Shown in pieces: positions 1 to 64,000 of a stretch of 64,000 nucleotides of DNA. Position 1 is the first letter of the stretch. Every line of letters starts with the position of its first letter. A program made the position numbers and the translations under genes. The notes beneath the pieces were generated by a model. That model did no database searches, was not told the DNA's origin, and saw only the letters and a program-made list of their open reading frames with translations. The stretch is from Pseudomonadota bacterium (GTDB lineage: Bacteria > Desulfobacterota > Binatia > Binatales > Binataceae), in contig JAJPIG010000015.1 in the NCBI GenBank assembly GCA_021324855.1, positions 248,001-312,000 of the forward strand, given 5' to 3'.

Positions 1-494
1 GGAAGCGTGCGAGGAAGGCTGGAAAGCAGCAGCTCGACCTTCCGCCCGGCAATCTTCCAGCCGCCACTCATCCGGCGGAGTTGGTCTTCTCGTTTCCCTT
101 TGAAAACGGTTTCAAAGACTCCATGCCGAACGAGGGTTGCTTGCACATTCGAGTAGACCGTCAACTCGTGGGCCTCATCTGAGCCCACAACAAAAACATT
201 GCTGATGATTCTCTGCACTGCCGAAGGCGGAATTTCTGAATGGTTGAAATTGGTTTCAACCTGCAGGAGACGCAGTTCAATAATTCGTTTATCCCAGTCG
301 ACCAGGTTGTAATAGGGCACATCCTCCCTGTAGCGCGCATCGGTTCCGCGGACAGTTTCAATCGTGGGGATCAAGTAACGCACGTCGTCGGTCAGAAGAT
401 CGAACCATTCCCGCAGTCTGTGATTATCGAGCAACCAGGCTTCACGATACAGAAACCGCTCTATCTCCTGACAAGTGGCGTTGGTGGGTTCCAT
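1..494 (-). CDS. Ring-hydroxylating dioxygenase beta (small) subunit, partial
   Basis: This frame reads from an ATG at 494 down to the window edge without a stop, so the C-terminus is missing (about 164 residues visible). The protein begins MEPTNATCQEIERFLYREAW and contains the WFDLLTDDVRYLIP and YNLVDWDKRIIELRL stretches typical of the SnoaL-fold small subunit of aromatic-ring dioxygenases, which supports the alpha3beta3 hexamer. The gene follows the alpha subunit gene (stop at 527) by 32 bases, the usual alphabeta order, so the two are surely co-transcribed. Substrate cannot be told. No ferredoxin or reductase gene for this oxygenase is visible in the window. Confidence 0.88.
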   Translation of the reverse strand, partial: MEPTNATCQEIERFLYREAWLLDNHRLREWFDLLTDDVRYLIPTIETVRGTDARYREDVPYYNLVDWDKRIIELRLLQVETNFNHSEIPPSAVQRIISNVFVVGSDEAHELTVYSNVQATLVRHGVFETVFKGKREDQLRRMSGGWKIAGRKVELLLSSLPRTL

Positions 495-526
495 GATTCA
501 TCCTTCGGGCGACGCCCCTTGGGCAA

Positions 527-1981
527 CTATGGCCGCATCATCAAATCTTTCCAATAATTGTAAAACGCACGGCCGGACTCTTCCTGCGCGCCCGGCAACA
601 CCTTCCCCGCCGGAAACGCTTTTCGCAGGTCAATGCCAGCCTTCTCGAACTCCTGAAGATAACTGGGATTGCCGGGCGCCTCGACGCTGAGCGGTATGGC
701 TTCCATGGAGTCTTTGTATGACAAGGCGGCGCGAAGGTTATCGCGCGATCGCTCGAAATTTTCAGAGTCATCGATCATGATCATTCCGCCGGGAGATTGG
801 CCCAGACCGACCAATCTCTGTCCGAAGCGCTTAACGGGGTCCGGCGCGTTTTTGTCAACCAGCACCCATTCCCAGCCCTCATGCATCGTGGCGCCGCGCG
901 GATGCCACTGTATAAGACTGACTCCGCCCAGAACCATGGCGAGGAATTCGAGAGATAGATTTGGAAACACGGTCATATTGCCCATTGAGCAGAACTTTGC
1001 CGTGCCTTCCCTGCCAAAGTATTCGGTGATCCGCTTCACCGAGTCGTCATACCATTCGACCGCTTCCCGACCGAGCGTTTCCGCCAGGTGACGGCCGGCG
1101 TTCAGAACGAACTCGTGATGGTACTCCGTCCCCGGCCGGTGATCCCCCCACACACTCACCGCCCCGAGCCCGTGAGGAGCCCCGGCTGGAGCGGTGACGA
1201 GAACGTTTACTGTGTGGCGCACTGCCCAGTCGGGATTGACGAACGACGTAACCAGCGGGCTTACCGGCCCGAGAGCTTTCGCAACGCGAAAAAAGCTCGA
1301 GTGGGTTGTCCAGACATGGTAGTCGTCGGTGATCCAGTTTTCTGCAATCGCCTTCCAGTTGGTGGGAAAAAACCAGCGGGCCCGGCCCGGCAAAACTTCG
1401 ACGCCCCCGGACCATGGTCTGGTCGTCACAACGTCCAGATATGGCCTTATGTCGCCTAGATAATCGTCCAGGGAGCAGATGTCCCGGTCCCAGCTTGCGA
1501 AGATGAGTCCATTATAGCTGCTGACCTTCGGCACCTCCGGAAGAACCTTACCCTTCCTCATCTCCTGCTCGAGGTCGCCATACACCTCCCGGCCCGCTCC
1601 GAGACCGATAAGCTTGCCATTCAGATCGAAAGTCCAGCCGTGAAACGTGCAGGTGAAAGCGCGGGCGTTACCGCGGTCGAAGAGACAAACCTTATTTCCG
1701 CGATGAGGACACCAATTCTTGAAGACTCGGACAACTCCTTTCGGATCTCTGAGTAAAACGACCTCTTCTTCCCCCATGTAATTGATGAGGAAATCGCCAG
1801 GTTTGGCGACTTGCGATTCATGGCCCACATAAAGCCATGTGCGGCGGAATATCTTTTCCTGCTCCTCGTGGTACAGATCTTCATCGGCGAGAATCTTCGG
1901 GTCGAAGAACCCGTCACGAACCGCACGATCGACGTCGATCACCGTTCCTCGTCCTCCCGGTCCCATTTTCTTATCGCGCAT
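527..1981 (-). CDS. Rieske-type ring-hydroxylating dioxygenase alpha subunit
   Basis: 484 residues, the normal length for the large catalytic subunit. The Rieske [2Fe-2S] ligands are C91, H93, C111 and H114 (CPHRG, then CTFHGW). The mononuclear iron site is seen as ENWITDDYHVWTTH with H222 and H227, and a MIMIDDSENFERSRD stretch lies where the catalytic domain packs against the neighbouring subunit. Function by family: cis-dihydroxylation or monooxygenation of an aromatic ring using electrons from a ferredoxin/reductase. The start at 1981 has a GGTGGA about 7 bases upstream; a second ATG five codons in is an alternative. It overlaps the degraded ORF upstream by 11 bases. Substrate is not predictable from sequence alone. 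Confidence 0.93.
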   Translation of the reverse strand: MRDKKMGPGGRGTVIDVDRAVRDGFFDPKILADEDLYHEEQEKIFRRTWLYVGHESQVAKPGDFLINYMGEEEVVLLRDPKGVVRVFKNWCPHRGNKVCLFDRGNARAFTCTFHGWTFDLNGKLIGLGAGREVYGDLEQEMRKGKVLPEVPKVSSYNGLIFASWDRDICSLDDYLGDIRPYLDVVTTRPWSGGVEVLPGRARWFFPTNWKAIAENWITDDYHVWTTHSSFFRVAKALGPVSPLVTSFVNPDWAVRHTVNVLVTAPAGAPHGLGAVSVWGDHRPGTEYHHEFVLNAGRHLAETLGREAVEWYDDSVKRITEYFGREGTAKFCSMGNMTVFPNLSLEFLAMVLGGVSLIQWHPRGATMHEGWEWVLVDKNAPDPVKRFGQRLVGLGQSPGGMIMIDDSENFERSRDNLRAALSYKDSMEAIPLSVEAPGNPSYLQEFEKAGIDLRKAFPAGKVLPGAQEESGRAFYNYWKDLMMRP

Positions 1982-2360
1982 GAGGAATCCACCGCCCTCG
2001 ATTAATCAGGACGATGATGCCCGGGCGCCCATCGCGAGCCGCAACAACAATCGTCGAAACCCGATCCCGCGACTGTTGAGCCGTCGGCCGCCACACGAAG
2101 ATGCGCTGGTAGTTGGGAACATCCCACTCGCCTCGAATCAAATGCTCGACCGCCTCGCGACTACCCACCATCTAGTACTGGTCGCGCGTTTGCAATTCGA
2201 GCCCGTTGACTGGATTCCATTCAGCCGTCGCGATGTGACGCCAGAAGGCGCATCCCGTGCCTCTTATTGTCGCTGCCGGGACACCGCGCCGAACGTGCTT
2301 GAAGGCGTCGCTAAGGTGGTTCGAGAAATCCATTTTGATGATTTTGAGACTCACCATCAA
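1971..2360 (-). pseudogene. Hypothetical ORF interrupted by an in-frame amber codon
   Basis: Two short reading frames on the minus strand lie in the same phase, separated only by one TAG at 2172-2174: the upstream part starts MMVSLKIIKMDF at 2360 and the downstream part continues MVGSREAVEHLIRG to a stop at 1971. Read through, this would give about 129 residues. I do not recognise the family. It sits immediately before the dioxygenase alpha gene and overlaps its start by 11 bases. Either it is a decayed gene, or the downstream half is a short leader-like ORF, or neither is real. The rest of the interval 1982-2410 shows nothing else I can support. Confidence 0.3.
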
Positions 2361-2410
2361 TTTCTACTGAAATCCGCACGCAGCATAAAAGTAGCGAGAA
2401 TAAAAGAATC

Positions 2411-3376
2411 TTAGCGGACCTTCAGGACCACGTTCCCGACGCTGATAGTGTCCTTGCTTTTATCTACTATACCATTGAAAGTGTTACCAAGGAGGACGGT
2501 GTCGTGCGCGAGTTTACCGATGAACATCTGGTTCGCTCCCATCACGCGGTTTCCGAGTAACACGCAATGCTCACCCGATTCAATCCGGAAATTATCGCCT
2601 TGCCCGCCGGCGAAACGGTTGTTAATGAACAGATTGCTGTCGCCCCGGTTGATGATCCCAGCGTTGGTGTTGGCTTCGAAATCGAAACCTTCGAATTCAC
2701 AGTTTGAGCACGTTCCGATGAGCATACCGACACGATCGGACTGCACCAGGCCACCGAAGAAGTTCAGTTCATAACCGCTCGTGATCGATAGCCCGATGCC
2801 GTTATGCTGGAGCCGTAATCCGTACCAACAGTTCTCGTTGGCCGTTGTTGTCGTTATCGAGAGTCCAACCTCGTTGGCCTGCAAGAAGAGACCGTTGAAG
2901 TTGAAATCCTCGCCAGCAAAACTAAGTCCGGTAGAAAAGTTTGCGATCAAGACGTTAGACAGCGTTCCAAAAACCGGAGTGTGGCTGGCATCGCCGAGTT
3001 GAAGACCCGTTCCCTGGCCGTCGCCAATTATGGCGAGGTTCTCCAGATGAACGGGACTGGGTCTATGAGCCTGCGGTATATAGGAAACGCATACGCCGCT
3101 CCCCGCGCAATGAATAACGGAGCCTTCCAGAGTCGACCACTCGTGACCGCCATGCCCCACGTTGCTGTTGTTGCTCCACCCTTCTCCTATGATGGCCGCG
3201 CCTGGACGCAGAGCTAGAGTTGAAATGTCATACCGGGAGCGCGACAATCGAATAACCGTGTTGTTTCTCTCGGCTTGCGCAGTTATTGGGTCCGCATGTG
3301 CTCGGGAAAAGATTAGGAATAGCGTGAGGTTCACACCCCAGAGTAGAAACCCGATCTGGATCGCGCTTCTCTTCAT
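2411..3376 (-). CDS. Secreted right-handed beta-helix protein (pectate-lyase-like fold)
   Basis: About 321 residues from the chosen ATG at 3376, which has AGAGG about 11 bases upstream and gives a clean signal peptide (MKRSAIQIGFLLWGVNLTLF then cleavage near SRAHA-DP). The body shows repeated short strands with turns rich in N and G (HLENLAIIGDGQGTGLQLG, FEANTNAGIINRGDSN, VLLGNRVMGAN), as in parallel beta-helices that bind or cleave polysaccharides. A GTCSNCEFEGFDFEAN segment is shared in kind with the second helix protein at 5676-7103 (ANCDSCRIEGIHFEN), so the two are paralogues. It stands next to a Wzy-like polymerase, suggesting a role in making or trimming an exopolysaccharide. No catalytic residues can be named. 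Confidence 0.75.
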   Translation of the reverse strand: MKRSAIQIGFLLWGVNLTLFLIFSRAHADPITAQAERNNTVIRLSRSRYDISTLALRPGAAIIGEGWSNNSNVGHGGHEWSTLEGSVIHCAGSGVCVSYIPQAHRPSPVHLENLAIIGDGQGTGLQLGDASHTPVFGTLSNVLIANFSTGLSFAGEDFNFNGLFLQANEVGLSITTTTANENCWYGLRLQHNGIGLSITSGYELNFFGGLVQSDRVGMLIGTCSNCEFEGFDFEANTNAGIINRGDSNLFINNRFAGGQGDNFRIESGEHCVLLGNRVMGANQMFIGKLAHDTVLLGNTFNGIVDKSKDTISVGNVVLKVR

Positions 3377-3454
3377 TCCTGCAACCTCTGGTAGCTTCTG
3401 AGCAGGGTGCGTCACTGGCAAGCCGGATAATGAGTGCAGGCGGTAGGCCAGTGC

Positions 3455-4906
3455 CTAGGCTTCGGTGGTCTCGCCCAGTCGAGGCGGTCCATTGGGCCGG
3501 GATTCATAAGCCAGGCTGGGACGAGGAACCTTAGCGCCCCAGGGGGGATATAACAGCTCCTTGATCACCCACGCCGGAAGAGTTACGAGCCAGACGAGGA
3601 TCACGGAACGAAGGTTCACAAAAACTGCTAACCCGGCTTCAAAGGACAAGATTAGATTAAATAGCACTGCAATAACCGTTGGCCCAAGCAAATAGGTTGC
3701 TGGCCTCACGCGCACCAGCAGCCAACGGTAAATGAAATACGTGCCTAAAAAGACTAAGGGAACCAAACAAACCCCAAAGATTCCGAAATCAGCAATCGCA
3801 TCTGCGAACGGACTTACCGCCAAGTCAGTATTGGGCTCATTGAAAGCTATCGAAATAGGTTGCTTAAGATTCATTTCTTTCTTGCTGGGAAAAAACGCCC
3901 TTGGTATAGCTTCCTCGATTTCCCCTAAAAAAATCTTGCCGCCGAGCGCACCGCTCGGATGCCGCAGTTCGTGCGTCGCTATATCGGCGACCAGATCGAA
4001 ATACTGACTACGTTCGCTCGCGTTTTTTTCTAACGCCCCGCTTATCGTGCTTGGCGACCAGCGCGTCGGTTGCGGTTCGAGCGCTGTTTTTATTAGCTGC
4101 GATATCGAAAGGGCAGAAAGATGCCCGTGCTGTTCAACGTACAGGTCCGCGAAGTTTCCCCTGATCAGCTGATAATAACCGCCAGCAAGGTATAAGAGCC
4201 ATGCAATCATCAGAAGTGGAAAGATGTGCTTCATCGAGAGTCTGAAATCACGCGCGTAATAGTAGCTAAGCACACCGAGCAGAACCAACGCGAGCATTAC
4301 GCGTCGCGCGCCCCCGCTTACATCTGAAATTAGGTAAAGCGGCACAATCGGGCCGATGATCAACATCATTTTAAAAACGCGAGAGGGTCTGATCCCGGCT
4401 TTAACGGTCGCGATAACCATAGCGCCCAAAGCGGGAGGGTCGGTAAGCATGCCAACGGCTTGGTCAAACATTCCCATCCCGCCGGCCAGGCGCGCCATGG
4501 CATCCGACGAAGCGGCGCGACCGGCGTTAAACGCCAAGAACGCACCCACCCGATGTACCAAATAGAGCCTCGTGATCAGATATAAACAGCACGCGCCGAA
4601 GAGCACTCGATCCGGCACTCTTTCACAAAAGGCAATTGTGGGATCGACCGTGTCATGCGTGACGCTTGCGATTAAGTCCGTCCCGAATCGCATCACGACC
4701 ACATAAATTGTGAAAATCACGCAGACGAGAAAAACCACGTCCTCATCGAGGGGATGCGGATGAAGATACAGATACAGCATCTCGTTGAAGAACATCGCTA
4801 GGGTAAAGAGGATCAGATACGAATTCAGTACAAGATTAAAATTGTAACGGATCAAAAATAGAGATGCGGCGAGTGATATGACACCAAAAACTGCAATTGT
4901 TAGCAA
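3455..4906 (-). CDS. Wzy/O-antigen-polymerase-like multi-spanning membrane protein
   Basis: 483 residues with ten or more hydrophobic segments spread across the chain, starting with MLTIAVFGVISLAASLFLIR at the very N-terminus. A large polar stretch near residues 250-350 (QLIKTALEPQPTRWSPSTIS onwards) lies between membrane segments, the layout of O-antigen or exopolysaccharide polymerases with a large periplasmic loop. The C-terminal tail is cytosol-like and proline-rich. It lies between two beta-helix proteins. Family assignment is by topology only, because Wzy proteins share little sequence; an oligosaccharide repeat-unit polymerase is the best guess, and a ligase or other glycan-handling membrane protein is possible. 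Confidence 0.6.
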   Translation of the reverse strand: MLTIAVFGVISLAASLFLIRYNFNLVLNSYLILFTLAMFFNEMLYLYLHPHPLDEDVVFLVCVIFTIYVVVMRFGTDLIASVTHDTVDPTIAFCERVPDRVLFGACCLYLITRLYLVHRVGAFLAFNAGRAASSDAMARLAGGMGMFDQAVGMLTDPPALGAMVIATVKAGIRPSRVFKMMLIIGPIVPLYLISDVSGGARRVMLALVLLGVLSYYYARDFRLSMKHIFPLLMIAWLLYLAGGYYQLIRGNFADLYVEQHGHLSALSISQLIKTALEPQPTRWSPSTISGALEKNASERSQYFDLVADIATHELRHPSGALGGKIFLGEIEEAIPRAFFPSKKEMNLKQPISIAFNEPNTDLAVSPFADAIADFGIFGVCLVPLVFLGTYFIYRWLLVRVRPATYLLGPTVIAVLFNLILSFEAGLAVFVNLRSVILVWLVTLPAWVIKELLYPPWGAKVPRPSLAYESRPNGPPRLGETTEA

Positions 4907-5032
4907 TGGTTCTTAATCCGGACTTTGTTTCTATTCGCTATCATCACCCTGAGCGACGACACAGGCGAGCCGAGCGACGGCCCTGGGAGAGCTCCCTGCA
5001 ATTAGCACAAGTTCAAAAACGATACAAAGCAC

Positions 5033-5329
5033 TCAGGTCTTGGTCCGCCGCTCGAGTGAACCCGGCGCTAGGGATTTGCCAAGTTTTTTTTGGGTGCCGC
5101 TCGATCGAAAAACGGGCGCATCTCCATACCTGCCCGCGTGTAAATCCAGCTGGTTGGAAATCTGTTTTAAAACCGGCGCTACGCCTGCGAATCGTTCAAA
5201 CGCAAAAGCCAAATGCGCTAACGCGTCGGTCATAACCGAGAATATTAGCGTACTTTTAGGCTGCGGTGAAATCAGGGCCGCTATGTCATGATTATCCTTA
5301 GCTGATTTCTTAGCGCTCCGCTGCTTCAT
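5033..5329 (-). CDS. Small hypothetical protein, 98 residues
   Basis: The start at 5329 is chosen because GGGAGAG lies five bases before the ATG; an upstream in-frame ATG at 5374 has no such site. The protein starts MKQRSAKKSAKDNHDIAALI, has one amphipathic central part (FSVMTDALAHLAFAFERFAG) and a basic C-terminus. I do not recognise it. It is divergent from the beta-helix gene at 5676 and lies behind the start of the membrane polymerase. The good ribosome site is the main argument that it is real. Confidence 0.42.
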   Translation of the reverse strand: MKQRSAKKSAKDNHDIAALISPQPKSTLIFSVMTDALAHLAFAFERFAGVAPVLKQISNQLDLHAGRYGDAPVFRSSGTQKKLGKSLAPGSLERRTKT

Positions 5330-5675
5330 AACTCTCCCTTTTAAAACTCCTTCCATTCTCTTTGCTGCTATCATGACTTTTTGTCATTTGTCAAGGGCTA
5401 TTACTCCCAACTTCTTCAGGAAGAAGAGTGCCGTCATTTTGCCGGGGTGGCGTCAGCTATCCGTCGCAAGCATTATGACTCCCGCTGGCCGCGTAGTACC
5501 TTCGGCGCGTCGCAGCACCTCAGCCAACGATTAGTCCTTTATGAGTATGTCTGAAGATACTGAAAGCGTTCATATCAACTCTTCAATAAAATAGATTTGT
5601 CCGATTTTGCGATGAGCTTGTCAAAGTGCATTAATGGCTTAACACTGGCCAAAGGCATCACTCTTGCTCAAGTCG
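5330..5675. other. Intergenic, A/T-rich; short inverted repeat
   Basis: No convincing gene. ATGAC and GTCAT form an inverted repeat with a five-T centre at 5373-5387, just upstream of the small ORF starting at 5329 and therefore placed where an operator could act. The divergent start of the beta-helix gene lies to the right. Nothing else clear is seen. Confidence 0.35.
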
Positions 5676-7103
5676 ATGCGCATGAGAACGCATACTTGCG
5701 AAAAATTGAGACAACTAGATATTGCGTGCTTCACTGCATGCCGCCAAATCAAGTATGCTCAAGCAATTTCCAAAAGCACTAAGCGGTGGCTAATACTCGG
5801 TGGAATTGTAATACTTGTCGGTATCATCTTGCTGGGTGCGATTCCCGACCTCTGCTTGGCAGAGAGCAAAGACAGTAGCCTGCCAGTTGCTCCTTATTCG
5901 GGAGCTGCGCCTCTTATGAGCGGCGAAACCAACGTCAGGGATTTCGGCGCGACTGGAGACGGCGACACCGACGACAGCTCCGCGATTCAGGCAGCCTTGG
6001 ACGCTACAGCGAATGGCGGCAGAGTCTTCTTTCCGCTGGGGATTTACCGCATCACCGTAACATTGAATGTGAGCGGGAAGGGTCTTACCCTCGCAGGCGA
6101 GGGCTGGACCACCCATGCGTTGAATGGGGGGCCAAATTCAAATTCTCGAGGTTTCATACCGCTATTGGGAGGTTCAGTGGTTTACCAAAGCCAGTTAAAT
6201 GCCGACGCCATTGACTTCGATCCTGGTTCCAACGATAAAGGAAACTCGCTCAACTTTGAGGACATTGCCTTCCTGGGTCCAGGTGAGGGGACGGGGACGG
6301 GAATTAACATGAGCACCGAGGCTGCGAACTATTCCAATATGGGAATGTGGAAGGAGGTAGGGATTTTTAATTTCCCGTTGGGGGTGCATCTCCTTAACGT
6401 TGAAGATTACTCTTTTGTGCACCTGGTTTTGATTAACAACATAACTGGTTTTAAAATAGATAATGCCGCGAACCAAGACGTTTTTTTTAATTTGGTTTGC
6501 GACGGAGATGTTCATTGTGGTGTGATTGACGGCGCAATGACAGATGTGTTTGTTGGAGGTCTAGTGCAAGGTTCGGCGCTTACTTCAGGCGTAGTATTTG
6601 ATATAGCGAACTGCGATTCTTGTCGAATTGAGGGCATTCATTTCGAGAATGCGCTTTCGCACGGTGCGGACACGCTGCTTGTTAATAACTGCAAATCGTG
6701 CACGGTCGCTGACAGTCGATTCACAACGGGCCAAGGCGTTGCTATTCACCTTTTGCCCGGAGCGCATCAGACAAACCTGATGAGTAATGCGATCTGGGGT
6801 CCGCTTGTTGTTGAGCGCGGCGCGACAGGAATAGCCTCGGAAAACATTCTTGGGCAGGGTACCACTAACCAGTCATCAGGTTCGTTTCTGATCTCTGACC
6901 ACACAGGGGTGAGCCTGCCCTGCTTTCGAGTTTCCGAACTCCCGGCTGGGAAGCCGCCCGGATTTCAGGCGTGTGTGAGAGATTGGGCGGGTCCGCAGGG
7001 ACGACGGGGACTAGATCGGGCTCCTTACGTCAACGTGTGTCGCGGAGGCGGCACCACCTACGCCATTGCGCTGTTCGACGGCAACAACTGGTCCTGCCGG
7101 TGA
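5676..7103 (+). CDS. Right-handed beta-helix protein, pectate-lyase-3-like, membrane-anchored or secreted
   Basis: About 475 residues. The N-terminus has a basic stretch followed by a hydrophobic segment (WLILGGIVILVGIILLGAIP) that is a signal anchor or signal peptide. Then NVRDFGATGDGDTDDSSAIQ is the hallmark opening of pectate-lyase-superfamily / GH28-like beta-helices (the phrase V-x-D-F-G-A-x-G-D-G-x-T-D-D), followed by repeats with G and N turns. The C-terminal 30 residues (VCRGGGTTYAIALFDGNNW) form a small extra module. Start is uncertain: an ATG at 5676 is used, a TTG at 5664 is also possible, and neither has a clear ribosome site. Paralogue of 2411-3376 and likely linked to exopolysaccharide handling. 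Confidence 0.75.
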   Translation: MRMRTHTCEKLRQLDIACFTACRQIKYAQAISKSTKRWLILGGIVILVGIILLGAIPDLCLAESKDSSLPVAPYSGAAPLMSGETNVRDFGATGDGDTDDSSAIQAALDATANGGRVFFPLGIYRITVTLNVSGKGLTLAGEGWTTHALNGGPNSNSRGFIPLLGGSVVYQSQLNADAIDFDPGSNDKGNSLNFEDIAFLGPGEGTGTGINMSTEAANYSNMGMWKEVGIFNFPLGVHLLNVEDYSFVHLVLINNITGFKIDNAANQDVFFNLVCDGDVHCGVIDGAMTDVFVGGLVQGSALTSGVVFDIANCDSCRIEGIHFENALSHGADTLLVNNCKSCTVADSRFTTGQGVAIHLLPGAHQTNLMSNAIWGPLVVERGATGIASENILGQGTTNQSSGSFLISDHTGVSLPCFRVSELPAGKPPGFQACVRDWAGPQGRRGLDRAPYVNVCRGGGTTYAIALFDGNNWSCR

Positions 7104-7154
7104 TCCTCCCTTCTTGCTGAACGCTCCATGCCAGACGTCCCGCCGCCGCTCCGG

Positions 7155-8963
7155 CTATTCGGGATTTTGCGACGACCACCACTGCGCGTAGCGGCCGGCG
7201 CGCTCGACCAGCTCGGCGTGCGAGCCCGATTCGATCACGCGGCCCTCGTCGATCACGTGGATCTCGTCGGCGAGCATCGCGGTCGTGAAACGATGCGTGA
7301 TGATGATCGCGATGCGTCCGGCGGCCAGCTCGCGAAACCGGCTGAGCCACTCCGCCTCCGCCCATGGATCCATCGCGGCGGTCGGCTCATCGAGCACGAT
7401 AATCGGCGCCTGCCGCAAAAACGCCCGCGCGAGCGCGATGCGCTGCCATTCGCCGACGCTCAGCTCGGCGCCTTTTTCGAACCAGTGGCCGAGCAGGTTT
7501 TCGTAGCCGTCGGGCAGGCGGCGGATAAATGTCTCGGCATCGGCGGTTTCGGCCGCGGCCTGCACGGCGCCGTTGGTGAAGTCGCGCGACAGATCGCCGA
7601 AGGAGATGTTCTCACGGACGGTCGCGTTGTAATGGACCGGCTGCTGAAAGAGCACCGTGATGCGCCGGCGCAGCTCGGCGATCGAGAAGTTGCGCAGATC
7701 GACGCCGTCGATGCTGATCGAGCCCGCTTGCGGATCGTAGAAGCGGCAGAGCAGCTTGGCGAGCGTGCTCTTGCCCGCGCCGTTCGGACCGACAACCGCG
7801 ACGATGCGGCCGGCGGGGATTCGCAGGCTGAAGTCATCCAGCGCCGGCTTGGATGCATCGGGATAGCGAAACGCAACGTTGCTGAACACGATTCCTTCGT
7901 GCACGCGAAGCGGCGCAGGAAACGGTTGCTCGGGCGATGTGACCTGCGGTTCGAGGGCGAGGAACTCAAACAAATTACCAAGAAACAGCGAGTTCTGGTA
8001 AAGCTGGCCGAGATTTTCGAGCAGCGTTCGCGCCAGTCCCGAACCTTGCTGGAAAGCCTGATAGAACAACGCCAAGTCGCCCGGCGAGAGCAGGCCGTGC
8101 AGTGTCTTCCATACCGCCCAGACGAGAGCCGCGGCGGTGACCCCGAGCGATGAGGCGCCCGCCGAAAGCTCGGCCAAACTCTGACCCCGCGCCAACGCCA
8201 GACGTTCATCGCGAAGCCGGGCGCGTAGCTTCCGATATCCGGTGTAGAAGTAATCGCCCAGTGCGAACAGGCGAATCTCGGGGGCCGATTCGCCGGTCGT
8301 GAGCAGCCAATCGTAATACCAGGCGCGCCGTTCGATCGACGTGGTTCGCATCCGGAACTCGTGCTGCATCGCGGCGTAACGAATGACGACCGCGAAGGCG
8401 GGGAGGGCGCTCAGCAGCAGAGCCACCGGCAGCCATGCTCCGAAGCTGGCGATTACGGCAAGCATCGCGATCAGCGTGATGCCGTTCTGAATTACTGCGC
8501 CGAAGGTTTCGAGCAATGCGGCGGGACGGTAGCTGGCTTCGGCTCGCGCGCGATGCAGATGATCGTAGAAATCCGGAGATTCGTAGAACGAAAGATCGGC
8601 CGCGATCGATTCACGGTGGATTAGCGACATGATGTGGTCCTGGACCAGGTCGCCCTGCGCCGTGCGGATCCATCTGATCGAGCCGCGGATCAATTCGCCG
8701 ATCAGCAGCACCACGCCCATCAAGGCCGCCGGCAGAAGGAGCGGCCCCCAATTGCCACCGGATCGGATCGCGGCAACCAGTCCGTTGACCACCGGACGCG
8801 TGAGATAGACCGTCGCAACCGGCAGAGCGCCCTGCACGAGCAGCAGCACGCCCCACGCGGCCGTTAGGCCCGGGCAGGCCTGCCATACGAGACCCAACGC
8901 GCGTGCGAGATGGCGGAGCTGAGCCGGTACGCCTTGCAGTCTGCTGAGCAGGAAATTGGACAA
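7155..8963 (-). CDS. ABC transporter, fused membrane and ATPase domains (half-transporter exporter)
   Basis: 602 residues: an N-terminal region with about six membrane segments (residues ~30-310), then a nucleotide-binding domain. The Walker A motif GPNGAGKST is near residue 395, the ABC signature is LSVGEWQRIALARA, Walker B is IIVLDEPTAAMDP, and the switch histidine is in IIITHRFTT. This is the layout of MsbA/multidrug-type exporters that act as dimers. The only in-frame start after an upstream stop is a TTG at 8963 (no ATG for over 80 codons), with a poor ribosome site. Substrate unknown. A strong hairpin at 9007-9039 separates it from the LLM gene upstream. Confidence 0.92.
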   Translation of the reverse strand: MSNFLLSRLQGVPAQLRHLARALGLVWQACPGLTAAWGVLLLVQGALPVATVYLTRPVVNGLVAAIRSGGNWGPLLLPAALMGVVLLIGELIRGSIRWIRTAQGDLVQDHIMSLIHRESIAADLSFYESPDFYDHLHRARAEASYRPAALLETFGAVIQNGITLIAMLAVIASFGAWLPVALLLSALPAFAVVIRYAAMQHEFRMRTTSIERRAWYYDWLLTTGESAPEIRLFALGDYFYTGYRKLRARLRDERLALARGQSLAELSAGASSLGVTAAALVWAVWKTLHGLLSPGDLALFYQAFQQGSGLARTLLENLGQLYQNSLFLGNLFEFLALEPQVTSPEQPFPAPLRVHEGIVFSNVAFRYPDASKPALDDFSLRIPAGRIVAVVGPNGAGKSTLAKLLCRFYDPQAGSISIDGVDLRNFSIAELRRRITVLFQQPVHYNATVRENISFGDLSRDFTNGAVQAAAETADAETFIRRLPDGYENLLGHWFEKGAELSVGEWQRIALARAFLRQAPIIVLDEPTAAMDPWAEAEWLSRFRELAAGRIAIIITHRFTTAMLADEIHVIDEGRVIESGSHAELVERAGRYAQWWSSQNPE

Positions 8964-9006
8964 AAGAACTGTGACCGCCTGAGTTCAGATTTGACTAATA
9001 TACCGT

Positions 9007-9039
9007 CTGCCGGCCGTCAACGCGGCAAACGGCCGGCAG
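9007..9039 (-). terminator. Hairpin after LLM oxidoreductase gene
   Basis: A perfect 11-base stem (CTGCCGGCCGT at 9007-9017 pairing with ACGGCCGGCAG at 9029-9039) with an 11-base loop lies 13 bases past the stop of the minus-strand LLM gene and before the ABC exporter. No clear T-run follows on the minus strand, so it may be a stalling or processing hairpin rather than a full intrinsic terminator. Confidence 0.55.
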
Positions 9040-9051
9040 GGCAAACTTAAG

Positions 9052-10140
9052 TCAAGGTCGTTCCCTCAAGCCCATTTTTTCCAATCGCGGTATTACTTCG
9101 TCGCGGAAGAACGGGAGTTCATCGACGAAGTTGACGAAGTTGATTCCAAGCCCGTCGAAGCCGAGCTCGCTTATCCATTTGAGCTTTCCAGCGACATCGT
9201 CAGGCGAGCCGACGATCTCCTCGCCGAAATAGCCGCCCGCGAAACGCCGTCGCGCGCTTTTCAGTTGTTCCGGATTCATTGATTGAGTATTGCCGAGCGC
9301 GAGACTGACTAATCGATCGATGGCCTCATTCTCCGCGTTCTCGACTGCGAAGTAGTGCAGGTACTCTTCGGCTTCACGCCGTGTCGGACGGCATACGACG
9401 TAGGCATGACTGAACACCTGGATGTTCTCGCGGCCGTACTCGCGCGCCATCCGGCGGATCTCCGGGATGCGTTTGCGGCCTTCCGCTATGAGCCCTGGCT
9501 GGTCGAACATCAGCTCCGCGTTGCGCACCGCGAAGCGCAGGCCCGCGGGCGACGAACCCGCATTCATGATGATCGGACGCCGACCGCCCCACGGCGCGGG
9601 GGCGCCGAGAACATCGTGGAGGTCATAAAACCTGCCGTGATAATCGAACGGCGCTTCGCGATCCCAGATCCGCGTGATGATTTCGAGCCATTCCTGGCCG
9701 CGTTCATAACGCGAATCGTGCGGATCCTGCGTATGACCGAACATCCCGAATTCCGACGGATTCCATCCGCAAACCACGTTCAATCCGAAGCGGCCATGCC
9801 CGATATGATCGGCGGTCATGCATTGCTTCGCCGCGAGCACCGGATGGATCAGCGGAACGTGCACGGTGCCGAAAACGGTGATTCGCTGCGTATGCGCGAG
9901 CAGACCCGCCGCCCAAACAATCGTCTCGAACGAATCCTGCTCGTAGTTGGTCTCGCCGCCATAGCCGCGCCATCGGCCGACCGGCACCAGGCATTCGATG
10001 CCGGCCTCGTCGGCGATCTGCGCGGCGGCGACGTTATGGTCCCAGCTTGCGTCCCATCGCTCAGGCACTCTGGTCGCGCTCAAGCCGTGGGAGAGATTCA
10101 TCCCGAACAGGCCGAGCTTCAGCCGATTGCGGTTATGCAT
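9052..10140 (-). CDS. LLM-class flavin-dependent oxidoreductase
   Basis: 362 residues from the ATG at 10140, chosen because the protein from MHNRNRLKLGLFGMNLSHGL matches the normal start of luciferase-like monooxygenases whereas the longer frame adds a low-complexity basic leader. Segments such as GRFGLNVVCGWNPSEFGMFG, EWLEIITRIW and PIIMNAGSSPAGLRFA are typical of the FMNH2-dependent group that includes alkanesulfonate and dibenzothiophene-sulfone monooxygenases. These enzymes oxidise small organics with reduced flavin supplied by a separate reductase. It is divergent from the hydrolase gene at 10284 with a shared control region. Confidence 0.88.
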   Translation of the reverse strand: MHNRNRLKLGLFGMNLSHGLSATRVPERWDASWDHNVAAAQIADEAGIECLVPVGRWRGYGGETNYEQDSFETIVWAAGLLAHTQRITVFGTVHVPLIHPVLAAKQCMTADHIGHGRFGLNVVCGWNPSEFGMFGHTQDPHDSRYERGQEWLEIITRIWDREAPFDYHGRFYDLHDVLGAPAPWGGRRPIIMNAGSSPAGLRFAVRNAELMFDQPGLIAEGRKRIPEIRRMAREYGRENIQVFSHAYVVCRPTRREAEEYLHYFAVENAENEAIDRLVSLALGNTQSMNPEQLKSARRRFAGGYFGEEIVGSPDDVAGKLKWISELGFDGLGINFVNFVDELPFFRDEVIPRLEKMGLRERP

Positions 10141-10214
10141 CGTGGGATTGCGCTGCGAACTATGATTCACGGGCGGAAGAATATCGCCGGGGCGATGCCT
10201 TGCAAAGCGAGCCC

Positions 10215-10244
10215 TTGACGATTTGGCGCGCGCCAACCTAGCAT
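10215..10244 (+). promoter_or_regulatory. Sigma70-type promoter with palindrome in the spacer
   Basis: TTGACG (10215-10220) and TAGCAT (10239-10244) are 18 bases apart. The spacer contains a perfect 14-base palindrome TTGGCGCGCGCCAA at 10223-10236, placed where a repressor would block polymerase. It lies in the divergent interval between the LLM gene and the hydrolase. Prediction by eye only. Confidence 0.45.
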
Positions 10245-10283
10245 CACGTGGCCAATCCTGACTCTCGAAACGGAGCAATCATA

Positions 10284-11096
10284 ATGAAAGAGAACTTCAT
10301 AGATGCCGGCGGAATCAAAACCCATTACTACGAAGAGGGGCGTGGACCGACGGTCATCCTGATTCACGGTGGCGGCGCGGGTGCCGATGCGTGGGGCAAC
10401 TGGCGCGGCACGATTCCGCTTTTTGCCGAACATTTCCACACCATCGCGGTCGACATGCTGGGCTTCGGTCAGACCGACAAGCCCGACCCGGCGAATTTCA
10501 TCTACAGCCAGGAGACGCGCACGCGACACATCGCGTCCTTTATCGAGGCGCTCAAGCTCGGAAAGGTGCACCTGGTCGGCAACTCGATGGGCGGGATGAC
10601 CTCGCTGTGCGTCACAATGACCCGGCCGGAGCTGGTCGACAAACTGGTGTTGATGGGCGCGGCGGGAATCAAGGCGCCAATCAACGAGTCGCTGCGCGTG
10701 ATCATGGGATACGAGCCGAATCGGGAGAACATGGTCAAACTGATCAAGGCGCTCACCAATGATGACTTCGTCGTCGATCCTGAATTGGTCGAGTACCGCT
10801 TGAAGCTCACGATGGAGCCGGCAACCGCGGCGGCTTACGGCGCGATCATGAAATGGATTGGCGAGCAGGGCGGGCTTTACATCCCGAACGAGAGCGACAT
10901 CGCGAAAGTCAAACACAAGACTCTCATTGTGGGCGGCAAGAATGACAAGGTGGTGCCGCCGGAAAGCAACTGGCGTTTTTCGCAGTTGCTCGAGAACTCC
11001 TGGCTCCATCTGATTCCGCGTTGTGGCCATTGGGCGATGATCGAACGGCCGGCGGAGTTCGCAGCCGTGACCGGCTGGTTCATACGCAACGCTTAG
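10284..11096 (+). CDS. Alpha/beta hydrolase, meta-cleavage-product (C-C) hydrolase-like
   Basis: 270 residues; ATG at 10284 with GGAG eight bases upstream. Nucleophile elbow GNSMGG with S101, acid D221 (GGKNDKVVPP) and H249 (CGHWAMIERP) form the triad. The oxyanion motif LIHGGGAGADAWGNW and the DMLGFGQTDKP segment are characteristic of BphD/HsaD/TodF-type hydrolases, which split vinylogous 1,5-diketones formed by ring meta-cleavage. No extradiol dioxygenase is seen in the window, so another C-C or ester substrate is possible. Just after its stop comes an in-phase nitrilase remnant. Confidence 0.88.
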   Translation: MKENFIDAGGIKTHYYEEGRGPTVILIHGGGAGADAWGNWRGTIPLFAEHFHTIAVDMLGFGQTDKPDPANFIYSQETRTRHIASFIEALKLGKVHLVGNSMGGMTSLCVTMTRPELVDKLVLMGAAGIKAPINESLRVIMGYEPNRENMVKLIKALTNDDFVVDPELVEYRLKLTMEPATAAAYGAIMKWIGEQGGLYIPNESDIAKVKHKTLIVGGKNDKVVPPESNWRFSQLLENSWLHLIPRCGHWAMIERPAEFAAVTGWFIRNA

Positions 11097-11099
11097 CGG

Positions 11100-11465
11100 C
11101 ATCGCTCGGGTGTCGCTCGCGAGGTCGGGTTCGCCCTGGGCCGAAACGATCAGGCAGTTTGCGATGCCGCGATTCGTGGCGACGGTGGATGCTCAGTGAT
11201 CTACGCACCGGACGGTCGGCCGCTATGCGAATTTCTCGCGCCGGAGAGCGAAGGCGTCGTGTATGCCGAGATCGATCTCGGCACGATCGCGCTCGCCAAG
11301 GCCGCCGCTGGCCCGGTGGGTCATTACTCCCGCCGCGATGTCACGCGCCTGTTGCTCAATCGCAGCCCTGCCGCGGCAGTCGAGAGTTTCGAATTGGGTT
11401 TCGAGTCACGCACGATCGATGAAGCTGCCGGCGCACCCGCGGCAGACGGCCGCCGCCGATCCTGA
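11100..11465 (+). pseudogene. 3' remnant of a nitrilase gene
   Basis: An open frame in the same phase as the preceding hydrolase runs from just after that gene's stop (TAG at 11094-11096) to a TGA at 11463. It encodes the C-terminal third of an aliphatic nitrilase/cyanide-hydratase family protein: GGCSVIYAPDGRPL, then EGVVYAEIDLGTIALAKAAA and GPVGHYSRRDVTRLLLN. The catalytic Glu, Lys and Cys, which lie in the missing N-terminal two thirds, are absent. The shortened ORF from an internal start near 11196 would be about 89 residues. I read it as a remnant left by deletion or recombination. Confidence 0.75.
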
Positions 11466-11482
11466 ACCGTAGGAGAGTTGCG

Positions 11483-12829
11483 GTGTCAAACAAACAGATC
11501 CTGATTAGAGGGGCGTGCGTGCTCACGATGGATCCGCGGATTGGCGACTTCGATCGCGCCGATCTGATGATCGACGGACGGCACATCGCGGAGGTTGCGC
11601 CGCACATCGATGCGCCGGGCGCCGAGATCATCGAGGCAAACTCGATGATCGTGATCCCCGGCCTCGTCAACACGCATCATCACATGTGGCAGGGATCGAT
11701 TCGCAACGTCGCAATCGACTACACGATCGGCGAGTACTTCGCAAAGTTCATGAGCGCGATCGCCCCGCGCTTCACACCCGAAGATGTCTACGCCGGCGAC
11801 CTGATGAGCGCGCTCGAAGGGCTGAACGCCGGCGTGACCACGTTCCTTGACTGGTGCCACGTCACGAACACGCCCGAGCATGCAGACGAGGCGATTCGGG
11901 CGTTGAAGGAATCCGGCGCGCGCGCGATTTATGCGTATGGTCCGCCGCTCGGCCGCGGAGTGCGCGAATGGTTTTACCAGAGCGGGTTGCCTCATCCGGA
12001 AGATGCGCGCCGGGTACGCCGCGAGCATTTCGCGTCCGAAGATCAGCTCGTCACCTTCGCGCTGGCCTTGCGCGGCCCCGATTTCACGCAGCCGGAAGTG
12101 AATCAGCATGATTTCACGATGGCGCGCGATCTTGCGGCGCCGATCACGATGCATATCGGTGCGCAGGGCGGCGCGCCCGACGGCGTGCTCAAGCTGCAGC
12201 GCGCGGGACTGCTCGGCAGCGACATCAATCATGTTCACGTGACGATTTCCTCGGACGAGGAGATGCGGCTCATCGCGGACAGCGGCGGCACCGTCTCGGT
12301 CACGCCGATCGCCGAGATGATGATGGGCGTGGGCGCTCCCGTCACCGGACGCCTGCTCAAAGCCGGCGTGCGGCCCGGACTCGGCATCGACACGATCACC
12401 GGCAGCAGCGGCGACATGTTCAGCCAGATGCGCTCGGCGCTCGCGATGGAGCGCATGACCGAGGCGAGTACCGTCTGGGCTGCCGGCGGCAGCTACCAAA
12501 GCGTCGGTCTTACAGCGCGGCGGGTCCTCGAGCTCGCCACGATCGATGGCGCGCGCACGCTGTGGCTTGATTCCAAGATTGGCAGTTTGACCCCGGGCAA
12601 GGAGGCCGACGTGGTCATCCTGCGCGCCGATGATCTCAACATGGCGCCGGTAACCAGTGTCGCATCGGCGGTAAGCGCGGTGGTGATGAACGCGGACACC
12701 TCGAACGTTGATTCAGTATTCGTCGCTGGCAGCCCGATCAAGCGGGGCGGCCGGATGCTGGCTGACCTCGATCGCGTTCGCAAACTCGCGGCTGAATCGT
12801 ACACGCGGCTGTTCGGAGCGAATAATTAG
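11483..12829 (+). CDS. Metal-dependent amidohydrolase (TRZ/ATZ, cytosine-deaminase-like)
   Basis: 448 residues. GTG start at 11483 with AGGAGAG about nine bases upstream. Composite beta-sandwich plus TIM barrel: VIPGLVNTHHHMWQG near residues 57-71 carries the H-x-H metal pair (H65, H67), PITMHIGAQGG and HVHVTISSDEE contain further metal histidines, and LGIDTITGSSGDMFSQ holds the catalytic Asp. Proteins of this group deaminate or dechlorinate N-heterocycles (triazines, guanine, S-adenosylhomocysteine, 8-oxoguanine). The exact substrate is unknown. It is followed by the alpha/beta hydrolase and Rieske oxygenase genes at short spacing, suggesting one operon. Confidence 0.88.
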   Translation: MSNKQILIRGACVLTMDPRIGDFDRADLMIDGRHIAEVAPHIDAPGAEIIEANSMIVIPGLVNTHHHMWQGSIRNVAIDYTIGEYFAKFMSAIAPRFTPEDVYAGDLMSALEGLNAGVTTFLDWCHVTNTPEHADEAIRALKESGARAIYAYGPPLGRGVREWFYQSGLPHPEDARRVRREHFASEDQLVTFALALRGPDFTQPEVNQHDFTMARDLAAPITMHIGAQGGAPDGVLKLQRAGLLGSDINHVHVTISSDEEMRLIADSGGTVSVTPIAEMMMGVGAPVTGRLLKAGVRPGLGIDTITGSSGDMFSQMRSALAMERMTEASTVWAAGGSYQSVGLTARRVLELATIDGARTLWLDSKIGSLTPGKEADVVILRADDLNMAPVTSVASAVSAVVMNADTSNVDSVFVAGSPIKRGGRMLADLDRVRKLAAESYTRLFGANN

Positions 12830-12851
12830 CAGGCTTTGGGAGGAAACCCCA

Positions 12852-14117
12852 ATGAGTATGATGCCGCCATCGATCGAGTCGCGCGTGAAACGCTACGCGG
12901 AACAGCGCTGGCTATTGGACTGCATAGTGCGTACGGTCGGCATCGAATGGGATCAGAACCGGATTGGCTACACCAGCGCGCCGGCCGGACCCGAAGCGAC
13001 CGCCGATTTCATGGCGGTGCGAAACCGGGTTCAGAAATTTTCCGACATCCCGCGCGAGTTCGCCCGCGCGGCGCGCCGGCGCGAGACCCTCGGCCGCCGT
13101 TATGAAGAAGACGGACACACGGTGTCAGCGCGCGAATGCTATTTCATCGCCTCGCTGCTCTACGGCAGTGCGATGTGGCCGATTTTTGCGAACACGCCCG
13201 AAGTAATCGAGTACAACGACAAGAAGAACGAGTGCTATCAAAAGTATATTCAGTTTGCGCCTCATCGCATCGAACGAGTCGAGATTCCGTTCGCCGGGAA
13301 ATCGATTCCCGGTTATTTCCATTTGCCGCAGGGCGCAGCCGGCGCGGGCAAGCTGCCGTGCGTGCTCGCGATCGACGGCATGGACGGGTTCAAGGAGATG
13401 ATGGTCGCGATGTACGGCGACAAGTTGCTGGAGCGCAACCTCGCCATCCTTGCGATCGACGGTCCGGGGCAGGGCGAATGCTGCGTGCGCGAGATTCATT
13501 GCAGCGAGACGAACTTCATTGATGCGGGACAGGCGGCGCTCAAGTGGATTCGGGGCCGCAGCGAAATCGATCCCGACCGCATCGCGATTCAAGCCGTCAG
13601 CATGGGCTCGTTCTGGGCAACGCAGGTCGCGACCGCGGACGACAAGCTCCGCGGCTGCAGCGTCGCTTACGTTTGTCACGAGCCGGGAATGAATACCATC
13701 TTCAATCTCGCGTCGCCTACCTTCAAGTTGCGCTACATGTATATGGCCGGTTACGACGACGAAGAGGAATTCGATCGCTTCGCGACGAAGCTCACCCTGA
13801 TGGATATTGCAGATCGCGTGAAGTGCCCTTACTTATGCATCGCCGGCGAGGACGACGAGTTGAGTCCGGTTGAATATACATATGAACTGATGGATCGAAT
13901 GCGGTGCCCAAAGGAACTGCTGATGTACCAGGGCGAGCGGCATGCACTGCATGCGACGACCGCAACCGCACTCGGTCCAAGCCCGCATACCTATAGCGCC
14001 GACTGGCTCGCCGATCGGCTCGAGGGCTGGCCGATGGAGACGCGCGAGATTTACGTGGATCTCGCCGGCCAAACGCACATCAGCCGATGGGGCGAGCGGC
14101 GCGCGAGTCGGAAATGA
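12852..14117 (+). CDS. Alpha/beta hydrolase, FrsA / dihydroxypseudooxynicotine-hydrolase-like
   Basis: 421 residues; ATG at 12852 with a strong GGAGGAAA site ahead. An alpha-helical N-terminal half (about residues 1-130) precedes a hydrolase core with IDGMDGFKE, AIDGPGQGE and the nucleophile segment QAVSMGSFW (S250); ERHALH carries the likely catalytic His. This architecture is that of 2,6-dihydroxypseudooxynicotine hydrolase, a C-C bond hydrolase of nicotine breakdown, and related FrsA-like esterases. Its stop overlaps the start of the Rieske oxygenase by four bases (ATGA), so they are translationally coupled. Family is solid; true substrate is inference. Confidence 0.85.
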   Translation: MSMMPPSIESRVKRYAEQRWLLDCIVRTVGIEWDQNRIGYTSAPAGPEATADFMAVRNRVQKFSDIPREFARAARRRETLGRRYEEDGHTVSARECYFIASLLYGSAMWPIFANTPEVIEYNDKKNECYQKYIQFAPHRIERVEIPFAGKSIPGYFHLPQGAAGAGKLPCVLAIDGMDGFKEMMVAMYGDKLLERNLAILAIDGPGQGECCVREIHCSETNFIDAGQAALKWIRGRSEIDPDRIAIQAVSMGSFWATQVATADDKLRGCSVAYVCHEPGMNTIFNLASPTFKLRYMYMAGYDDEEEFDRFATKLTLMDIADRVKCPYLCIAGEDDELSPVEYTYELMDRMRCPKELLMYQGERHALHATTATALGPSPHTYSADWLADRLEGWPMETREIYVDLAGQTHISRWGERRASRK

Positions 14118-15172
14118 GCGAGGATCGAAAGACTATGTTCATGCAGAATGCATGGTACGCGGCGGCGTGGGGTAGCGAGCTTAACGACAAGCCGCTCGGA
14201 CGCCGAATTTGCGATCGGCCGGTGGTGCTCTACCGCTTGAGCGATGGAACCCCCGCGGCGCTCGAAGATCTCTGCTGCCATCGACTGCTCCCACTCTCGC
14301 ACGGAAACATTGAGGGCGACCTGCTGGTCTGCGGTTATCACGGCTTGGCGTTCGATCGCACGGGTCAGTGCGTGCGCATTCCAAGTCAGACCAGGCCCGG
14401 CGCGCGAGCGCGCGTGCGGAGCTATCCGATTGTCGAGCGGCATCGTCTGCTCTGGATTTGGATCGGCGGTCCCGCGCTCGCCGATCCGGCCCAGGTTCCC
14501 GATTTGCACTGGAACGACGCGCCCGGATGGGCGTTTGCCGGCGACATGCTGCCGATGGCCTGCGATTATCGGCTGATCATCGACAACCTGCTTGACCTCA
14601 CCCACGAGACATACATCCATCCGACTTCGCTCGGCCACGATTTGATTCCAGGCACGCCGATCGAGACCGTCTGGGACGACGACAGCGTGACCGTCTCGCG
14701 CTGGATTCTCGATCATCAACCGGCGCCGTTCTGGGCGCGGATGATCGAGCGGGCGCGCGGCTGGCGCGGGCGATGCGATCGCTGGCAGATCGTGAAGTTC
14801 GTACCGCCGAGCAACGTGGTGCTTGACGTCGGCGTCGCCGAGGTCAACAGCGGAGCGCGCGAAGGAAACCGAGCGAAAGGCGTCACCGGACGGCAGCTCA
14901 ATTCGCTCACTCCGGCGACCGCGACGACCTGTTGGTACTTCTGGTCGCTGGCGCGCGATTTCGCAGTCGAAGACGAGGAGCTTACGCGCGAACTGCAGGC
15001 GACGGTGCGGCGGATCTTCGCCGAAGATCAGCTCATTATCGAGGCGCAGCAGCGCGCGATGCTCGAAAATCCCGGCGCGCGAATGATCAACATCAATCTC
15101 GATGCGGCGTCGATCCGGATGCGCCGGATGATCGAGGCGCGCGGCGCCGCCGCCCGCTCGCAGGCTGCCTGA
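14114..15172 (+). CDS. Rieske oxygenase, vanillate-O-demethylase (VanA)-like
   Basis: 352 residues. Begins MSEDRKTMFMQNAWYAAAWG, which is the standard opening of VanA-type single-component oxygenases. The Rieske site is LCCHRLLPLSHG followed by CGYHGL, and the iron site is NLLDLTHETYIHPTSLG with H-x4-H. Such enzymes act as O-demethylases or hydroxylases on aromatic substrates, fed by a VanB-type reductase not found in the window. Four-base overlap with the gene before; the next gene is convergent and begins only four bases past the stop. Confidence 0.9.
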   Translation: MSEDRKTMFMQNAWYAAAWGSELNDKPLGRRICDRPVVLYRLSDGTPAALEDLCCHRLLPLSHGNIEGDLLVCGYHGLAFDRTGQCVRIPSQTRPGARARVRSYPIVERHRLLWIWIGGPALADPAQVPDLHWNDAPGWAFAGDMLPMACDYRLIIDNLLDLTHETYIHPTSLGHDLIPGTPIETVWDDDSVTVSRWILDHQPAPFWARMIERARGWRGRCDRWQIVKFVPPSNVVLDVGVAEVNSGAREGNRAKGVTGRQLNSLTPATATTCWYFWSLARDFAVEDEELTRELQATVRRIFAEDQLIIEAQQRAMLENPGARMININLDAASIRMRRMIEARGAAARSQAA

Positions 15173-15176
15173 GCCG

Positions 15177-16121
15177 CTATTTTATCGCCTGCGGATTCAC
15201 CGGCGAGCCGACTGCACCAGTGATCGGCAGCGGCGGCGCGACGAACATGAATTCGTAAACGCCATCGGCGGCGCAATCCTCGCCGAGCGCTTCGAGGTCG
15301 AAGATTTCGCCGACCAGCAATCCGATGTTCGGGATCATCACCTGGTGCAGAGGCTGGAACGCGTCGGGAAGCTCGTTGGGCCGCACCTCGCATCCCCAGG
15401 TGTCGCTTGCGATGGCTGCGATTTCCGTCCGATGGAGCCAGCCAGCGGTGTAGAACGAGAGCCCCGGCGCATCACCGGCGGCGAAGGTACCCCAGCCGTG
15501 CTTCTTGCCATGGCCGAGCTGGCCGGTCCTGATCAACACCGCGTCGCCGCGTCCAATCTTCACCTTCTCGCGCGCGGCGCACTGCGTGAGGTCCTCTTCG
15601 CTGATCGCATAGCCGGGCTTGAGAGCTTCAACCCCCTTGAAGCGCGCGATGTCGAGCAGTACGCCGCGCGTGACGATGCGGCTCGCCATGTGCTCGATGC
15701 CGTTGAGTTCCGCGCCGCGGCTCGTGACGCGCGCCGCATCGTAGCCGTTCCACATCTTGGCGTTGTCGTAGATATGAGCGAGCGCATCCCACTGCGTGCC
15801 GCACTGCAGGAACATCGACACGAAGTCATCGGCCGCGCCGATGCCGTGCGGCATGTCCTGTTTGCCCGATGCAGCGTCGGTGCCGGTCAGCACAAACGTA
15901 TGCACTGGATTGACGCGTCCCCATGCGCCGGTCTGCGGTCCCCTCTCATCGAAAGGCAGCGCACACGAGATGACCTTGCCATGGCGCACCATGCGTGACG
16001 CTTCGACGATCTTTTCGGGCGTGATGTAGTTAAGCGTGCCGAGCTGATCGTTGGGTCCCCACTTCCCCCAGTTGCGATACTTGCGCGCCGCCTCCTGGAT
16101 GATCTCTTCCGTTTTGGTCAT
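15177..16121 (-). CDS. Cyclase-family (kynurenine-formamidase-like) protein with altered metal motif
   Basis: 314 residues, ATG at 16121 with AAGGAGGG about eight bases before it. The fold is recognised from the opening KWGPNDQLGTLNYITPEKIV, the RGVLLDIARFKG segment, and the C-terminal DTWGCEVRPNELPDAFQPLH. The family's metal site is normally H-x-G-T-H-x-D-x-P-x-H; here it reads QCGTQWDALAH, so two metal histidines are Gln and the Pro is replaced. Likely a hydrolase of a cyclic amide, N-formyl compound or lactone, though whether metal is bound is open. Lies between two Rieske oxygenases on the opposite and same strands. Confidence 0.82.
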   Translation of the reverse strand: MTKTEEIIQEAARKYRNWGKWGPNDQLGTLNYITPEKIVEASRMVRHGKVISCALPFDERGPQTGAWGRVNPVHTFVLTGTDAASGKQDMPHGIGAADDFVSMFLQCGTQWDALAHIYDNAKMWNGYDAARVTSRGAELNGIEHMASRIVTRGVLLDIARFKGVEALKPGYAISEEDLTQCAAREKVKIGRGDAVLIRTGQLGHGKKHGWGTFAAGDAPGLSFYTAGWLHRTEIAAIASDTWGCEVRPNELPDAFQPLHQVMIPNIGLLVGEIFDLEALGEDCAADGVYEFMFVAPPLPITGAVGSPVNPQAIK

Positions 16122-16172
16122 CGAAACAACCCTCCTTTGAAACGCCCCGTGCTGAAAAAACTGCCGCGCCCG

Positions 16173-17372
16173 TCAGCCGCCATGTCCGGGCGGCGGTTCC
16201 TGGATGCCGCGATTAAAACGTGCCGCCAGCTTGCGCCATCCGACCACAATTGCATCGGTCTTGCATAGCTGCTCTTCGCTCCATCCGTCCATATCGCGGT
16301 AAAAATCCTCCATCGCCTCGCGCGCAAACAGATCGCGATTGTTGAAATCATAGAGGCCGAGCGGTTCGAAGAAATTTTTGTAACGGAACTCGGCTTCCCT
16401 GCGATCGTCATCGCTGTTGCAGTGCCCGACGATCAATTCCCAGTACTCGTGCGTGCGATCATCGATCGGCACGTAAAACTCGTATTGCGCCCAGTTCGCG
16501 GCCGGCCAATGCTCGACTAAAAGCACGCCCGGCACGAACATCGAGGTGCGCACGTAGTATTGCAGCTTGCCGGGTGTCTCGATGTTGACGAGGTCGTTCC
16601 TGTAGATGGGCTTGTAGGATTCGAGGCGGTTGTACATGTTCATGATGCCCTTGGGACCGTCGGGCTGATCAATGATCTCGATCGCCCGATCGTCCATCGG
16701 CTCCGCCCCGAGGATCAGCGCCATCCCGGTCGCTGCGACGATCTGATTGTCGTAGTGGATCAGCACATGTCCGGGATCGAAGCCGTTTTCGACCGCCAGC
16801 CGCCAGTTGGAATTTCCCGTGCGATGAATCCCGCGCACGAACACGTTGTCGTCGAGCAGATAGCCGACCGGATTACCGGTCGGATCATCAACGATTCGGA
16901 TTGGCAGGTCAGCTTCGATCGGCGGTATTGGCCGGTAATTTTCATCGCCGACGAAGACGAAGATGATTCCGTTGCGCTCGTAGGTCGGATAGGTGCGGAT
17001 TTTCACCCGGCCAATCTGCGCATCGTCGGGCGAGGCAAGGATCGTCTTCAGCACGCCGTCCTCGAGCCCGTAGGTGAAGCCGTGATACCAGCAGGTCAGA
17101 TGCTCGTCGGTCAGGCACATCGATTTCTTCGACATCCTGACGCCGCGATGCGCGCAGCGATCGGCGAGCGAATAGACCTTACCTTTTGCGCGGCGGAGCG
17201 CGATTTCATGGCCTGCGATGGTAACTCCCTTCACGATGCGGTCGGGCAATTCATGGCTGAACAACGCCGGATACCAATGGTTCTTGAGTCCCCACGCCGC
17301 CTCCAAGTAAGGCTGGTACTCGCGACGTGACGCGATGTTTCGGGCTCCGAGCTTACGCGCAGCGGTCGCCAT
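16173..17372 (-). CDS. Rieske oxygenase, carbazole-dioxygenase / oxoquinoline-monooxygenase-like
   Basis: 399 residues from the ATG at 17372, which has GGGAG about eight bases ahead. Rieske ligands are in DRCAHRGVRMS and CWYHGFTYG. The mononuclear iron region VENGFDPGHVLIHYDN, with the DPGH-x3-H pattern, is characteristic of the homotrimeric class that includes carbazole 1,9a-dioxygenase and 2-oxo-1,2-dihydroquinoline 8-monooxygenase, enzymes that attack N-heterocyclic aromatics. Electron donors are not encoded nearby. Shares a divergent upstream region with the SnoaL-like gene. Confidence 0.9.
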   Translation of the reverse strand: MATAARKLGARNIASRREYQPYLEAAWGLKNHWYPALFSHELPDRIVKGVTIAGHEIALRRAKGKVYSLADRCAHRGVRMSKKSMCLTDEHLTCWYHGFTYGLEDGVLKTILASPDDAQIGRVKIRTYPTYERNGIIFVFVGDENYRPIPPIEADLPIRIVDDPTGNPVGYLLDDNVFVRGIHRTGNSNWRLAVENGFDPGHVLIHYDNQIVAATGMALILGAEPMDDRAIEIIDQPDGPKGIMNMYNRLESYKPIYRNDLVNIETPGKLQYYVRTSMFVPGVLLVEHWPAANWAQYEFYVPIDDRTHEYWELIVGHCNSDDDRREAEFRYKNFFEPLGLYDFNNRDLFAREAMEDFYRDMDGWSEEQLCKTDAIVVGWRKLAARFNRGIQEPPPGHGG

Positions 17373-17548
17373 GGCGAATCTCCCTCGGCTTGGATGGCGT
17401 GAACTTACACCCAAGCGGCCCATCTGTGGAGTGGCGGCGTTGCCTGGTTCCGCGCCGGTCCATAAACTGCCGCGCTAAAGAGAGTCTGATCAGTCTGCCC
17501 ATCTTCTTGATCGCCCGCAGCGGGAGAATCTCGCATGGAGGACCAGTC

Positions 17549-17950
17549 ATGGCCGAAAGCAACAAAGAATTGTATCGGCAGTTCATCGATCGGGTTCTCA
17601 ACGGGCGTGACCTTTCCGCGGTGCCTCAATACGTGGCACCCGAGTTTGTCGACCATCGCTATCCGAACCAGGATGGGATTGCGGGCACCCGGAAATTTCT
17701 GAGCTACGTTCATCAGGCTTTCCCCGATGTTCATTTCAAGGCCGAAGACATAATCGCAGAGAACGATTGTGTCGCCGTACGGTTCAGCATTGTCGGCACG
17801 CACAAGGGCGAGTTCCAAGGCATCGAGCCGACCGGGCGGCAGGTACGATGGTCGGGAATCAACATCGCGCGATTCGCGAACGGCAAGATCGTCGAACTGT
17901 GGGGCGAGGCCGATATGCTGGGGTTGATGCGCCAGTTGCGAGGTGAGTGA
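17549..17950 (+). CDS. SnoaL-like ester-cyclase-family protein
   Basis: 133 residues, ATG at 17549 with TGGAGGA in front. The sequence (KELYRQFIDRVLNGRDLSAV, YVAPEFVDHRYPNQDG, then THKGEFQGIEPTGRQVRWSG) fits the SnoaL-like polyketide-cyclase family with an NTF2 fold, often found as small lyases, cyclases or accessory proteins. The H of VDHRYP and the D near it are the usual active-site polar residues. Its role here is unknown; it is followed by a perfect hairpin shared with the convergent MetE-like gene. Confidence 0.82.
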   Translation: MAESNKELYRQFIDRVLNGRDLSAVPQYVAPEFVDHRYPNQDGIAGTRKFLSYVHQAFPDVHFKAEDIIAENDCVAVRFSIVGTHKGEFQGIEPTGRQVRWSGINIARFANGKIVELWGEADMLGLMRQLRGE

Positions 17951-18066
17951 TAGGCCGAGGCTGAATGTAAAGTTGTCAAAAGATGGTAGTCCAGTTGACA
18001 CTCAAATTCGACAAGCGGAAACCGCCCAAGTCGACGCCCGCCGAACAGTAAGCGAAGAACGAAGCG

Positions 18067-18092
18067 CGAGGCCGTCCGGAGTGACGGCCTCG
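18067..18092. terminator. Bidirectional hairpin between convergent genes
   Basis: A perfect 10-base stem, CGAGGCCGTC (18067-18076) with GACGGCCTCG (18083-18092), and a six-base loop, sits between the ends of the SnoaL-like gene (17950) and the MetE-like gene (18099). Only short T-rich tails follow, but position and symmetry support a shared terminator. Confidence 0.6.
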
Positions 18093-18098
18093 TCGCTC

Positions 18099-19211
18099 TC
18101 ATCGCCAGAGCTGACGCGCGAGTTCGGCGACCATCGTCAGCTTCGCTTCCTGCGTTTGCTCACTGATCGGGTTGCCTTCCCATACCGTGCCGAATCCGCA
18201 CTGCGTGGACAACGCAAGCTGCTCGCGCGGGAAATAATGCGCCGCCTCTTCGATTCGCTTAATCACTGCGTCACGCTGCTCGAGCGCCTCGCGCTTGGTC
18301 GAGATGATGCCGAGGACGAGAAACTTGTCGGTCGGTAGATCCCTGAGCGGCGCGAAGCCGCCCGAACGCCAATCGTCGTATTCGAGCAGAAAGATGCCGT
18401 AGTTGCGCGCGCGCTTGAACGCCTCCTTCGAGATCGCTTCGTAACCGCCTTCGCCGACGTAATAGCCCTGGTTGTTGCCGCGGCAAAGATGAAGCCCGAA
18501 GGTGACGCCTGGGACGGTCGCGACCGAATCGAGAATCTCCATGCCTTCGGTCGCCATCCGATCGGGATCCATACCGCGCTCAGCGAAGTCAGTGCGACGG
18601 CGCTCGGGATCGCAGAGCATCCCGAGTTCGGGTGCGTCGATCTGGATGTATTGGCACCCGAGGCGCGCCAACTCCGCGGCATCCTGGCGGACCAGCTCGG
18701 CGGCACCGCGGAAAAGCTCGAAAGGATCAGGATAGGCGCGCTTGGAATATTCGGGCGAGTAGCGCAGCGCCATCATCAGGGGGCTCGGCAGCGTGATCTT
18801 GAGCGGCTTGCGTGCTCGCGCGCGCGCATAGACGAACTCCTCGATCGCGGGTGAGCGCTTGCGCCCGATCTTTTCAACCACCGCAAGCTGCACCTGCATC
18901 TCGATCTGCTTGCCGCGGTCACGTTCCGATTCGCGCCGCCGCCAGGTGCGCTTGAAGGCAGGAATCACCTTCACGCCTTCGAGCACATCGCTCAACGGCG
19001 AGATGAAATGCGTGCGGCGCATTTCGCCGTCGGTGACCACGTCGACACCAGACGCCTCCTGGACCGCGATCGCCTGGTCGACCGCGCGATCTTCGACGCG
19101 CTTGAACTCCGCAGCCGTGATGTTTCCCGCTTCGAACGCTTTGCGCGCTTCCTTCAGGTAGCCCGGACGAAGCATCGAGCCGATAACTTCCGCGCGATAA
19201 CCGACGGTCAT
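18099..19211 (-). CDS. Cobalamin-independent methionine-synthase (MetE C-domain)-like protein
   Basis: 370 residues, one barrel only, so about half of a full MetE. The zinc ligands of MetE are visible: H and C in GLHLCRGNNQG, E in FLLEYDDW, and C in LSTQCGFGT. Short MetE relatives of this type (core-MetE or catabolic homologues) occur outside methionine synthesis, where they may transfer methyl groups from other substrates. ATG at 19211 with AAGGAGA about seven bases ahead, and a perfect TATAAT box further upstream. Alone on its strand; methyl donor and acceptor cannot be told. Confidence 0.85.
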   Translation of the reverse strand: MTVGYRAEVIGSMLRPGYLKEARKAFEAGNITAAEFKRVEDRAVDQAIAVQEASGVDVVTDGEMRRTHFISPLSDVLEGVKVIPAFKRTWRRRESERDRGKQIEMQVQLAVVEKIGRKRSPAIEEFVYARARARKPLKITLPSPLMMALRYSPEYSKRAYPDPFELFRGAAELVRQDAAELARLGCQYIQIDAPELGMLCDPERRRTDFAERGMDPDRMATEGMEILDSVATVPGVTFGLHLCRGNNQGYYVGEGGYEAISKEAFKRARNYGIFLLEYDDWRSGGFAPLRDLPTDKFLVLGIISTKREALEQRDAVIKRIEEAAHYFPREQLALSTQCGFGTVWEGNPISEQTQEAKLTMVAELARQLWR

Positions 19212-19243
19212 GGCGATTCTCCTTCGCAGTTCGTGAAGGACGG

Positions 19244-19270
19244 ATTATAGACTATCGCGATGGCCCGCAA
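19244..19270 (-). promoter_or_regulatory. Promoter for MetE-like gene
   Basis: On the minus strand, TTGCGG (19270-19265) precedes a perfect TATAAT (19249-19244) with a 15-base spacer. The start codon lies 32 bases after the -10 box. The short spacer and weak -35 lower confidence. Confidence 0.4.
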
Positions 19271-19326
19271 CCAAGACGCGCGCTAGAATCGCTGCCGATC
19301 CCAATTCTCCCGCGAAGGATGCCACG

Positions 19327-19863
19327 ATGATCCTCAAGGTCGCCCGCCTCGGTCATCCGGTGGTTCGCACACCCGCCCAGCCGGTTGCCGTCGAACAGAT
19401 TCGGACGCACGATTTTCAGAAGCTGCTGGACGACATGGTCGAGACGATGCACGAGTACAACGGCGTCGGCCTCGCCGCTCCGCAGGTCCATCTGGGGTTG
19501 CAGCTTGCGGTGCTCGAAGTCGAGAGCAATCCGCGCTATCCCGATGCGCCGTCGGTGCCGCTGACCTATTTGATCAACCCGGTCGTGACCGTGCTCGATG
19601 AGACCAAGGTCGAGGAATGGGAGGGATGCCTCAGCATTCCGGAGATGCGCGGCGTGGTGCCGCGGCACAAGAAAATTCTCGTGACCGCGCTCGGCCGCAA
19701 TGGCGAACGTCTCGAGATCCAGGCCGAAGATTTTCACGCGCGTGTGATCCAGCACGAAACCGACCATCTGAAGGGGGAGGTCTATCTGGATCGCATGGAC
19801 GGGATGCGCACCCTGAGCCATCTGGCGGAATGGCAGCGCTTCGTCATGAACCAGCGCCGCTAA
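19327..19863 (+). CDS. def: Peptide deformylase
   Basis: 178 residues. All three deformylase motifs are present: GVGLAAPQ, EGCLS and QHETDH (HExxH), the last two holding the metal Cys and two His. The enzyme removes the N-formyl group from new proteins in the cytosol. Family length is normal. It ends nine bases before the convergent PsiE-like gene stop. Not in the usual def-fmt pair here. Confidence 0.96.
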   Translation: MILKVARLGHPVVRTPAQPVAVEQIRTHDFQKLLDDMVETMHEYNGVGLAAPQVHLGLQLAVLEVESNPRYPDAPSVPLTYLINPVVTVLDETKVEEWEGCLSIPEMRGVVPRHKKILVTALGRNGERLEIQAEDFHARVIQHETDHLKGEVYLDRMDGMRTLSHLAEWQRFVMNQRR

Positions 19864-19871
19864 CGGAGCGG

Positions 19872-20384
19872 CTAGTCAAAGCGTTCGCGAGTTCCCGGGC
19901 GGCGCAAAAGATAGAGCGCGAGTGCGATCGCGAGAATCGCTCCGGCATTGGCGACCAGATCGAGCATCGCGTGCCGGAACTTCTCAGGGCTGAGCGTTTC
20001 GCCGGCCACGCTCATCTGCGCGCCGATCGCCAAAATGCGCCGAGTCGCCGAAATCGCCGCGATGAACAGGAACGGCTGAAGCGAGGTGCCGTGCTCCTTC
20101 AGATATGAGATGACGGTGCGCAGCACCTCCATGATGATCATCACGAGCAGCAGATCGTTGATCAGCGTCACGATCGCGAGCGCGAATCCGCTGGTCCGGA
20201 GATCGCTCGGAAACGCATACACGGTATAGCCCAGCATCCCGAGCGCCGCGGCGAGAAAGACGAGACCGACCAACGCGTAGACGATCGCGTCGGCCGATTC
20301 GAGCTTGGGGACCAACTCCTCGTGAATTCGATGCGCGCCCGAACTCGAACGATGACCGGCTGCATTCTCCATCCGCCGCATCAT
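19872..20384 (-). CDS. PsiE-family membrane protein
   Basis: 170 residues with four hydrophobic segments (IVYALVGLVFLAAALGMLGY, LAIVTLINDLLLVMIIMEVL, QPFLFIAAISATRRILAIGA, and ANAGAILAIALALYLL). The pattern of a Met/Leu-rich second helix followed by RTVISYLKEHG is that of the phosphate-starvation-inducible PsiE family, a set of small inner-membrane proteins of unknown activity. No Pho box was sought systematically. Confidence 0.72.
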   Translation of the reverse strand: MMRRMENAAGHRSSSGAHRIHEELVPKLESADAIVYALVGLVFLAAALGMLGYTVYAFPSDLRTSGFALAIVTLINDLLLVMIIMEVLRTVISYLKEHGTSLQPFLFIAAISATRRILAIGAQMSVAGETLSPEKFRHAMLDLVANAGAILAIALALYLLRRPGTRERFD

Positions 20385-20422
20385 ACCTGCGGGCGAAAAA
20401 GAGTACAGCTTTGCGGCCGACG

Positions 20423-20722
20423 CTACTTCGGCGGATAGGGCAGCGGGGGCACCTCGGCGGCTTTGCCGGTCAGGCGCGACTTCGCGATCGCCTCGTTGAG
20501 CGCGTTGTTCTCGGCTGCCAGGTGTGTTTCTTCATCCTGGACCTTTGCGAGCTTGGCACGCAGGTCGGCATTGTCGCTCTGGGCGCGATTCAACTGCTGT
20601 TGCAGGTCGTTAATCTGTTGCTGCTGACGATCCATCGCCGCTTGTTGCCTGACCGACCATTGCCAGCCGATCACGCCGGCGATGATCGCGACCACGACCG
20701 CACCGATCAGCACGCGCACCAT
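20423..20722 (-). CDS. Small membrane-anchored coiled-coil protein
   Basis: 99 residues from the ATG at 20722. An N-terminal hydrophobic helix (VLIGAVVVAIIAGVIGWQWS) is followed by a long Q-rich heptad region (QQQQINDLQQQLNRAQ through AENNALNEA), which predicts a coiled coil on the outer side of the membrane, and a proline-rich tail ending PPLPYPPK. Function unknown; such proteins can act as spacers or division/envelope linkers. The longer upstream frame has no membrane sense and was dropped. Confidence 0.6.
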   Translation of the reverse strand: MVRVLIGAVVVAIIAGVIGWQWSVRQQAAMDRQQQQINDLQQQLNRAQSDNADLRAKLAKVQDEETHLAAENNALNEAIAKSRLTGKAAEVPPLPYPPK

Positions 20723-20809
20723 GGCTTGCGAGCATAGCCGCCGCCCATCTGATCGCCAAGCGCGATTGTAATCGCGTTCACCTCGGGTTCCCGTTAAGAT
20801 TTGCTGACC

Positions 20810-21745
20810 ATGAGTTCGCGCGCGCAAAACATGCCGGACAATCCAACCGTGCTGGTGACCGGCGGGGCGGGTTTTATCGGGTCGCACCTCGTCGATGCGC
20901 TGGTCGCACGCGGAGCACGCGTGCGTGCGCTAGACAACCTCGCCGCAGGGCGACGCGAGCACGTGAATCCGCGCGCGGAGTTCGTTAACGGCGACGTGCG
21001 GCATCCGGAGTCGATCGCGGAGGCGTTCGCCGGCGTCGATTGCGTGTTTCATACGGCGGCGCTGCCGCGCGTGATGCTTTCGATCGACGATCCGCGCGCG
21101 ACGAATCAGACCAATGTCGATGGAACCCTCAACGTGCTGATCGCGGCGCGCGATGCCGGCGTGCGGAAGGTCGTCTATTCCGGCTCGTCTTCCGTGTACG
21201 GCGATCAGCCGACGCTGCCGCTGGTCGAAACGATGCCGCCGAATCCGATGAATCCGTACGCGCTGCAGAAGCTAATCGGCGAACAGTACTGCATGATGTT
21301 CACGCGGCTGTACGGACTCCGGACGCTGACGCTGCGCTATTTCAACGTCTACGGCCCGCGGATGGCGCGCGAGGGTGCCTACGTCACGGTAATCGGTACG
21401 TTCTTGCGCGCGCGCCGTGAGGGGCGGCCGCTGCCGATCCATGGCGATGGCGAGCAGACGCGCGATTTCACTCACGTGCGCGATGTCGTGCGGGCCAATC
21501 TTGCCGCGATGGATTCCGAGGCCGGCGACGGACGCGTACTCAATGTCGGCAGTGGGCGACGAATCAGCGTGAATCGGATTGCAGCGCTGTTCGGCGGTCC
21601 GCAGATACATCTGCCGCCGCGTCCGGGCGAATCCCGCGATACGCTGGCCGATCTTACCGCGGTTGCGGCGGCGCTCGGATGGAAACCCGAGATCGACAGC
21701 GAGACGGGAATACGCGAGCTGATCGAAACCGACGAAACGGACTGA
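20810..21745 (+). CDS. NAD-dependent sugar epimerase/dehydratase (UDP-glucose 4-epimerase-like)
   Basis: 311 residues, ATG at 20810. The Rossmann motif is TGGAGFIGSH, and the YALQK sequence supplies the catalytic Tyr and Lys of the short-chain extended family, with the SGSSSVYGD segment before it giving the active-site Ser/Thr. These enzymes interconvert nucleotide sugars for cell-surface polysaccharide. The stop is three bases from the start of a palindrome shared with the convergent gene. Confidence 0.88.
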   Translation: MSSRAQNMPDNPTVLVTGGAGFIGSHLVDALVARGARVRALDNLAAGRREHVNPRAEFVNGDVRHPESIAEAFAGVDCVFHTAALPRVMLSIDDPRATNQTNVDGTLNVLIAARDAGVRKVVYSGSSSVYGDQPTLPLVETMPPNPMNPYALQKLIGEQYCMMFTRLYGLRTLTLRYFNVYGPRMAREGAYVTVIGTFLRARREGRPLPIHGDGEQTRDFTHVRDVVRANLAAMDSEAGDGRVLNVGSGRRISVNRIAALFGGPQIHLPPRPGESRDTLADLTAVAAALGWKPEIDSETGIRELIETDETD

Positions 21746-21759
21746 CACTGACGTCAGTG
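21746..21759. repeat. 14-base perfect palindrome at convergent gene ends
   Basis: CACTGACGTCAGTG lies between the epimerase stop (21745) and overlaps the stop codon of the convergent DUF4236 gene (21754). It may act as a compact bidirectional hairpin or be a protein-binding site. Confidence 0.5.
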
Positions 21760-22095
21760 GCCGCCGATTAGCGCGCCGATCGCTATTCCCAGCATCAGCG
21801 CAATCCCAACCACGATCAACAAAATAAGCGCGCCGGCCCGTCGCTCGGCATATTTCTGCTCCGCCGGCGCGACCGGAGTTTCAGTATGGCTCGAATGATA
21901 ACCGGTGTGCCGCCCGCCGTAGGAGGTGTAGTAGATGCCGGTGCCGGGAATCCCGACGGTGCGGCGCACGCCGCCACGTCCGACCGTCACATGCATCCCG
22001 CGCACTCCGACCGTCACGCTCGGACCGGATTTCGACAGATTCAGCGAGAGACCCGGAAAGATTGATAGACGCCGATAAAATCTGAAGTTGCCCAT
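21754..22095 (-). CDS. DUF4236-family membrane protein
   Basis: 113 residues. The N-terminal half (GNFRFYRRLSIFPGLSLNLS, then SGPSVTVGVRG and GIPGTGIYY) is the DUF4236 domain, whose function is unknown; the C-terminus holds one hydrophobic segment (LILLIVVGIALMLGIAIGAL). The gene starts 12 bases after the tadA stop, so the two are probably co-transcribed. Confidence 0.8.
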   Translation of the reverse strand: MGNFRFYRRLSIFPGLSLNLSKSGPSVTVGVRGMHVTVGRGGVRRTVGIPGTGIYYTSYGGRHTGYHSSHTETPVAPAEQKYAERRAGALILLIVVGIALMLGIAIGALIGGH

Positions 22096-22107
22096 TCCCC
22101 TCGATCG

Positions 22108-22584
22108 TCAATTATGCGACGAGCCGCGACGGCTGCGAAAGAACTCGCGCAGGATGTCACCGCACTCCCGCGCCATCAAACCGCTGACAATCTCGAACCG
22201 ATGATTCAGGCGGCCGTCGCGTCCGATGTCATAGACCGAACCTGCCGCGCCCGCCTTGTCATCAGCCGCGCCGAAGACCAGCCGCGCGATCCGCGCGTTG
22301 AGCATCGCACCGATGCACATCACGCAGGGCTCGATCGTCACGTAAACGGTCGCACCTACCAGTCGGTACATCCGAAGGTTTCGCGCGGCTCGGCGCAGCA
22401 CGAGGATCTCGGCGTGCGCACTGGGATCATAGAGCGCGATGGGACGATTATGGTCGGCGGCAACGACTTCGCCCTCGATTGCGAGCACGGCGCCGACCGG
22501 AACCTCGCCTGCCCCGGCGGCGAGCCGCGCCTGTTCGAGCGCCAGCGCCATGAAATCGATGTCAGTTCGATCGCTCATCGGCAT
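22108..22584 (-). CDS. tadA: tRNA adenosine(34) deaminase
   Basis: 158 residues. Zinc-site motifs are HAE (DPSAHAEILVLR, with the proton-shuttle Glu) and PCVMC (TIEPCVMCIGAMLNAR). These and the overall length identify TadA, which converts A34 to inosine in tRNA-Arg(ACG). Two closely spaced ATG codons at the start (MPMSD) leave a two-residue uncertainty. Confidence 0.94.
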   Translation of the reverse strand: MPMSDRTDIDFMALALEQARLAAGAGEVPVGAVLAIEGEVVAADHNRPIALYDPSAHAEILVLRRAARNLRMYRLVGATVYVTIEPCVMCIGAMLNARIARLVFGAADDKAGAAGSVYDIGRDGRLNHRFEIVSGLMARECGDILREFFRSRRGSSHN

Positions 22585-22641
22585 TCAAGCATAGCTTATT
22601 GATGCGGCATCCGATTGCGATATTGTTGGGACGGAGTTGAA

Positions 22642-22968
22642 ATGGCGGACCTGTATGAAATAACGCCGGCGCAGCTCAGAGCCCGGCTTGATCGCGGCGA
22701 GCGCCCGGTGATTCTCGATGTCCGCGAGCCGGGCGAGGTCGCAGTCGCACCGTTTCCGGGCAGCGTCCATATTCCCATGGGCGAGCTCAGCATGCGGCTC
22801 AGCGAACTCGATCCCGATGCGGAGACGGTCGTCGTCTGCCATCACGGCATCCGCAGCGCACAGGTAGCGATGTATCTGACGCATGTCGGATTCAGCCGGG
22901 TTTTGAACCTGGCCGGCGGCGCCGACGCCTGGGCGGTGACCGTGGACCCCGGGATGCGCCGCTATTGA
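22642..22968 (+). CDS. Single-domain rhodanese-like protein
   Basis: 108 residues. The persulfide Cys is in the active loop VVVCHHGIRSAQVA, and the usual ILDVREPGEV and HIPMGEL segments are intact. These proteins move sulfane sulfur or serve as carriers. The loop CHHGIRS is the form found in many stand-alone rhodaneses. Followed ten bases later by the nitrilase-family gene, so likely co-transcribed. A TTGATG/TATTGT pair about 25-45 bases upstream may be its promoter. Confidence 0.9.
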   Translation: MADLYEITPAQLRARLDRGERPVILDVREPGEVAVAPFPGSVHIPMGELSMRLSELDPDAETVVVCHHGIRSAQVAMYLTHVGFSRVLNLAGGADAWAVTVDPGMRRY

Positions 22969-22978
22969 ACCGGAGACG

Positions 22979-23803
22979 ATGATGGCGTTTCTCGCCGCTG
23001 CGATTCAGATGAACGGGGGCCGCGACAAAGGCGCGAACCTCGAACGCGCGGAGCGCCTTATCAACGAGGCGGCGCGACGCGGCGCAGAATTCGTTGCGCT
23101 GCCCGAGGTCTTCAGTTGGCGCGGCCGGCGCGACGACGCGCCCGCGCAGGCCGAGGATCTCGACGGACCGACGCTCACATTGATGGCGCGGCTCGCGCGC
23201 GATCTGAAACTTTTCCTGCTGGCGGGATCGATCTACGAACGGATACCGGGCCAGGCGCGATCGCATAACACGTCAGTGCTGTTCGGTCCCGACGGCGCGC
23301 GCCTCGCCGTCTATCGCAAGATTCACCTGTTCGATGTCGATCTGCCCGGCCGTGTGACGGTACGGGAATCGGACGCGATGCTCAGTGGCTCCGAGGTCGT
23401 CTGCGCCGACACGCCGCTGGGGAAAGTCGGGATGACGATTTGCTACGACCTGCGGTTTCCCGAGCTTTACCGCCAGCTCGCTTTCGCCGGCGCAAGTATT
23501 GTGACCATTCCTAGCGCCTTCACCTTTCCGACCGGCGAGGCGCATTGGGAGGTGTTGGTTCGCGCGCGCGCGATCGAGAACCAATGCTACGTGATTGCAC
23601 CGGCACAGTTCGGTCCGAACGTGCACGGTTTCGCGGATTACGGGAACTCGATGATTGTCGATCCGTGGGGGCGCGTAATCGCACGGGCAGCCGATCGGGA
23701 AGACATCGCCGTTGCGGCCATCGATCTCGAATACCTCCAGACCGTCCGCCGCAATCTTCCGTCGCTGACCCATGTCCGCCTCTCAGGCGGTCACGGCCAC
23801 TGA
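22979..23803 (+). CDS. Carbon-nitrogen hydrolase (Nit/omega-amidase-like)
   Basis: 274 residues. The nitrilase-superfamily triad is clear: Glu in VALPEVFSW, Lys in YRKIHLFDVD, Cys in ICYDLRFPE. Size and the FDVDLPG plus RKIHLFDVD pattern match the Nit1/Nit2 branch (deaminated-glutathione amidase or omega-amidase), a repair/housekeeping activity rather than a true nitrilase. Two ATG codons in tandem at 22979/22982 follow GGAG. Convergent with pgsA. Confidence 0.88.
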   Translation: MMAFLAAAIQMNGGRDKGANLERAERLINEAARRGAEFVALPEVFSWRGRRDDAPAQAEDLDGPTLTLMARLARDLKLFLLAGSIYERIPGQARSHNTSVLFGPDGARLAVYRKIHLFDVDLPGRVTVRESDAMLSGSEVVCADTPLGKVGMTICYDLRFPELYRQLAFAGASIVTIPSAFTFPTGEAHWEVLVRARAIENQCYVIAPAQFGPNVHGFADYGNSMIVDPWGRVIARAADREDIAVAAIDLEYLQTVRRNLPSLTHVRLSGGHGH

Positions 23804-23806
23804 GCT

Positions 23807-24427
23807 TCAGGAAAAAATCTGCGGCTCACGCGAGCCGAGCCATCCGAGGCCGCGGTACGCGTAATGAACTCCCGATAGCGCCGTGGTCGCGATGGTGACA
23901 TAGAGGAGTGCATACCAGTAAGCCGGGTAGAGCACATCGAACCGTACGAGCGCGCCGATCACGCATACCAGTTGCAGCACGGTACAGGTTTTGCCGATGT
24001 AGCTGGGCCGCACCGGCATCCGCTCGCCGGTGAAGAACGCGATCATGAAGTAGCCGAAGACGATCACCACGTCGCGAACCACGACGACGCTGAGAATCCA
24101 GCCGGGAATCACCTCTTCGATCGTTAGAACGACGAACGAACTGAGCAGCAGCAGTTTGTCGGCGAATGGATCGAGAAACGCACCGAGCTCGGTGCGCGAG
24201 CCCGACCATCGTGCGACCGTGCCGTCGAGCGAGTCAGTGATCGCCGCTAGAATGAAAACATAGAGCGCGTAGGTGAAGCGATGTTTGCTAAGCAGCGCGA
24301 GGAAAACCGGGATCAGGAACAGTCGGCAGAGCGTGAGCAGGTTGGGGGTCTTCAGCAGTTGCCCGAGCGAGGGCTGCACTTTCGGCACGTCCAAGCGAGT
24401 CGCCGGATGTAACGATAGTCGGGCCAT
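23807..24427 (-). CDS. pgsA: CDP-alcohol phosphatidyltransferase, phosphatidylglycerophosphate synthase-like
   Basis: 206 residues with several membrane helices. The CAPT catalytic motif D-G-x2-A-R-x8-G-x3-D-x3-D is intact in DGTVARWSGSRTELGAFLDP followed by FAD. It makes phosphatidylglycerophosphate from CDP-diacylglycerol and glycerol 3-phosphate. The N-terminus LKTPNLLTLCRLFLIP is the usual PgsA start, preceded by about 25 extra residues. Last gene in the minus-strand run from prs. A different acceptor alcohol cannot be excluded. Confidence 0.85.
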   Translation of the reverse strand: MARLSLHPATRLDVPKVQPSLGQLLKTPNLLTLCRLFLIPVFLALLSKHRFTYALYVFILAAITDSLDGTVARWSGSRTELGAFLDPFADKLLLLSSFVVLTIEEVIPGWILSVVVVRDVVIVFGYFMIAFFTGERMPVRPSYIGKTCTVLQLVCVIGALVRFDVLYPAYWYALLYVTIATTALSGVHYAYRGLGWLGSREPQIFS

Positions 24428-24435
24428 GTTCCCCG

Positions 24436-25722
24436 TCAGCCTGCGACCTGCGCGCGCCTGAGCCGCCCCGCAACCGTTGCGCTTACCACCGCGCGCATCG
24501 ATACGATCCCGTCCTCGTAGTCTTCGCTGAGCACCTCGCCGTCGCGCCGGGCGAGAGCGATCAGGTCGCCGCGTGCGGCCGGGAGCGTCACCCGGATTTC
24601 ATGGCGCTGCGCGGCGAACCGGCGCGCCATCTGATCGAGCAGCGCGTCGAGCCCGGCGCCGGTCAGCGCCGACACGGCAACCGTATCGAGGCCGTGCGGC
24701 CCGCCCGCGCCGCCGCTTAGACGGTCAATCTTGTTCATCACGATCAGCCGGGGCGCACTCTTCGCATCGATCTCTTCGAGCACTCGCTCGACGATTTCCA
24801 TCCGCTCGGCCCGAAGCGGCGAGCTCGCATCGACGACGTGCAGCAGCAGGCTTGCAGTCCGCACCTCTTCGAGCGTCGCCTTGAATGCCTCCACCAGCGT
24901 ATGTGGCAGGCGATGAATGAAGCCGACCGTATCGACCAGCATCGTTTGGATGCGTCCCGGCAGCGTCAGGCGGCGCACCGTGGGATCGAGCGTCGAGAAA
25001 GGACGGTCGGCCGCTTCGACGCCCGCGCCGGTCAGCGCATTCATCAGTGTGGACTTGCCGGAGTTAGTGTAGCCAACCAGCGCGATGGTCGGGTAGGGGA
25101 CTTCCATCCGCCGCTGCCGTTGGATGGCGCGGCTCCGTTCGACGCTGCGCAGCCGCTCGCGCAGACGCGCCAAGCGTTCGCGCACGCGCCGGCGATCGAC
25201 CTCGAGTTGGGTTTCGCCGGGACCTCGCGTCCCGATACGTCCGCCGGCACCCGAGCCGCCGGTCTGGCGCGACAAGTGAGTCCATTGGCGCGTGAGCCGC
25301 GGCTGCAAATAGCTCAATTGTGCGATTTCCACTTGCAGCTTGCCTTCGAGGGTGCGCGCACGCTGCGCGAAGATGTCGAGGATGAGCTGGCTCCGATCGA
25401 TTACCCGCAGATTGAGTTCTTGCTCGAGATTGCGGGCCTGGGCCGGACTGAGCGCATCGTCGAAGATCGCGAGCGATGCGCCGCTCTGGCTCGCCAGCGC
25501 GCGCGCCTCAGCCGCCTTGCCGCGTCCGACGAAGGTGCGCGGATCGACCTGCTTCAGCCGCTGGCGGATGGTGCCCGTGATGGTTGCGCCGGCGCTTTGC
25601 GCCAGCGCCTTCAGCTCCTCGAGCGAGTCATCGGTATGGATTGCGTCCGCGTGGTCGAGCTCGACGCCGACCAGGACGGCGCGCTCGCGATAATCGGCGT
25701 GGGAGTTATGCGGCAGGTCCAG
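24436..25722 (-). CDS. hflX: GTPase HflX, with likely CTG start
   Basis: About 428 residues, the usual HflX length. The N-terminal domain (RERAVLVGVELDHADAIHTD, TGTIRQRLKQVDPRTFVGRG) is followed by the glycine-rich linker GGSGAGGRIGTRGPGETQLE and the G domain: G1 GYTNSGKST, G3 DTVGF, G4 NKID. HflX rescues or splits stalled ribosomes. No ATG, GTG or TTG exists in frame between the dnaE stop and the conserved N-domain; a CTG at 25722 with GAGGAA about six to seven bases ahead gives the expected length. A GTG at 25332 would lose the whole conserved N-domain. Confidence 0.92.
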   Translation of the reverse strand: MDLPHNSHADYRERAVLVGVELDHADAIHTDDSLEELKALAQSAGATITGTIRQRLKQVDPRTFVGRGKAAEARALASQSGASLAIFDDALSPAQARNLEQELNLRVIDRSQLILDIFAQRARTLEGKLQVEIAQLSYLQPRLTRQWTHLSRQTGGSGAGGRIGTRGPGETQLEVDRRRVRERLARLRERLRSVERSRAIQRQRRMEVPYPTIALVGYTNSGKSTLMNALTGAGVEAADRPFSTLDPTVRRLTLPGRIQTMLVDTVGFIHRLPHTLVEAFKATLEEVRTASLLLHVVDASSPLRAERMEIVERVLEEIDAKSAPRLIVMNKIDRLSGGAGGPHGLDTVAVSALTGAGLDALLDQMARRFAAQRHEIRVTLPAARGDLIALARRDGEVLSEDYEDGIVSMRAVVSATVAGRLRRAQVAG

Positions 25723-25771
25723 GGCGTTCCTCGCTGCGATTGCTCCGAAAATGCTAGCAGAAATCGAGGCG

Positions 25772-29248
<3,477 letters not shown>

Positions 29249-29279
29249 ATCACCTCACCACCACAACCACTGCCGCGGC

Positions 29280-29315
29280 CGGCGGCGGGGCGGACGCGCA
29301 TCGGCCCCGCCGCCG
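29280..29315 (-). terminator. GC-rich hairpin after rplY
   Basis: A perfect 12-base stem (CGGCGGCGGGGC at 29280-29291 with GCCCCGCCGCCG at 29304-29315) and 12-base loop follow the rplY stop by five bases and precede dnaE. No T-run follows, so termination is likely partial or Rho-assisted. Confidence 0.55.
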
Positions 29316-29320
29316 TCCAA

Positions 29321-30016
29321 CTAGGACGACTTGCCCGGCGCTGCGCCGGCGGCGGGCTGCGCACCGGCGGCAGGCGCTGCAGGAGCGGCCGCACCCTCGG
29401 CGGGCGCTCCTTCGGGCGCCGCCTCGGCGGCGGCCGCTGCGACCGGAGCCTCGGCGACGGTCGGTGGCAGCACTGAGACCACGGCGTAATCGCTATCGTA
29501 AATCGGTTTCACGTTGCCCGAAAACTTGAGGTCGGACACGTGGATGACATCATGGATTCTGAGCGGGGTGACGTCGACCTCGATCGATTCCGGAATCTCG
29601 AGCGGCGGGCATTCGACTTCCACTTCGCGGACCAGCGGCTGCAGGATGCCGCCGTCGACAATTCCCGCGGCGCGCCCGGTGAACTTGAGCGGCACCGACA
29701 GGCGCAGCGGTTTGCTCATATCGACTTCATAGAAGTCGACATGCAGGATCTGCCCCGAAACCGGCGCGCGTTGGATATCCTTGAGGATGATATGACGATC
29801 GTTCAGCTCGGGCGCGTTCGACTTGAGCCGGATCAGCCGCTGCCGCGACGTGCCATGCATCCCGTTGCGCAGCTCGGTAGCATCGACTGCTACGGGCGTT
29901 GAGTTTCCCTTCGCTCCGTAAACCACGCCGGGTATGCGGCCCTGGCGGCGCAGCGCCTTGAGCGTCCCCTTCGGACGGGTTGGCCGCATTTCGCAGATCA
30001 GTTCCGGGGTTTCCAT
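29321..30016 (-). CDS. rplY: 50S ribosomal protein L25 / general stress protein Ctc
   Basis: 231 residues. The two-domain Ctc form: the L25 5S-rRNA-binding part (GTLKALRRQGRIPGVVYGAK, HIILKDIQRAPVSGQILHVD) then a beta domain, and an Ala/Pro-rich tail of about 40 residues (from EAPVAAAAAEAAP) that looks disordered. It binds 5S rRNA on the large ribosome subunit. The gene lies 30 bases after prs, the classic prs-ctc pairing. Confidence 0.93.
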   Translation of the reverse strand: METPELICEMRPTRPKGTLKALRRQGRIPGVVYGAKGNSTPVAVDATELRNGMHGTSRQRLIRLKSNAPELNDRHIILKDIQRAPVSGQILHVDFYEVDMSKPLRLSVPLKFTGRAAGIVDGGILQPLVREVEVECPPLEIPESIEVDVTPLRIHDVIHVSDLKFSGNVKPIYDSDYAVVSVLPPTVAEAPVAAAAAEAAPEGAPAEGAAAPAAPAAGAQPAAGAAPGKSS

Positions 30017-30046
30017 CGTTGCCTCGACTACTCCAGATTCATGAGC

Positions 30047-31012
30047 TCAGTTGAACAGCGAGCTCACCGATTCTTCATTATGTATGCGGCGGACAGCTTC
30101 CGCTATAAGGCCGCCGACTGAGAGGACTTTGAGGCGCGGCAGTTCGGCCTGCGCCTTGGCGCGCAGCGGAATCGTATTGGTTGCAATTACTTCCTTGAGA
30201 TTCGAGTTGTTCAGGCGTTCGCAGGCCGGATCGGATAGTATCGGATGAGTCGCGCAGGCAAGCACCTCGGTCGCGCCAGCCTCGGTGACCACGCGGGCAG
30301 CCTCGGTGATCGTGCCGGCGGTATCAATCATGTCATCGACCAGCAGGGCGATTGAATCGCGCACCTCGCCGACGAGTTGCATCTCGGCAACCTCGCTCGC
30401 GCGGCGCCGGCGCTTGTCGATAATTGCCAGGTTGGCGTTCAGCCGGCGCGCGAAGGCGCGGGCGCGCTCGACACCGCCGGCGTCGGGCGAGACCACCGAA
30501 ACCTTCTCGCTGTCAACGCGCTTGCGCAAATACTGCGTCAGCACCGGCATCGCGTAGAGATTGTCAACCGGGATGTTGAAGAAGCCCTGGATCTGTCCGG
30601 CATGGAGATCGACCGTCAGCACCCGCGATGCGCCGGCGGTGGTGATCAGGTCAGCCACCAGCTTGGCGCTGATCGGCACGCGCGGCGCAACTTTGCGATC
30701 CTGGCGGCCATAGCCGAAGTACGGGATGACCGCGGTGATGCGCGCCGCGGAGGCGCGCCTGAGCGCATCCATCAGCAGCAGCAGTTCCATCAGGTTCTCG
30801 TTGGGAGGAGTGCAGATTGACTGGATCACGAAGCAATCGCCGCCGCGCACGTTCTGCCTGATCTCGACCATCACTTCGCCGTCAGGGAAGCGTCCCACTT
30901 CGGCTTCGCCGAGGCGCGAGCCGAGATTTTCCGCGACTTCCCGCGCCAGCGCGGGATTCGAATTGCCGGTGAAAATCTCCAGTTCGTCTTTAGCCCGATC
31001 AGGCATCCTCAA
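30047..31012 (-). CDS. prs: Ribose-phosphate pyrophosphokinase
   Basis: 321 residues. Conserved PRPP-synthetase features: [30 protein letters not shown], the ATP/ribose-phosphate loop KRRRRASE, and the PRPP-binding motif [11 protein letters not shown]. It makes PRPP for nucleotide, His and Trp synthesis. Preceded by tRNA-Gln and a good promoter, so the two may be co-transcribed. Start could be Met1 or Met3. Confidence 0.96.
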
Positions 31013-31106
31013 TGTTCTCCGCGATACAACCGCCGCTGCAAGTCAGTCAATGATATCATGCATAATTCATTTCGGGCCGCCGATGCCTGCTGCGTCGAAG
31101 GAGTGA

Positions 31107-31182
31107 TGGCTGGGCGGGAAGGATTCGAACCTTCGAATGCCAGGTCCAAAGCCTGGTGCCTTACCAGCTTGGCGACCGCCCA
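31107..31182 (-). tRNA. tRNA-Gln (anticodon TTG)
   Basis: 76 bases including an encoded CCA. Acceptor stem TGGGCGG pairs with CCGCCCA; D-arm, anticodon stem CCAGG/CCTGG with loop CTTTGGA (anticodon TTG), and T-arm with GGTTCGAATCC are all intact. Transcribed towards prs. Confidence 0.95.
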
Positions 31183-31356
31183 GTACGAGGTCGCTGACCA
31201 AGCTCCTTCTCGTACGGGCCTCAGATTACTCAAAACCGCCGTTTCCCGCACTCCCCGGCGGATCAGGCGTCTGAGGGCAGTCGTTTCCGGTCAGGCGGCG
31301 TTCAAGAACCGGCCTCCCCCGCACTCTAAAGCATCTCAGCCCGGAATTAAGCCATG

Positions 31357-31385
31357 ATGTTATTGTCAGCTATTTTGGCTGTCAA
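31357..31385 (-). promoter_or_regulatory. Strong sigma70-type promoter for tRNA-Gln/prs
   Basis: On the minus strand a perfect -35 TTGACA (31385-31380) and -10 TAACAT (31362-31357) are separated by 17 bases. It faces tRNA-Gln, about 175 bases ahead, and lies just after the ispE stop. Confidence 0.6.
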
Positions 31386-31415
31386 TGTTGAGGCAATGAA
31401 TTCGCAACCGGATGC

Positions 31416-32300
31416 TCACAACCGATCAATTTCGGTGAGTGATTGAATCGTATGCGTGACGAAAACCGATGCCGAGTTGCTGCGGGTTCGGATGAACTCC
31501 GCCGCGCGCGCGGCCTGGTCGACGGCGCCGAAAATGCCGAACACGGCGCCGCCGCTGCCACTCATGGCAGCCGCGTGCGCCCCGGATTCTTTAAGCAGTG
31601 CTTTAAGCTTGAGAATCTCCGGATGGCGCGCCGCAGCGACCGCTTCGAGGTCGTTGACCAGCATCGATTCCGGAATGCCGTCCGCACCGAGTTTGCCCAG
31701 GTCGGCATCGACCAGCGGCCCGCTCCAGCCCTCGCGCTTCAGTGCGCCGAAAATCCCGGCAGTCGCGACCTCGATCGGCGGTACCGCGACGACGAGTTCG
31801 AGTCGCGGGGGATTGCTCAGCACAGTAATGCGCTCGCCGATGCCTCCGATCCGCGCCGGCCGGGGGTCGATGAAGAACGGCACGTCCGCGCCGATCGAAG
31901 CCGCGAGCGCGACGAGCCGCGCGCGATCGTTTACCCGCAGCAGCGCCGCCATCGCGCGGATCACCGCGGCTGCATCGCTCGATCCGCCGCCCAGTCCCGC
32001 GCCGGCCGGGATCCGTTTGCGCAGCTCGATCGCGACCTGGTAAACGCCGCCGAATTCCTCCATGAAGCGACGGGCGGCGCGCGCCGCGAGGTTTTGGTCG
32101 TCGGCAGGGATTGCTGGCTGGTCGCATCGGATGGTCACGGCGCGCGCCGCCGCCGGGCGCAGCTCTAGCGACAGTTCGTCGCACAGCGACAGCGGAAACA
32201 TCGCGGAATCCAGCTCGTGATAGCCGTCGGCGCGCCGTCCGACTACGCGCAGGTAGAGATTGATTTTCGCGGGCGCTTTCTCGCTGATGATCTTGACCAT
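31416..32300 (-). CDS. ispE: 4-diphosphocytidyl-2-C-methyl-D-erythritol kinase
   Basis: 294 residues, GHMP kinase fold. The ATP motif is PAGAGLGGGSSDAAA, the N-terminal KAPAKINLYLRVVGRRADGY holds the catalytic Lys, and GSGGAVFGIF is the C-terminal GHMP motif. It phosphorylates CDP-ME in the MEP isoprenoid pathway. The order ispE - tRNA - prs - ctc is a well-known conserved cluster, although pth and ychF do not follow here. Starts 8 bases after the small membrane protein gene. Confidence 0.95.
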   Translation of the reverse strand: MVKIISEKAPAKINLYLRVVGRRADGYHELDSAMFPLSLCDELSLELRPAAARAVTIRCDQPAIPADDQNLAARAARRFMEEFGGVYQVAIELRKRIPAGAGLGGGSSDAAAVIRAMAALLRVNDRARLVALAASIGADVPFFIDPRPARIGGIGERITVLSNPPRLELVVAVPPIEVATAGIFGALKREGWSGPLVDADLGKLGADGIPESMLVNDLEAVAAARHPEILKLKALLKESGAHAAAMSGSGGAVFGIFGAVDQAARAAEFIRTRSNSASVFVTHTIQSLTEIDRL

Positions 32301-32308
32301 GAGGGCGG

Positions 32309-32704
32309 TTACGAACGACCCCTTGCCCCATCGACCGGCAACCGTCTGATGGCGCGACGCGTATCGCGCTGAATGACCACGATAAATCCAATGAGCATCA
32401 CCGCGAGCCCCGCGACCACCAGCGCCTGACCGGTCAGAAATGTCGCATGATAAAAATCCATCCGCGCAGTCGCATACGACACCCGGCGCTGCTCCTCGGT
32501 GAAGGGTTCGAGCACCGCGCTGTCCGCATCAAGCTCGTCGAAGCTGCGATAAGCCTCGTCGGGTACGGGCGTTGAAGCCTGCGCGATGATGCGCGCGTAC
32601 TCGGTCGTCCGCTCCATCCCGATGACCCAGTTGGCGACGCCCAACATGAGCAGCGCCAGGCCAACGATAATCCGCCAGTCGGTGTAGACGTCGGGAAGTT
32701 TCAT
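32309..32704 (-). CDS. Small two-helix membrane protein
   Basis: 131 residues from the ATG at 32704. One hydrophobic segment at the N-terminus (WRIIVGLALLMLGVANWVIG), a polar middle of about 60 residues, and a second segment near the C-terminus (GQALVVAGLAVMLIGFIVVI), ending in a basic tail. No family recognised. It is upstream of ispE with 8 bases between, so likely in the same operon, and divergent from meaB. Confidence 0.65.
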   Translation of the reverse strand: MKLPDVYTDWRIIVGLALLMLGVANWVIGMERTTEYARIIAQASTPVPDEAYRSFDELDADSAVLEPFTEEQRRVSYATARMDFYHATFLTGQALVVAGLAVMLIGFIVVIQRDTRRAIRRLPVDGARGRS

Positions 32705-32801
32705 GCCGCTCCTCGGCCAGAATAGGTGCTCAACCCGGCCAAGACAACGCGCCTCTTTTGCATCGATGCGCGCGCGAATACGATAGCGGACGAGAGCCAC
32801 G

Positions 32802-33791
32802 ATGGCCGGTAATCCGCGAATCGACGACCTGATGGCGCGCTTTCGCGAGCGTGACCGCACCGCGCTTGCCCGCTTGATAACCATAGTCGAGAACCGCGCG
32901 CCAGAAGCGGTAGCAGTGATGGAGCAGCTCTACCCGATGGCGGGGCGCGCGCATGTGGTTGGAATCACGGGGCCGCCCGGAGCCGGTAAATCGACGTTGA
33001 TCAACCTGATGATCGCGCGGCTTCGCGCCCAGGGCCGAAGCGTAGCTGTCCTTGCGATCGATCCCTCGAGTCCGTTCTCGGGCGGCGCGGTGCTCGGCGA
33101 TCGGGTCCGGATGACCGCTCACTACCGCGACCCGGGTGTCTACATCCGCAGCATCTCGACCCGCGGCAGCCATGGCGGCTTGAGCCGCGCGACGCGCGAG
33201 GTGGTGCGGGTGCTCGATGCTTTCGGTCACGACACGATTATCATCGAGACGGTCGGCGTCGGTCAGACCGAACTCGACGTCATGGACCTCGCCGAGACCG
33301 TGATCGTCGTGCTGGTGCCGGAGAGCGGCGACAGCGTGCAGGTGATGAAAGCCGGGCTCAACGAGATCGCCGATTTGTTCGTGGTCAACAAGGCCGATCG
33401 GCCGGGCGCCGATCGGATGAAGGCCGAGCTCGAAATGAGCGTTCATCTGCGCGCCGGGCCGGGATGGCGCGCGCCGGTGATTCTCGCGCAGGCCAACGCC
33501 GGGGTCGGAATCGACGAGCTTCTGGCTGCGATCGGCAAGCATCGCGAGTATCTTGAGATGCATCGCGATCAACGGCGGCTCGGCGAATTGCGGGCTAATG
33601 AATTGCTCGAAATCCTGACTGCGGAAATCGAAGACCGTGCGATGCGCGCATTGCGCAACGGCGCGGCGCCGGAACTTTTGAATGCGGTTCGCGCCGGCGA
33701 GTTGAATCCATACAGCGCAGCGCGGCGTATCATCGAGGATCGCAAAACGCTGGAGCGGCTGTTGTCGGGGGAACATCGTGAACGCAACTGA
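32802..33791 (+). CDS. meaB: Methylmalonyl-CoA mutase-associated GTPase
   Basis: 329 residues, typical for MeaB/ArgK. P-loop GITGPPGAGKST, the LAIDPSSPFSGGAVLGDR segment holding Mg-coordinating and switch residues, DTIIIETVGVGQTELDV, and NKAD as the G4 motif. It guards and loads adenosylcobalamin onto methylmalonyl-CoA mutase. The mutase itself is not in the window. Confidence 0.95.
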   Translation: MAGNPRIDDLMARFRERDRTALARLITIVENRAPEAVAVMEQLYPMAGRAHVVGITGPPGAGKSTLINLMIARLRAQGRSVAVLAIDPSSPFSGGAVLGDRVRMTAHYRDPGVYIRSISTRGSHGGLSRATREVVRVLDAFGHDTIIIETVGVGQTELDVMDLAETVIVVLVPESGDSVQVMKAGLNEIADLFVVNKADRPGADRMKAELEMSVHLRAGPGWRAPVILAQANAGVGIDELLAAIGKHREYLEMHRDQRRLGELRANELLEILTAEIEDRAMRALRNGAAPELLNAVRAGELNPYSAARRIIEDRKTLERLLSGEHRERN

Positions 33792-33802
33792 AGGGACGGG
33801 AC

Positions 33803-34534
33803 ATGGCGGCGCAGAACCCTAAGGCGAAACACAAGAAGCCCGACGGCCGGCTGTTCGCCATCGGCGATATCCATAGCTGTCCCGATGAACTCGGCGCGAT
33901 GCTCAAGGCGATCGCGCCGCGTGACGGCGATACGGTGGTGTTCGTCGGCGATTACGTCGATCGCGGGCCTTCGGCTCGCGCGGTTGTCGATCTGCTGCTC
34001 GAGGTCGAACGCGGACCGGCGGAGGTCATTTTCTTGAAGGGCAACCACGAGGACATGATGCTCTCGTTTCTCGGCCTGCCCGGCCGCTACGGCGATTCCT
34101 TTTTGATCAACGGCGGAGCGGCGACGCTCGAAAGCTACGGCGTCAACGATGACAACCTGCCGTCGGCCCCGGAGCGCATCCCCGAGTCGCACATGAATTT
34201 TTTGACCCACCTCTCGACGAGTTATCTCAGACCGCCATTCCTTTTCGTCCACGCCGGCATCCTGCCCGCCCGCCAGCTCGAGGAGCAGTCGGTCGAAGAC
34301 ATGCTCTGGATTCGCCAGGAGTTCATCTTCCAGCCGCATCAGATCGATGCGACCGTGGTGTTCGGCCACACGCCGATGCGCGAGGTGCTGGTTGACATGC
34401 CGTACAAGCTCGGGATCGATACCGGCCTCGTCTATGGCGGGAAGCTGAGCTGCGTCGAGTTCACCGAGGGCGTGCTCTACCAGGTGGCGCGCGGCAGCAG
34501 CCGCGCGAAATCGAAATCGATTCAGGTGAGTTGA
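33803..34534 (+). CDS. Calcineurin-like metallophosphoesterase (Ser/Thr phosphatase type)
   Basis: 243 residues. Metal motifs in order: GDIHSC, GDYVDRGP, GNHEDMM, with later H in VHAGIL and VFGHTP. This is the PPP-type phosphatase pattern (bacterial PrpA/ApaH-like). It could dephosphorylate proteins or dinucleoside polyphosphates. Starts 11 bases after meaB, so probably the same transcript. Confidence 0.9.
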   Translation: MAAQNPKAKHKKPDGRLFAIGDIHSCPDELGAMLKAIAPRDGDTVVFVGDYVDRGPSARAVVDLLLEVERGPAEVIFLKGNHEDMMLSFLGLPGRYGDSFLINGGAATLESYGVNDDNLPSAPERIPESHMNFLTHLSTSYLRPPFLFVHAGILPARQLEEQSVEDMLWIRQEFIFQPHQIDATVVFGHTPMREVLVDMPYKLGIDTGLVYGGKLSCVEFTEGVLYQVARGSSRAKSKSIQVS

Positions 34535-34565
34535 CCTTCATCGATGGGCGACGAGCATCGAGGTC

Positions 34566-34742
34566 ATGCCGTGGGATGAGGATTACTATCCGCGCTCGAT
34601 GCGCAACCTGCCGCCGGAAGTCCGCCTGAAGGCGATCGAGATCGCCAATGCGCTGCTCGAAGAGGGCTACGACGAGGGCAAAGCGATACGCATCGCGATC
34701 GCCAAGGCAAAGGAATGGGCCGCGCGTCACGAGGATTGGTGA
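34566..34742 (+). CDS. Small acidic/basic protein, 58 residues
   Basis: A short ORF from ATG at 34566 to TGA at 34742. It starts MPWDEDYYPRSMRNLPPEVR, then KAIEIANALLEEGYDEGKAI and ends AKEWAARHEDW. The W-x-x-x-Y-P-x-S-M-x-N-L-P-x-x-V-R-x-K-A-I-E-I-A-N-A-L-L-E-E-G-Y pattern is shared with small uncharacterised proteins seen near ChaB-like/YdaT genes. A helix-rich fold is likely. Function unknown. Confidence 0.75.
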   Translation: MPWDEDYYPRSMRNLPPEVRLKAIEIANALLEEGYDEGKAIRIAIAKAKEWAARHEDW

Positions 34743-34795
34743 GTGGTCGCTCTTCCGCGCATCGCGTGCGCAGGCTAATCTAGTTCGTTCGTCGT

Positions 34796-34873
34796 GGCGG
34801 CGTAGCTCAATCCGGTTAGAGCACGCGGCTCATATCCGCGGAGTTGTAGGTTCGAATCCTACCGCCGCCACCA
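34796..34873 (+). tRNA. tRNA-Met (anticodon CAT)
   Basis: 78 bases with encoded CCA. Acceptor GGCGGCG/CGCCGCC, anticodon stem CGCGG/CCGCG with loop CTCATAT, T-loop TTCGAAT. G1-C72 and the absence of three G-C pairs in the anticodon stem rule out the initiator. Elongator Met is the simplest reading, but a lysidine-modified tRNA-Ile2 with the same CAT anticodon cannot be told apart by eye. Confidence 0.9.
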
Positions 34874-34937
34874 TCGATTTCCCTTTCGGCTATCCTCTCT
34901 GAAAGATTAGTCTCTCTCAGCATCAAGCGGGGACTCT

Positions 34938-36029
34938 ATGCGCGTATCGCTCTTCGATCTGGTCAATTGGGACGGCGGGTCGGAGCCGACGGACTACGAT
35001 GCCGTCCGATGCGCCGCGCTTTACAACGCGCGCCTCGATGAATGGCAGCGCGCCGAGCGGCTCGGCTTCGACGGTGTCTACCTCGCTGAGCATCACTTCG
35101 GCTCCGGATGCCTCACGCCGTCGCCCAACCTGCTGGTCGCCGCGCTCGCGCAGCGCACGACGCGCATGCGGATCGGCGTGATGGTCAACGTGCTGCCGTT
35201 CCACGATCCGGTGCGAATTGCGGAAGAAGCCGCGATGCTCGATCTGATCACCGGCGGGCGCTTCGATTTCGGCGTCGGCCGCGGCGTCGTGCAGGGCGAG
35301 TTCGTCCGCCAGCGGATGTCCTATGAAGAGGCGCGTCCGCGGATGGAAGAGGCGGTCGAGCTCATTATCCAGGCCTGGACCGCCGAACAGTTCGAGTTCC
35401 ACGGCAAATATCGCAGCGTCGGACCGGCGACGCTATGGCCGCGTCCGCTGCAGAAGCCTCATCCGCCCGTATGGTGCGCTGCGTTCAGCGACGACACGGT
35501 GGTCTGGGCGGCGCGCCGCGGTTTTTCGCTTGGATGCACGCTGATGCCGGTGCAGGGGATGAAGAGCCGGCTCGATCTCTATCGCCAGACGGCGGCCGAA
35601 GTCGGAATCAAAATCACGCCCGCCAATATGCTTATCACGCGCCAGGTCTGCGTCGCCGAGTCTGACGCCGAAGCGCGCGCAATCAGCGAGCGCCCCTTCA
35701 ACGACCTGTTCCGCTTCTTCATCCCGCCGGGCGAGAAGCGCGAGCCATCGAAGCTGCCCGAGGATCAGAAATACTACTCGTCGTTCTATCGCGCCTTCGT
35801 CGGCCGCACGCTTGCGTTCGGCGATCTGATCGATGCCGGCATCTTCGTGGTCGGCTCGCCGACGACGGTCGCGCGGATGCTCGCCGAGCAGCTTCGCGCG
35901 ACCGGCGCGGGTCATTTGCTGGCCTGGATGAACTTCGGCGGGCTCGATCCCGCGATGGTGCTGCGCTCCGAGGAATTGTTCGCGCGCGAAGTGCTCCCGC
36001 AGCTTCGCGAATTGAAAGCGGGCGTTTGA
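34938..36029 (+). CDS. LLM-class flavin-dependent oxidoreductase
   Basis: 363 residues. Luciferase-like barrel: MRVSLFDLVNW, GFDGVYLAEHHFGSG, TRMRIGVMVNVLPFHDPVRI, FDFGVGRGVVQGEF. The AEHHF motif is the phrase of bacterial-luciferase-like monooxygenases. Substrate unknown. It precedes the nitrile hydratase operon by about 65 bases, with a possible promoter in between; a shared role with nitrile metabolism is possible (aldoxime or alkyl substrates) but not shown. Confidence 0.9.
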   Translation: MRVSLFDLVNWDGGSEPTDYDAVRCAALYNARLDEWQRAERLGFDGVYLAEHHFGSGCLTPSPNLLVAALAQRTTRMRIGVMVNVLPFHDPVRIAEEAAMLDLITGGRFDFGVGRGVVQGEFVRQRMSYEEARPRMEEAVELIIQAWTAEQFEFHGKYRSVGPATLWPRPLQKPHPPVWCAAFSDDTVVWAARRGFSLGCTLMPVQGMKSRLDLYRQTAAEVGIKITPANMLITRQVCVAESDAEARAISERPFNDLFRFFIPPGEKREPSKLPEDQKYYSSFYRAFVGRTLAFGDLIDAGIFVVGSPTTVARMLAEQLRATGAGHLLAWMNFGGLDPAMVLRSEELFAREVLPQLRELKAGV

Positions 36030-36054
36030 CGCCGATCCGCATGGCGGCTAGGCT
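36026..36054 (+). promoter_or_regulatory. Possible promoter for nitrile hydratase operon
   Basis: TTGACG (36026-36031), overlapping the stop of the LLM gene, and TAGGCT (36049-36054) are separated by 17 bases. The -10 matches consensus weakly. The GTG start of the beta subunit is 39 bases beyond. Confidence 0.3.
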
Positions 36055-36093
36055 CGCGATCGTCCGATCGAAATCGAGGCGCGGGGTGAAACG

Positions 36094-36783
36094 GTGAACG
36101 GTGTGCATGATCTGGGCGGGATGCACGGCTTCGGGCCGATCCCGCGCGAGGAGAACGAGCCGGTCTTCCACGCCGACTGGGAGCGCCGGATGTACGGCAT
36201 CGCGCGCATCCTGCTGAACCAGCGCGTCTTCACGCTTGACGAGTATCGGCATTCCATCGAGCGCATTCCGCCGTCGGTCTATCTGGGCGCGAAATACTAC
36301 GAGAAATGGGCGATCGGCGCGACCGGCCTGCTGCTCGAAAAGGGCATCATCAAACCGTCGGACTTGAAGGGCGTCAAGCCGATCAATTTGAACCCGACGT
36401 TTTCGCTCAGCGCGAAAGCGCGCGGCGATTCGATCTTTAAGCACCCGTCGAGGGCCGTAAAAGCGCGCTTCAAGCCGGGCGACAAGGTGATCGCGCGCAA
36501 CGTGAATCCGCGCGGCCATACCCGGCTCCCGCGCTATGTGCGCGGCAAGCGCGGCACGATCCAGTTCGATGAGGGCGTCTTCGCGCTGCCGGATGCGAAT
36601 GCGCATGGCGGCGGCATGATCCTGCAGCACGTCTATTCGGTGCGCTTCGCGGCGCGCGAGCTGTGGGGACCCGAGGCGCCGGCGCGCGATTCGGTTGCGA
36701 TCGATTTGTGGGAGCAGTACCTGGAGCCGGAGCCCGCGCGCAGCTCCAACGGACGCGGGCGCAACGGGCGCGGCAGGAGATAA
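36094..36783 (+). CDS. Nitrile hydratase beta subunit
   Basis: 229 residues, GTG start at 36094 with GGGGTGAAAC before it. Opening [20 protein letters not shown] is diagnostic of the beta chain, and [20 protein letters not shown] is its C-terminal SH3-like part with the Arg residues that contact the metal cysteine loop of alpha. The enzyme hydrates nitriles to amides in the cytosol. Its tail ([13 protein letters not shown]) is an unusual basic extension. The order beta then alpha is that of cobalt-type operons. Two bases separate it from alpha. Confidence 0.95.
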
Positions 36784-36785
36784 AC

Positions 36786-37460
36786 ATGGCGGCCAATCAT
36801 CAGGCTCACGAGCATCATCGGCACGACGAGCCCGAATCGGACATTACGCTGCGCGTCAAGGCGCTCGAATCGATCCTGGTCTCCAAGGGCCTTGTCGATC
36901 CGCAGGCGCTCGACATGTTGATCGATACTTACGAGCATCGCGTCGGCCCGCACATCGGAGCGAAAGTTGTGGCGCGCGCCTGGAGCGATCCGGCTTACAA
37001 ACGCCGCCTGCTCGAGGATGGCACTGCGGCGGTGAACGAGCTGGGCTTTCCGCCCGGCCCCGAGGGTATCAACCTGATCGTGCTCGAGAACACGCCGAAA
37101 GTTCACAACGTGGTCGTCTGCACGCTCTGCTCGTGCTACCCGTGGGGAACGCTCGGCCTGCCGCCGGTATGGTACAAGAGCCCCGCCTATCGCGCGCGTG
37201 CGGTCGGCGATCCGCGCGGCGTGCTGCGCGAGTTCGGGACTGAGCTAGACGACGACGTCGAAATCCGCGTCTGGGACAGCAGCGCCGAGGTGCGCTACTT
37301 GGTGCTGCCGGAGCGCCCCCCTGGGACCGAGCGAATGACCGAAGAGGAGTTGGCGGGACTGGTCACCCGCGATTCGATGATCGGTGTGGCGAAAGCGAAG
37401 TCGCCGAAGGCCGGCGCGCGAAAGCGTCCGGGCAACGGCCGCGCGGAGCATCGCGTCTGA
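36786..37460 (+). CDS. Nitrile hydratase alpha subunit, cobalt type
   Basis: 224 residues from ATG at 36786. The metal-binding loop [11 protein letters not shown] is complete: C112, C115, S116 and C117 as ligands. Thr at position 113 (CTLCSC rather than CSLCSC) marks the cobalt rather than iron form. Extra His-rich N-terminus ([17 protein letters not shown]) and basic C-terminal tail are noted; the N-terminal histidines might help in metal loading. Followed seven bases later by the accessory gene. Confidence 0.96.
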
Positions 37461-37467
37461 AGCTGCG

Positions 37468-37842
37468 ATGCCTTCCGAGCGCCCCGAAGATCGCAAAATT
37501 CCGGTCCGCCCCGAAGAGGACGAGCCGGTTTTCCGTACGCCGTGGGAGGCGCGGGTCTTCTCGATCGCCGTCCATCTGAGCCGTCACGGTCTCTTCACGT
37601 GGGAAGAGTTTCGCCAGCGTCTAATCGCAGAAATCGCGAGGCCCGATGCGAGCGAGGATTATTATCAGAACTGGCTGCGTGCGCTCGAAGGGCTGCTCGA
37701 TGACAAAGGCACGCTGATCGCCGAAGAGATCGATCGCGAACTCGCCGAGTTGAAGGCGAATCCGCCCGCGCCGCAACGTCACAGCCATCAGCCCGACAAA
37801 CCTCTCCGCGTCTTTCCCTCGTCCCGCAGCGAACGAAACTGA
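37468..37842 (+). CDS. Nitrile hydratase accessory (beta-like activator) protein
   Basis: 124 residues, ATG at 37468. Resembles the N-terminal domain of the beta subunit (DEPVFRTPWEARVFSIAVHL, SRHGLFTWEEFRQRLIAEIA), as do the NhlE/P14K-type activators that swap alpha chains and deliver cobalt. The segment EDYYQNWLRALEGLLDDKGT is conserved in these accessory proteins. Completes a beta-alpha-accessory operon. No dedicated amidase follows, nor does a cobalt importer. Confidence 0.88.
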   Translation: MPSERPEDRKIPVRPEEDEPVFRTPWEARVFSIAVHLSRHGLFTWEEFRQRLIAEIARPDASEDYYQNWLRALEGLLDDKGTLIAEEIDRELAELKANPPAPQRHSHQPDKPLRVFPSSRSERN

Positions 37843-37998
37843 TTCTCGCGAAGACCGCGATCAGCCTTGCGGGCGCTTTCGGTAAACAGTCCGCGCGCTC
37901 CTTCACCGGGCGAAACGGCGGACTTAAGCGGAAGCAGGGCCTGATCGTGCGCGGCCTGCGCTTCGCGTTCGGGCTTGGGATTTGATGCTGGGCGCGGC

Positions 37999-39075
37999 CT
38001 ACGGCGAGGCCGAGCAGGCGCGATACTTGTTCGAGTACTCGAGCTGGATCGAGTAGAGGTGGCCGTTGATCGCGAACGAGGGGACGATCGCTTCGCCGGC
38101 CATATTGGGCGGACCCTGACATACGTCTCCGATCTCGGCTTCGAATTCGTTCAATGAATTGACGTTGAACCAGGCGTCGCCGTCCGGATCGGTGAGCGTT
38201 TCGAACGTTTCATGCGAGAGGACCGAGTCGGTCGAATTCACGATTTGCTCGTTCTGACCCGGGACGGCGACCGCGCATCCGGGAACATCCTGATACGGCT
38301 CGACGGTGAAATAAGTGGTCTTGCCGCCGGCATTCGCCCATGCATGATAACCGCAGAAGGTGAACTGTGCAGGGTTGTCCGGCGAGTAACATCCGATCAG
38401 GTTGGCGCAGGTATCGACGCCCTGCGGCAGAAAGATGTGGTAGATGTGGCCGGGCCCGGCGCCGCCGACCGCCGAGGCCGCGAAGGCGATCGCGATGATA
38501 TCGCCGCCGGTGCACATGCTCGCGGTGCTGCAGTTACTCGCGACGGCGCCCATCGGCATCTCTGCGCCTACCGTGTAGCGACGGCTTGCCGTGCTGCCGA
38601 CGTACTGATCGACCAGATGGATGAACCGGCTCTTCACCAGATCCTTTTCGAATCCAAGCGGATTACCCCAGCAACTGCCGTCGGCGCATCCGAGATAAAC
38701 GTTGTGCAGCACCGCCGATTGGATTGTAAGCCCGGCGAAGAAGGCGAGGTTGGCGGGGTAGAAACCCGGACTCGGCACACGCGCTATTTGCCGCATCGCC
38801 ATCATCCGCCCGGCCCTGAGCTTATCGGCGGAGAGTGACTCGGGGCCGTTCAGCGCCGCGGTCGCTCCCGCCTCCGTGCGAGCCCGTGTGATGTGATAGT
38901 GGACCTGAGCCGATGCGGCCGCATCGCGATTGGCTGCCGTGACCTGAACATGGATTGGGGCGGAAGCGTCTTCAGCAGCAGTTGGTTGCGCAAATCCGGA
39001 CGACCAGGAGAGCATCGACAGCGCCGATAGCAAACCGATTGCAAACGTCCATCGTGAACCCGGTCGATCCCTCAC
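37999..39075 (-). CDS. Secreted protein with HExxE motif (exordium/phosphate-induced-like)
   Basis: 358 residues with a signal peptide (LLSALSMLSWSSGFAQ). The mature part has a SHETFETLTDPDGDAW segment: an H-E-x-x-E core followed by TDPDG, as in secreted proteins of the exordium/phosphate-induced-1 group and some putative metallopeptidases. Ten or so Cys residues (CADGSCWG, CSTASMCTGG, CANLIGCYSPDN, FCGYHAW) point to disulfides. It acts outside the cytoplasm; a glycan or peptide role is a guess. Alone in its region. Confidence 0.6.
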   Translation of the reverse strand: MRDRPGSRWTFAIGLLSALSMLSWSSGFAQPTAAEDASAPIHVQVTAANRDAAASAQVHYHITRARTEAGATAALNGPESLSADKLRAGRMMAMRQIARVPSPGFYPANLAFFAGLTIQSAVLHNVYLGCADGSCWGNPLGFEKDLVKSRFIHLVDQYVGSTASRRYTVGAEMPMGAVASNCSTASMCTGGDIIAIAFAASAVGGAGPGHIYHIFLPQGVDTCANLIGCYSPDNPAQFTFCGYHAWANAGGKTTYFTVEPYQDVPGCAVAVPGQNEQIVNSTDSVLSHETFETLTDPDGDAWFNVNSLNEFEAEIGDVCQGPPNMAGEAIVPSFAINGHLYSIQLEYSNKYRACSASP

Positions 39076-39820
39076 AAAAGCTCCTCTTCAGAAACTATCC
39101 GGAGTGCAAACGTTCCAATCGAAGTGAAAGGAGGTAGGTTTACCGCTAGAAGACTAATTATGGAGGAAAGTATGCGGCCGTCGCAACAGTCGGTGGTCTA
39201 GACCGGATCGTTGGACGGCCGCCGTCGGGGCAGCCCCAGACCGAAGCGCAACAGCGCACTCCGCACTGTTCGGTCTCGGACTGCTCTTTGAGTTGCTCGA
39301 CCCCGGCGCGTCGATAGCTTATTTGGCGCTGCTGGGAAGCGAGCTATAATTGGATTTGGGCTTCGACCACCTCGTGAGCAAGCTAAGATGCTTCATCCCC
39401 TTCGTGCCCTGTGTATCTGCGCGATGAGAGCAGTCGTTATGCCATCAAAAAACTCAAATGAAGTCGGACTGCAGGCGAGAATTCTTTGGTAAATTGTACA
39501 AACTACAACCGAAAATATCCAAAATTTCGCGCTTCCCCTCATCAAAGTCAGGCGCGAACGCCATTTCTGAAAGAAGAAAGTCTTGAAGTTTGTAATCTTT
39601 ACATCCGCGGGAATTACTAAATTTCAAATCTTGACAGGAAGAATGATCCCGCTCACCCAAAAAAACGGCCTGTTTTCAATCTGAACCATATGGCATGAGC
39701 GTTGCTGTCCATCAAGAAAAGTACAAAGGGAAATCTAGAGCCCCGATTAATCATCGGTTCGCCGGCGAACACTAATCCGATCAAGACCACGGGCGTCCCC
39801 CTCCCTCGTGGCTGATTGAT
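39076..39820. other. Long intergenic region, mostly without genes
   Basis: About 745 bases between the secreted HExxE gene and the repeat pair. A short minus-strand frame of 68 codons (39454-39660, TTG start) is open but has no ribosome site and no recognisable content. The 39440-39660 part is clearly A/T-richer. Nothing else is supportable. Confidence 0.4.
39756..39770. repeat. First copy of palindromic repeat GGTTCGCCGGCGAAC
   Basis: A 15-base unit whose core GTTCGCCGGCGAAC is its own reverse complement. A second copy, extended by two pairs, is at 39821-39838. Both are preceded by related GATTAATCAT / CTGATTGATA sequence, so the element is a tandem-like direct repeat of about 65 bases spacing. 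Confidence 0.75.
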
Positions 39821-39843
39821 AGGTTCGCCGGCGAACCTTTTTT
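39821..39843 (+). terminator. Perfect hairpin with T-tract, second repeat copy
   Basis: AGGTTCGCCGGCGAACCT (39821-39838) is an 18-base perfect palindrome followed by TTTTT, so on the plus strand it has the form of an intrinsic terminator. On the minus strand it lies 33 bases past the end of the lipoprotein gene and could close that operon too. Confidence 0.6.
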
Positions 39844-39875
39844 CCGCCGTTAAATTCCAAAGCTTCCTCTGAAGA

Positions 39876-40424
39876 CTAAAAACCGGTCTGGGACGGCGTT
39901 GCTGTAGCGGCCTCGACCTTGTCGGCCAGCAGTGATGCCTTCTCAGCCAGACCCGTGGCCGCGACGTAATCATGCTCGCCCAGAGCGTGCGTAGCAGCAT
40001 CTGCGAAGCCGGTGGCCTGCGCGTAAGTGGCTGCATCGTCGCCGCTCAACTTCGATCGATCAACTTTGCCGAGCTTTGCATGCGCTGAGTCGAGCAGACT
40101 CTCAGCACGGCGGCGCGCAGCCTCGTCATTATCGAGTGTGATCGTCGGAGCGGCGCCGGTTGGTGTCGCCTCGGGCGACGCCGATGATTCCGCGGTCGCA
40201 TGGCCGCGGCCCCGATGTTTCCCATGCGGCGGCGCCTCCTCCGCTATTGGGCTCGCGGTCGGCTCCGGTGTGGGCGTGGCGGTCGGCGTGGACAAAGGCG
40301 AGCTGGCAGGCGTCGGCCGGGGCGTAGATCCGAAATTAGACAGCGCTTCGCAACCCCAGACCGTCATCATCAGTCCGGCGGCAGCGCAGAAGCCGGCGGT
40401 AAATCCTGTCCCCCTCCGTATCAC
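39876..40424 (-). CDS. Putative lipoprotein with Pro/Thr-rich linker
   Basis: 182 residues from a GTG at 40424, one base after the histidine-kinase stop. The N-terminus (RRGTGFTAGFCAAAGLMMTV) ends in TVWGC, a possible though imperfect lipobox. A Pro/Thr/Ser-rich stretch follows (about residues 35-90), then a helical part (RRRAESLLDSAHAKLG and AATGLAEKASLLADKVEAA) resembling DUF4398-type envelope proteins. Same operon as the kinase and regulator upstream, so it may be the sensed or regulated envelope component. Confidence 0.65.
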   Translation of the reverse strand: MIRRGTGFTAGFCAAAGLMMTVWGCEALSNFGSTPRPTPASSPLSTPTATPTPEPTASPIAEEAPPHGKHRGRGHATAESSASPEATPTGAAPTITLDNDEAARRRAESLLDSAHAKLGKVDRSKLSGDDAATYAQATGFADAATHALGEHDYVAATGLAEKASLLADKVEAATATPSQTGF

Positions 40425-40425
40425 G

Positions 40426-42321
40426 TCACTCCAATGTCCTCTCGGGTACCAGCCCGACGCCCATCTGACGCTCGAGCGGCAGGCGAATGCGGACCGTGGT
40501 TCCCTGGCCCACCTGACTCTGCGCATTGACCGTTCCGCCGTGTAGATCGATAGCTCTAAGCGCGAGTGACAATCCGAGACCGGTGCCGCCCTCCTTGGTG
40601 GTGTAATACAGTTGAAAGATACGCTCGAGATGCTCTTCCGGTATCCCGATACCTTCATCTCGCACCACAATTTCGAGCATCCCTTCTCCCACCGTCCCGG
40701 TGCTGATGGTCATCGTGCCGCCGTCCGGCATGGCCTCCACGGCATTCGCGATTATATTGCGTAATCCTTCGCTAAGTAGCGCGCGATCGGCCTTCACAGG
40801 CGCCAAGCTGCGCTCCAAATGGTACTGTACATGCACATTCGACGGTATCGTAATCTGCAAGACGGTTTCCCTCAGCAGATCATTCATGTCGACGCTCGTT
40901 AATTGAAGCTGTTCCGGACGCATAAAGCGCATTAGTGCGTCGACCACCTGATCGAGCCGCGCAATTTCGTCGCGCACCGACCGGATGCGCTCCTCTACCG
41001 GCTTGCCGCTCTGCGCATCGAGGCTCAGAAGCTCCAGCTCCAAGCTCATCGCGTTGAGCGGGTTACGAATCTGATGTGCGACGCCGGAGATCAAGCCGCC
41101 GAGCCGCGCAAGCCGCCCGGAATAATCGAATACGTGCTCGAGTTCCTGCACCGGCGCGAGGTCGCGAGCGATCAGCAGCACGCCCGCCGGTTCGGGGCCT
41201 TGGCCGAGGGAGAAAATCGATACCAGCAGTCGCGTGAGCGCAGGTCCATCGCCGAGCTCGACCGCAATATCGTGCACCTCGTTGCCGGTCGAGTACGCGC
41301 TATCAATGATGGGAATCAGGGGATGGTTATGGCCGAGCAGGGCGCGAATCTGTTTGCCGTCGGCAAGGCCGCCGGACGGCAACCCGAGTCGCGCCTGCGC
41401 CTCACCGTTGCAAAAAAGGATCAAACCGCCCGAATCAAGCAGGATGACCGCATCCGTGATCGATCGGAAGATGTTGAAGAACTGACCGCGTTCATTCTCC
41501 CACTGATTGCGGTTTCGGCGGATTCGCTCGGAGAGCACATTGAACTTCTCAGCCAGCGAGCCGAGTTCGTCACGGCCTGCCACCTCGACCTCGACGCCCT
41601 CGATCTCGCCGCGGCTGGTCGTCAGCCGCTCGACGCCGCGGGTGATTTCGAGCAGCGGCCGCAGCATCCGCCCGCCGAACATCATCGCGCCGATCAGCGA
41701 CAGCAGGATTACGCCCATCGAGACCGCGAGGATGTTATCGATCGAGCGGCGCACTTCGTCGGCCAGCAGCGCGGTCGACAGTCCGACCTTGATCACGGCA
41801 AACGGTTGATTGTTGATCTGCACGTCGCGGCTGATCTGATAGGTCTGCTGGCGCCACATCGCTGATAGTCGCGATGGTGGCCACCATGCCGAGACGCGAT
41901 CCTCGAGCACGCTGAAGGGCTCCACCGGCGTCGCCGGTTCAGATCCGTCCGGCGCGGCCGCCTGGAGGGCGGGACTTCCGACCGCGGCGACCTGCGCCGT
42001 CGCCTGGTTGCTGCTGACGATCGTCGTGCCGGAGGGCGTATCGATGCGCACGAAAACGACGCCTTTGCCGAAGGCCTGCGACGAGAGCAAAAAACCGCGC
42101 AGCGCTGCGCTGCGGGTGAGTGCGTCGGCCGGATCGGCCGGGGCCGAGGCCAGGATCGCACGGATCTGCTCAAAGGCCTGATTGATGATGAGCGCGCCGG
42201 AATCCTCGAGATCCTGCACCATCACGGCGACCCGTCGATCGATCTCGATTCCACTCACGATGGTGACCGGGACGATCAGCAGGATCAAAAAAACAACCGC
42301 GAACTTAACGCGCAGGCCCAT
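40426..42321 (-). CDS. Sensor histidine kinase (HAMP, PAS, HisKA, HATPase)
   Basis: 631 residues: a membrane helix at residues 7-24, a periplasmic sensor region to about 195, a second helix (ILAVSMGVILLSLIGAMMFG), a HAMP region, a PAS-like domain, then HisKA with the H-box SGVAHQIRNPLNAM and the ATPase domain (N-box AEGLRNIIANAVEAMP-like, G1 DEGIGIP, G2 GGTGLGLSL). It autophosphorylates and passes phosphate to the response regulator upstream (42361-43731). Pairs of this type (NtrY/ZraS-like with sigma54 partners) respond to envelope or metabolite cues; the cue is unknown. Confidence 0.93.
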   Translation of the reverse strand: MGLRVKFAVVFLILLIVPVTIVSGIEIDRRVAVMVQDLEDSGALIINQAFEQIRAILASAPADPADALTRSAALRGFLLSSQAFGKGVVFVRIDTPSGTTIVSSNQATAQVAAVGSPALQAAAPDGSEPATPVEPFSVLEDRVSAWWPPSRLSAMWRQQTYQISRDVQINNQPFAVIKVGLSTALLADEVRRSIDNILAVSMGVILLSLIGAMMFGGRMLRPLLEITRGVERLTTSRGEIEGVEVEVAGRDELGSLAEKFNVLSERIRRNRNQWENERGQFFNIFRSITDAVILLDSGGLILFCNGEAQARLGLPSGGLADGKQIRALLGHNHPLIPIIDSAYSTGNEVHDIAVELGDGPALTRLLVSIFSLGQGPEPAGVLLIARDLAPVQELEHVFDYSGRLARLGGLISGVAHQIRNPLNAMSLELELLSLDAQSGKPVEERIRSVRDEIARLDQVVDALMRFMRPEQLQLTSVDMNDLLRETVLQITIPSNVHVQYHLERSLAPVKADRALLSEGLRNIIANAVEAMPDGGTMTISTGTVGEGMLEIVVRDEGIGIPEEHLERIFQLYYTTKEGGTGLGLSLALRAIDLHGGTVNAQSQVGQGTTVRIRLPLERQMGVGLVPERTLE

Positions 42322-42360
42322 ACCTGCCGTACTCCAGGCGTCAGGCGTTGATCGGACTGA

Positions 42361-43731
42361 CTACCAGTCCTTGGCCTGGTAACGCTCGAGCCGATTGTAG
42401 AGAGTTTTAAGGCTAATACCTAGAAGTTCGGCAGCGCGCGGCTTGTTGCCGGAAGTGAACTCGAGCGTGCGGCGGATGAACTCGCGCTCCAGATCATCGA
42501 GCGAGCTGCCGAGCGGGAGTTCGAAAGTCCCGGCGGTGTTGCTGCTTAGACGGCGGATTTCCGGCGGGAGATCGTCGGCCTCGATCAGCGCTCCGCTGCT
42601 GACGATGAGCGCGCGCTGGATCACATTGCGCAACTGCCGCACGTTTCCCGGCCATCGATAGCTGCGCAGCACTTCGAATGCTTCGTTGTTGACGCCCTTG
42701 GCCGGCCGCGAGTCCGCCTCCGAAAACTCCCGGATGAAATGCTCAACCAGGTCGGGGATATCCTCCGGGCGATCGCGCAGCGGCGGCAGTTCGATGGTGA
42801 AAACGTTCAGCCGGTAATAGAGGTCTTCGCGCAGCGCGCCATCGCGCAAGGCGTCCTCCAAGTTGCGATTGGAGGCGGCGAGCACGCGCACGTCGAGCGA
42901 AATCTCGCTGGTTCCTCCCAGCCGTCGGAGCTTTTGTTCTTCGATCACCCGCAGCAGTTTCGCCTGCAGGTCGATCTTCATCTCGGTGATCTCATCCAGC
43001 AGCAGGGTGCCACCGGTGGCCAGCTCGAAGCATCCCTCGCGGCGGCGATCGGCGCCGGTAAATGCGCCGCGCTCGTGGCCGAAAAGCTCGCTCTCCATCA
43101 GGGTCTCGGGCAATGCCGCGCAATTGACGGCGACGTAAGGACCCGAGCGGCGCGGTGAAAGATCGTGAATCGTGCGCGCCACCAGTTCTTTGCCCGTGCC
43201 GCTCTCGCCGCGCACGATCACCGAGGCGGTGCTCGGCGCAAGCTGCTCGATCAACGCCATCACGCGCTGCATCGCGCTCGAACGTCCGACCAGCTTTCCA
43301 AATTGTCCCGCCTTGCGCAGGAGCTTCTGCAGACGGACGTTTTCCTGGCTGACGCTCAGATGCTGCGCGAGATTCGCCAGCACGATGCGCAGATGGGCCG
43401 GATCGACCGGCTTGCGCATGTAATCGTAAACGCCCAGCTTCATCGCGCGGACCGCGTCCGGGATATCGCCATGGCCGGAAATCACGATCGTGCGCTGGTT
43501 GAGATCGAGGCCCTTTTCGCGAATCGCGTCGAGCACGGCGAATCCGTCCTTGCGCGGCAACCGCAGATCGAGCAGCAGCAGGTGCGGCGCAAAGGAATCG
43601 ATCAGATTGAGGGTCTGCTCGCCGTCGGCGGCAGCCTCAACCCGATGACCCCATGAGGAGATCAGCTCGGACCAGGCGCGGCGAGTGGCGGGATCGTCTT
43701 CGGCAACCAGTATGCGCTTTTCTTCAGCCAT
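42361..43731 (-). CDS. Sigma54-dependent response regulator (NtrC family)
   Basis: 456 residues: receiver domain (ILVAEDDPATRRAW, phospho-Asp in LLLLDLRLPRKDG), AAA+ domain with Walker A GESGTGKELVA, the sigma54-contacting loop GAFTGA, and R-finger-containing region, then a Fis-type helix-turn-helix (EFTSGNKPRAAELLGISLKT). It activates sigma54 promoters. First gene of a minus-strand operon with its kinase 39 bases behind. No -24/-12 element was found by eye near the catabolic genes. Confidence 0.95.
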   Translation of the reverse strand: MAEEKRILVAEDDPATRRAWSELISSWGHRVEAAADGEQTLNLIDSFAPHLLLLDLRLPRKDGFAVLDAIREKGLDLNQRTIVISGHGDIPDAVRAMKLGVYDYMRKPVDPAHLRIVLANLAQHLSVSQENVRLQKLLRKAGQFGKLVGRSSAMQRVMALIEQLAPSTASVIVRGESGTGKELVARTIHDLSPRRSGPYVAVNCAALPETLMESELFGHERGAFTGADRRREGCFELATGGTLLLDEITEMKIDLQAKLLRVIEEQKLRRLGGTSEISLDVRVLAASNRNLEDALRDGALREDLYYRLNVFTIELPPLRDRPEDIPDLVEHFIREFSEADSRPAKGVNNEAFEVLRSYRWPGNVRQLRNVIQRALIVSSGALIEADDLPPEIRRLSSNTAGTFELPLGSSLDDLEREFIRRTLEFTSGNKPRAAELLGISLKTLYNRLERYQAKDW

Positions 43732-43885
43732 CCAGGCGATGAATTCCGCGGGTAGCGATGAACAAGCTACCTTTATGACGCTAGCATCGCCGATACAGCT
43801 TTGAAACCCTGCAGAACAGCGGGGAACTGGTTCAGTTTGCCAAATTGAACCAGCGCCAACAGCGAAAGGCGGAAGAGCGTCGGGA

Positions 43886-44713
43886 TCAGCCGGAGGGCAT
43901 CACGCGAAGCGCATACTCGACCATTTTCGGCACCAGACGAGGGCGGGCCAGGCGCGGATCGTACTTCTGGAAGCGGCGCTGGTACTCTTCGAGGCAGGTG
44001 CGCGCCAGCCGGCTGAAGGTCACGTCGGCGTCGATCGCGTCGGCCTGCATCACAAAATCCTCGCCGGCGCCGCTCCCGCGCGCCATCGAAAGCGCGGTGC
44101 GCATGCGTCCCGCCGCCTGGATCGAGATTCCCAGTGCGCGCCGGATTCCGAACCACGGCTTAAGCGCCTTCAAATTGCGATTCCGGTAGATCGCCCAGTT
44201 CACGAAAAAGATCACGTGGCGCGCCTCTTCGTCCATGAAGGCATCGAAGATCTCCATCAACTCCGGCGGAAAAAAGCCGGTCTCCCCGGCGAGCCGGAAC
44301 AGGCCGAAGGCGAAGAACGAATCGAACACCTCGCCATAGCCCATGCGCAGGAAGCCCCATTCGGCATCGCGCTGCTTATGGCTCAAATCGTCCCGTACCT
44401 GGACGCCGATATGGTCGAGCAGGCTCTGCAGGATGCCGGCGTGACGGCCCTCCTCGTAGGATTGCATCGCGATCACTTCGCGCAGCATCGGATCACGTTC
44501 GACCTCAGCCATCAGACGCACGCGGGCGCCGGCGACGCGCTCGGTCTTAACTGCCTCATCCCAGAACGGCATCGCACGTAGCCGCGCGATAGTCGCTTCA
44601 TCGAGCCGGGGCCAATGGATGTCGCGCACCTCGAAGGTGCGAAAGGTGTTGCGAAATTCGTCGCAGAAAAGTTTCTTGTGCTCGCCGCTGCCGAGGCGAA
44701 GCTTAGCCATCAT
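43886..44713 (-). CDS. Ferritin-like di-iron protein
   Basis: 275 residues. Two E-x-x-H pairs sit where a di-iron ferritin-like four-helix bundle expects them: E88/H91 (SYEEGRHAG) and E163/H166 (DEEARHVIF), with E70/E72 and E151 as candidate further ligands. Helical throughout. Members of this broad group include oxygenases, desaturase-like and hydroxylase proteins; function unknown. It is the first of four such proteins in the window and stands alone on the minus strand, facing away from the cupin-enamidase operon. Confidence 0.8.
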   Translation of the reverse strand: MMAKLRLGSGEHKKLFCDEFRNTFRTFEVRDIHWPRLDEATIARLRAMPFWDEAVKTERVAGARVRLMAEVERDPMLREVIAMQSYEEGRHAGILQSLLDHIGVQVRDDLSHKQRDAEWGFLRMGYGEVFDSFFAFGLFRLAGETGFFPPELMEIFDAFMDEEARHVIFFVNWAIYRNRNLKALKPWFGIRRALGISIQAAGRMRTALSMARGSGAGEDFVMQADAIDADVTFSRLARTCLEEYQRRFQKYDPRLARPRLVPKMVEYALRVMPSG

Positions 44714-44983
44714 GCTCCCCCGAATACCGCCGTCGTCCTTCCAGCCCCTCCCATTCTGGTCGGCCGTTTTGTGACCAGCGGCGCAAGCTAACGGCAGCCG
44801 GTCGATCAGTCCAAAATAAACGGGACTAAATTTAGCGGGCTATGCGGGTTCGCGCCAGATCATGGGAGGGAGGTTGCGGTATCGGCGGCTGGCGTTTGGA
44901 TTGCGCTTTTGCGATAAGGGCCGGAGATTCGCGAGTGGTGTGCAAAAGGAACTCAAGTCGTTGGAAAGGAAGGTGGAACAGCG

Positions 44984-45520
44984 ATGGCAACGCAGTATCG
45001 TCGCATCGTGACCGGACATAACGCCAATGGAAAATCGATCATCGTCAGCGACGGCCCTGCACCGGGCGGCTTTGACGAGCACGGCGGCGGGACGGCTGAA
45101 TTCTGGATCACCGACCAGATCCCGGTCGACAACAAAACGCCCAAGGGCGACCCGGCCGGGCGTCCAACCAAGCTGGAGCCGCCGCCCAATGGCTCGATTA
45201 TGAGATTCTTCGCGTTGCCGCCTGATTCCGTCTTCAAGCCGGGTGAGGCCGAGAAGCACGCCAAGGCGCTGTTCGCGTCGATCGGCGCATCACATTGCCA
45301 GGTAGACACCTCGCGGCATCCCGCGATGCATCGCACGAAGACCATCGACTACATCATTCTGCTATCGGGTGAGGTGAAGCTGATCCTCGACGAGGGCGAG
45401 ACGATGATGAAGCCGTTCGACGTCGTGATCCAGCGTGGCACGAATCACGCCTGGGCAAACCCGGGCAAGGTGCCGGCGCTGCTGGTCGCGGTGCTGATCG
45501 ACGCCGAGCCGGCGCCGTAG
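44984..45520 (+). CDS. Cupin-domain protein
   Basis: 178 residues. Single cupin barrel with the metal-binding part SRHPAMHRTKTIDYIILLSG (His, His, Glu-like positions) and the second motif FDVVIQRGTNHAWANPGKVP (His). Such proteins are often dioxygenases or isomerases acting on small catabolic acids. It starts the plus-strand run, is nine bases from the enamidase homologue, and its AAGGAAGG site is clear. Substrate unknown. Confidence 0.85.
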   Translation: MATQYRRIVTGHNANGKSIIVSDGPAPGGFDEHGGGTAEFWITDQIPVDNKTPKGDPAGRPTKLEPPPNGSIMRFFALPPDSVFKPGEAEKHAKALFASIGASHCQVDTSRHPAMHRTKTIDYIILLSGEVKLILDEGETMMKPFDVVIQRGTNHAWANPGKVPALLVAVLIDAEPAP

Positions 45521-45529
45521 CGACTTGCG

Positions 45530-46705
45530 ATGAGTCTCGCAATCATCAATCTTGGCGATTCGCACTGCGGCGATCTGGTCGGATCGCCGATTAAGGGCGA
45601 CGCCGTGATCTGCGCTGATGGAACGATCGCATGGATCGGCAGTTCGAGCGAAGTCCGCCCCGGCGAGCATGAGACTGTCGTCGATGCGGCCGGGGCGACG
45701 CTCGCGCCCGGCCTTATCGATTCGCATTTTCACAATTCATTCGGCGACTACACGCCGCGGCAAAACGCCGCCGGCTATTTCGAGAGCTACCTGCACGGTG
45801 GAATGACCCGCGCGATCTCGGCCAGCGAGATTCATGTGCCCGGACGCCCGCGCGATGTCCCCGGCGTCAAGGCGCTCGCGATCACTGCCGAGCGATGCTT
45901 TCGCGACTATCATCCGGCGGGCGTCACGCTGCACGCCGGCTCGGTCATCCTGGAACCGGGCCTTACGCCCAACGACTTCGCCGAGTTGAGGCGTCACGGC
46001 GTATGGCTCGCCAAGGCCGGCTTCGGCTCTTTCGCTCATCCGATGGATTACGTGCCGGTCGTTCACGCGGCCCGCGCCGCCGGGTTGGTCGTCATGTGCC
46101 ATACGGGTGGAAGCTCGCTGCCCGATACGAAAGAAAAAATCGGCGCGAACGAGATCATCGCGATGCATCCGAACGTCGCTGGTCACGTGAATGGCGGACC
46201 AACCGCGCTCAGCGTTGAAGAGAACGCACGCATCGTGAGCGAAGGCGGCGATATTGCCTTGCAGGTGGTGCGCGCCGGTAATTTCCGTTCTGCGCTCGAT
46301 ATCGTAAAGCGCGCCATCGACGGCAATTGCCTCGAACGGGTGCTGATCGCGAGCGACTCGCCGAGCGGCACCGGCTTACTGTCGCTTGGGATGCTGAGCC
46401 TGATGGCGGAGCTGGCGTCGGTCGGGCCGCTCAGCGGACGCCAGGCGATCGCGGCGGCGACCGGCTCCGTCTCCGCGGTCTACGGGCTTCAGGCAGGACG
46501 GATCGAAGTCGGGCGTCCGGCCGATTTAATCGTTATCGATGCGCCCCATGGTTCGTCGGCGAAGGATGCCTTCAGCGCGCTGGAATTGGGCGATGTGGCC
46601 GCCGTAGCCGTGGCGATCACACAGGGCATCGTGCGGTTCGCACGCAGCCGCAATACGCCGCCGCCAATGCGTCGAGTGAGAGTCAGCGACCGGGGCAGCG
46701 GCTAG
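45530..46705 (+). CDS. Amidohydrolase, enamidase-like (nicotinate-pathway type)
   Basis: 391 residues. Besides the amidohydrolase metal pair H66-x-H68 (APGLIDSHFHNS), long segments recall the enamidase of nicotinate fermentation in Eubacterium barkeri: DYTPRQ, FHGGMTRAISA-type, HPNVAGHVNGGPTALSVEE, ASDSPSGTGL and the C-terminal SRNTPPP. Enamidase hydrolyses 6-oxo-tetrahydronicotinate with deamination to 2-formylglutarate. The match is from memory, without alignment. It sits beside a cupin and two genes before a molybdenum hydroxylase, the partner enzyme type in that pathway. Its TAG stop overlaps the stop of the convergent hydrolase. Confidence 0.82.
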   Translation: MSLAIINLGDSHCGDLVGSPIKGDAVICADGTIAWIGSSSEVRPGEHETVVDAAGATLAPGLIDSHFHNSFGDYTPRQNAAGYFESYLHGGMTRAISASEIHVPGRPRDVPGVKALAITAERCFRDYHPAGVTLHAGSVILEPGLTPNDFAELRRHGVWLAKAGFGSFAHPMDYVPVVHAARAAGLVVMCHTGGSSLPDTKEKIGANEIIAMHPNVAGHVNGGPTALSVEENARIVSEGGDIALQVVRAGNFRSALDIVKRAIDGNCLERVLIASDSPSGTGLLSLGMLSLMAELASVGPLSGRQAIAAATGSVSAVYGLQAGRIEVGRPADLIVIDAPHGSSAKDAFSALELGDVAAVAVAITQGIVRFARSRNTPPPMRRVRVSDRGSG

Positions 46706-47550
46706 TTTCTTGGGCGTGGACCGAGTCCCATCTGGTTCAAGATCGCCTGGAACAGCGGACTTGCAGGATTTCCCAACTCGCCAATGATCGAGAAGTGATG
46801 CATCTGCGGAACGACCATCAGGTTGCCGTGGAAGCCCTGCTCGATCCAGGCCTCGAAAAATTCGATCGACTGACGGATAAACTCTGAGGTCTCGTCGCGT
46901 CCGACAGCGACGGTCAGCGGACATCCGCGCTTCGGTAGATGGAGCAGCGGGCTCAAGCGCGCGGCCGTCCCTTCATCGAGGCGGAGCGCTTCGTTGTAGC
47001 TCGTGAATCGGATCGGCCGCATGTCGAAGACGCCGCTGATGAGCGTCGCCCCCGCGATAGTGCTGTCGGTCGCCATCATCAGCGCGGCCAGATGACCGCC
47101 AGCTGAATTGCCGGCGAGATGAATGCGCGCCGGATCGCCGCCCAGCGCCTCGGCATGGTGATGAATCCAGGCCGTCGATTCGCTCACCTGGCGCACCATC
47201 TCGTCGAGCGTGACGGTCGGCGCGAGCGGATATTCGATCGAAATGAAAATCGCGCCGGCGCGCGTGAAGGGCAGGGCCGGAAACGCGCGTTCGTCCTTGT
47301 TGCCCGCGCGCCATCCGCCGCCGTGGATGAACGCCAGGATCGGCGCGCGTGGCCGTTCAGTGAGATAGACGTCGAGGCGCTGGTCCGGCCCCGGGCCGTA
47401 TGCGATGTCGATGCGCGACTTGAGCCGCGCCCGCACCAGCTCGCTTTCGGCCTTGTAGCGAGCGCGGCATTCGGCGGCATCGATAACGCCCAGTTCCGGA
47501 TTGTAGAGTCGGGCGAGTTCGGCGGGGTCGTAGTCGCGGTACGCTTTCAT
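46702..47550 (-). CDS. Alpha/beta hydrolase, arylformamidase/HSL-esterase-like
   Basis: 282 residues from ATG at 47550. HGGGW oxyanion motif at AFIHGGGWRAG, nucleophile in LAGNSAGGHLAA, and likely acid/His in AVGRDETSEF and MHHFSII. The start AYRDYDPAELARLYNPEL resembles bacterial arylformamidases (N-formylkynurenine) and related carboxylesterases. Convergent with the enamidase gene: the two stop codons share the palindrome CTAG at 46702-46705. Confidence 0.85.
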   Translation of the reverse strand: MKAYRDYDPAELARLYNPELGVIDAAECRARYKAESELVRARLKSRIDIAYGPGPDQRLDVYLTERPRAPILAFIHGGGWRAGNKDERAFPALPFTRAGAIFISIEYPLAPTVTLDEMVRQVSESTAWIHHHAEALGGDPARIHLAGNSAGGHLAALMMATDSTIAGATLISGVFDMRPIRFTSYNEALRLDEGTAARLSPLLHLPKRGCPLTVAVGRDETSEFIRQSIEFFEAWIEQGFHGNLMVVPQMHHFSIIGELGNPASPLFQAILNQMGLGPRPRN

Positions 47551-47609
47551 GGCGGGCAGTGTCGCGCGCGCTGGAAGAACCGTCAATCGGCCGCTGCGAG
47601 CGGACTTTC

Positions 47610-47639
47610 TTGACCTAAATTGGAGCGCCGGGATAAGTT
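47610..47639 (+). promoter_or_regulatory. Promoter ahead of the di-iron / molybdenum hydroxylase operon
   Basis: TTGACC (47610-47615) and TAAGTT (47634-47639) with an 18-base spacer, 55 bases before the start of the PaaA-like gene. It is in the intergenic gap where the long plus-strand run restarts. Confidence 0.4.
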
Positions 47640-47693
47640 CGGGCCATCGGAGCGTCGCAGTTCGGCATCCTCTACAAAACGGCAAGGTGACCG

Positions 47694-48464
47694 ATGAATC
47701 AGCCCATCATCAACAGCAAGGACGAAATCCCGGACGAGCACTATCGTAAGATGGTGCTGACGCTGATGGATCGGCAGGCGGGCCGCGAGATTGCGACTGC
47801 CGAGGTTTTCGGCCAGTGCGTCATCTTCGCGCCCACGCTCGACGACAAGGTCCGAATCACGCGTTATCAGAACGAGGAGCTGAAGCATTTCAAGCTGGTG
47901 GCGAAGCTGATGGCGGAGCTGGGCGTCGATATCGATCACTACGTTGCCGACCGCAAACGAGCCGGCGCGCGCTTCACCGGCAATGAATCGGACGTCACGG
48001 TGACGGACTGGATCGATGCGACGCTGTTCAACTTCATGATCGATCGCGCGGCAACCTATCAGCTCACCGAATACACGCGCGGCAGCTACGCGCCGCTGGC
48101 GAAGGCCAACGTCTCGATTCTGCGCGATGAAGAGCGGCACAAGGATTTCGGCGAGCATTGCCTGATCGAGATGTGCCGTGATCCGGAGATGCGCGCCGAG
48201 ATTCAGCGCCGCTTCCACAAGTGGTTCATCGGTGCGATGCGAATTTTCGGTCGTCCGGGTACGCCCGGCAATCGCTACTGTCTCGAAGTCGGTCTCAAGC
48301 AGCGCGACAGCGGCGAGATCGCGGCGGCGTATCTCGATTCGATTCGCCCCGTGATGGCGCGATGCGGGCTCAAGTTTCCGCGTCGCGAGGATTTGCCGAT
48401 CGAGCTTGCGCCCGAGTTGAATCTCGAAGTTCCGGCGCATCACGACGCCCAGCGCGTCGCCTGA
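47694..48464 (+). CDS. Ferritin-like di-iron protein, PaaA/PaaC-like
   Basis: 256 residues. Ligand pattern: E37 (TAEVFG), E62/H65 (NEELKHFK), a helix with E126, and E146/H149 (DEERHKDFG). This is the arrangement of phenylacetyl-CoA epoxidase subunits and related proteins, which use iron and O2. The gene opens a tight operon with a molybdenum hydroxylase (20 bases to the L subunit), so an oxygenase or electron-transfer role on the same substrate is likely. No PaaB, PaaE or CoA ligase is nearby. Confidence 0.82.
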   Translation: MNQPIINSKDEIPDEHYRKMVLTLMDRQAGREIATAEVFGQCVIFAPTLDDKVRITRYQNEELKHFKLVAKLMAELGVDIDHYVADRKRAGARFTGNESDVTVTDWIDATLFNFMIDRAATYQLTEYTRGSYAPLAKANVSILRDEERHKDFGEHCLIEMCRDPEMRAEIQRRFHKWFIGAMRIFGRPGTPGNRYCLEVGLKQRDSGEIAAAYLDSIRPVMARCGLKFPRREDLPIELAPELNLEVPAHHDAQRVA

Positions 48465-48484
48465 GCGGCAGGAAAGCGCCGCGG

Positions 48485-50905
48485 ATGGCTGCAACGCAAA
48501 AATGGGTGGGCCAGCCGCTCAAACGCACCGAAGACCCGCGTCTGCTGGTCGGCGATGGCGTTTTCATCGCGGATCAGCTCTTTCCGAATCTTCACCACGC
48601 CGCGATCCTGCGGAGCCCCCACGCGCATGCGCGCATCCGCTCGATCGATGCCAGCGCGGCGCTCCGGCTTCCCGGCGTGGTCGGCATCGTCACTGGCCAG
48701 GATGCCGCCAAAATGACGCGGCCGTTCGCGGTCGGCGTGCGGGCGCCCGTCAAGTACTACTGCATGGCGGTCGACAAGGTGCGTTTCGTCGGCGAGCCGG
48801 TTGCCGTCGTGGTCGCGACCAATCGCTATCTCGCCGAGGACGCGCTGGATCTCATCCAGGTCGATTACGAGCCGCTGTCGGCCGTCGTCGATCCCGAGCG
48901 CGCGCTCGCGGCCGATGCGCCGCTGCTGCACGAAGAGGTCGGCTCCAATCTCGCCTGCCATCGCCATATTGTTTATGGCGATCCCGATGCCGCGTTTGCC
49001 GATGCCGAGGTCGTGATCAGCGAGCGCTTTGTGTTTCCGAAGTACGGCTCCACTCCGATCGAAACCTACGGCGTGGTGGCGTCGTTCGATCGGACCAGCG
49101 ACGTGCTGACGATTCACGCGAACTTCATGGGCCCGTTCATCCTGCATCCGATTACAGCGCGCGCCCTGAACCTGCCCGAGAACAAGTTGCGCCTGGTCGT
49201 CCCGCCCGACATCGGCGGCAGCTTCGGCATCAAGACCGGCATCTTTCCTTACATGAGCCTGGTCGGGCTCGCCGCGATGAAGACCGGCGTGACCGTCAAG
49301 TGGATCGAGGATCGCCGCGAGCATCTGTTGGCTTCGTCCAGCGGCACCGATCGGATCGCCTATCGCGAGCTTGCCGCGCGCCGCGACGGAACCATCCTCG
49401 CGATGCGCACGCGGTGGTATGACAACGTCGGTGGCTACATCCGGACTCCGGAGCCGGGCTGCTCGTTCCGTCCGATCGGCAATTGGTTCGGCGCATATCG
49501 TTTCCAGCATCTCGAAGCCGACGCCAACGTCGTGATGACCAACAAGAGCCTGACCGGGCCGAATCGCGGTTATGCCTGCGGCCATCTGTATTTCGAGATC
49601 GAACGGATGGTCGACCTACTGGCCGAGAAGATCGGGATGGACCCGGCCGAGGTGCGCCGCCGCAATTTCATCCAGCCCGGCGAATTTCCTTATCGGACAC
49701 CGAGCGGCGGACTCTATGATTCCGGCGATTATCCGGCGGCATTCGAGAAGGCGCTCGAACTCGCCGACTACGCCGGTTTGCGGCGCAGCCAGGAGCAGGC
49801 GCGCGCCGACGGCCGGCTGTTCGGCGTGGGACTGGCGGTGGCGGTTGATCCGTCGGTCTCGAACATGGGCTATATCACCGTCGCGCTCGATCCCGAGATC
49901 CGCGGACGCCCGGGCTACCTGCCGAAATCGGGCGCTCTGGAAGCGGCCACGGTCAAGGTCGATCCGCTCGGCCGGATAATCGGCGTGCTCGGCTCGGCGC
50001 CCCAAGGCCAGGGCCATCGCACCGTCGTCGCGCAGATTATCGCTGACGAACTCGGCATCGCTCCCGACGACATCACGATCGTTGACGAGATGGATACTTT
50101 CACGCGGGTCTGGGGCATCTCGTCGGGCACCTACTCGAGCCGCTTCGGCTCGGTCGGCACCAGCGCCGCCGCGCTTGCGGCACGCCGGTTGCGCGACAAG
50201 CTCGTGCGGTTCGCTTCTTATCTGATGGAAGTTCCGCCCGAGAGTGTCGTCTGGTCAGAAGGCGGAGCGCACCACGCGAACAACGGTCAGGTGCTCACGC
50301 TCAAGGACCTTGCCGGCCGGGCGCACTGGGATGTCGAATCGATTCCGCCCGGTATGGAAGCCGGGCTCGAAGCGACCGCGGTTTTCGCCTTTCCCGAAGC
50401 GAAGGCGCCCGACCTGCAGGATCGCGTGAATTCATCGAACACCTACGGTTTCATCGCCGAAGTGATGGCGGTGGAAATCGATCCCGATACCGCCGCAATC
50501 AAAATTCTCAAGTACGTGACAGTGCACGATGCCGGCGAGATCATCAATCCCGCGATCGTCGAAGGCCAGATCTATGGCGGCGCGTTGCACGGCCTCGGCG
50601 GCGCGCTGTACGAGGAGCTGGCGTACGATGAACAGGGCCAGGCGCTGGCCGGCTCGTTCATGGACTACCTCGTCCCGACCGCTCACGAAGCGGTCAAGAT
50701 CGATATCGCGCACGTCGTCAGTCCCTCGCCCTTTACCACCCTTGGCGCCAAGGGACTCGGCGAATCCAGCTCGATGACCGTGCCTGCGGTGCTCGCGAAT
50801 GCCGTCACCGACGCGCTCAAGCCGCTCGGCGTGCATATCCGCGAGCTGCCGATCACGCCCAGCCGGTTGTGGCATCTGATGGAATCCGCGCGGAGCAAGC
50901 GATGA
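48485..50905 (+). CDS. Molybdenum hydroxylase large subunit (xanthine-dehydrogenase family), first copy
   Basis: 806 residues. Mo-cofactor-binding domains with QPLKRTEDPRLLVGDGVFIA, PPDIGGSFGIKTG, SAPQGQGHRTVVAQIIADEL and the catalytic Glu in GAKGLGESSSM. The substrate-side loop reads GPNRGYACGH, unlike CO dehydrogenase (no CSFR) and unlike the usual RGxGxP loop, so this is a hydroxylase of unknown substrate. It overlaps the next gene by four bases (ATGA). These enzymes hydroxylate N-heterocycles or aldehydes using water. Confidence 0.92.
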   Translation: MAATQKWVGQPLKRTEDPRLLVGDGVFIADQLFPNLHHAAILRSPHAHARIRSIDASAALRLPGVVGIVTGQDAAKMTRPFAVGVRAPVKYYCMAVDKVRFVGEPVAVVVATNRYLAEDALDLIQVDYEPLSAVVDPERALAADAPLLHEEVGSNLACHRHIVYGDPDAAFADAEVVISERFVFPKYGSTPIETYGVVASFDRTSDVLTIHANFMGPFILHPITARALNLPENKLRLVVPPDIGGSFGIKTGIFPYMSLVGLAAMKTGVTVKWIEDRREHLLASSSGTDRIAYRELAARRDGTILAMRTRWYDNVGGYIRTPEPGCSFRPIGNWFGAYRFQHLEADANVVMTNKSLTGPNRGYACGHLYFEIERMVDLLAEKIGMDPAEVRRRNFIQPGEFPYRTPSGGLYDSGDYPAAFEKALELADYAGLRRSQEQARADGRLFGVGLAVAVDPSVSNMGYITVALDPEIRGRPGYLPKSGALEAATVKVDPLGRIIGVLGSAPQGQGHRTVVAQIIADELGIAPDDITIVDEMDTFTRVWGISSGTYSSRFGSVGTSAAALAARRLRDKLVRFASYLMEVPPESVVWSEGGAHHANNGQVLTLKDLAGRAHWDVESIPPGMEAGLEATAVFAFPEAKAPDLQDRVNSSNTYGFIAEVMAVEIDPDTAAIKILKYVTVHDAGEIINPAIVEGQIYGGALHGLGGALYEELAYDEQGQALAGSFMDYLVPTAHEAVKIDIAHVVSPSPFTTLGAKGLGESSSMTVPAVLANAVTDALKPLGVHIRELPITPSRLWHLMESARSKR

Positions 50906-51774
50906 AACCACCGCCGTTCGAGTATCACGATCCGAAGACCGTCGATGAGACGCTCGCGATCCTCGGCCGTTACGGCGGCGAGGCGCGGCTGCTTGCCGGA
51001 GGCCAAAGCCTGATGGCGTTGCTCAACTTCCGCCTGGCCTCGCCCGCCGCGCTGGTCGATCTGAATCCCGTTCCCGAACTTTCGTACATCAGGGAGGAAG
51101 GCGGCCAGCTTCGGTTCGGCGCGATGACGCGCCAGCGCCAAATCGAGTTCTCGCCGCTGGTCGCGAGCCGGCTTCCGCTGATGATCGAAGCGACGCGGAT
51201 GGTCGGTCATCTGCCGACGCGGACCCGCGGGACGATCGGCGGCAGCATCGCGCACGCCGATCCAGCGGCTGAATATCCAGCCCTGGTTACCGCGCTCGAT
51301 GGCGAGATGGTGCTGCGGAGCGCATCGGGAACGCGTGTCGTCAAGCCGGCCGATTTCTTCAAGGGCTTTTTTACCACCGCAATCGCGCCCGGCGAGATGC
51401 TGGTTGAGGTGCGCATTCCGGTGACGCCGGCGCACAGCGGATGGGCGTTTGAAGAGTTCAGCCGGCGCCACGGCGATTTTGCAATCGTCGAAATCGTCAC
51501 GATGCTCACGGTCGACAACGGACGCTGCACGCGCGCGCGTGTTGCGGCATCGGGCGTCGGTGGCGCTCCGGTCCGGCTGCGGCCGGTCGAAGAGATTCTC
51601 GAGCGGGACGGAGTCGGCGAGCGGGCGATCGGCGAGGCCTCGGCACGCGCGGCCGAGCTGGTCGATCCGACCAGCGATCTGCACGCATCGGCGGATTATC
51701 GCCGCCATCTGACCCGCGTTCTGACCCGCCGCGCTCTGACCCGGGCCGCTCTGCAAGTCAGGGGGAACAACTGA
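50902..51774 (+). CDS. Molybdenum hydroxylase FAD-binding (medium) subunit
   Basis: 290 residues. FAD-binding motifs: LLAGGQSLMALLNFRLA and TRGTIGGSIAHADPAAE. The chain PPPFEYHDPKTVDETLAILG is the standard opening of this subunit. It passes electrons from the iron-sulfur subunit to an acceptor. Overlaps the L gene by four bases and the S gene by one (TGATG). Confidence 0.95.
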   Translation: MKPPPFEYHDPKTVDETLAILGRYGGEARLLAGGQSLMALLNFRLASPAALVDLNPVPELSYIREEGGQLRFGAMTRQRQIEFSPLVASRLPLMIEATRMVGHLPTRTRGTIGGSIAHADPAAEYPALVTALDGEMVLRSASGTRVVKPADFFKGFFTTAIAPGEMLVEVRIPVTPAHSGWAFEEFSRRHGDFAIVEIVTMLTVDNGRCTRARVAASGVGGAPVRLRPVEEILERDGVGERAIGEASARAAELVDPTSDLHASADYRRHLTRVLTRRALTRAALQVRGNN

Positions 51775-52259
51775 TGGCCGAGCCAAGGAAAGTCAGCTTC
51801 AAGATCAACGGCGCGGTGCGCGAAGGCACTACCGAGCCGCGCAAGCTGCTGGTTGATTTCATCCGCGACGACCTGGGCCTTACCGGCACGCACATCGGAT
51901 GCGAGCACGGCATCTGCGGCGCTTGCACAATTCTGTTCAACGGCGAAGCGGCGCGCTCGTGCCTGATGCTCGCGGTGCAGGCCGATGGCGCCGAAATCAC
52001 GACGGTTGAAGGGCTGGCTGCGCCCGACGGCACCTTGCATCCGCTGCAGCAGGCCTTCTGGGAGCATCATGCGCTCCAATGCGGATTCTGCACTCCGGGG
52101 ATGCTGATGGCGGCGTGTGATCTGTTGCGCGTCAACCCGAGTCCCACCGAAGAGGAGATTCGAACCGGACTGTCGGCCGTGCTCTGCCGATGCACCGGCT
52201 ACCAGGGCATCGTTGACGCGGTGAAGGCGGCGGCCGACCGCATGCGTTCATCGAATTAG
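51774..52259 (+). CDS. Molybdenum hydroxylase [2Fe-2S] small subunit
   Basis: 161 residues. N-terminal plant-type cluster ligands C43, C48, C51, C63 (GCEHGICGACTILF) and C-terminal cluster ligands C103, C106, C138, C140 (CGFCTPG, CRCTGYQ). It carries electrons from molybdenum to FAD. The intergenic gap to the second large subunit is 57 bases. Confidence 0.96.
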   Translation: MAEPRKVSFKINGAVREGTTEPRKLLVDFIRDDLGLTGTHIGCEHGICGACTILFNGEAARSCLMLAVQADGAEITTVEGLAAPDGTLHPLQQAFWEHHALQCGFCTPGMLMAACDLLRVNPSPTEEEIRTGLSAVLCRCTGYQGIVDAVKAAADRMRSSN

Positions 52260-52316
52260 TTCTGCCGCCCGGGCCGGCGAGCGGCGGACAAAAGGGATGG
52301 TTGATGATCTGTACCC

Positions 52317-54722
52317 GTGGCTGACTCGGAGCTAATCGCATCGGGGGCGGACTCCGGCGCGAAGCCGGCGAAGCTAGTCGGCGCGCGCGTGAAGCGTGTC
52401 GAGGATCGCCGCCTGCTCACCGGTCACGGTTCCTTCACTGACGACTTCCACCCGCCGAATTTGGCTTACGTGGCGTTCCTGCGCTCGCAGGATGCCCATG
52501 CGCGCATCGTCAGAATCGATGCGGACGGGGCGCGCGCGATGCCGGGCGTGATTGCGGTGGTCACCGGCGCGGAGCTGGCGCGTGTGGCGAAGCCGATGTG
52601 CGCGCGCTCCACAATGGCCAGTTACCGAATGACGAGCCTGCCGGCGCTTGCGATCGACAAGGTCCGACATGTCGGCGAGGCTATCGCGGCGGTCGTCGCG
52701 GAGAGCCGCTACACTGCCGAAGATGCCTTGGAGAAGATCGTCGTTGAACTCGAAGCGTTGCCGCCCGTCAGCGACGTTGAAGCCGCCGCCACCCCGGGCG
52801 CGCCGCTCCTCCATGACGAGGCCGGTTCCAATGTGCTGGTGTCGCGCGAGTTCGCGCGCGGCGCAAGCACGTCCGGACTTAATCGCGATGCGCCGCCGGG
52901 CGCCGCGGTGACAGTTCGCGATCGCTTTCGGTTTCGCCGCCACGCCGCGATCTGCATCGAGCCGCGCAGCTACGTCGCCGAATACAATTCCGGAAGCGGC
53001 GAGCTGCTCCTGCATTCATCGACGCAATGTCCGGGCGTGGTGCGCACGGCGCTCGCCGAGAGCCTCGCGATGCCTGAGCACCGGATCCGGGTGATCGCGA
53101 TCGACGTGGGCGGCGGCTTCGGCGCGAAGTCCTCGGTCTATCCGGAAGAGCTTGCCGTTTGCGCTCTCGCGCGGATGCTCAAGCGGCCGATCAAGTGGAC
53201 CAGCGATCGGCGCGAAGACCTGCTCACGACTTCGCAGGGCTGGGACGAGATCATCGATGCGGAACTCTCGCTCGGCGCGGACGGCGCGATTATCGAGCTC
53301 AAGGCCAATGTCATTGCGGACATCGGCGCGTACTCCGTGCATCCGTGGACGCTCGTAATCGAACCGGTCCAGACCGTGAGCTTCATGCCCGGGCCGTATC
53401 GGGTCGCGAACTACTGGGCGCGCGCGACGGGCGTCGCCACGTGCAAGGCCCCGACCGGGCCGTATCGCGGCGTGGGGCGGCCGATCTCGACTTTCGTTAT
53501 GGAAGGTCTCATCGATCGCGCGGCGCGCCGCCTCGGAATCGATCCCGCGGACCTCAGGATGCGCAATTTTGTGCGGCCCGATGAGTTCCCGTACCGAACC
53601 GCCACCGGTATCGTATGGGACCGCGCGCCGTTCTTTGAGCTTATGGAACGGGCGCGAGCGCGGCTTGGTTATGACGACCTTCGCGCCCAGCAGCAGCGCG
53701 GGCGCGCTTTTGGACACTACCTCGGAATCGGCTTCGCATCGTATTGCGAGCTTACCGGCATCGGTTCGGCGACGCCGGCCGCGCCCGGCATGACGGTGCC
53801 GGCGGGGACGGAGGCGGCGACCGTGCGGGTCGATCCATCGGGGACGGTGACGGCGATTTTCGGCGTCGCCTCGCACGGCCAGGGACTCGAAACCACGCTC
53901 GGCCAGGTGGTTGCCGATGAACTCGAGGTCCCGCTCACTGATGTGAAGATCGCCTACGGTGATACGGCATCGGCGCCGTACGGAACCGGCAGCTATGCAA
54001 GCCGCGGGGCCGTGATGGGCGGCGGGGCCGGGATGCTGGCGGCGCGCGCGGTGCGTGAAAAGGCCGACCTCATAGCAGCTCATCTCCTCGAGACCGATCC
54101 GCGCATCAGCCGTGCGGAAGGCCATAGCCCGACCGTTCGCCAAGTCAGCCTGCGTGACATCGCACAGGCAGCCTACGCCGGGACCAAGCGGCTGCCGAAG
54201 GGAATCGAACCCGGCCTCGAAGCGACGCGTTTTTACGATCCGTACTACGGTACGGCGACCGCAGCGATACACGCGGTCGCGCTCGAAGTCGATCCCGAAA
54301 CCTTTGCAATCCGGATTATTCGCTATGTCACCGCAGAGGATTGTGGGCGTATCATCAATCCATTGATCGTCGACGGCCAGGTGGTTGGCGGCGCGGTGCA
54401 GGGCTTCGGCGCGGCGCTCTTTGAGCAGGTGGTTTATGATGAAAACGGCCAACTCGTCACCGGCAGCCTGATGGATTATGTCGTGCCGTCGGCGGCTGAC
54501 GCGCCGCAGATCATCGCGGAGCATCTGGAAAACCCGTCGCCGACCGCGCTTGGCGGCTTCCGCGGCGTCGGCGAATCGGGCACGATCGGCGCGCCGGCGG
54601 CGATCGCCAACGCGGTCGCGGATGCGCTCGCGCCGCTGGGAATTGAGCCCGGCGAGATTCCGATCACGCCCGACTCGCTGTTTCGCGCCGCAGCGCAACG
54701 GCTCCAGGAGCAGAAGAGATGA
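52317..54722 (+). CDS. Molybdenum hydroxylase large subunit, second copy
   Basis: 801 residues, GTG start at 52317. Full-length and different from the first copy: GGGFGAKSSVYPEELAV, the common loop GPYRGVGRP, SHGQGLETTLGQVVADEL, and catalytic Glu in GGFRGVGESGTIG. It has the more typical active-site loop of the two. Whether it shares the same medium and small subunits or needs another set is unknown; no further M/S genes are near. Overlaps the amidohydrolase by four bases. Confidence 0.93.
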   Translation: MADSELIASGADSGAKPAKLVGARVKRVEDRRLLTGHGSFTDDFHPPNLAYVAFLRSQDAHARIVRIDADGARAMPGVIAVVTGAELARVAKPMCARSTMASYRMTSLPALAIDKVRHVGEAIAAVVAESRYTAEDALEKIVVELEALPPVSDVEAAATPGAPLLHDEAGSNVLVSREFARGASTSGLNRDAPPGAAVTVRDRFRFRRHAAICIEPRSYVAEYNSGSGELLLHSSTQCPGVVRTALAESLAMPEHRIRVIAIDVGGGFGAKSSVYPEELAVCALARMLKRPIKWTSDRREDLLTTSQGWDEIIDAELSLGADGAIIELKANVIADIGAYSVHPWTLVIEPVQTVSFMPGPYRVANYWARATGVATCKAPTGPYRGVGRPISTFVMEGLIDRAARRLGIDPADLRMRNFVRPDEFPYRTATGIVWDRAPFFELMERARARLGYDDLRAQQQRGRAFGHYLGIGFASYCELTGIGSATPAAPGMTVPAGTEAATVRVDPSGTVTAIFGVASHGQGLETTLGQVVADELEVPLTDVKIAYGDTASAPYGTGSYASRGAVMGGGAGMLAARAVREKADLIAAHLLETDPRISRAEGHSPTVRQVSLRDIAQAAYAGTKRLPKGIEPGLEATRFYDPYYGTATAAIHAVALEVDPETFAIRIIRYVTAEDCGRIINPLIVDGQVVGGAVQGFGAALFEQVVYDENGQLVTGSLMDYVVPSAADAPQIIAEHLENPSPTALGGFRGVGESGTIGAPAAIANAVADALAPLGIEPGEIPITPDSLFRAAAQRLQEQKR

Positions 54723-56110
54723 TCGATCTGAGAATCGAGCAGGCCGACTGGCTCCTGACGGTCGACCACCAGCGGCGCATCATCCGCGATGCCGCGGTTG
54801 ACATCGAAGCAGGACGTATCGCGGCGGTCGGCAAAACCGCCGAAATCCGCGCGCGCGGACCGGCGCAGAAAACGATCGACGCGCGCGGGATGGTGGTCAC
54901 GCCGGGACTCATCGACAGCCATATCCATACGACCTTTCAGATGAGCCGCGGGCTTGCCGACGAGGTGGGCAGCCGCAAGTTCCTGTTCGAGCGAATGTAT
55001 CCTTACGAGGGCGCGCTCGACGAGGACGATGCGCGCGTGAGCATCGAGCTGTGCGTGCTCGAATTGCTGCGCAACGGCGTCACAACCTTCATTGATGCGG
55101 GCAACTACCAGCCGCAAATCACCGCCGAAGTGGTCGGACGCGCCGGGATGCGATGCATCGTCGCGCGCTCGAGCTTCGACGTCACGCAATCCGCGATGGG
55201 CGCGCTGCCGGCTGCGTTTATCGAAACCACCGAACAATCGCTAACACGTGCCGAAGCGGTGGTGAAGGAACTTCATCGCGTGTTCGACGGCCGCGTCCAT
55301 GCCTGGTTCCAGTTTCGCGGGCTCAATAACTCCACCGATCGGCTGATCGTCGGGCTGAAGCAGCTCGCGGACCGGTACGGCGTCGGCGTACAGACGCATG
55401 CCTGCTTCGCGCGTTCCACGATGGAATCGTCGCAGGCGCAGCATGGCGCGACCGAAATCGAGCGGATGGCGAAGTTGGGCGTGCTCGGACCCAACCTGCT
55501 GTTGATTCACGCCGGATGGGCGACGGAACGCGAGCTCGAGCTGATTCGCGACCATAACGTCAAAGTGGTTGCCGCCGCGAGTTCCAGTCTGCACAACGCC
55601 TACGGAAACATCCGGATGGGCCATCTTCCGGAGCTGATCGAACAGGGCGTGGCGGTCGGCCTGGGCTCGGATCATGCGTCGTCGGGAATCGTCGATTTGC
55701 CGCAGGAAATGTTCCTGGCGGCTTGCGCGTACAAGGAGGTGCGCGAGAATCCCGAAGTGATGCCGCCCGAGCGGGTGATCGAGATGGCCACGATCAACGG
55801 CGCGCGCTGCGCGTTGCGCGACGGCGAGGTCGGCTCGATCGAGGCCGGCAAGCGCGCCGACCTCACCATCTTCGACACGCGGCGTCCCGAATGGCAGCCG
55901 CTCTACAATCCGGTCGCGAATCTGGTCTACAGTGCGACCGGCAAGAGCGTCGATACCGTGATCGTCGACGGACACATTCTGATGCGCGGCGGGCGCGTGC
56001 TGACGCTCGATGAGTCTGAGATTATCGAGGCCGCGGCGCGCCGCGCGCCGGCGATACTTGCGAAGACGCGGCTTGAAAAACTGATTGCGCCGAAGTGGCC
56101 GGTTAGCTGA
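54719..56110 (+). CDS. Amidohydrolase (AtzB/TrzN-like)
   Basis: 463 residues. Metal motif TPGLIDSHIHTTFQMSRG with H-x-H, later VQTHACFAR and LIHAGWATERE, and LGSDHASSGIVDLPQE carrying the metal Asp. The subfamily includes hydrolases of triazines and hydantoins. It follows the second L subunit with a translationally coupled start, so its product probably acts on the hydroxylated ring. Substrate unknown. Confidence 0.9.
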   Translation: MIDLRIEQADWLLTVDHQRRIIRDAAVDIEAGRIAAVGKTAEIRARGPAQKTIDARGMVVTPGLIDSHIHTTFQMSRGLADEVGSRKFLFERMYPYEGALDEDDARVSIELCVLELLRNGVTTFIDAGNYQPQITAEVVGRAGMRCIVARSSFDVTQSAMGALPAAFIETTEQSLTRAEAVVKELHRVFDGRVHAWFQFRGLNNSTDRLIVGLKQLADRYGVGVQTHACFARSTMESSQAQHGATEIERMAKLGVLGPNLLLIHAGWATERELELIRDHNVKVVAAASSSLHNAYGNIRMGHLPELIEQGVAVGLGSDHASSGIVDLPQEMFLAACAYKEVRENPEVMPPERVIEMATINGARCALRDGEVGSIEAGKRADLTIFDTRRPEWQPLYNPVANLVYSATGKSVDTVIVDGHILMRGGRVLTLDESEIIEAAARRAPAILAKTRLEKLIAPKWPVS

Positions 56111-56139
56111 CCATCAGGCGACGCGAAGGAGACCACGCG

Positions 56140-56610
56140 ATGGAGTACATCGAAAAGATTACGTGGGAAGGCCGTGCGCTCTCCCTCAAGCGCAAGGTCA
56201 AACCCACCGAGGTGAGCGGCGCCGAAGGCGGCGTTGCGCTCGAGCATCTGCGCATCACGGATCCCGCCGTGCGACCGACCAATCAGGATGTTCCCGAGGG
56301 CACCCCGCTGCGCGTGTTCCAGGCAGACGGCGTCGGCATCGACGTTTCCAAGCGCAGCACGGCCGAGATGACATTCTGGCATCGCAACGCCGACTACGAC
56401 GAACTGATCTTCTGCCATCAGGGCGGGATGATCTGGGAGACCGAGCTCGGCACGCTCGAAATCAAGGCCGGCGAGATGCTGCTGATACCGCGCGGCGTGG
56501 CGCATCGCGCGATTCCTCCGCAAGGCGGCGGCGAGAACATTTTGGTCGAGCTGAAGATCCGCCCGACGGTGCGCAAGGTCTGGCCGGCGGGCGCGAAGGA
56601 TGGGGCGTAG
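56140..56610 (+). CDS. Cupin-domain protein, homogentisate-dioxygenase-like fold
   Basis: 156 residues. Begins MEYIEKITWEGRALSLKRKV. Cupin core around FWHRNADYDELIFCHQGG (H, D/E, H positions) and IPRGVAHRAIPP. These motif types appear in small cupins near ring-cleavage or homogentisate 1,2-dioxygenase-like genes. Enzyme activity unknown. 30 bases after the amidohydrolase. Confidence 0.78.
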   Translation: MEYIEKITWEGRALSLKRKVKPTEVSGAEGGVALEHLRITDPAVRPTNQDVPEGTPLRVFQADGVGIDVSKRSTAEMTFWHRNADYDELIFCHQGGMIWETELGTLEIKAGEMLLIPRGVAHRAIPPQGGGENILVELKIRPTVRKVWPAGAKDGA

Positions 56611-56615
56611 CACCG

Positions 56616-57443
56616 ATGCCGGTAATCGATTTTCACATTCATACCTACGACTACCCCATCCAGGGGCCGCCGGAGTTCATCGAGTTCATGAACCGCGAGC
56701 TGCGCGGCTCTTTCGACGACTTCGTGCGCGCGCGATGCAATGCCGCGAACTATTTGAAAGTGCTCGATGAGGCGGGAATCGATTACGCGGTAATCCTTGC
56801 CGAGCTCGCACCGGTCACCTCGGCGATCGCGAGCAACGAGGGCGTCAGCCGTCTGTGCGCGGGAACTTCGCGGTTGCTGCCGTTCGCGAGCATCAACCCG
56901 TTCCTGACCGACCATCTCGATCGCGAGCTAGAGCGGCTGATCGTCAAAGAGCACTTCCGCGGCGTGAAGCTCTATCCGACCTATCAATTTTTCTATCCCA
57001 ACGATGCGCGCATCTATCCGCTCTACGCCAAGGCGCAGGAACTCGGTATTCCGGTGTTGCTGCACACCGGATCGTCGGTCTTCCCCGCCTCGCGCATCAA
57101 GTACGGCGATCCGCTCTATCTCGACGATGTCGCGGTCGATTTCCCCGAGCTGAACATCGTGCTGGCGCACAGCGGGCGGCCATTCTGGTACGACCGCGCC
57201 TTCGCGCTCGCGCGTTTTCGCCCGCACATCTACATGGAGCTTTCCGGACTGCCGCCGTCGCGCCTGATGCGTTACTTTCCGGAGCTCGAACGCGTCGGTG
57301 ACAAGGTGATTTTCGGTTCCGATTGGCCGAGCGTGCCGACGCTCAAGGAGAACGTCGCCGCGATCCGGGCGCTGCCGATTTCTGAAGAAGTGAAAACCAA
57401 AATTCTGGGCGGCAATGCGGCGCGGATTCTGAAATTGACCTGA
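56616..57443 (+). CDS. Amidohydrolase-2 (TIM-barrel) family protein
   Basis: 275 residues from ATG at 56616. H-x-H in VIDFHIHTYD, H in LLHTGSSVF and VLAHSGRPFWYDR, D in IFGSDWPSVPT. This is the decarboxylase/hydrolase group (2-pyrone-4,6-dicarboxylate or 4-oxalomesaconate-type). It could be a lactone or cyclic-amide hydrolase, or a metal-dependent decarboxylase. Starts six bases after the cupin stop. Confidence 0.88.
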   Translation: MPVIDFHIHTYDYPIQGPPEFIEFMNRELRGSFDDFVRARCNAANYLKVLDEAGIDYAVILAELAPVTSAIASNEGVSRLCAGTSRLLPFASINPFLTDHLDRELERLIVKEHFRGVKLYPTYQFFYPNDARIYPLYAKAQELGIPVLLHTGSSVFPASRIKYGDPLYLDDVAVDFPELNIVLAHSGRPFWYDRAFALARFRPHIYMELSGLPPSRLMRYFPELERVGDKVIFGSDWPSVPTLKENVAAIRALPISEEVKTKILGGNAARILKLT

Positions 57444-57503
57444 AGATCGTCCTTGCGCCCGCGCGCCGAACGGCGCTTTGATTGGTATGGAGCGAGTTGA
57501 ACG

Positions 57504-57698
57504 ATGGCTGTGAATGACAGGCGCGAACGAACGCGGATGCTGGCCATGGCGGCCGGGATCGACCTCACCGACTCCGAAATCGCGGCCATGGCTGAACTGC
57601 TCTGCGGCTTGATCGATACGATCGATGAGGCGGCGGCCGGTTTCGGTGCGGATGCGCCCGAACCGTTGATGCGCCCGGGAAGCTCGCGATGGCAATGA
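57504..57698 (+). CDS. Small GatC/AtzG-like partner of an amidase
   Basis: 64 residues. Helical (RERTRMLAMAAGIDLTDSEI, AAMAELLCGLIDTIDEA) with tail PEPLMRPGSS. Short length, GatC-like helix pattern and overlap (10 bases) with the amidase start match AtzG (DUF4089), which forms the AtzEG complex with the amidase AtzE. It probably holds or stabilises the amidase. Family call is inference from context and shape. Confidence 0.6.
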   Translation: MAVNDRRERTRMLAMAAGIDLTDSEIAAMAELLCGLIDTIDEAAAGFGADAPEPLMRPGSSRWQ

Positions 57699-59038
57699 CG
57701 TTCGATCCGTTGCGCGCCTCCATCGCCGAGCTCGGCGCCGCATTGCGCGAGCGGCGCATCTCGATCCGCGAGCTGATCGACGAGCATCTCGCACGCCTCG
57801 TCGCGGTCAATCCGAAGATCAATGCGTTCTCGCTGCCTGACCCGGATGGCGCGCGCGCTGCCGCCGCCGCGCTCGATGCCGAGCTTGCCGCTGGCACGCT
57901 CCGTTCGCCCCTTCACGGCATCCCGATCACCGTCAAGGACCTGTTCGCAACGCGCGGGCAGCGCACCGCGGCCGGCTCTTCGATCCTGCGCGACCGAGTC
58001 ACCGATTACGATGCCGACGCGGTTGCGAACCTGCGGACGAAGGGCGCGGTGATCCTCGGCAAGACCGCGATGGACGAATTTGCGTTCAGTCCGATCGGCG
58101 TCAACGTTCATTACGGGAATACGCGCAATCCGTGGGACCTGGAGCGGGTCACCGGCGGATCGAGCGCCGGCGCGGCGGCGGCGCTCGCGGCCGGAATCGG
58201 GACCGGCGCGCTCGGCAGCGACACCGGCGGATCAGTGCGACTGCCGGCGGCGCTCTGCGGCGTGGCCGGTTTTAAACCGAGCTACGATCGATTGCCGCGC
58301 GGCGGCGCATTCCCGCTCGCCTGGTCGCTCGATCACCCGGGAGTCTTCGCGCGCTCGGTCGCCGACCTCTGCGCGATGTTCGACGCTGCGGCGTTTCCGG
58401 AAGCCCGCCTCGGCGCGCTGCCCGCAGTTACCGGACGCGAACTGCGCTTTGGGATCCTCGAAGAGTTCTGCCGCGATCTTGACGCCGAAGTTGGCGCACG
58501 CTGGGAGGGATTTATACGCGCGATCACGGCTGCCGGTGTCCGCGTCGAAACCGTTCAGCCCAACACCAGCAAGCTTTCGATTGCGGCCTCAACCGCAATC
58601 ATGTTCGCCGAGGCTGCCGCGGTGCATCGCGAATGGCTCAAGACGCGGCGCGCCGATTACGGCGAAGGCATTCGGATGCGTCTGCTGCAGGGCGCATTGA
58701 TCCCGGCCTCGACCTATCTGCGTGCGCTGCAGCTCCGCCGTGTGATCGCAGAGGAGTTCGAAGCTCTCTTCAAGACCTACGATTCCCTTATCTGTCCGAC
58801 CAACGTGACGGTCGCCCAGACCATCGCGTCAGTCGAAGGGCCGACTGCCGGACGGATGATCCGCAACACGCGGCTTGCGCCGCTCCTCGGGATTCCCGGG
58901 CTGAGTCTGCCAATTCCGGGGCGCGGGTTGCCGGTTGGCGCGCAATTGATGGGTCCGGTCGCGGGCGATGCGAAGCTGCTCGCCGCCGCCGGCGTGATCG
59001 AAAAAATCATCGGCCCGGCGGATTCGCCGCCTCTTTAG
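57689..59038 (+). CDS. Amidase-signature hydrolase, AtzE-like
   Basis: 449 residues. The Ser-cisSer-Lys triad is K83 ([11 protein letters not shown]), S158 or S159 (GGSSAG), and S182 ([12 protein letters not shown]). Amidase-signature family members hydrolyse amides or carbamoyl groups; the adjacent AtzG-like gene supports the 1-carboxybiuret-hydrolase-type branch. With nitrile hydratase elsewhere in the window it could also take nitrile-derived amides. Starts ATGGCAATG with overlap to the small gene. Confidence 0.9.
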
Positions 59039-59060
59039 GCGCCGCGGCCAGGGAGCTGTC

Positions 59061-60443
59061 ATGGCAACCGATCTCGGCGGCTTTCTCGAAGAGCATCGCG
59101 AGGCTGTCAACTGGATTCGCAAACCAGTCGATCTCGATAACGTCGGCGCACTGACCGGCCAGAGCACGAAGACCATCGTCTTCGAGAACCTTAGGAACTA
59201 TCCCGGCTGGCGGCTGGCCGATCTGTTGTTTCACAATCGCGAAGCGCAGGCGCGCGTGCTCGGATGCGAGCCGCATCAGGTCGTGCAGACGCTCGCCAAG
59301 GTGCTGGAGCGGGGCCCGCGCAAGTTCCGGATTGTCGAGGATGGTCCGGTCAAGGAGATCAAGCTCACGGGTGACGACGTCGATCTGACCAGGCTGCCGG
59401 TGGTGCGGCATACGGAGCGCGATCCCGGTCCGTACCTCACCTCGTTCAACGTGGTGCGCGATCCTGAGACGGGCGTGTGCAACTCCAACAACCCACGCTC
59501 GCTGGTGCTGGGCCGCAATCGTACGCTCTCATCGTTCGTCACGCGGCACGTGCAGAGCATTTTCGGCAAGTACAAGGCGGCGAAGCAAAAGATGCCGCAG
59601 GCGATATGTATCGGCGCGCATCCGGCCTTCGAGTTGGCCGCGGCATACAGCGGCCTGCACGACGATTTTTGGGACCTGGAGTACGCCGGCACGATCATGG
59701 GGCGGACGCTCGATCTCGTGCGCTGCGAGACGCTTGACCTGATGGTCCCCGCCGAGGCGCAGATCGTGATCGAGGGCTACGTCAATCCCGAGCGCACGGG
59801 TATCGATGGTCCGAATCCGGGTCCGGCCACCTACTTCGTTCCGGCGCGCGCACCGGCGCCGGAATTTGAAGTCACGGCCATCACGATGCGCCGCGAGCCT
59901 ATCTACCGCAATCACATGTGCAGCCCGTGGACCGACCATCAGCCGCTGCCGCGCCTGTTCCACGAGGCTCAGCTTTATCGGATGCTGCGCGCGCAGGGAC
60001 TCGACGTGCGCGAGGTGATGTTTCCGCCGTGGGGCGGCGCGATGTCGTGCGTGATCCAGATCGCGCCAGCCGCGGATGGCCAGGTCAACGACGCGCTGCT
60101 GGCAGTGATGGGCGCGCCGTGGCTCAACACCAAGCTGGTGGTGGCAGTCGATCCGGATATCAACATCTACGATCCCGCCGATGTCTACTTCGCGATCACC
60201 ACGCGGGTCGATCCGTCGAAGCACGTGATCATCGTGCCGAACACCCGCGGCAATCCGATGGACCCGTCGACCACGCCGGTTCTGGAAGCCGGCGAATCCG
60301 CGATCAACCATCGTCATCCGGCGGTGGTCGGCAAGATGGGCATCGATGCGACCAAGCCGGTGCCCTATCGTGCGAATCGCGCCGATTTCGATCGTGGATG
60401 GCCGGTGAACTGGGGCAAGGTCAAGCTGACCGACTATCTCTAA
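59061..60443 (+). CDS. UbiD-family decarboxylase
   Basis: 460 residues. UbiD hallmark segments: NPRSLVLGRNRTLSSFVTRH, GAHPAFELAAAYSG, IVIEGYVNPERTGIDGPNPG, PIYRNHMCSPWTDHQPL, PWGGAMSCVIQIAP and DVYFAITTRVDPSKHV. These enzymes need prenylated FMN and reversibly decarboxylate aromatic or unsaturated acids. No UbiX prenyltransferase is in the window. It ends the tightly spaced run that began at 47694, apart from a promoter gap before the next gene. Confidence 0.92.
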   Translation: MATDLGGFLEEHREAVNWIRKPVDLDNVGALTGQSTKTIVFENLRNYPGWRLADLLFHNREAQARVLGCEPHQVVQTLAKVLERGPRKFRIVEDGPVKEIKLTGDDVDLTRLPVVRHTERDPGPYLTSFNVVRDPETGVCNSNNPRSLVLGRNRTLSSFVTRHVQSIFGKYKAAKQKMPQAICIGAHPAFELAAAYSGLHDDFWDLEYAGTIMGRTLDLVRCETLDLMVPAEAQIVIEGYVNPERTGIDGPNPGPATYFVPARAPAPEFEVTAITMRREPIYRNHMCSPWTDHQPLPRLFHEAQLYRMLRAQGLDVREVMFPPWGGAMSCVIQIAPAADGQVNDALLAVMGAPWLNTKLVVAVDPDINIYDPADVYFAITTRVDPSKHVIIVPNTRGNPMDPSTTPVLEAGESAINHRHPAVVGKMGIDATKPVPYRANRADFDRGWPVNWGKVKLTDYL

Positions 60444-60490
60444 GCGGCTGGCGGGCCCCAGTCGCAAACTCGCTCGCGAGAAAATTTCGT

Positions 60491-60520
60491 TTGTCGCGCG
60501 GCTGCAAATTGTCCTACAAT
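60491..60520 (+). promoter_or_regulatory. Promoter ahead of the di-iron/ferredoxin array
   Basis: TTGTCG (60491-60496) and TACAAT (60515-60520) with an 18-base spacer, in the gap between the UbiD-type gene and the small protein gene. The -10 differs from consensus at one base. Confidence 0.5.
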
Positions 60521-60585
60521 CCAACCATTCCTTCGCTCCGAGTTCGCTTCAGGCGATCGCGCGGACCGCGGAAAGGATGTGGCGC

Positions 60586-60945
60586 ATGGGACTGGGCATT
60601 CTCGTGGGCAAACGCACCCGGCGCGGCTACCGGCCCTCGCTGATGCATCGGCTGCTAAAGCCGCGGATTTCCGGTAACAGTATCAACGGCCTCGGTGAAA
60701 AGAACCGCCGCAGAGCGTCGCCAATCTATCATTGGGCCGAGCTTCCATTTCCGCACAAGCGGATCTGGCGATGGTTTCCGCTGCTCGAGCTGCGATCCCT
60801 TGAAATGATTCGGCAGGTGCGTGAGGCGATTCGGCAGCGCGCTACGCCTCTGCTCCCGATCAGCAACATACGCATGGAAGATCAGCCGGCGAACTGGGCG
60901 GCGCGCGCGAAGCAGTTTGCGCTGGAGAACGAAGCGCGACAGTGA
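60586..60945 (+). CDS. Hypothetical basic protein, about 119 residues
   Basis: ATG at 60586 with GGAAAGG nine bases ahead; an ATG at 60577 is an alternative but too close to that site. Very basic N-terminus (LVGKRTRRGYRPSLMHRLLK) and a Trp-rich part (WAELPFPHKRIWRWFPLLEL). No recognised domain. It is the first gene after a promoter and precedes the ferritin-like/ferredoxin array, so it may be a regulator or partner of that set. Confidence 0.55.
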   Translation: MGLGILVGKRTRRGYRPSLMHRLLKPRISGNSINGLGEKNRRRASPIYHWAELPFPHKRIWRWFPLLELRSLEMIRQVREAIRQRATPLLPISNIRMEDQPANWAARAKQFALENEARQ

Positions 60946-61020
60946 CAATATGGCGCGTCTGTTTGCGAGTCTGAGTCGGCGGGACTAAGTTACGCTCAAA
61001 GGAGGGTGCTGGCCGAGACG

Positions 61021-61770
61021 ATGATCGAATTACCCGGCAAGGCACTGGCGCGCGAGTTGATCGAGCGCAGCCGCGGGGCAGCACGGAGCACGCCGCTCGA
61101 TCCGATCATCGCGATGGCCCGCGAGAAGCGGCTCGACGACGGCGCCGCTTTTCGTCTGGTCTGCCGGTTGTGGGCGCTGGAGCGGCTCTTCTATTACATC
61201 TACGGCGGATGGGGGCAGGGGCTCGAACTCAACGATTTTCCGCCGGGCGTCAAATACCTTTTCGCCCGTCAGATCATGGATGAGTCGACGCACGAGATGC
61301 TCTACATGGACACGATGCTGCGCAAGGGCTGGATCGAAAAGCAGCGCGACGCATTTGAGCATCCGTGCGGCCGCTTCGCGATCAATTGCGCGCTCTCTTC
61401 GTACGCGTACACGCTGCGCTACTTCGCTTCGTATCCGCATAGCGTCAGAATCGCGGCGCTCAACCTGGGACCGAAAATCGTCGAACTCGCCTGGATGGAA
61501 CAGCTCGCCGCGGCGCTTGACGATCCGATCGTGAAAGGCGTCTTCGAGAGTCAGTTCGTCGAGAACCGCAGCCACATCAACATGGGCCGGCGCATCGTCG
61601 AGGAGCACATCGCCACGCCGTTTGAGAGCGAGCTCGCGCGGCGGGTCACCGAATCGGCGTGCAAGGATTATGCGAAATTCCTGCGCGAACTGGTGAATCT
61701 CGTGATGGAGCGCGAGACGGAGGAACAGAAAGGCCCGATGGGCGCGATCTTCCAGCGCGTCATCGAGTAA
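61021..61770 (+). CDS. Ferritin-like protein with altered iron site
   Basis: 249 residues from the ATG at 61021; a GTG at 61006 right after GGAGG is also possible, so the start is uncertain. First half-site E54, E88/H91 (DESTHEM) matches a di-iron bundle. At the second site the segment is FVENRSHINMG: H185 is there but the residue three before it is Asn (N182), not Glu, with Glu at 181. Other copies in this window have E-x-x-H here. It may bind one iron only, or use a shifted Glu. Two bases separate it from the ferredoxin gene. Confidence 0.78.
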   Translation: MIELPGKALARELIERSRGAARSTPLDPIIAMAREKRLDDGAAFRLVCRLWALERLFYYIYGGWGQGLELNDFPPGVKYLFARQIMDESTHEMLYMDTMLRKGWIEKQRDAFEHPCGRFAINCALSSYAYTLRYFASYPHSVRIAALNLGPKIVELAWMEQLAAALDDPIVKGVFESQFVENRSHINMGRRIVEEHIATPFESELARRVTESACKDYAKFLRELVNLVMERETEEQKGPMGAIFQRVIE

Positions 61771-61772
61771 TC

Positions 61773-62045
61773 ATGCCGACGCTCAAAATCGATCACGAAC
61801 TCTGCACTGAATGCCGGATGTGCTACGTGGCGTGCCGCGAGCTTAACCTGAACGCCGTCTATGTCGCCGCCGAGCCGCTCCATCGTCTCGAGATCGATCC
61901 CGCGCGCTGCCTGTTTCCCGGCTGCACCGCGTGCCTCCCGTACTGCCCCGCGCCCGGGTCGATGGTCGAGGCGGAGACCGGACGATCGATGGTGCCGCCG
62001 CCACAGGACATCCATCGGTGGTCGCTCAAGGGCAAGATGCGCTAG
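61773..62045 (+). CDS. 2[4Fe-4S] ferredoxin, unusual spacing
   Basis: 90 residues. First cluster C11, C14, C17, C21 (CTECRMCYVAC). Second set is C46, C51, C54, C58 (CLFPGCTACLPYC), a C-x4-C-x2-C-x3-C pattern rather than C-x2-C-x2-C-x3-C. A 30-residue tail (EAETGRSMVPPPQDIHRWSL) follows. Likely electron donor to a neighbouring di-iron protein. Confidence 0.88.
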   Translation: MPTLKIDHELCTECRMCYVACRELNLNAVYVAAEPLHRLEIDPARCLFPGCTACLPYCPAPGSMVEAETGRSMVPPPQDIHRWSLKGKMR

Positions 62046-62053
62046 GGGACGCT

Positions 62054-62770
62054 ATGCATCCAATCCTCGAAGAGTTTCTCAACGACTGGGTATGGCCGAC
62101 GGCTCCCGGAGCGGGCGGCGCGAAATTCCGCCTGCGTCTCACGGAGGAAAAGTGCATCCCGGGATGGCAGGGGCTGGTGACCAGCACCGTGCGCGAACTC
62201 GAGGCGGGGCAGGGAGCGGGCGAGGATTGGAAGCGCCGCCTCGCGCTCGAAGGTTACGCGGCCGAAGGCGTGCAGTTTTCGATCAAACAAATGTCGGCGC
62301 AGTTGATGTCGATAAGCCTCGAAGATCAGGCGCGCTGGATTGATATCCAGCGGATGCGCGCGCGCCAGGTCTGGGACGAATGCAAACACAGCAAGCTGCA
62401 TGTCGATTCGCTGAGCGGCCACGGCTGGATCAAGCGCGAGCGCGAGCTGATGAACGACGTCGAGGCGAATTTCCAGCCGCTATCCTCCTACTTCGGGCAG
62501 GGCATGATGTTCGCGCATATCCATCCGCTGGCTCGCAACGCCCAGCATTACTTCATCGAGGCCGGCGCCTACCTAACGATCTGCATCTACGAACGTATGG
62601 TCGATGACCGGCTCGTGCGTCATCAGCATCTCAGCCAGAAGGCCGAAGAGCTGATGCATTTCATGGAAGGCAAGTACCAGATCGATACCTACTGCACGAC
62701 GCCCGCGACCCAGCAGATCGTCGAGCAGACCTTGGACTGGGTGTTGGGGTTTTTTCAGGGCCGGGTGTAA
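62054..62770 (+). CDS. Ferritin-like di-iron protein
   Basis: 238 residues. Complete set of ligands for a di-iron bundle: E71, E109/H112 (WDECKHSKLH), E169 (YFIEAGAY), E199/H202 (AEELMHFMEG). Helices are long and there is no signal peptide. The family is that of PaaA/PaaC-like and other carboxylate-bridged di-iron proteins. It sits between two ferredoxins, nine bases after the first. A role in O2-dependent oxidation or reduction of a catabolic intermediate is plausible but unproven. Confidence 0.82.
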   Translation: MHPILEEFLNDWVWPTAPGAGGAKFRLRLTEEKCIPGWQGLVTSTVRELEAGQGAGEDWKRRLALEGYAAEGVQFSIKQMSAQLMSISLEDQARWIDIQRMRARQVWDECKHSKLHVDSLSGHGWIKRERELMNDVEANFQPLSSYFGQGMMFAHIHPLARNAQHYFIEAGAYLTICIYERMVDDRLVRHQHLSQKAEELMHFMEGKYQIDTYCTTPATQQIVEQTLDWVLGFFQGRV

Positions 62771-62780
62771 GGGCGGCGCG

Positions 62781-62972
62781 ATGAAAGTTGCGATCGATCA
62801 GGCGCGATGCAACGCGTGCGGGCTTTGCCGCGAGGTCTGCCCGGAGTCGGCGATCCATCCGAAGTATCTGGAAATCCGGCATCTTTACGAGGTCGACCTT
62901 GGTCGCTGCACTGGATGCGGTGATTGTCTCGAATATTGCCCGGCACCGGGCGCGTTGGTGGAGTCAGCCTAA
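62781..62972 (+). CDS. Short 2[4Fe-4S] ferredoxin
   Basis: 63 residues with both classic clusters: C10, C13, C16, C20 (CNACGLCREVC) and C43, C46, C49, C53 (CTGCGDCLEYC). About clostridial size. Ten bases after the di-iron gene, so in one transcript with it. Completes a repeating pattern of ferritin-like gene then ferredoxin gene. Confidence 0.93.
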   Translation: MKVAIDQARCNACGLCREVCPESAIHPKYLEIRHLYEVDLGRCTGCGDCLEYCPAPGALVESA

Positions 62973-63017
62973 GGAACGCCCGATTCATGCACCGTTCAAA
63001 GCAGCGGCAAACAAATC

Positions 63018-63045
63018 TTGACCTGCAGGCCTGCGGGCGTATAAG
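63018..63045 (+). promoter_or_regulatory. Near-consensus promoter for cupredoxin gene
   Basis: TTGACC (63018-63023) and TATAAG (63040-63045) with a 16-base spacer. The start codon of the cupredoxin is at 63054, only nine bases past the -10, so transcription would start at or next to the ATG. Confidence 0.55.
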
Positions 63046-63053
63046 AAAATGCC

Positions 63054-63488
63054 ATGGAATCATCAACTTGTTTTAACCTGACTTATGCGCTTCGAGGCCT
63101 GAGCCAAACCGTCTTCGCCGCCGCCATCGTGGTGGCGCTTGCGGCCGGGCTGGGAATTTCGATGGCGCCGAGCGCCTGGGCGAAGACTGTCGAGGTCAAA
63201 ATGACTGACACGCCGCCGGTCTTTATCCCCGCCAAGGTCACCATCAACAAAGGCGACACGATCAAGTGGATCAACAATGCGCAGACCTTGCACACCGTCA
63301 CTTTCGACCCCGCCAAGGCGGTCGACAAGTCGAACGTCATCCTGCCCAAGGGCGTTGCGCCGTTCGATTCCGGGTTCATGATGCCCGGTAAGGACTTTAG
63401 TTACACCTTCACGATCCCAGGCCAGTACAAATACTTCTGCATCCCGCACGAAAAGGACGGGATGATTGGTTACGTCACAGTCAAGTAG
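63054..63488 (+). CDS. Secreted cupredoxin (plastocyanin/azurin-like)
   Basis: 144 residues. Signal peptide (FAAAIVVALAAGLGISMAPS, cleavage near AWA-K). Type-1 copper ligands H80 (TLHTVTF), C129, H132 and M137 (YFCIPHEKDGM). A periplasmic electron carrier or copper protein. The ATG at 63054 has no ribosome site and lies at the predicted transcript start, which suggests a leaderless message. The stop overlaps a 14-base palindrome at 63487-63500. It precedes a cytochrome c gene. Confidence 0.9.
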   Translation: MESSTCFNLTYALRGLSQTVFAAAIVVALAAGLGISMAPSAWAKTVEVKMTDTPPVFIPAKVTINKGDTIKWINNAQTLHTVTFDPAKAVDKSNVILPKGVAPFDSGFMMPGKDFSYTFTIPGQYKYFCIPHEKDGMIGYVTVK

Positions 63489-63572
63489 TTTGCGCAAACT
63501 CACGGTTTGCAGGCGGGGTTGATCGCCCGGCTGCGCACAGCTAAGAGAGACGGAAATCAGCGGGAGTTAGGC

Positions 63573-64000
63573 ATGCACAGAATGAAGCTGCTTACGCGAT
63601 ACGCGTCGCGATTTGAAATCGCGGCCACGGCGCGGCCCTCGATCTTCCTCGCCGCGGCGGGCGCGCTGTGCCTTTGGTTTTCGGCGGCAGCTTCCGTCCA
63701 TGCGTTTCCGTGGAGCACCGATATGTTCGAGGGCGCGGCGGTGCAGCCGCTGGCGGTCGCGCCGCGCGTGATGCCGCAAGGGACGCTACCTATCAACGGC
63801 ATCCAGAAGATGGACCTTGAGCAGATGACGCTCGGCATGAAGAACCCGCTCAAGGAGACGCCCGAGAACCTGGCTCACGGCAAAGAACTCTTCATGAACA
63901 TCTGCCTGCCCTGCCATGGCGAGAACGCCGATGGCAATGGACCGGTTGCCCATCTGCTGCAACATAAGCCGACCAATCTCCGCACCGGCGTCAGTAAAAA
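63573..64000 (+). CDS. Monoheme c-type cytochrome, partial
   Basis: Frame open from ATG at 63573 (GGGAG about nine bases ahead) to the window edge, about 142 residues visible. Signal region (FLAAAGALCLWFSAAASVHA), then FPWSTDMFEGAAVQPLAVAP and NAH-like ligand context, with heme site CLPCH and the following HGENADGNGPVAHLLQH. The FPWSTDM...AVQPLAVAPRVMP opening resembles the cytochrome subunit of alternative complex III. Right end missing. Confidence 0.85.
   Translation, partial: MHRMKLLTRYASRFEIAATARPSIFLAAAGALCLWFSAAASVHAFPWSTDMFEGAAVQPLAVAPRVMPQGTLPINGIQKMDLEQMTLGMKNPLKETPENLAHGKELFMNICLPCHGENADGNGPVAHLLQHKPTNLRTGVSK

Follow-up and report, generated by a model that had tools for sequence, protein, structure and literature searches.

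The gene at 45530-46705 (+ strand) of the window, the stretch of 64,000 nucleotides analysed here, belongs, by its sequence, to a large sister branch of enamidase that is uncharacterised and that we call Lys-type. Its different metal-site residue, the lack of a ring reductase and the oxygen-using neighbours found in the branch make it probable that, in aerobic bacteria, it opens a different nitrogen ring. The reading that we favour, and hold to be somewhat more likely than not, is that of an enamidase-like hydrolase acting on a cyclic enamide or lactam that arises from oxidative, not reductive, ring chemistry, with a carboxylated lysine (Lys162) in its metal site and a nearby molybdenum hydroxylase operon (Mo operon) as its likeliest partner. 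To our knowledge, enamidase has a single characterised member, which comes from a fermentative anaerobe.

The reading frame is open from an ATG start and encodes 391 amino acids. When compared with PDB chains by phmmer, its top match was the enamidase of Eubacterium barkeri (2VUN; query residues 5-384, 332.7 bits, E = 2.8e-98), the runner-up being a dihydroorotase at 25 bits. Both sequences carry the same residue at 163 of 378 aligned positions (43%). An AlphaFold2 model of the protein, computed with 36 homologues as input, reached a mean pLDDT of 93 and a pTM of 0.93. Used as a Foldseek query, this model retrieved 2VUN first (E = 7.9e-47, TM 0.94/0.95), with the second match at 7e-17, and VIA-align gave a Z of 57.5 to 2VUN, whereas the next entry scored 30.9 and imidazolonepropionase 30.3; the rmsd to 2VUN is 1.7 over 381 residues. 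Over their full length, sequence and fold are nearer to 2VUN than to other amidohydrolases, which places the protein in the enamidase homology family. The enamidase homologue proposed by the initial annotation is hence borne out by the phmmer scores and by the first rank of 2VUN in both structural comparisons, and a grouping with imidazolonepropionases or other amidohydrolases was looked for with the same three programs and not seen. Identity as an imidazolonepropionase was ruled out by a score of 40.3 bits with TIGR01224, whose curated cut-off is 298.15, and by the far better agreement with 2VUN in sequence and fold; a dihydroorotase or another amidohydrolase was ruled out by the margins of phmmer, Foldseek and VIA-align. 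The GC3 of the gene is 0.75 versus 0.75-0.83 in its neighbours.

The four motifs named in that annotation (H-x-H, GGPTA, SPSGTGL and SRNTPP) were all found, each aligned to the same segment of 2VUN. The first metal-ligand pair after beta1, H66-x-H68 (45725-45733), aligns with HVH of 2VUN, and a further ligand, His191 (46100-46102), stands at the end of beta5. Alignment to 2VUN and the homologues also locates the metal ligand His219 with GGPTA at 222-226 (46184-46207) and the catalytic or metal aspartate Asp276 with the SPSGTGL loop at 277-283 (46355-46378), and the SRNTPP tail motif (373-378) aligns with that of 2VUN at 46646-46663, all on the + strand. The five metal ligands of enamidase (H66, H68, H191, H219 and D276) are therefore retained. 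In 97 aligned homologues H68, H191 and H219 are invariant and D276 is kept in all but one, while position 66 is His in 78/97 and Gln in 19/97. The 19 homologues with Gln66 are all Lys-type (for example L044, L049-L051, L056, L058, L061, L063-L065, L067, L071-L074, L080, L082 and L107), and this residue requires three changes on the tree. Asn at the equivalent of position 66 marks the molinate and phenylurea hydrolases, which suggests that the Gln66 proteins may be mononuclear.

Homologues were taken from plasmids, from related genomes and from a scan of genome contigs (the best 80 of 293 relatives), so that sequences resembling the query are over-represented. In the tree of these 97 sequences a single branch (SH-aLRT 95) parts 27 Glu-type proteins from 70 Lys-type ones, and the window protein falls among the latter. 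The two groups correspond to the residue at position 162, which is Lys in 70/97 and Glu in 27/97, including E. barkeri, and the E/K switch is one change on the tree. E. barkeri enamidase and all 13 enamidases linked to 6-hydroxynicotinate reductase (Hnr) fall in the Glu-type group. A second position follows the same division, since all 67 members of the main Lys-type group have Gln at 245 and all 27 Glu-type proteins have Glu there. The window protein has both Lys162 (46013-46015) and Gln245 (46262-46264), + strand, and so lacks the beta4 Glu typical of E. barkeri and of every Hnr-linked homologue. In the predicted model, residue 162 lies on the strand 160-163 (beta4) and residue 245 on the strand 243-247 (beta7). 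The bridging ligand of amidohydrolases is a carboxylated Lys or a Glu at the place in the motif that matches 162 (PMC4407906), and the residue at 162, whether the Glu of one group or the Lys of the other, is presumed to bridge the metals. When the window protein was forced into the Glu group, the tree was 68.5 log-likelihood units worse and was rejected (p-AU 0.014).

Within the Lys-type branch, the window protein is sister to a Homoserinimonas protein (L042; 58% identity, support 99), on a long branch of its own (0.72). It deviates from the Lys-type consensus at the near-invariant loop positions 199-201, 277 and 285, and shares with L042 a one-residue insertion at 201. It is the only Lys-type copy found among about 40 genomes of the same family. 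Three proteins from the window's class, L039-L041 (genomes G068, G092 and G074), have Lys in another context (VKFIFYD) and form a long branch of their own, and one betaproteobacterial contig (L063) carries two Lys-type enamidase genes, at 1-1158 and 9691-10887. On the Glu-type side, the homologue of a Prescottella equi plasmid (L010, 9992-11152) lies on a very long branch (1.52), without Hnr and beside IclR and MFS genes; it perhaps acts on a third substrate. The literature was searched for a Lys-type protein that has been characterised, for a pyrrole or pyrrolinone hydrolase and for AA_synth in degradation clusters, and yielded nothing usable.

To compare the gene partners of both groups, reference proteins were searched by tblastn on the flanks of 66 Lys-type and 26 Glu-type loci, because greedy ORF calls on GC-rich loci gave many antisense shadow ORFs. 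Flank lengths vary with contig ends, and the counts that follow are lower bounds. They are also statements on two clades and not independent events, since E/K changed once on the tree. Hnr was found at 0/66 Lys-type versus 13/26 Glu-type loci (p 5e-9), and the same contrast holds for UPF0280 (0/66 versus 11/26) and ferredoxin-NADP reductase (0/66 versus 8/26). Conversely, an O2-dependent oxygenase of any kind (HpaB-type or PnpA/HspB-type flavin monooxygenase, Rieske alpha subunit or LigB) is present at 41/66 Lys-type versus 0/26 Glu-type loci (p 8e-9). Within the Lys clade these oxygenases belong to several different families; the HpaB-type flavin monooxygenase occurs at 19/66 loci, and in 17 of these 19 no more than 1.5 kb separates it from the enamidase gene. 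AA_synth (PF06684) is common in both groups (49/66 and 20/26).

Nine bp upstream of the window gene lies a cupin gene (PF07883; 44984-45520, + strand), and at this distance both genes probably form one operon. The cupin was nevertheless dropped as a conserved partner because it turned up at no other Lys-type locus. A sigma-70 promoter scan gave nothing above chance. The convergent gene for a hormone-sensitive-lipase-like alpha/beta hydrolase (46702-47547, - strand) is probably not part of the unit. Neither AA_synth, HpaB nor an FAD monooxygenase, the common Lys-type partners, is found beside the window gene, and no HpaB, FAD, Rieske or LigB oxygenase lies within 10 kb of it, the Rieske genes being at least 28 kb away. 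What does follow, 1.8 kb downstream and on the + strand, is the Mo operon, composed of large subunit 1 (CODH/xanthine-dehydrogenase family; 48485-50905, 70-71% to the Rokubacteria loci L089 and L100), the FAD subunit (50869-51774), the 2Fe-2S subunit (51774-52259) and large subunit 2 (52317-54722, 58% to L089). It is preceded by a gene for a PaaA-like ferritin-fold protein (47694-48464, + strand) that adjoins the operon in the relative G013 too (76%). This molybdenum hydroxylase with two full large subunits (48485-54722) is kept at 58-80% in relatives and Rokubacteria (L089, L100, L135-L138). Its active-site loop has the usual form in subunit 2 (GPYRGVGRP) and an odd one in large subunit 1 (GPNRGYACGH), which may therefore not do ordinary xanthine-oxidase chemistry.

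Orthologues of the Mo operon come after a Lys-type enamidase gene, in the same orientation, in both L089 and L100, where an HpaB gene also adjoins the enamidase gene. Their enamidases belong to a different Lys-type sub-branch from that of the window, which points to repeated association of enamidase and Mo operon. Orthologues of the operon are also present in the relatives G008, G013, G014 and G016, in none of which our search of relatives found a Lys-type enamidase, so that the link is optional and the operon is weakened as a fixed partner. UbiD-like and acyl-CoA ligase genes lie near the operon in L135, and acyl-CoA ligase, enoyl-CoA-hydratase-like or UbiD-like genes appear near it in some other relatives as read from sequence alone. 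Taken together, the link between enamidase and Mo operon is suggestive.

The favoured reading can be laid out as a mechanism. The protein would be a metal-dependent hydrolase of the amidohydrolase superfamily, in which carboxylated Lys162 would bridge two metals and the metal-bound hydroxide would attack the amide within the ring of a cyclic enamide or lactam. If the ring is an enamide, the enamine left by ring opening would then, as in enamidase, pass to an imine that is hydrolysed with loss of ammonia, yielding an oxo-acid. From the partners of the whole branch, we infer that the ring amide would arise when an N-heterocycle is hydroxylated by a flavin, Rieske or molybdenum enzyme, rather than through Hnr, and in the window's genome the likeliest partner for this step would be the downstream Mo operon. 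A pyrrolinone or a pyridone-like lactam is a possible type of substrate. Hydrolysis of plain pyrrolin-2-one would yield succinate semialdehyde and ammonia, and an SSADH-type gene is found near 16/66 Lys-type genes; pyrrolinone is a possible substrate on the basis of this chemistry and these neighbours, and we do not claim it.

The initial annotation had offered either an aerobic reductive route for N-rings or a new cyclic-enamide substrate, in a genome that it read as aerobic. The aerobic setting is supported: the window encodes three Rieske oxygenases, and the genome has two genes for haem-copper oxidases. Two of the Rieske proteins, one with a VanA C-terminal domain (14087-15172) and one with the homotrimeric ring-hydroxylase domain PF11723 (16173-17423), flank a cyclase-like ORF (15177-16121), and the region 14087-17423 may be a further cluster for ring degradation, at a distance of 28 kb from the enamidase-like gene. 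The window also carries nitrile hydratase beta and alpha genes followed by a separate protein with only the NHase beta N-terminal domain (36094-37842). As to the cytochrome c that the initial annotation also cited, an ORF running off the window's end (63507-63998) has a CxxCH motif and no Pfam match. As to the reductive route, it does exist in aerobes and has long been known. Reduction of 6-hydroxynicotinate to tetrahydro-oxonicotinate is given for the aerobe Azorhizobium caulinodans in passages of PMC3511419 that cite Kitts (1989, 1992), the same article describes it in Bradyrhizobiaceae, and Azorhizobium is put on the same route as E. barkeri, where enamidase opens the ring (PMC9304392). Plasmids of aerobes (Comamonadaceae CP099606 and Sulfitobacter) carry clustered genes for Hnr (identified by similarity), UPF0280, AA_synth, ferredoxin-NADP reductase and an enamidase homologue. 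The window's own family has one apparently real nicotinate cluster, on contig C15 of G008 (L038, L125), where AA_synth, Hnr and a Glu-type enamidase occur together; this is the only other enamidase among the about 40 same-family genomes, with a branched-chain-type ABC transporter and a UbiD-like gene nearby.

Could the window gene then be a true nicotinate-pathway enamidase, converting 6-oxo-tetrahydronicotinate to 2-formylglutarate, with a reductase that the assembly has missed or whose place an unrelated enzyme has taken? Its 43% identity to 2VUN, with the same fold and motifs, the neighbouring molybdenum hydroxylase, as also seen at nicotinate clusters, and a genome that is only 96% complete would all agree with it. 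However, the protein has Lys-type residues at both 162 and 245, its placement in the Glu group is rejected by the AU test, and Hnr is found at none of the 66 Lys-type loci. A profile search for Hnr, the reductase whose presence the initial annotation had left to be looked for, found none in the window's genome (G000) although it recovered all four positive controls (G008, the genomes of L083 and L108, and CP099606), and AA_synth was found neither at the locus nor in the genome by a search that was positive in six other genomes. We accordingly reject the nicotinate pathway for this genome and regard such an enamidase as highly improbable; a new, putative cyclic-enamide substrate fits better than the aerobic reductive route.

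Somewhat less remote, and in our view still unlikely, is that the substrate is an acyclic enamide or N-acyl enamine left by oxygenase ring cleavage (compare pyridoxine and hydroxypyridine breakdown), or else an ordinary lactam or imide. The oxygenases beside 41/66 Lys-type genes, with PnpA/HspB-type FAD monooxygenases among them, would suit such a role. So would the looseness of the chemistry around this family, where KpiC, a related amidohydrolase with 28% identity to enamidase, is reported as a ring-cleaving dioxygenase (PMC7356986). The window protein nonetheless keeps the active-site set of enamidase complete except for 162 and 245. It is also conceivable, at a probability that we put very low, that the window copy alone is drifting or has taken up a different substrate, having lost its usual partners and no longer doing the job of the Lys-type branch. 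Its long branch, the altered near-invariant loop positions, its solitary occurrence in the family and the lack of any conserved partner but the Mo operon point that way. The intact reading frame, the conserved metal ligands, the neighbour-like codon make-up, the confidently predicted model and the insertion common to L042 speak against it.

The oxidative ring-opening reading has consequences beyond the window. The Lys-type is the larger branch in our sample, occurs in aerobes and has no characterised member that we could find in the literature. It is present in Pseudomonadota, Actinomycetota, Chloroflexota, Rokubacteria and others, where it would provide the ring-opening step for oxidised N-heterocycles if the proposed chemistry is true; the rule of residue 162 would in that case correct annotations copied from E. 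barkeri. More tentatively, there might be a widespread and so far undescribed aerobic route for N-heterocycles that makes the lactam directly by flavin, Rieske or molybdenum hydroxylation, needs no ring reduction, and relies on Lys-type enamidases to open the ring; the window gene, the cupin and the Mo operon would be one form of this route.

The clusters of the Azorhizobium/Bradyrhizobium type (here L011, L013, L108 and others) resemble the window in having an enamidase homologue in an aerobe and, at many loci, a molybdenum hydroxylase nearby, but their enamidases are all Glu-type, and the window's genome is without their Hnr and AA_synth. With E. barkeri enamidase (2VUN) the window protein shares the HxH, HTGG, HxNGG, D-x-P-x-G-x-G and SRNTP motifs; it differs in that Lys162 and Gln245 each stand where 2VUN has Glu, the former on beta4, in having one residue less before beta4, in lacking gene linkage to Hnr or UPF0280, and in its aerobic host. 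It has the same ligand set in the same order as the amidohydrolases with the metal motif H-x-H...K...H...H...D, with spacings of 93, 28, 27 and 56 compared with 83-140, 25-70, 18-25 and 52-143 (PMC4407906), the 27 being slightly outside the range. In sequence, however, its resemblance to enamidase far exceeds that to any Lys-type amidohydrolase with a solved structure.
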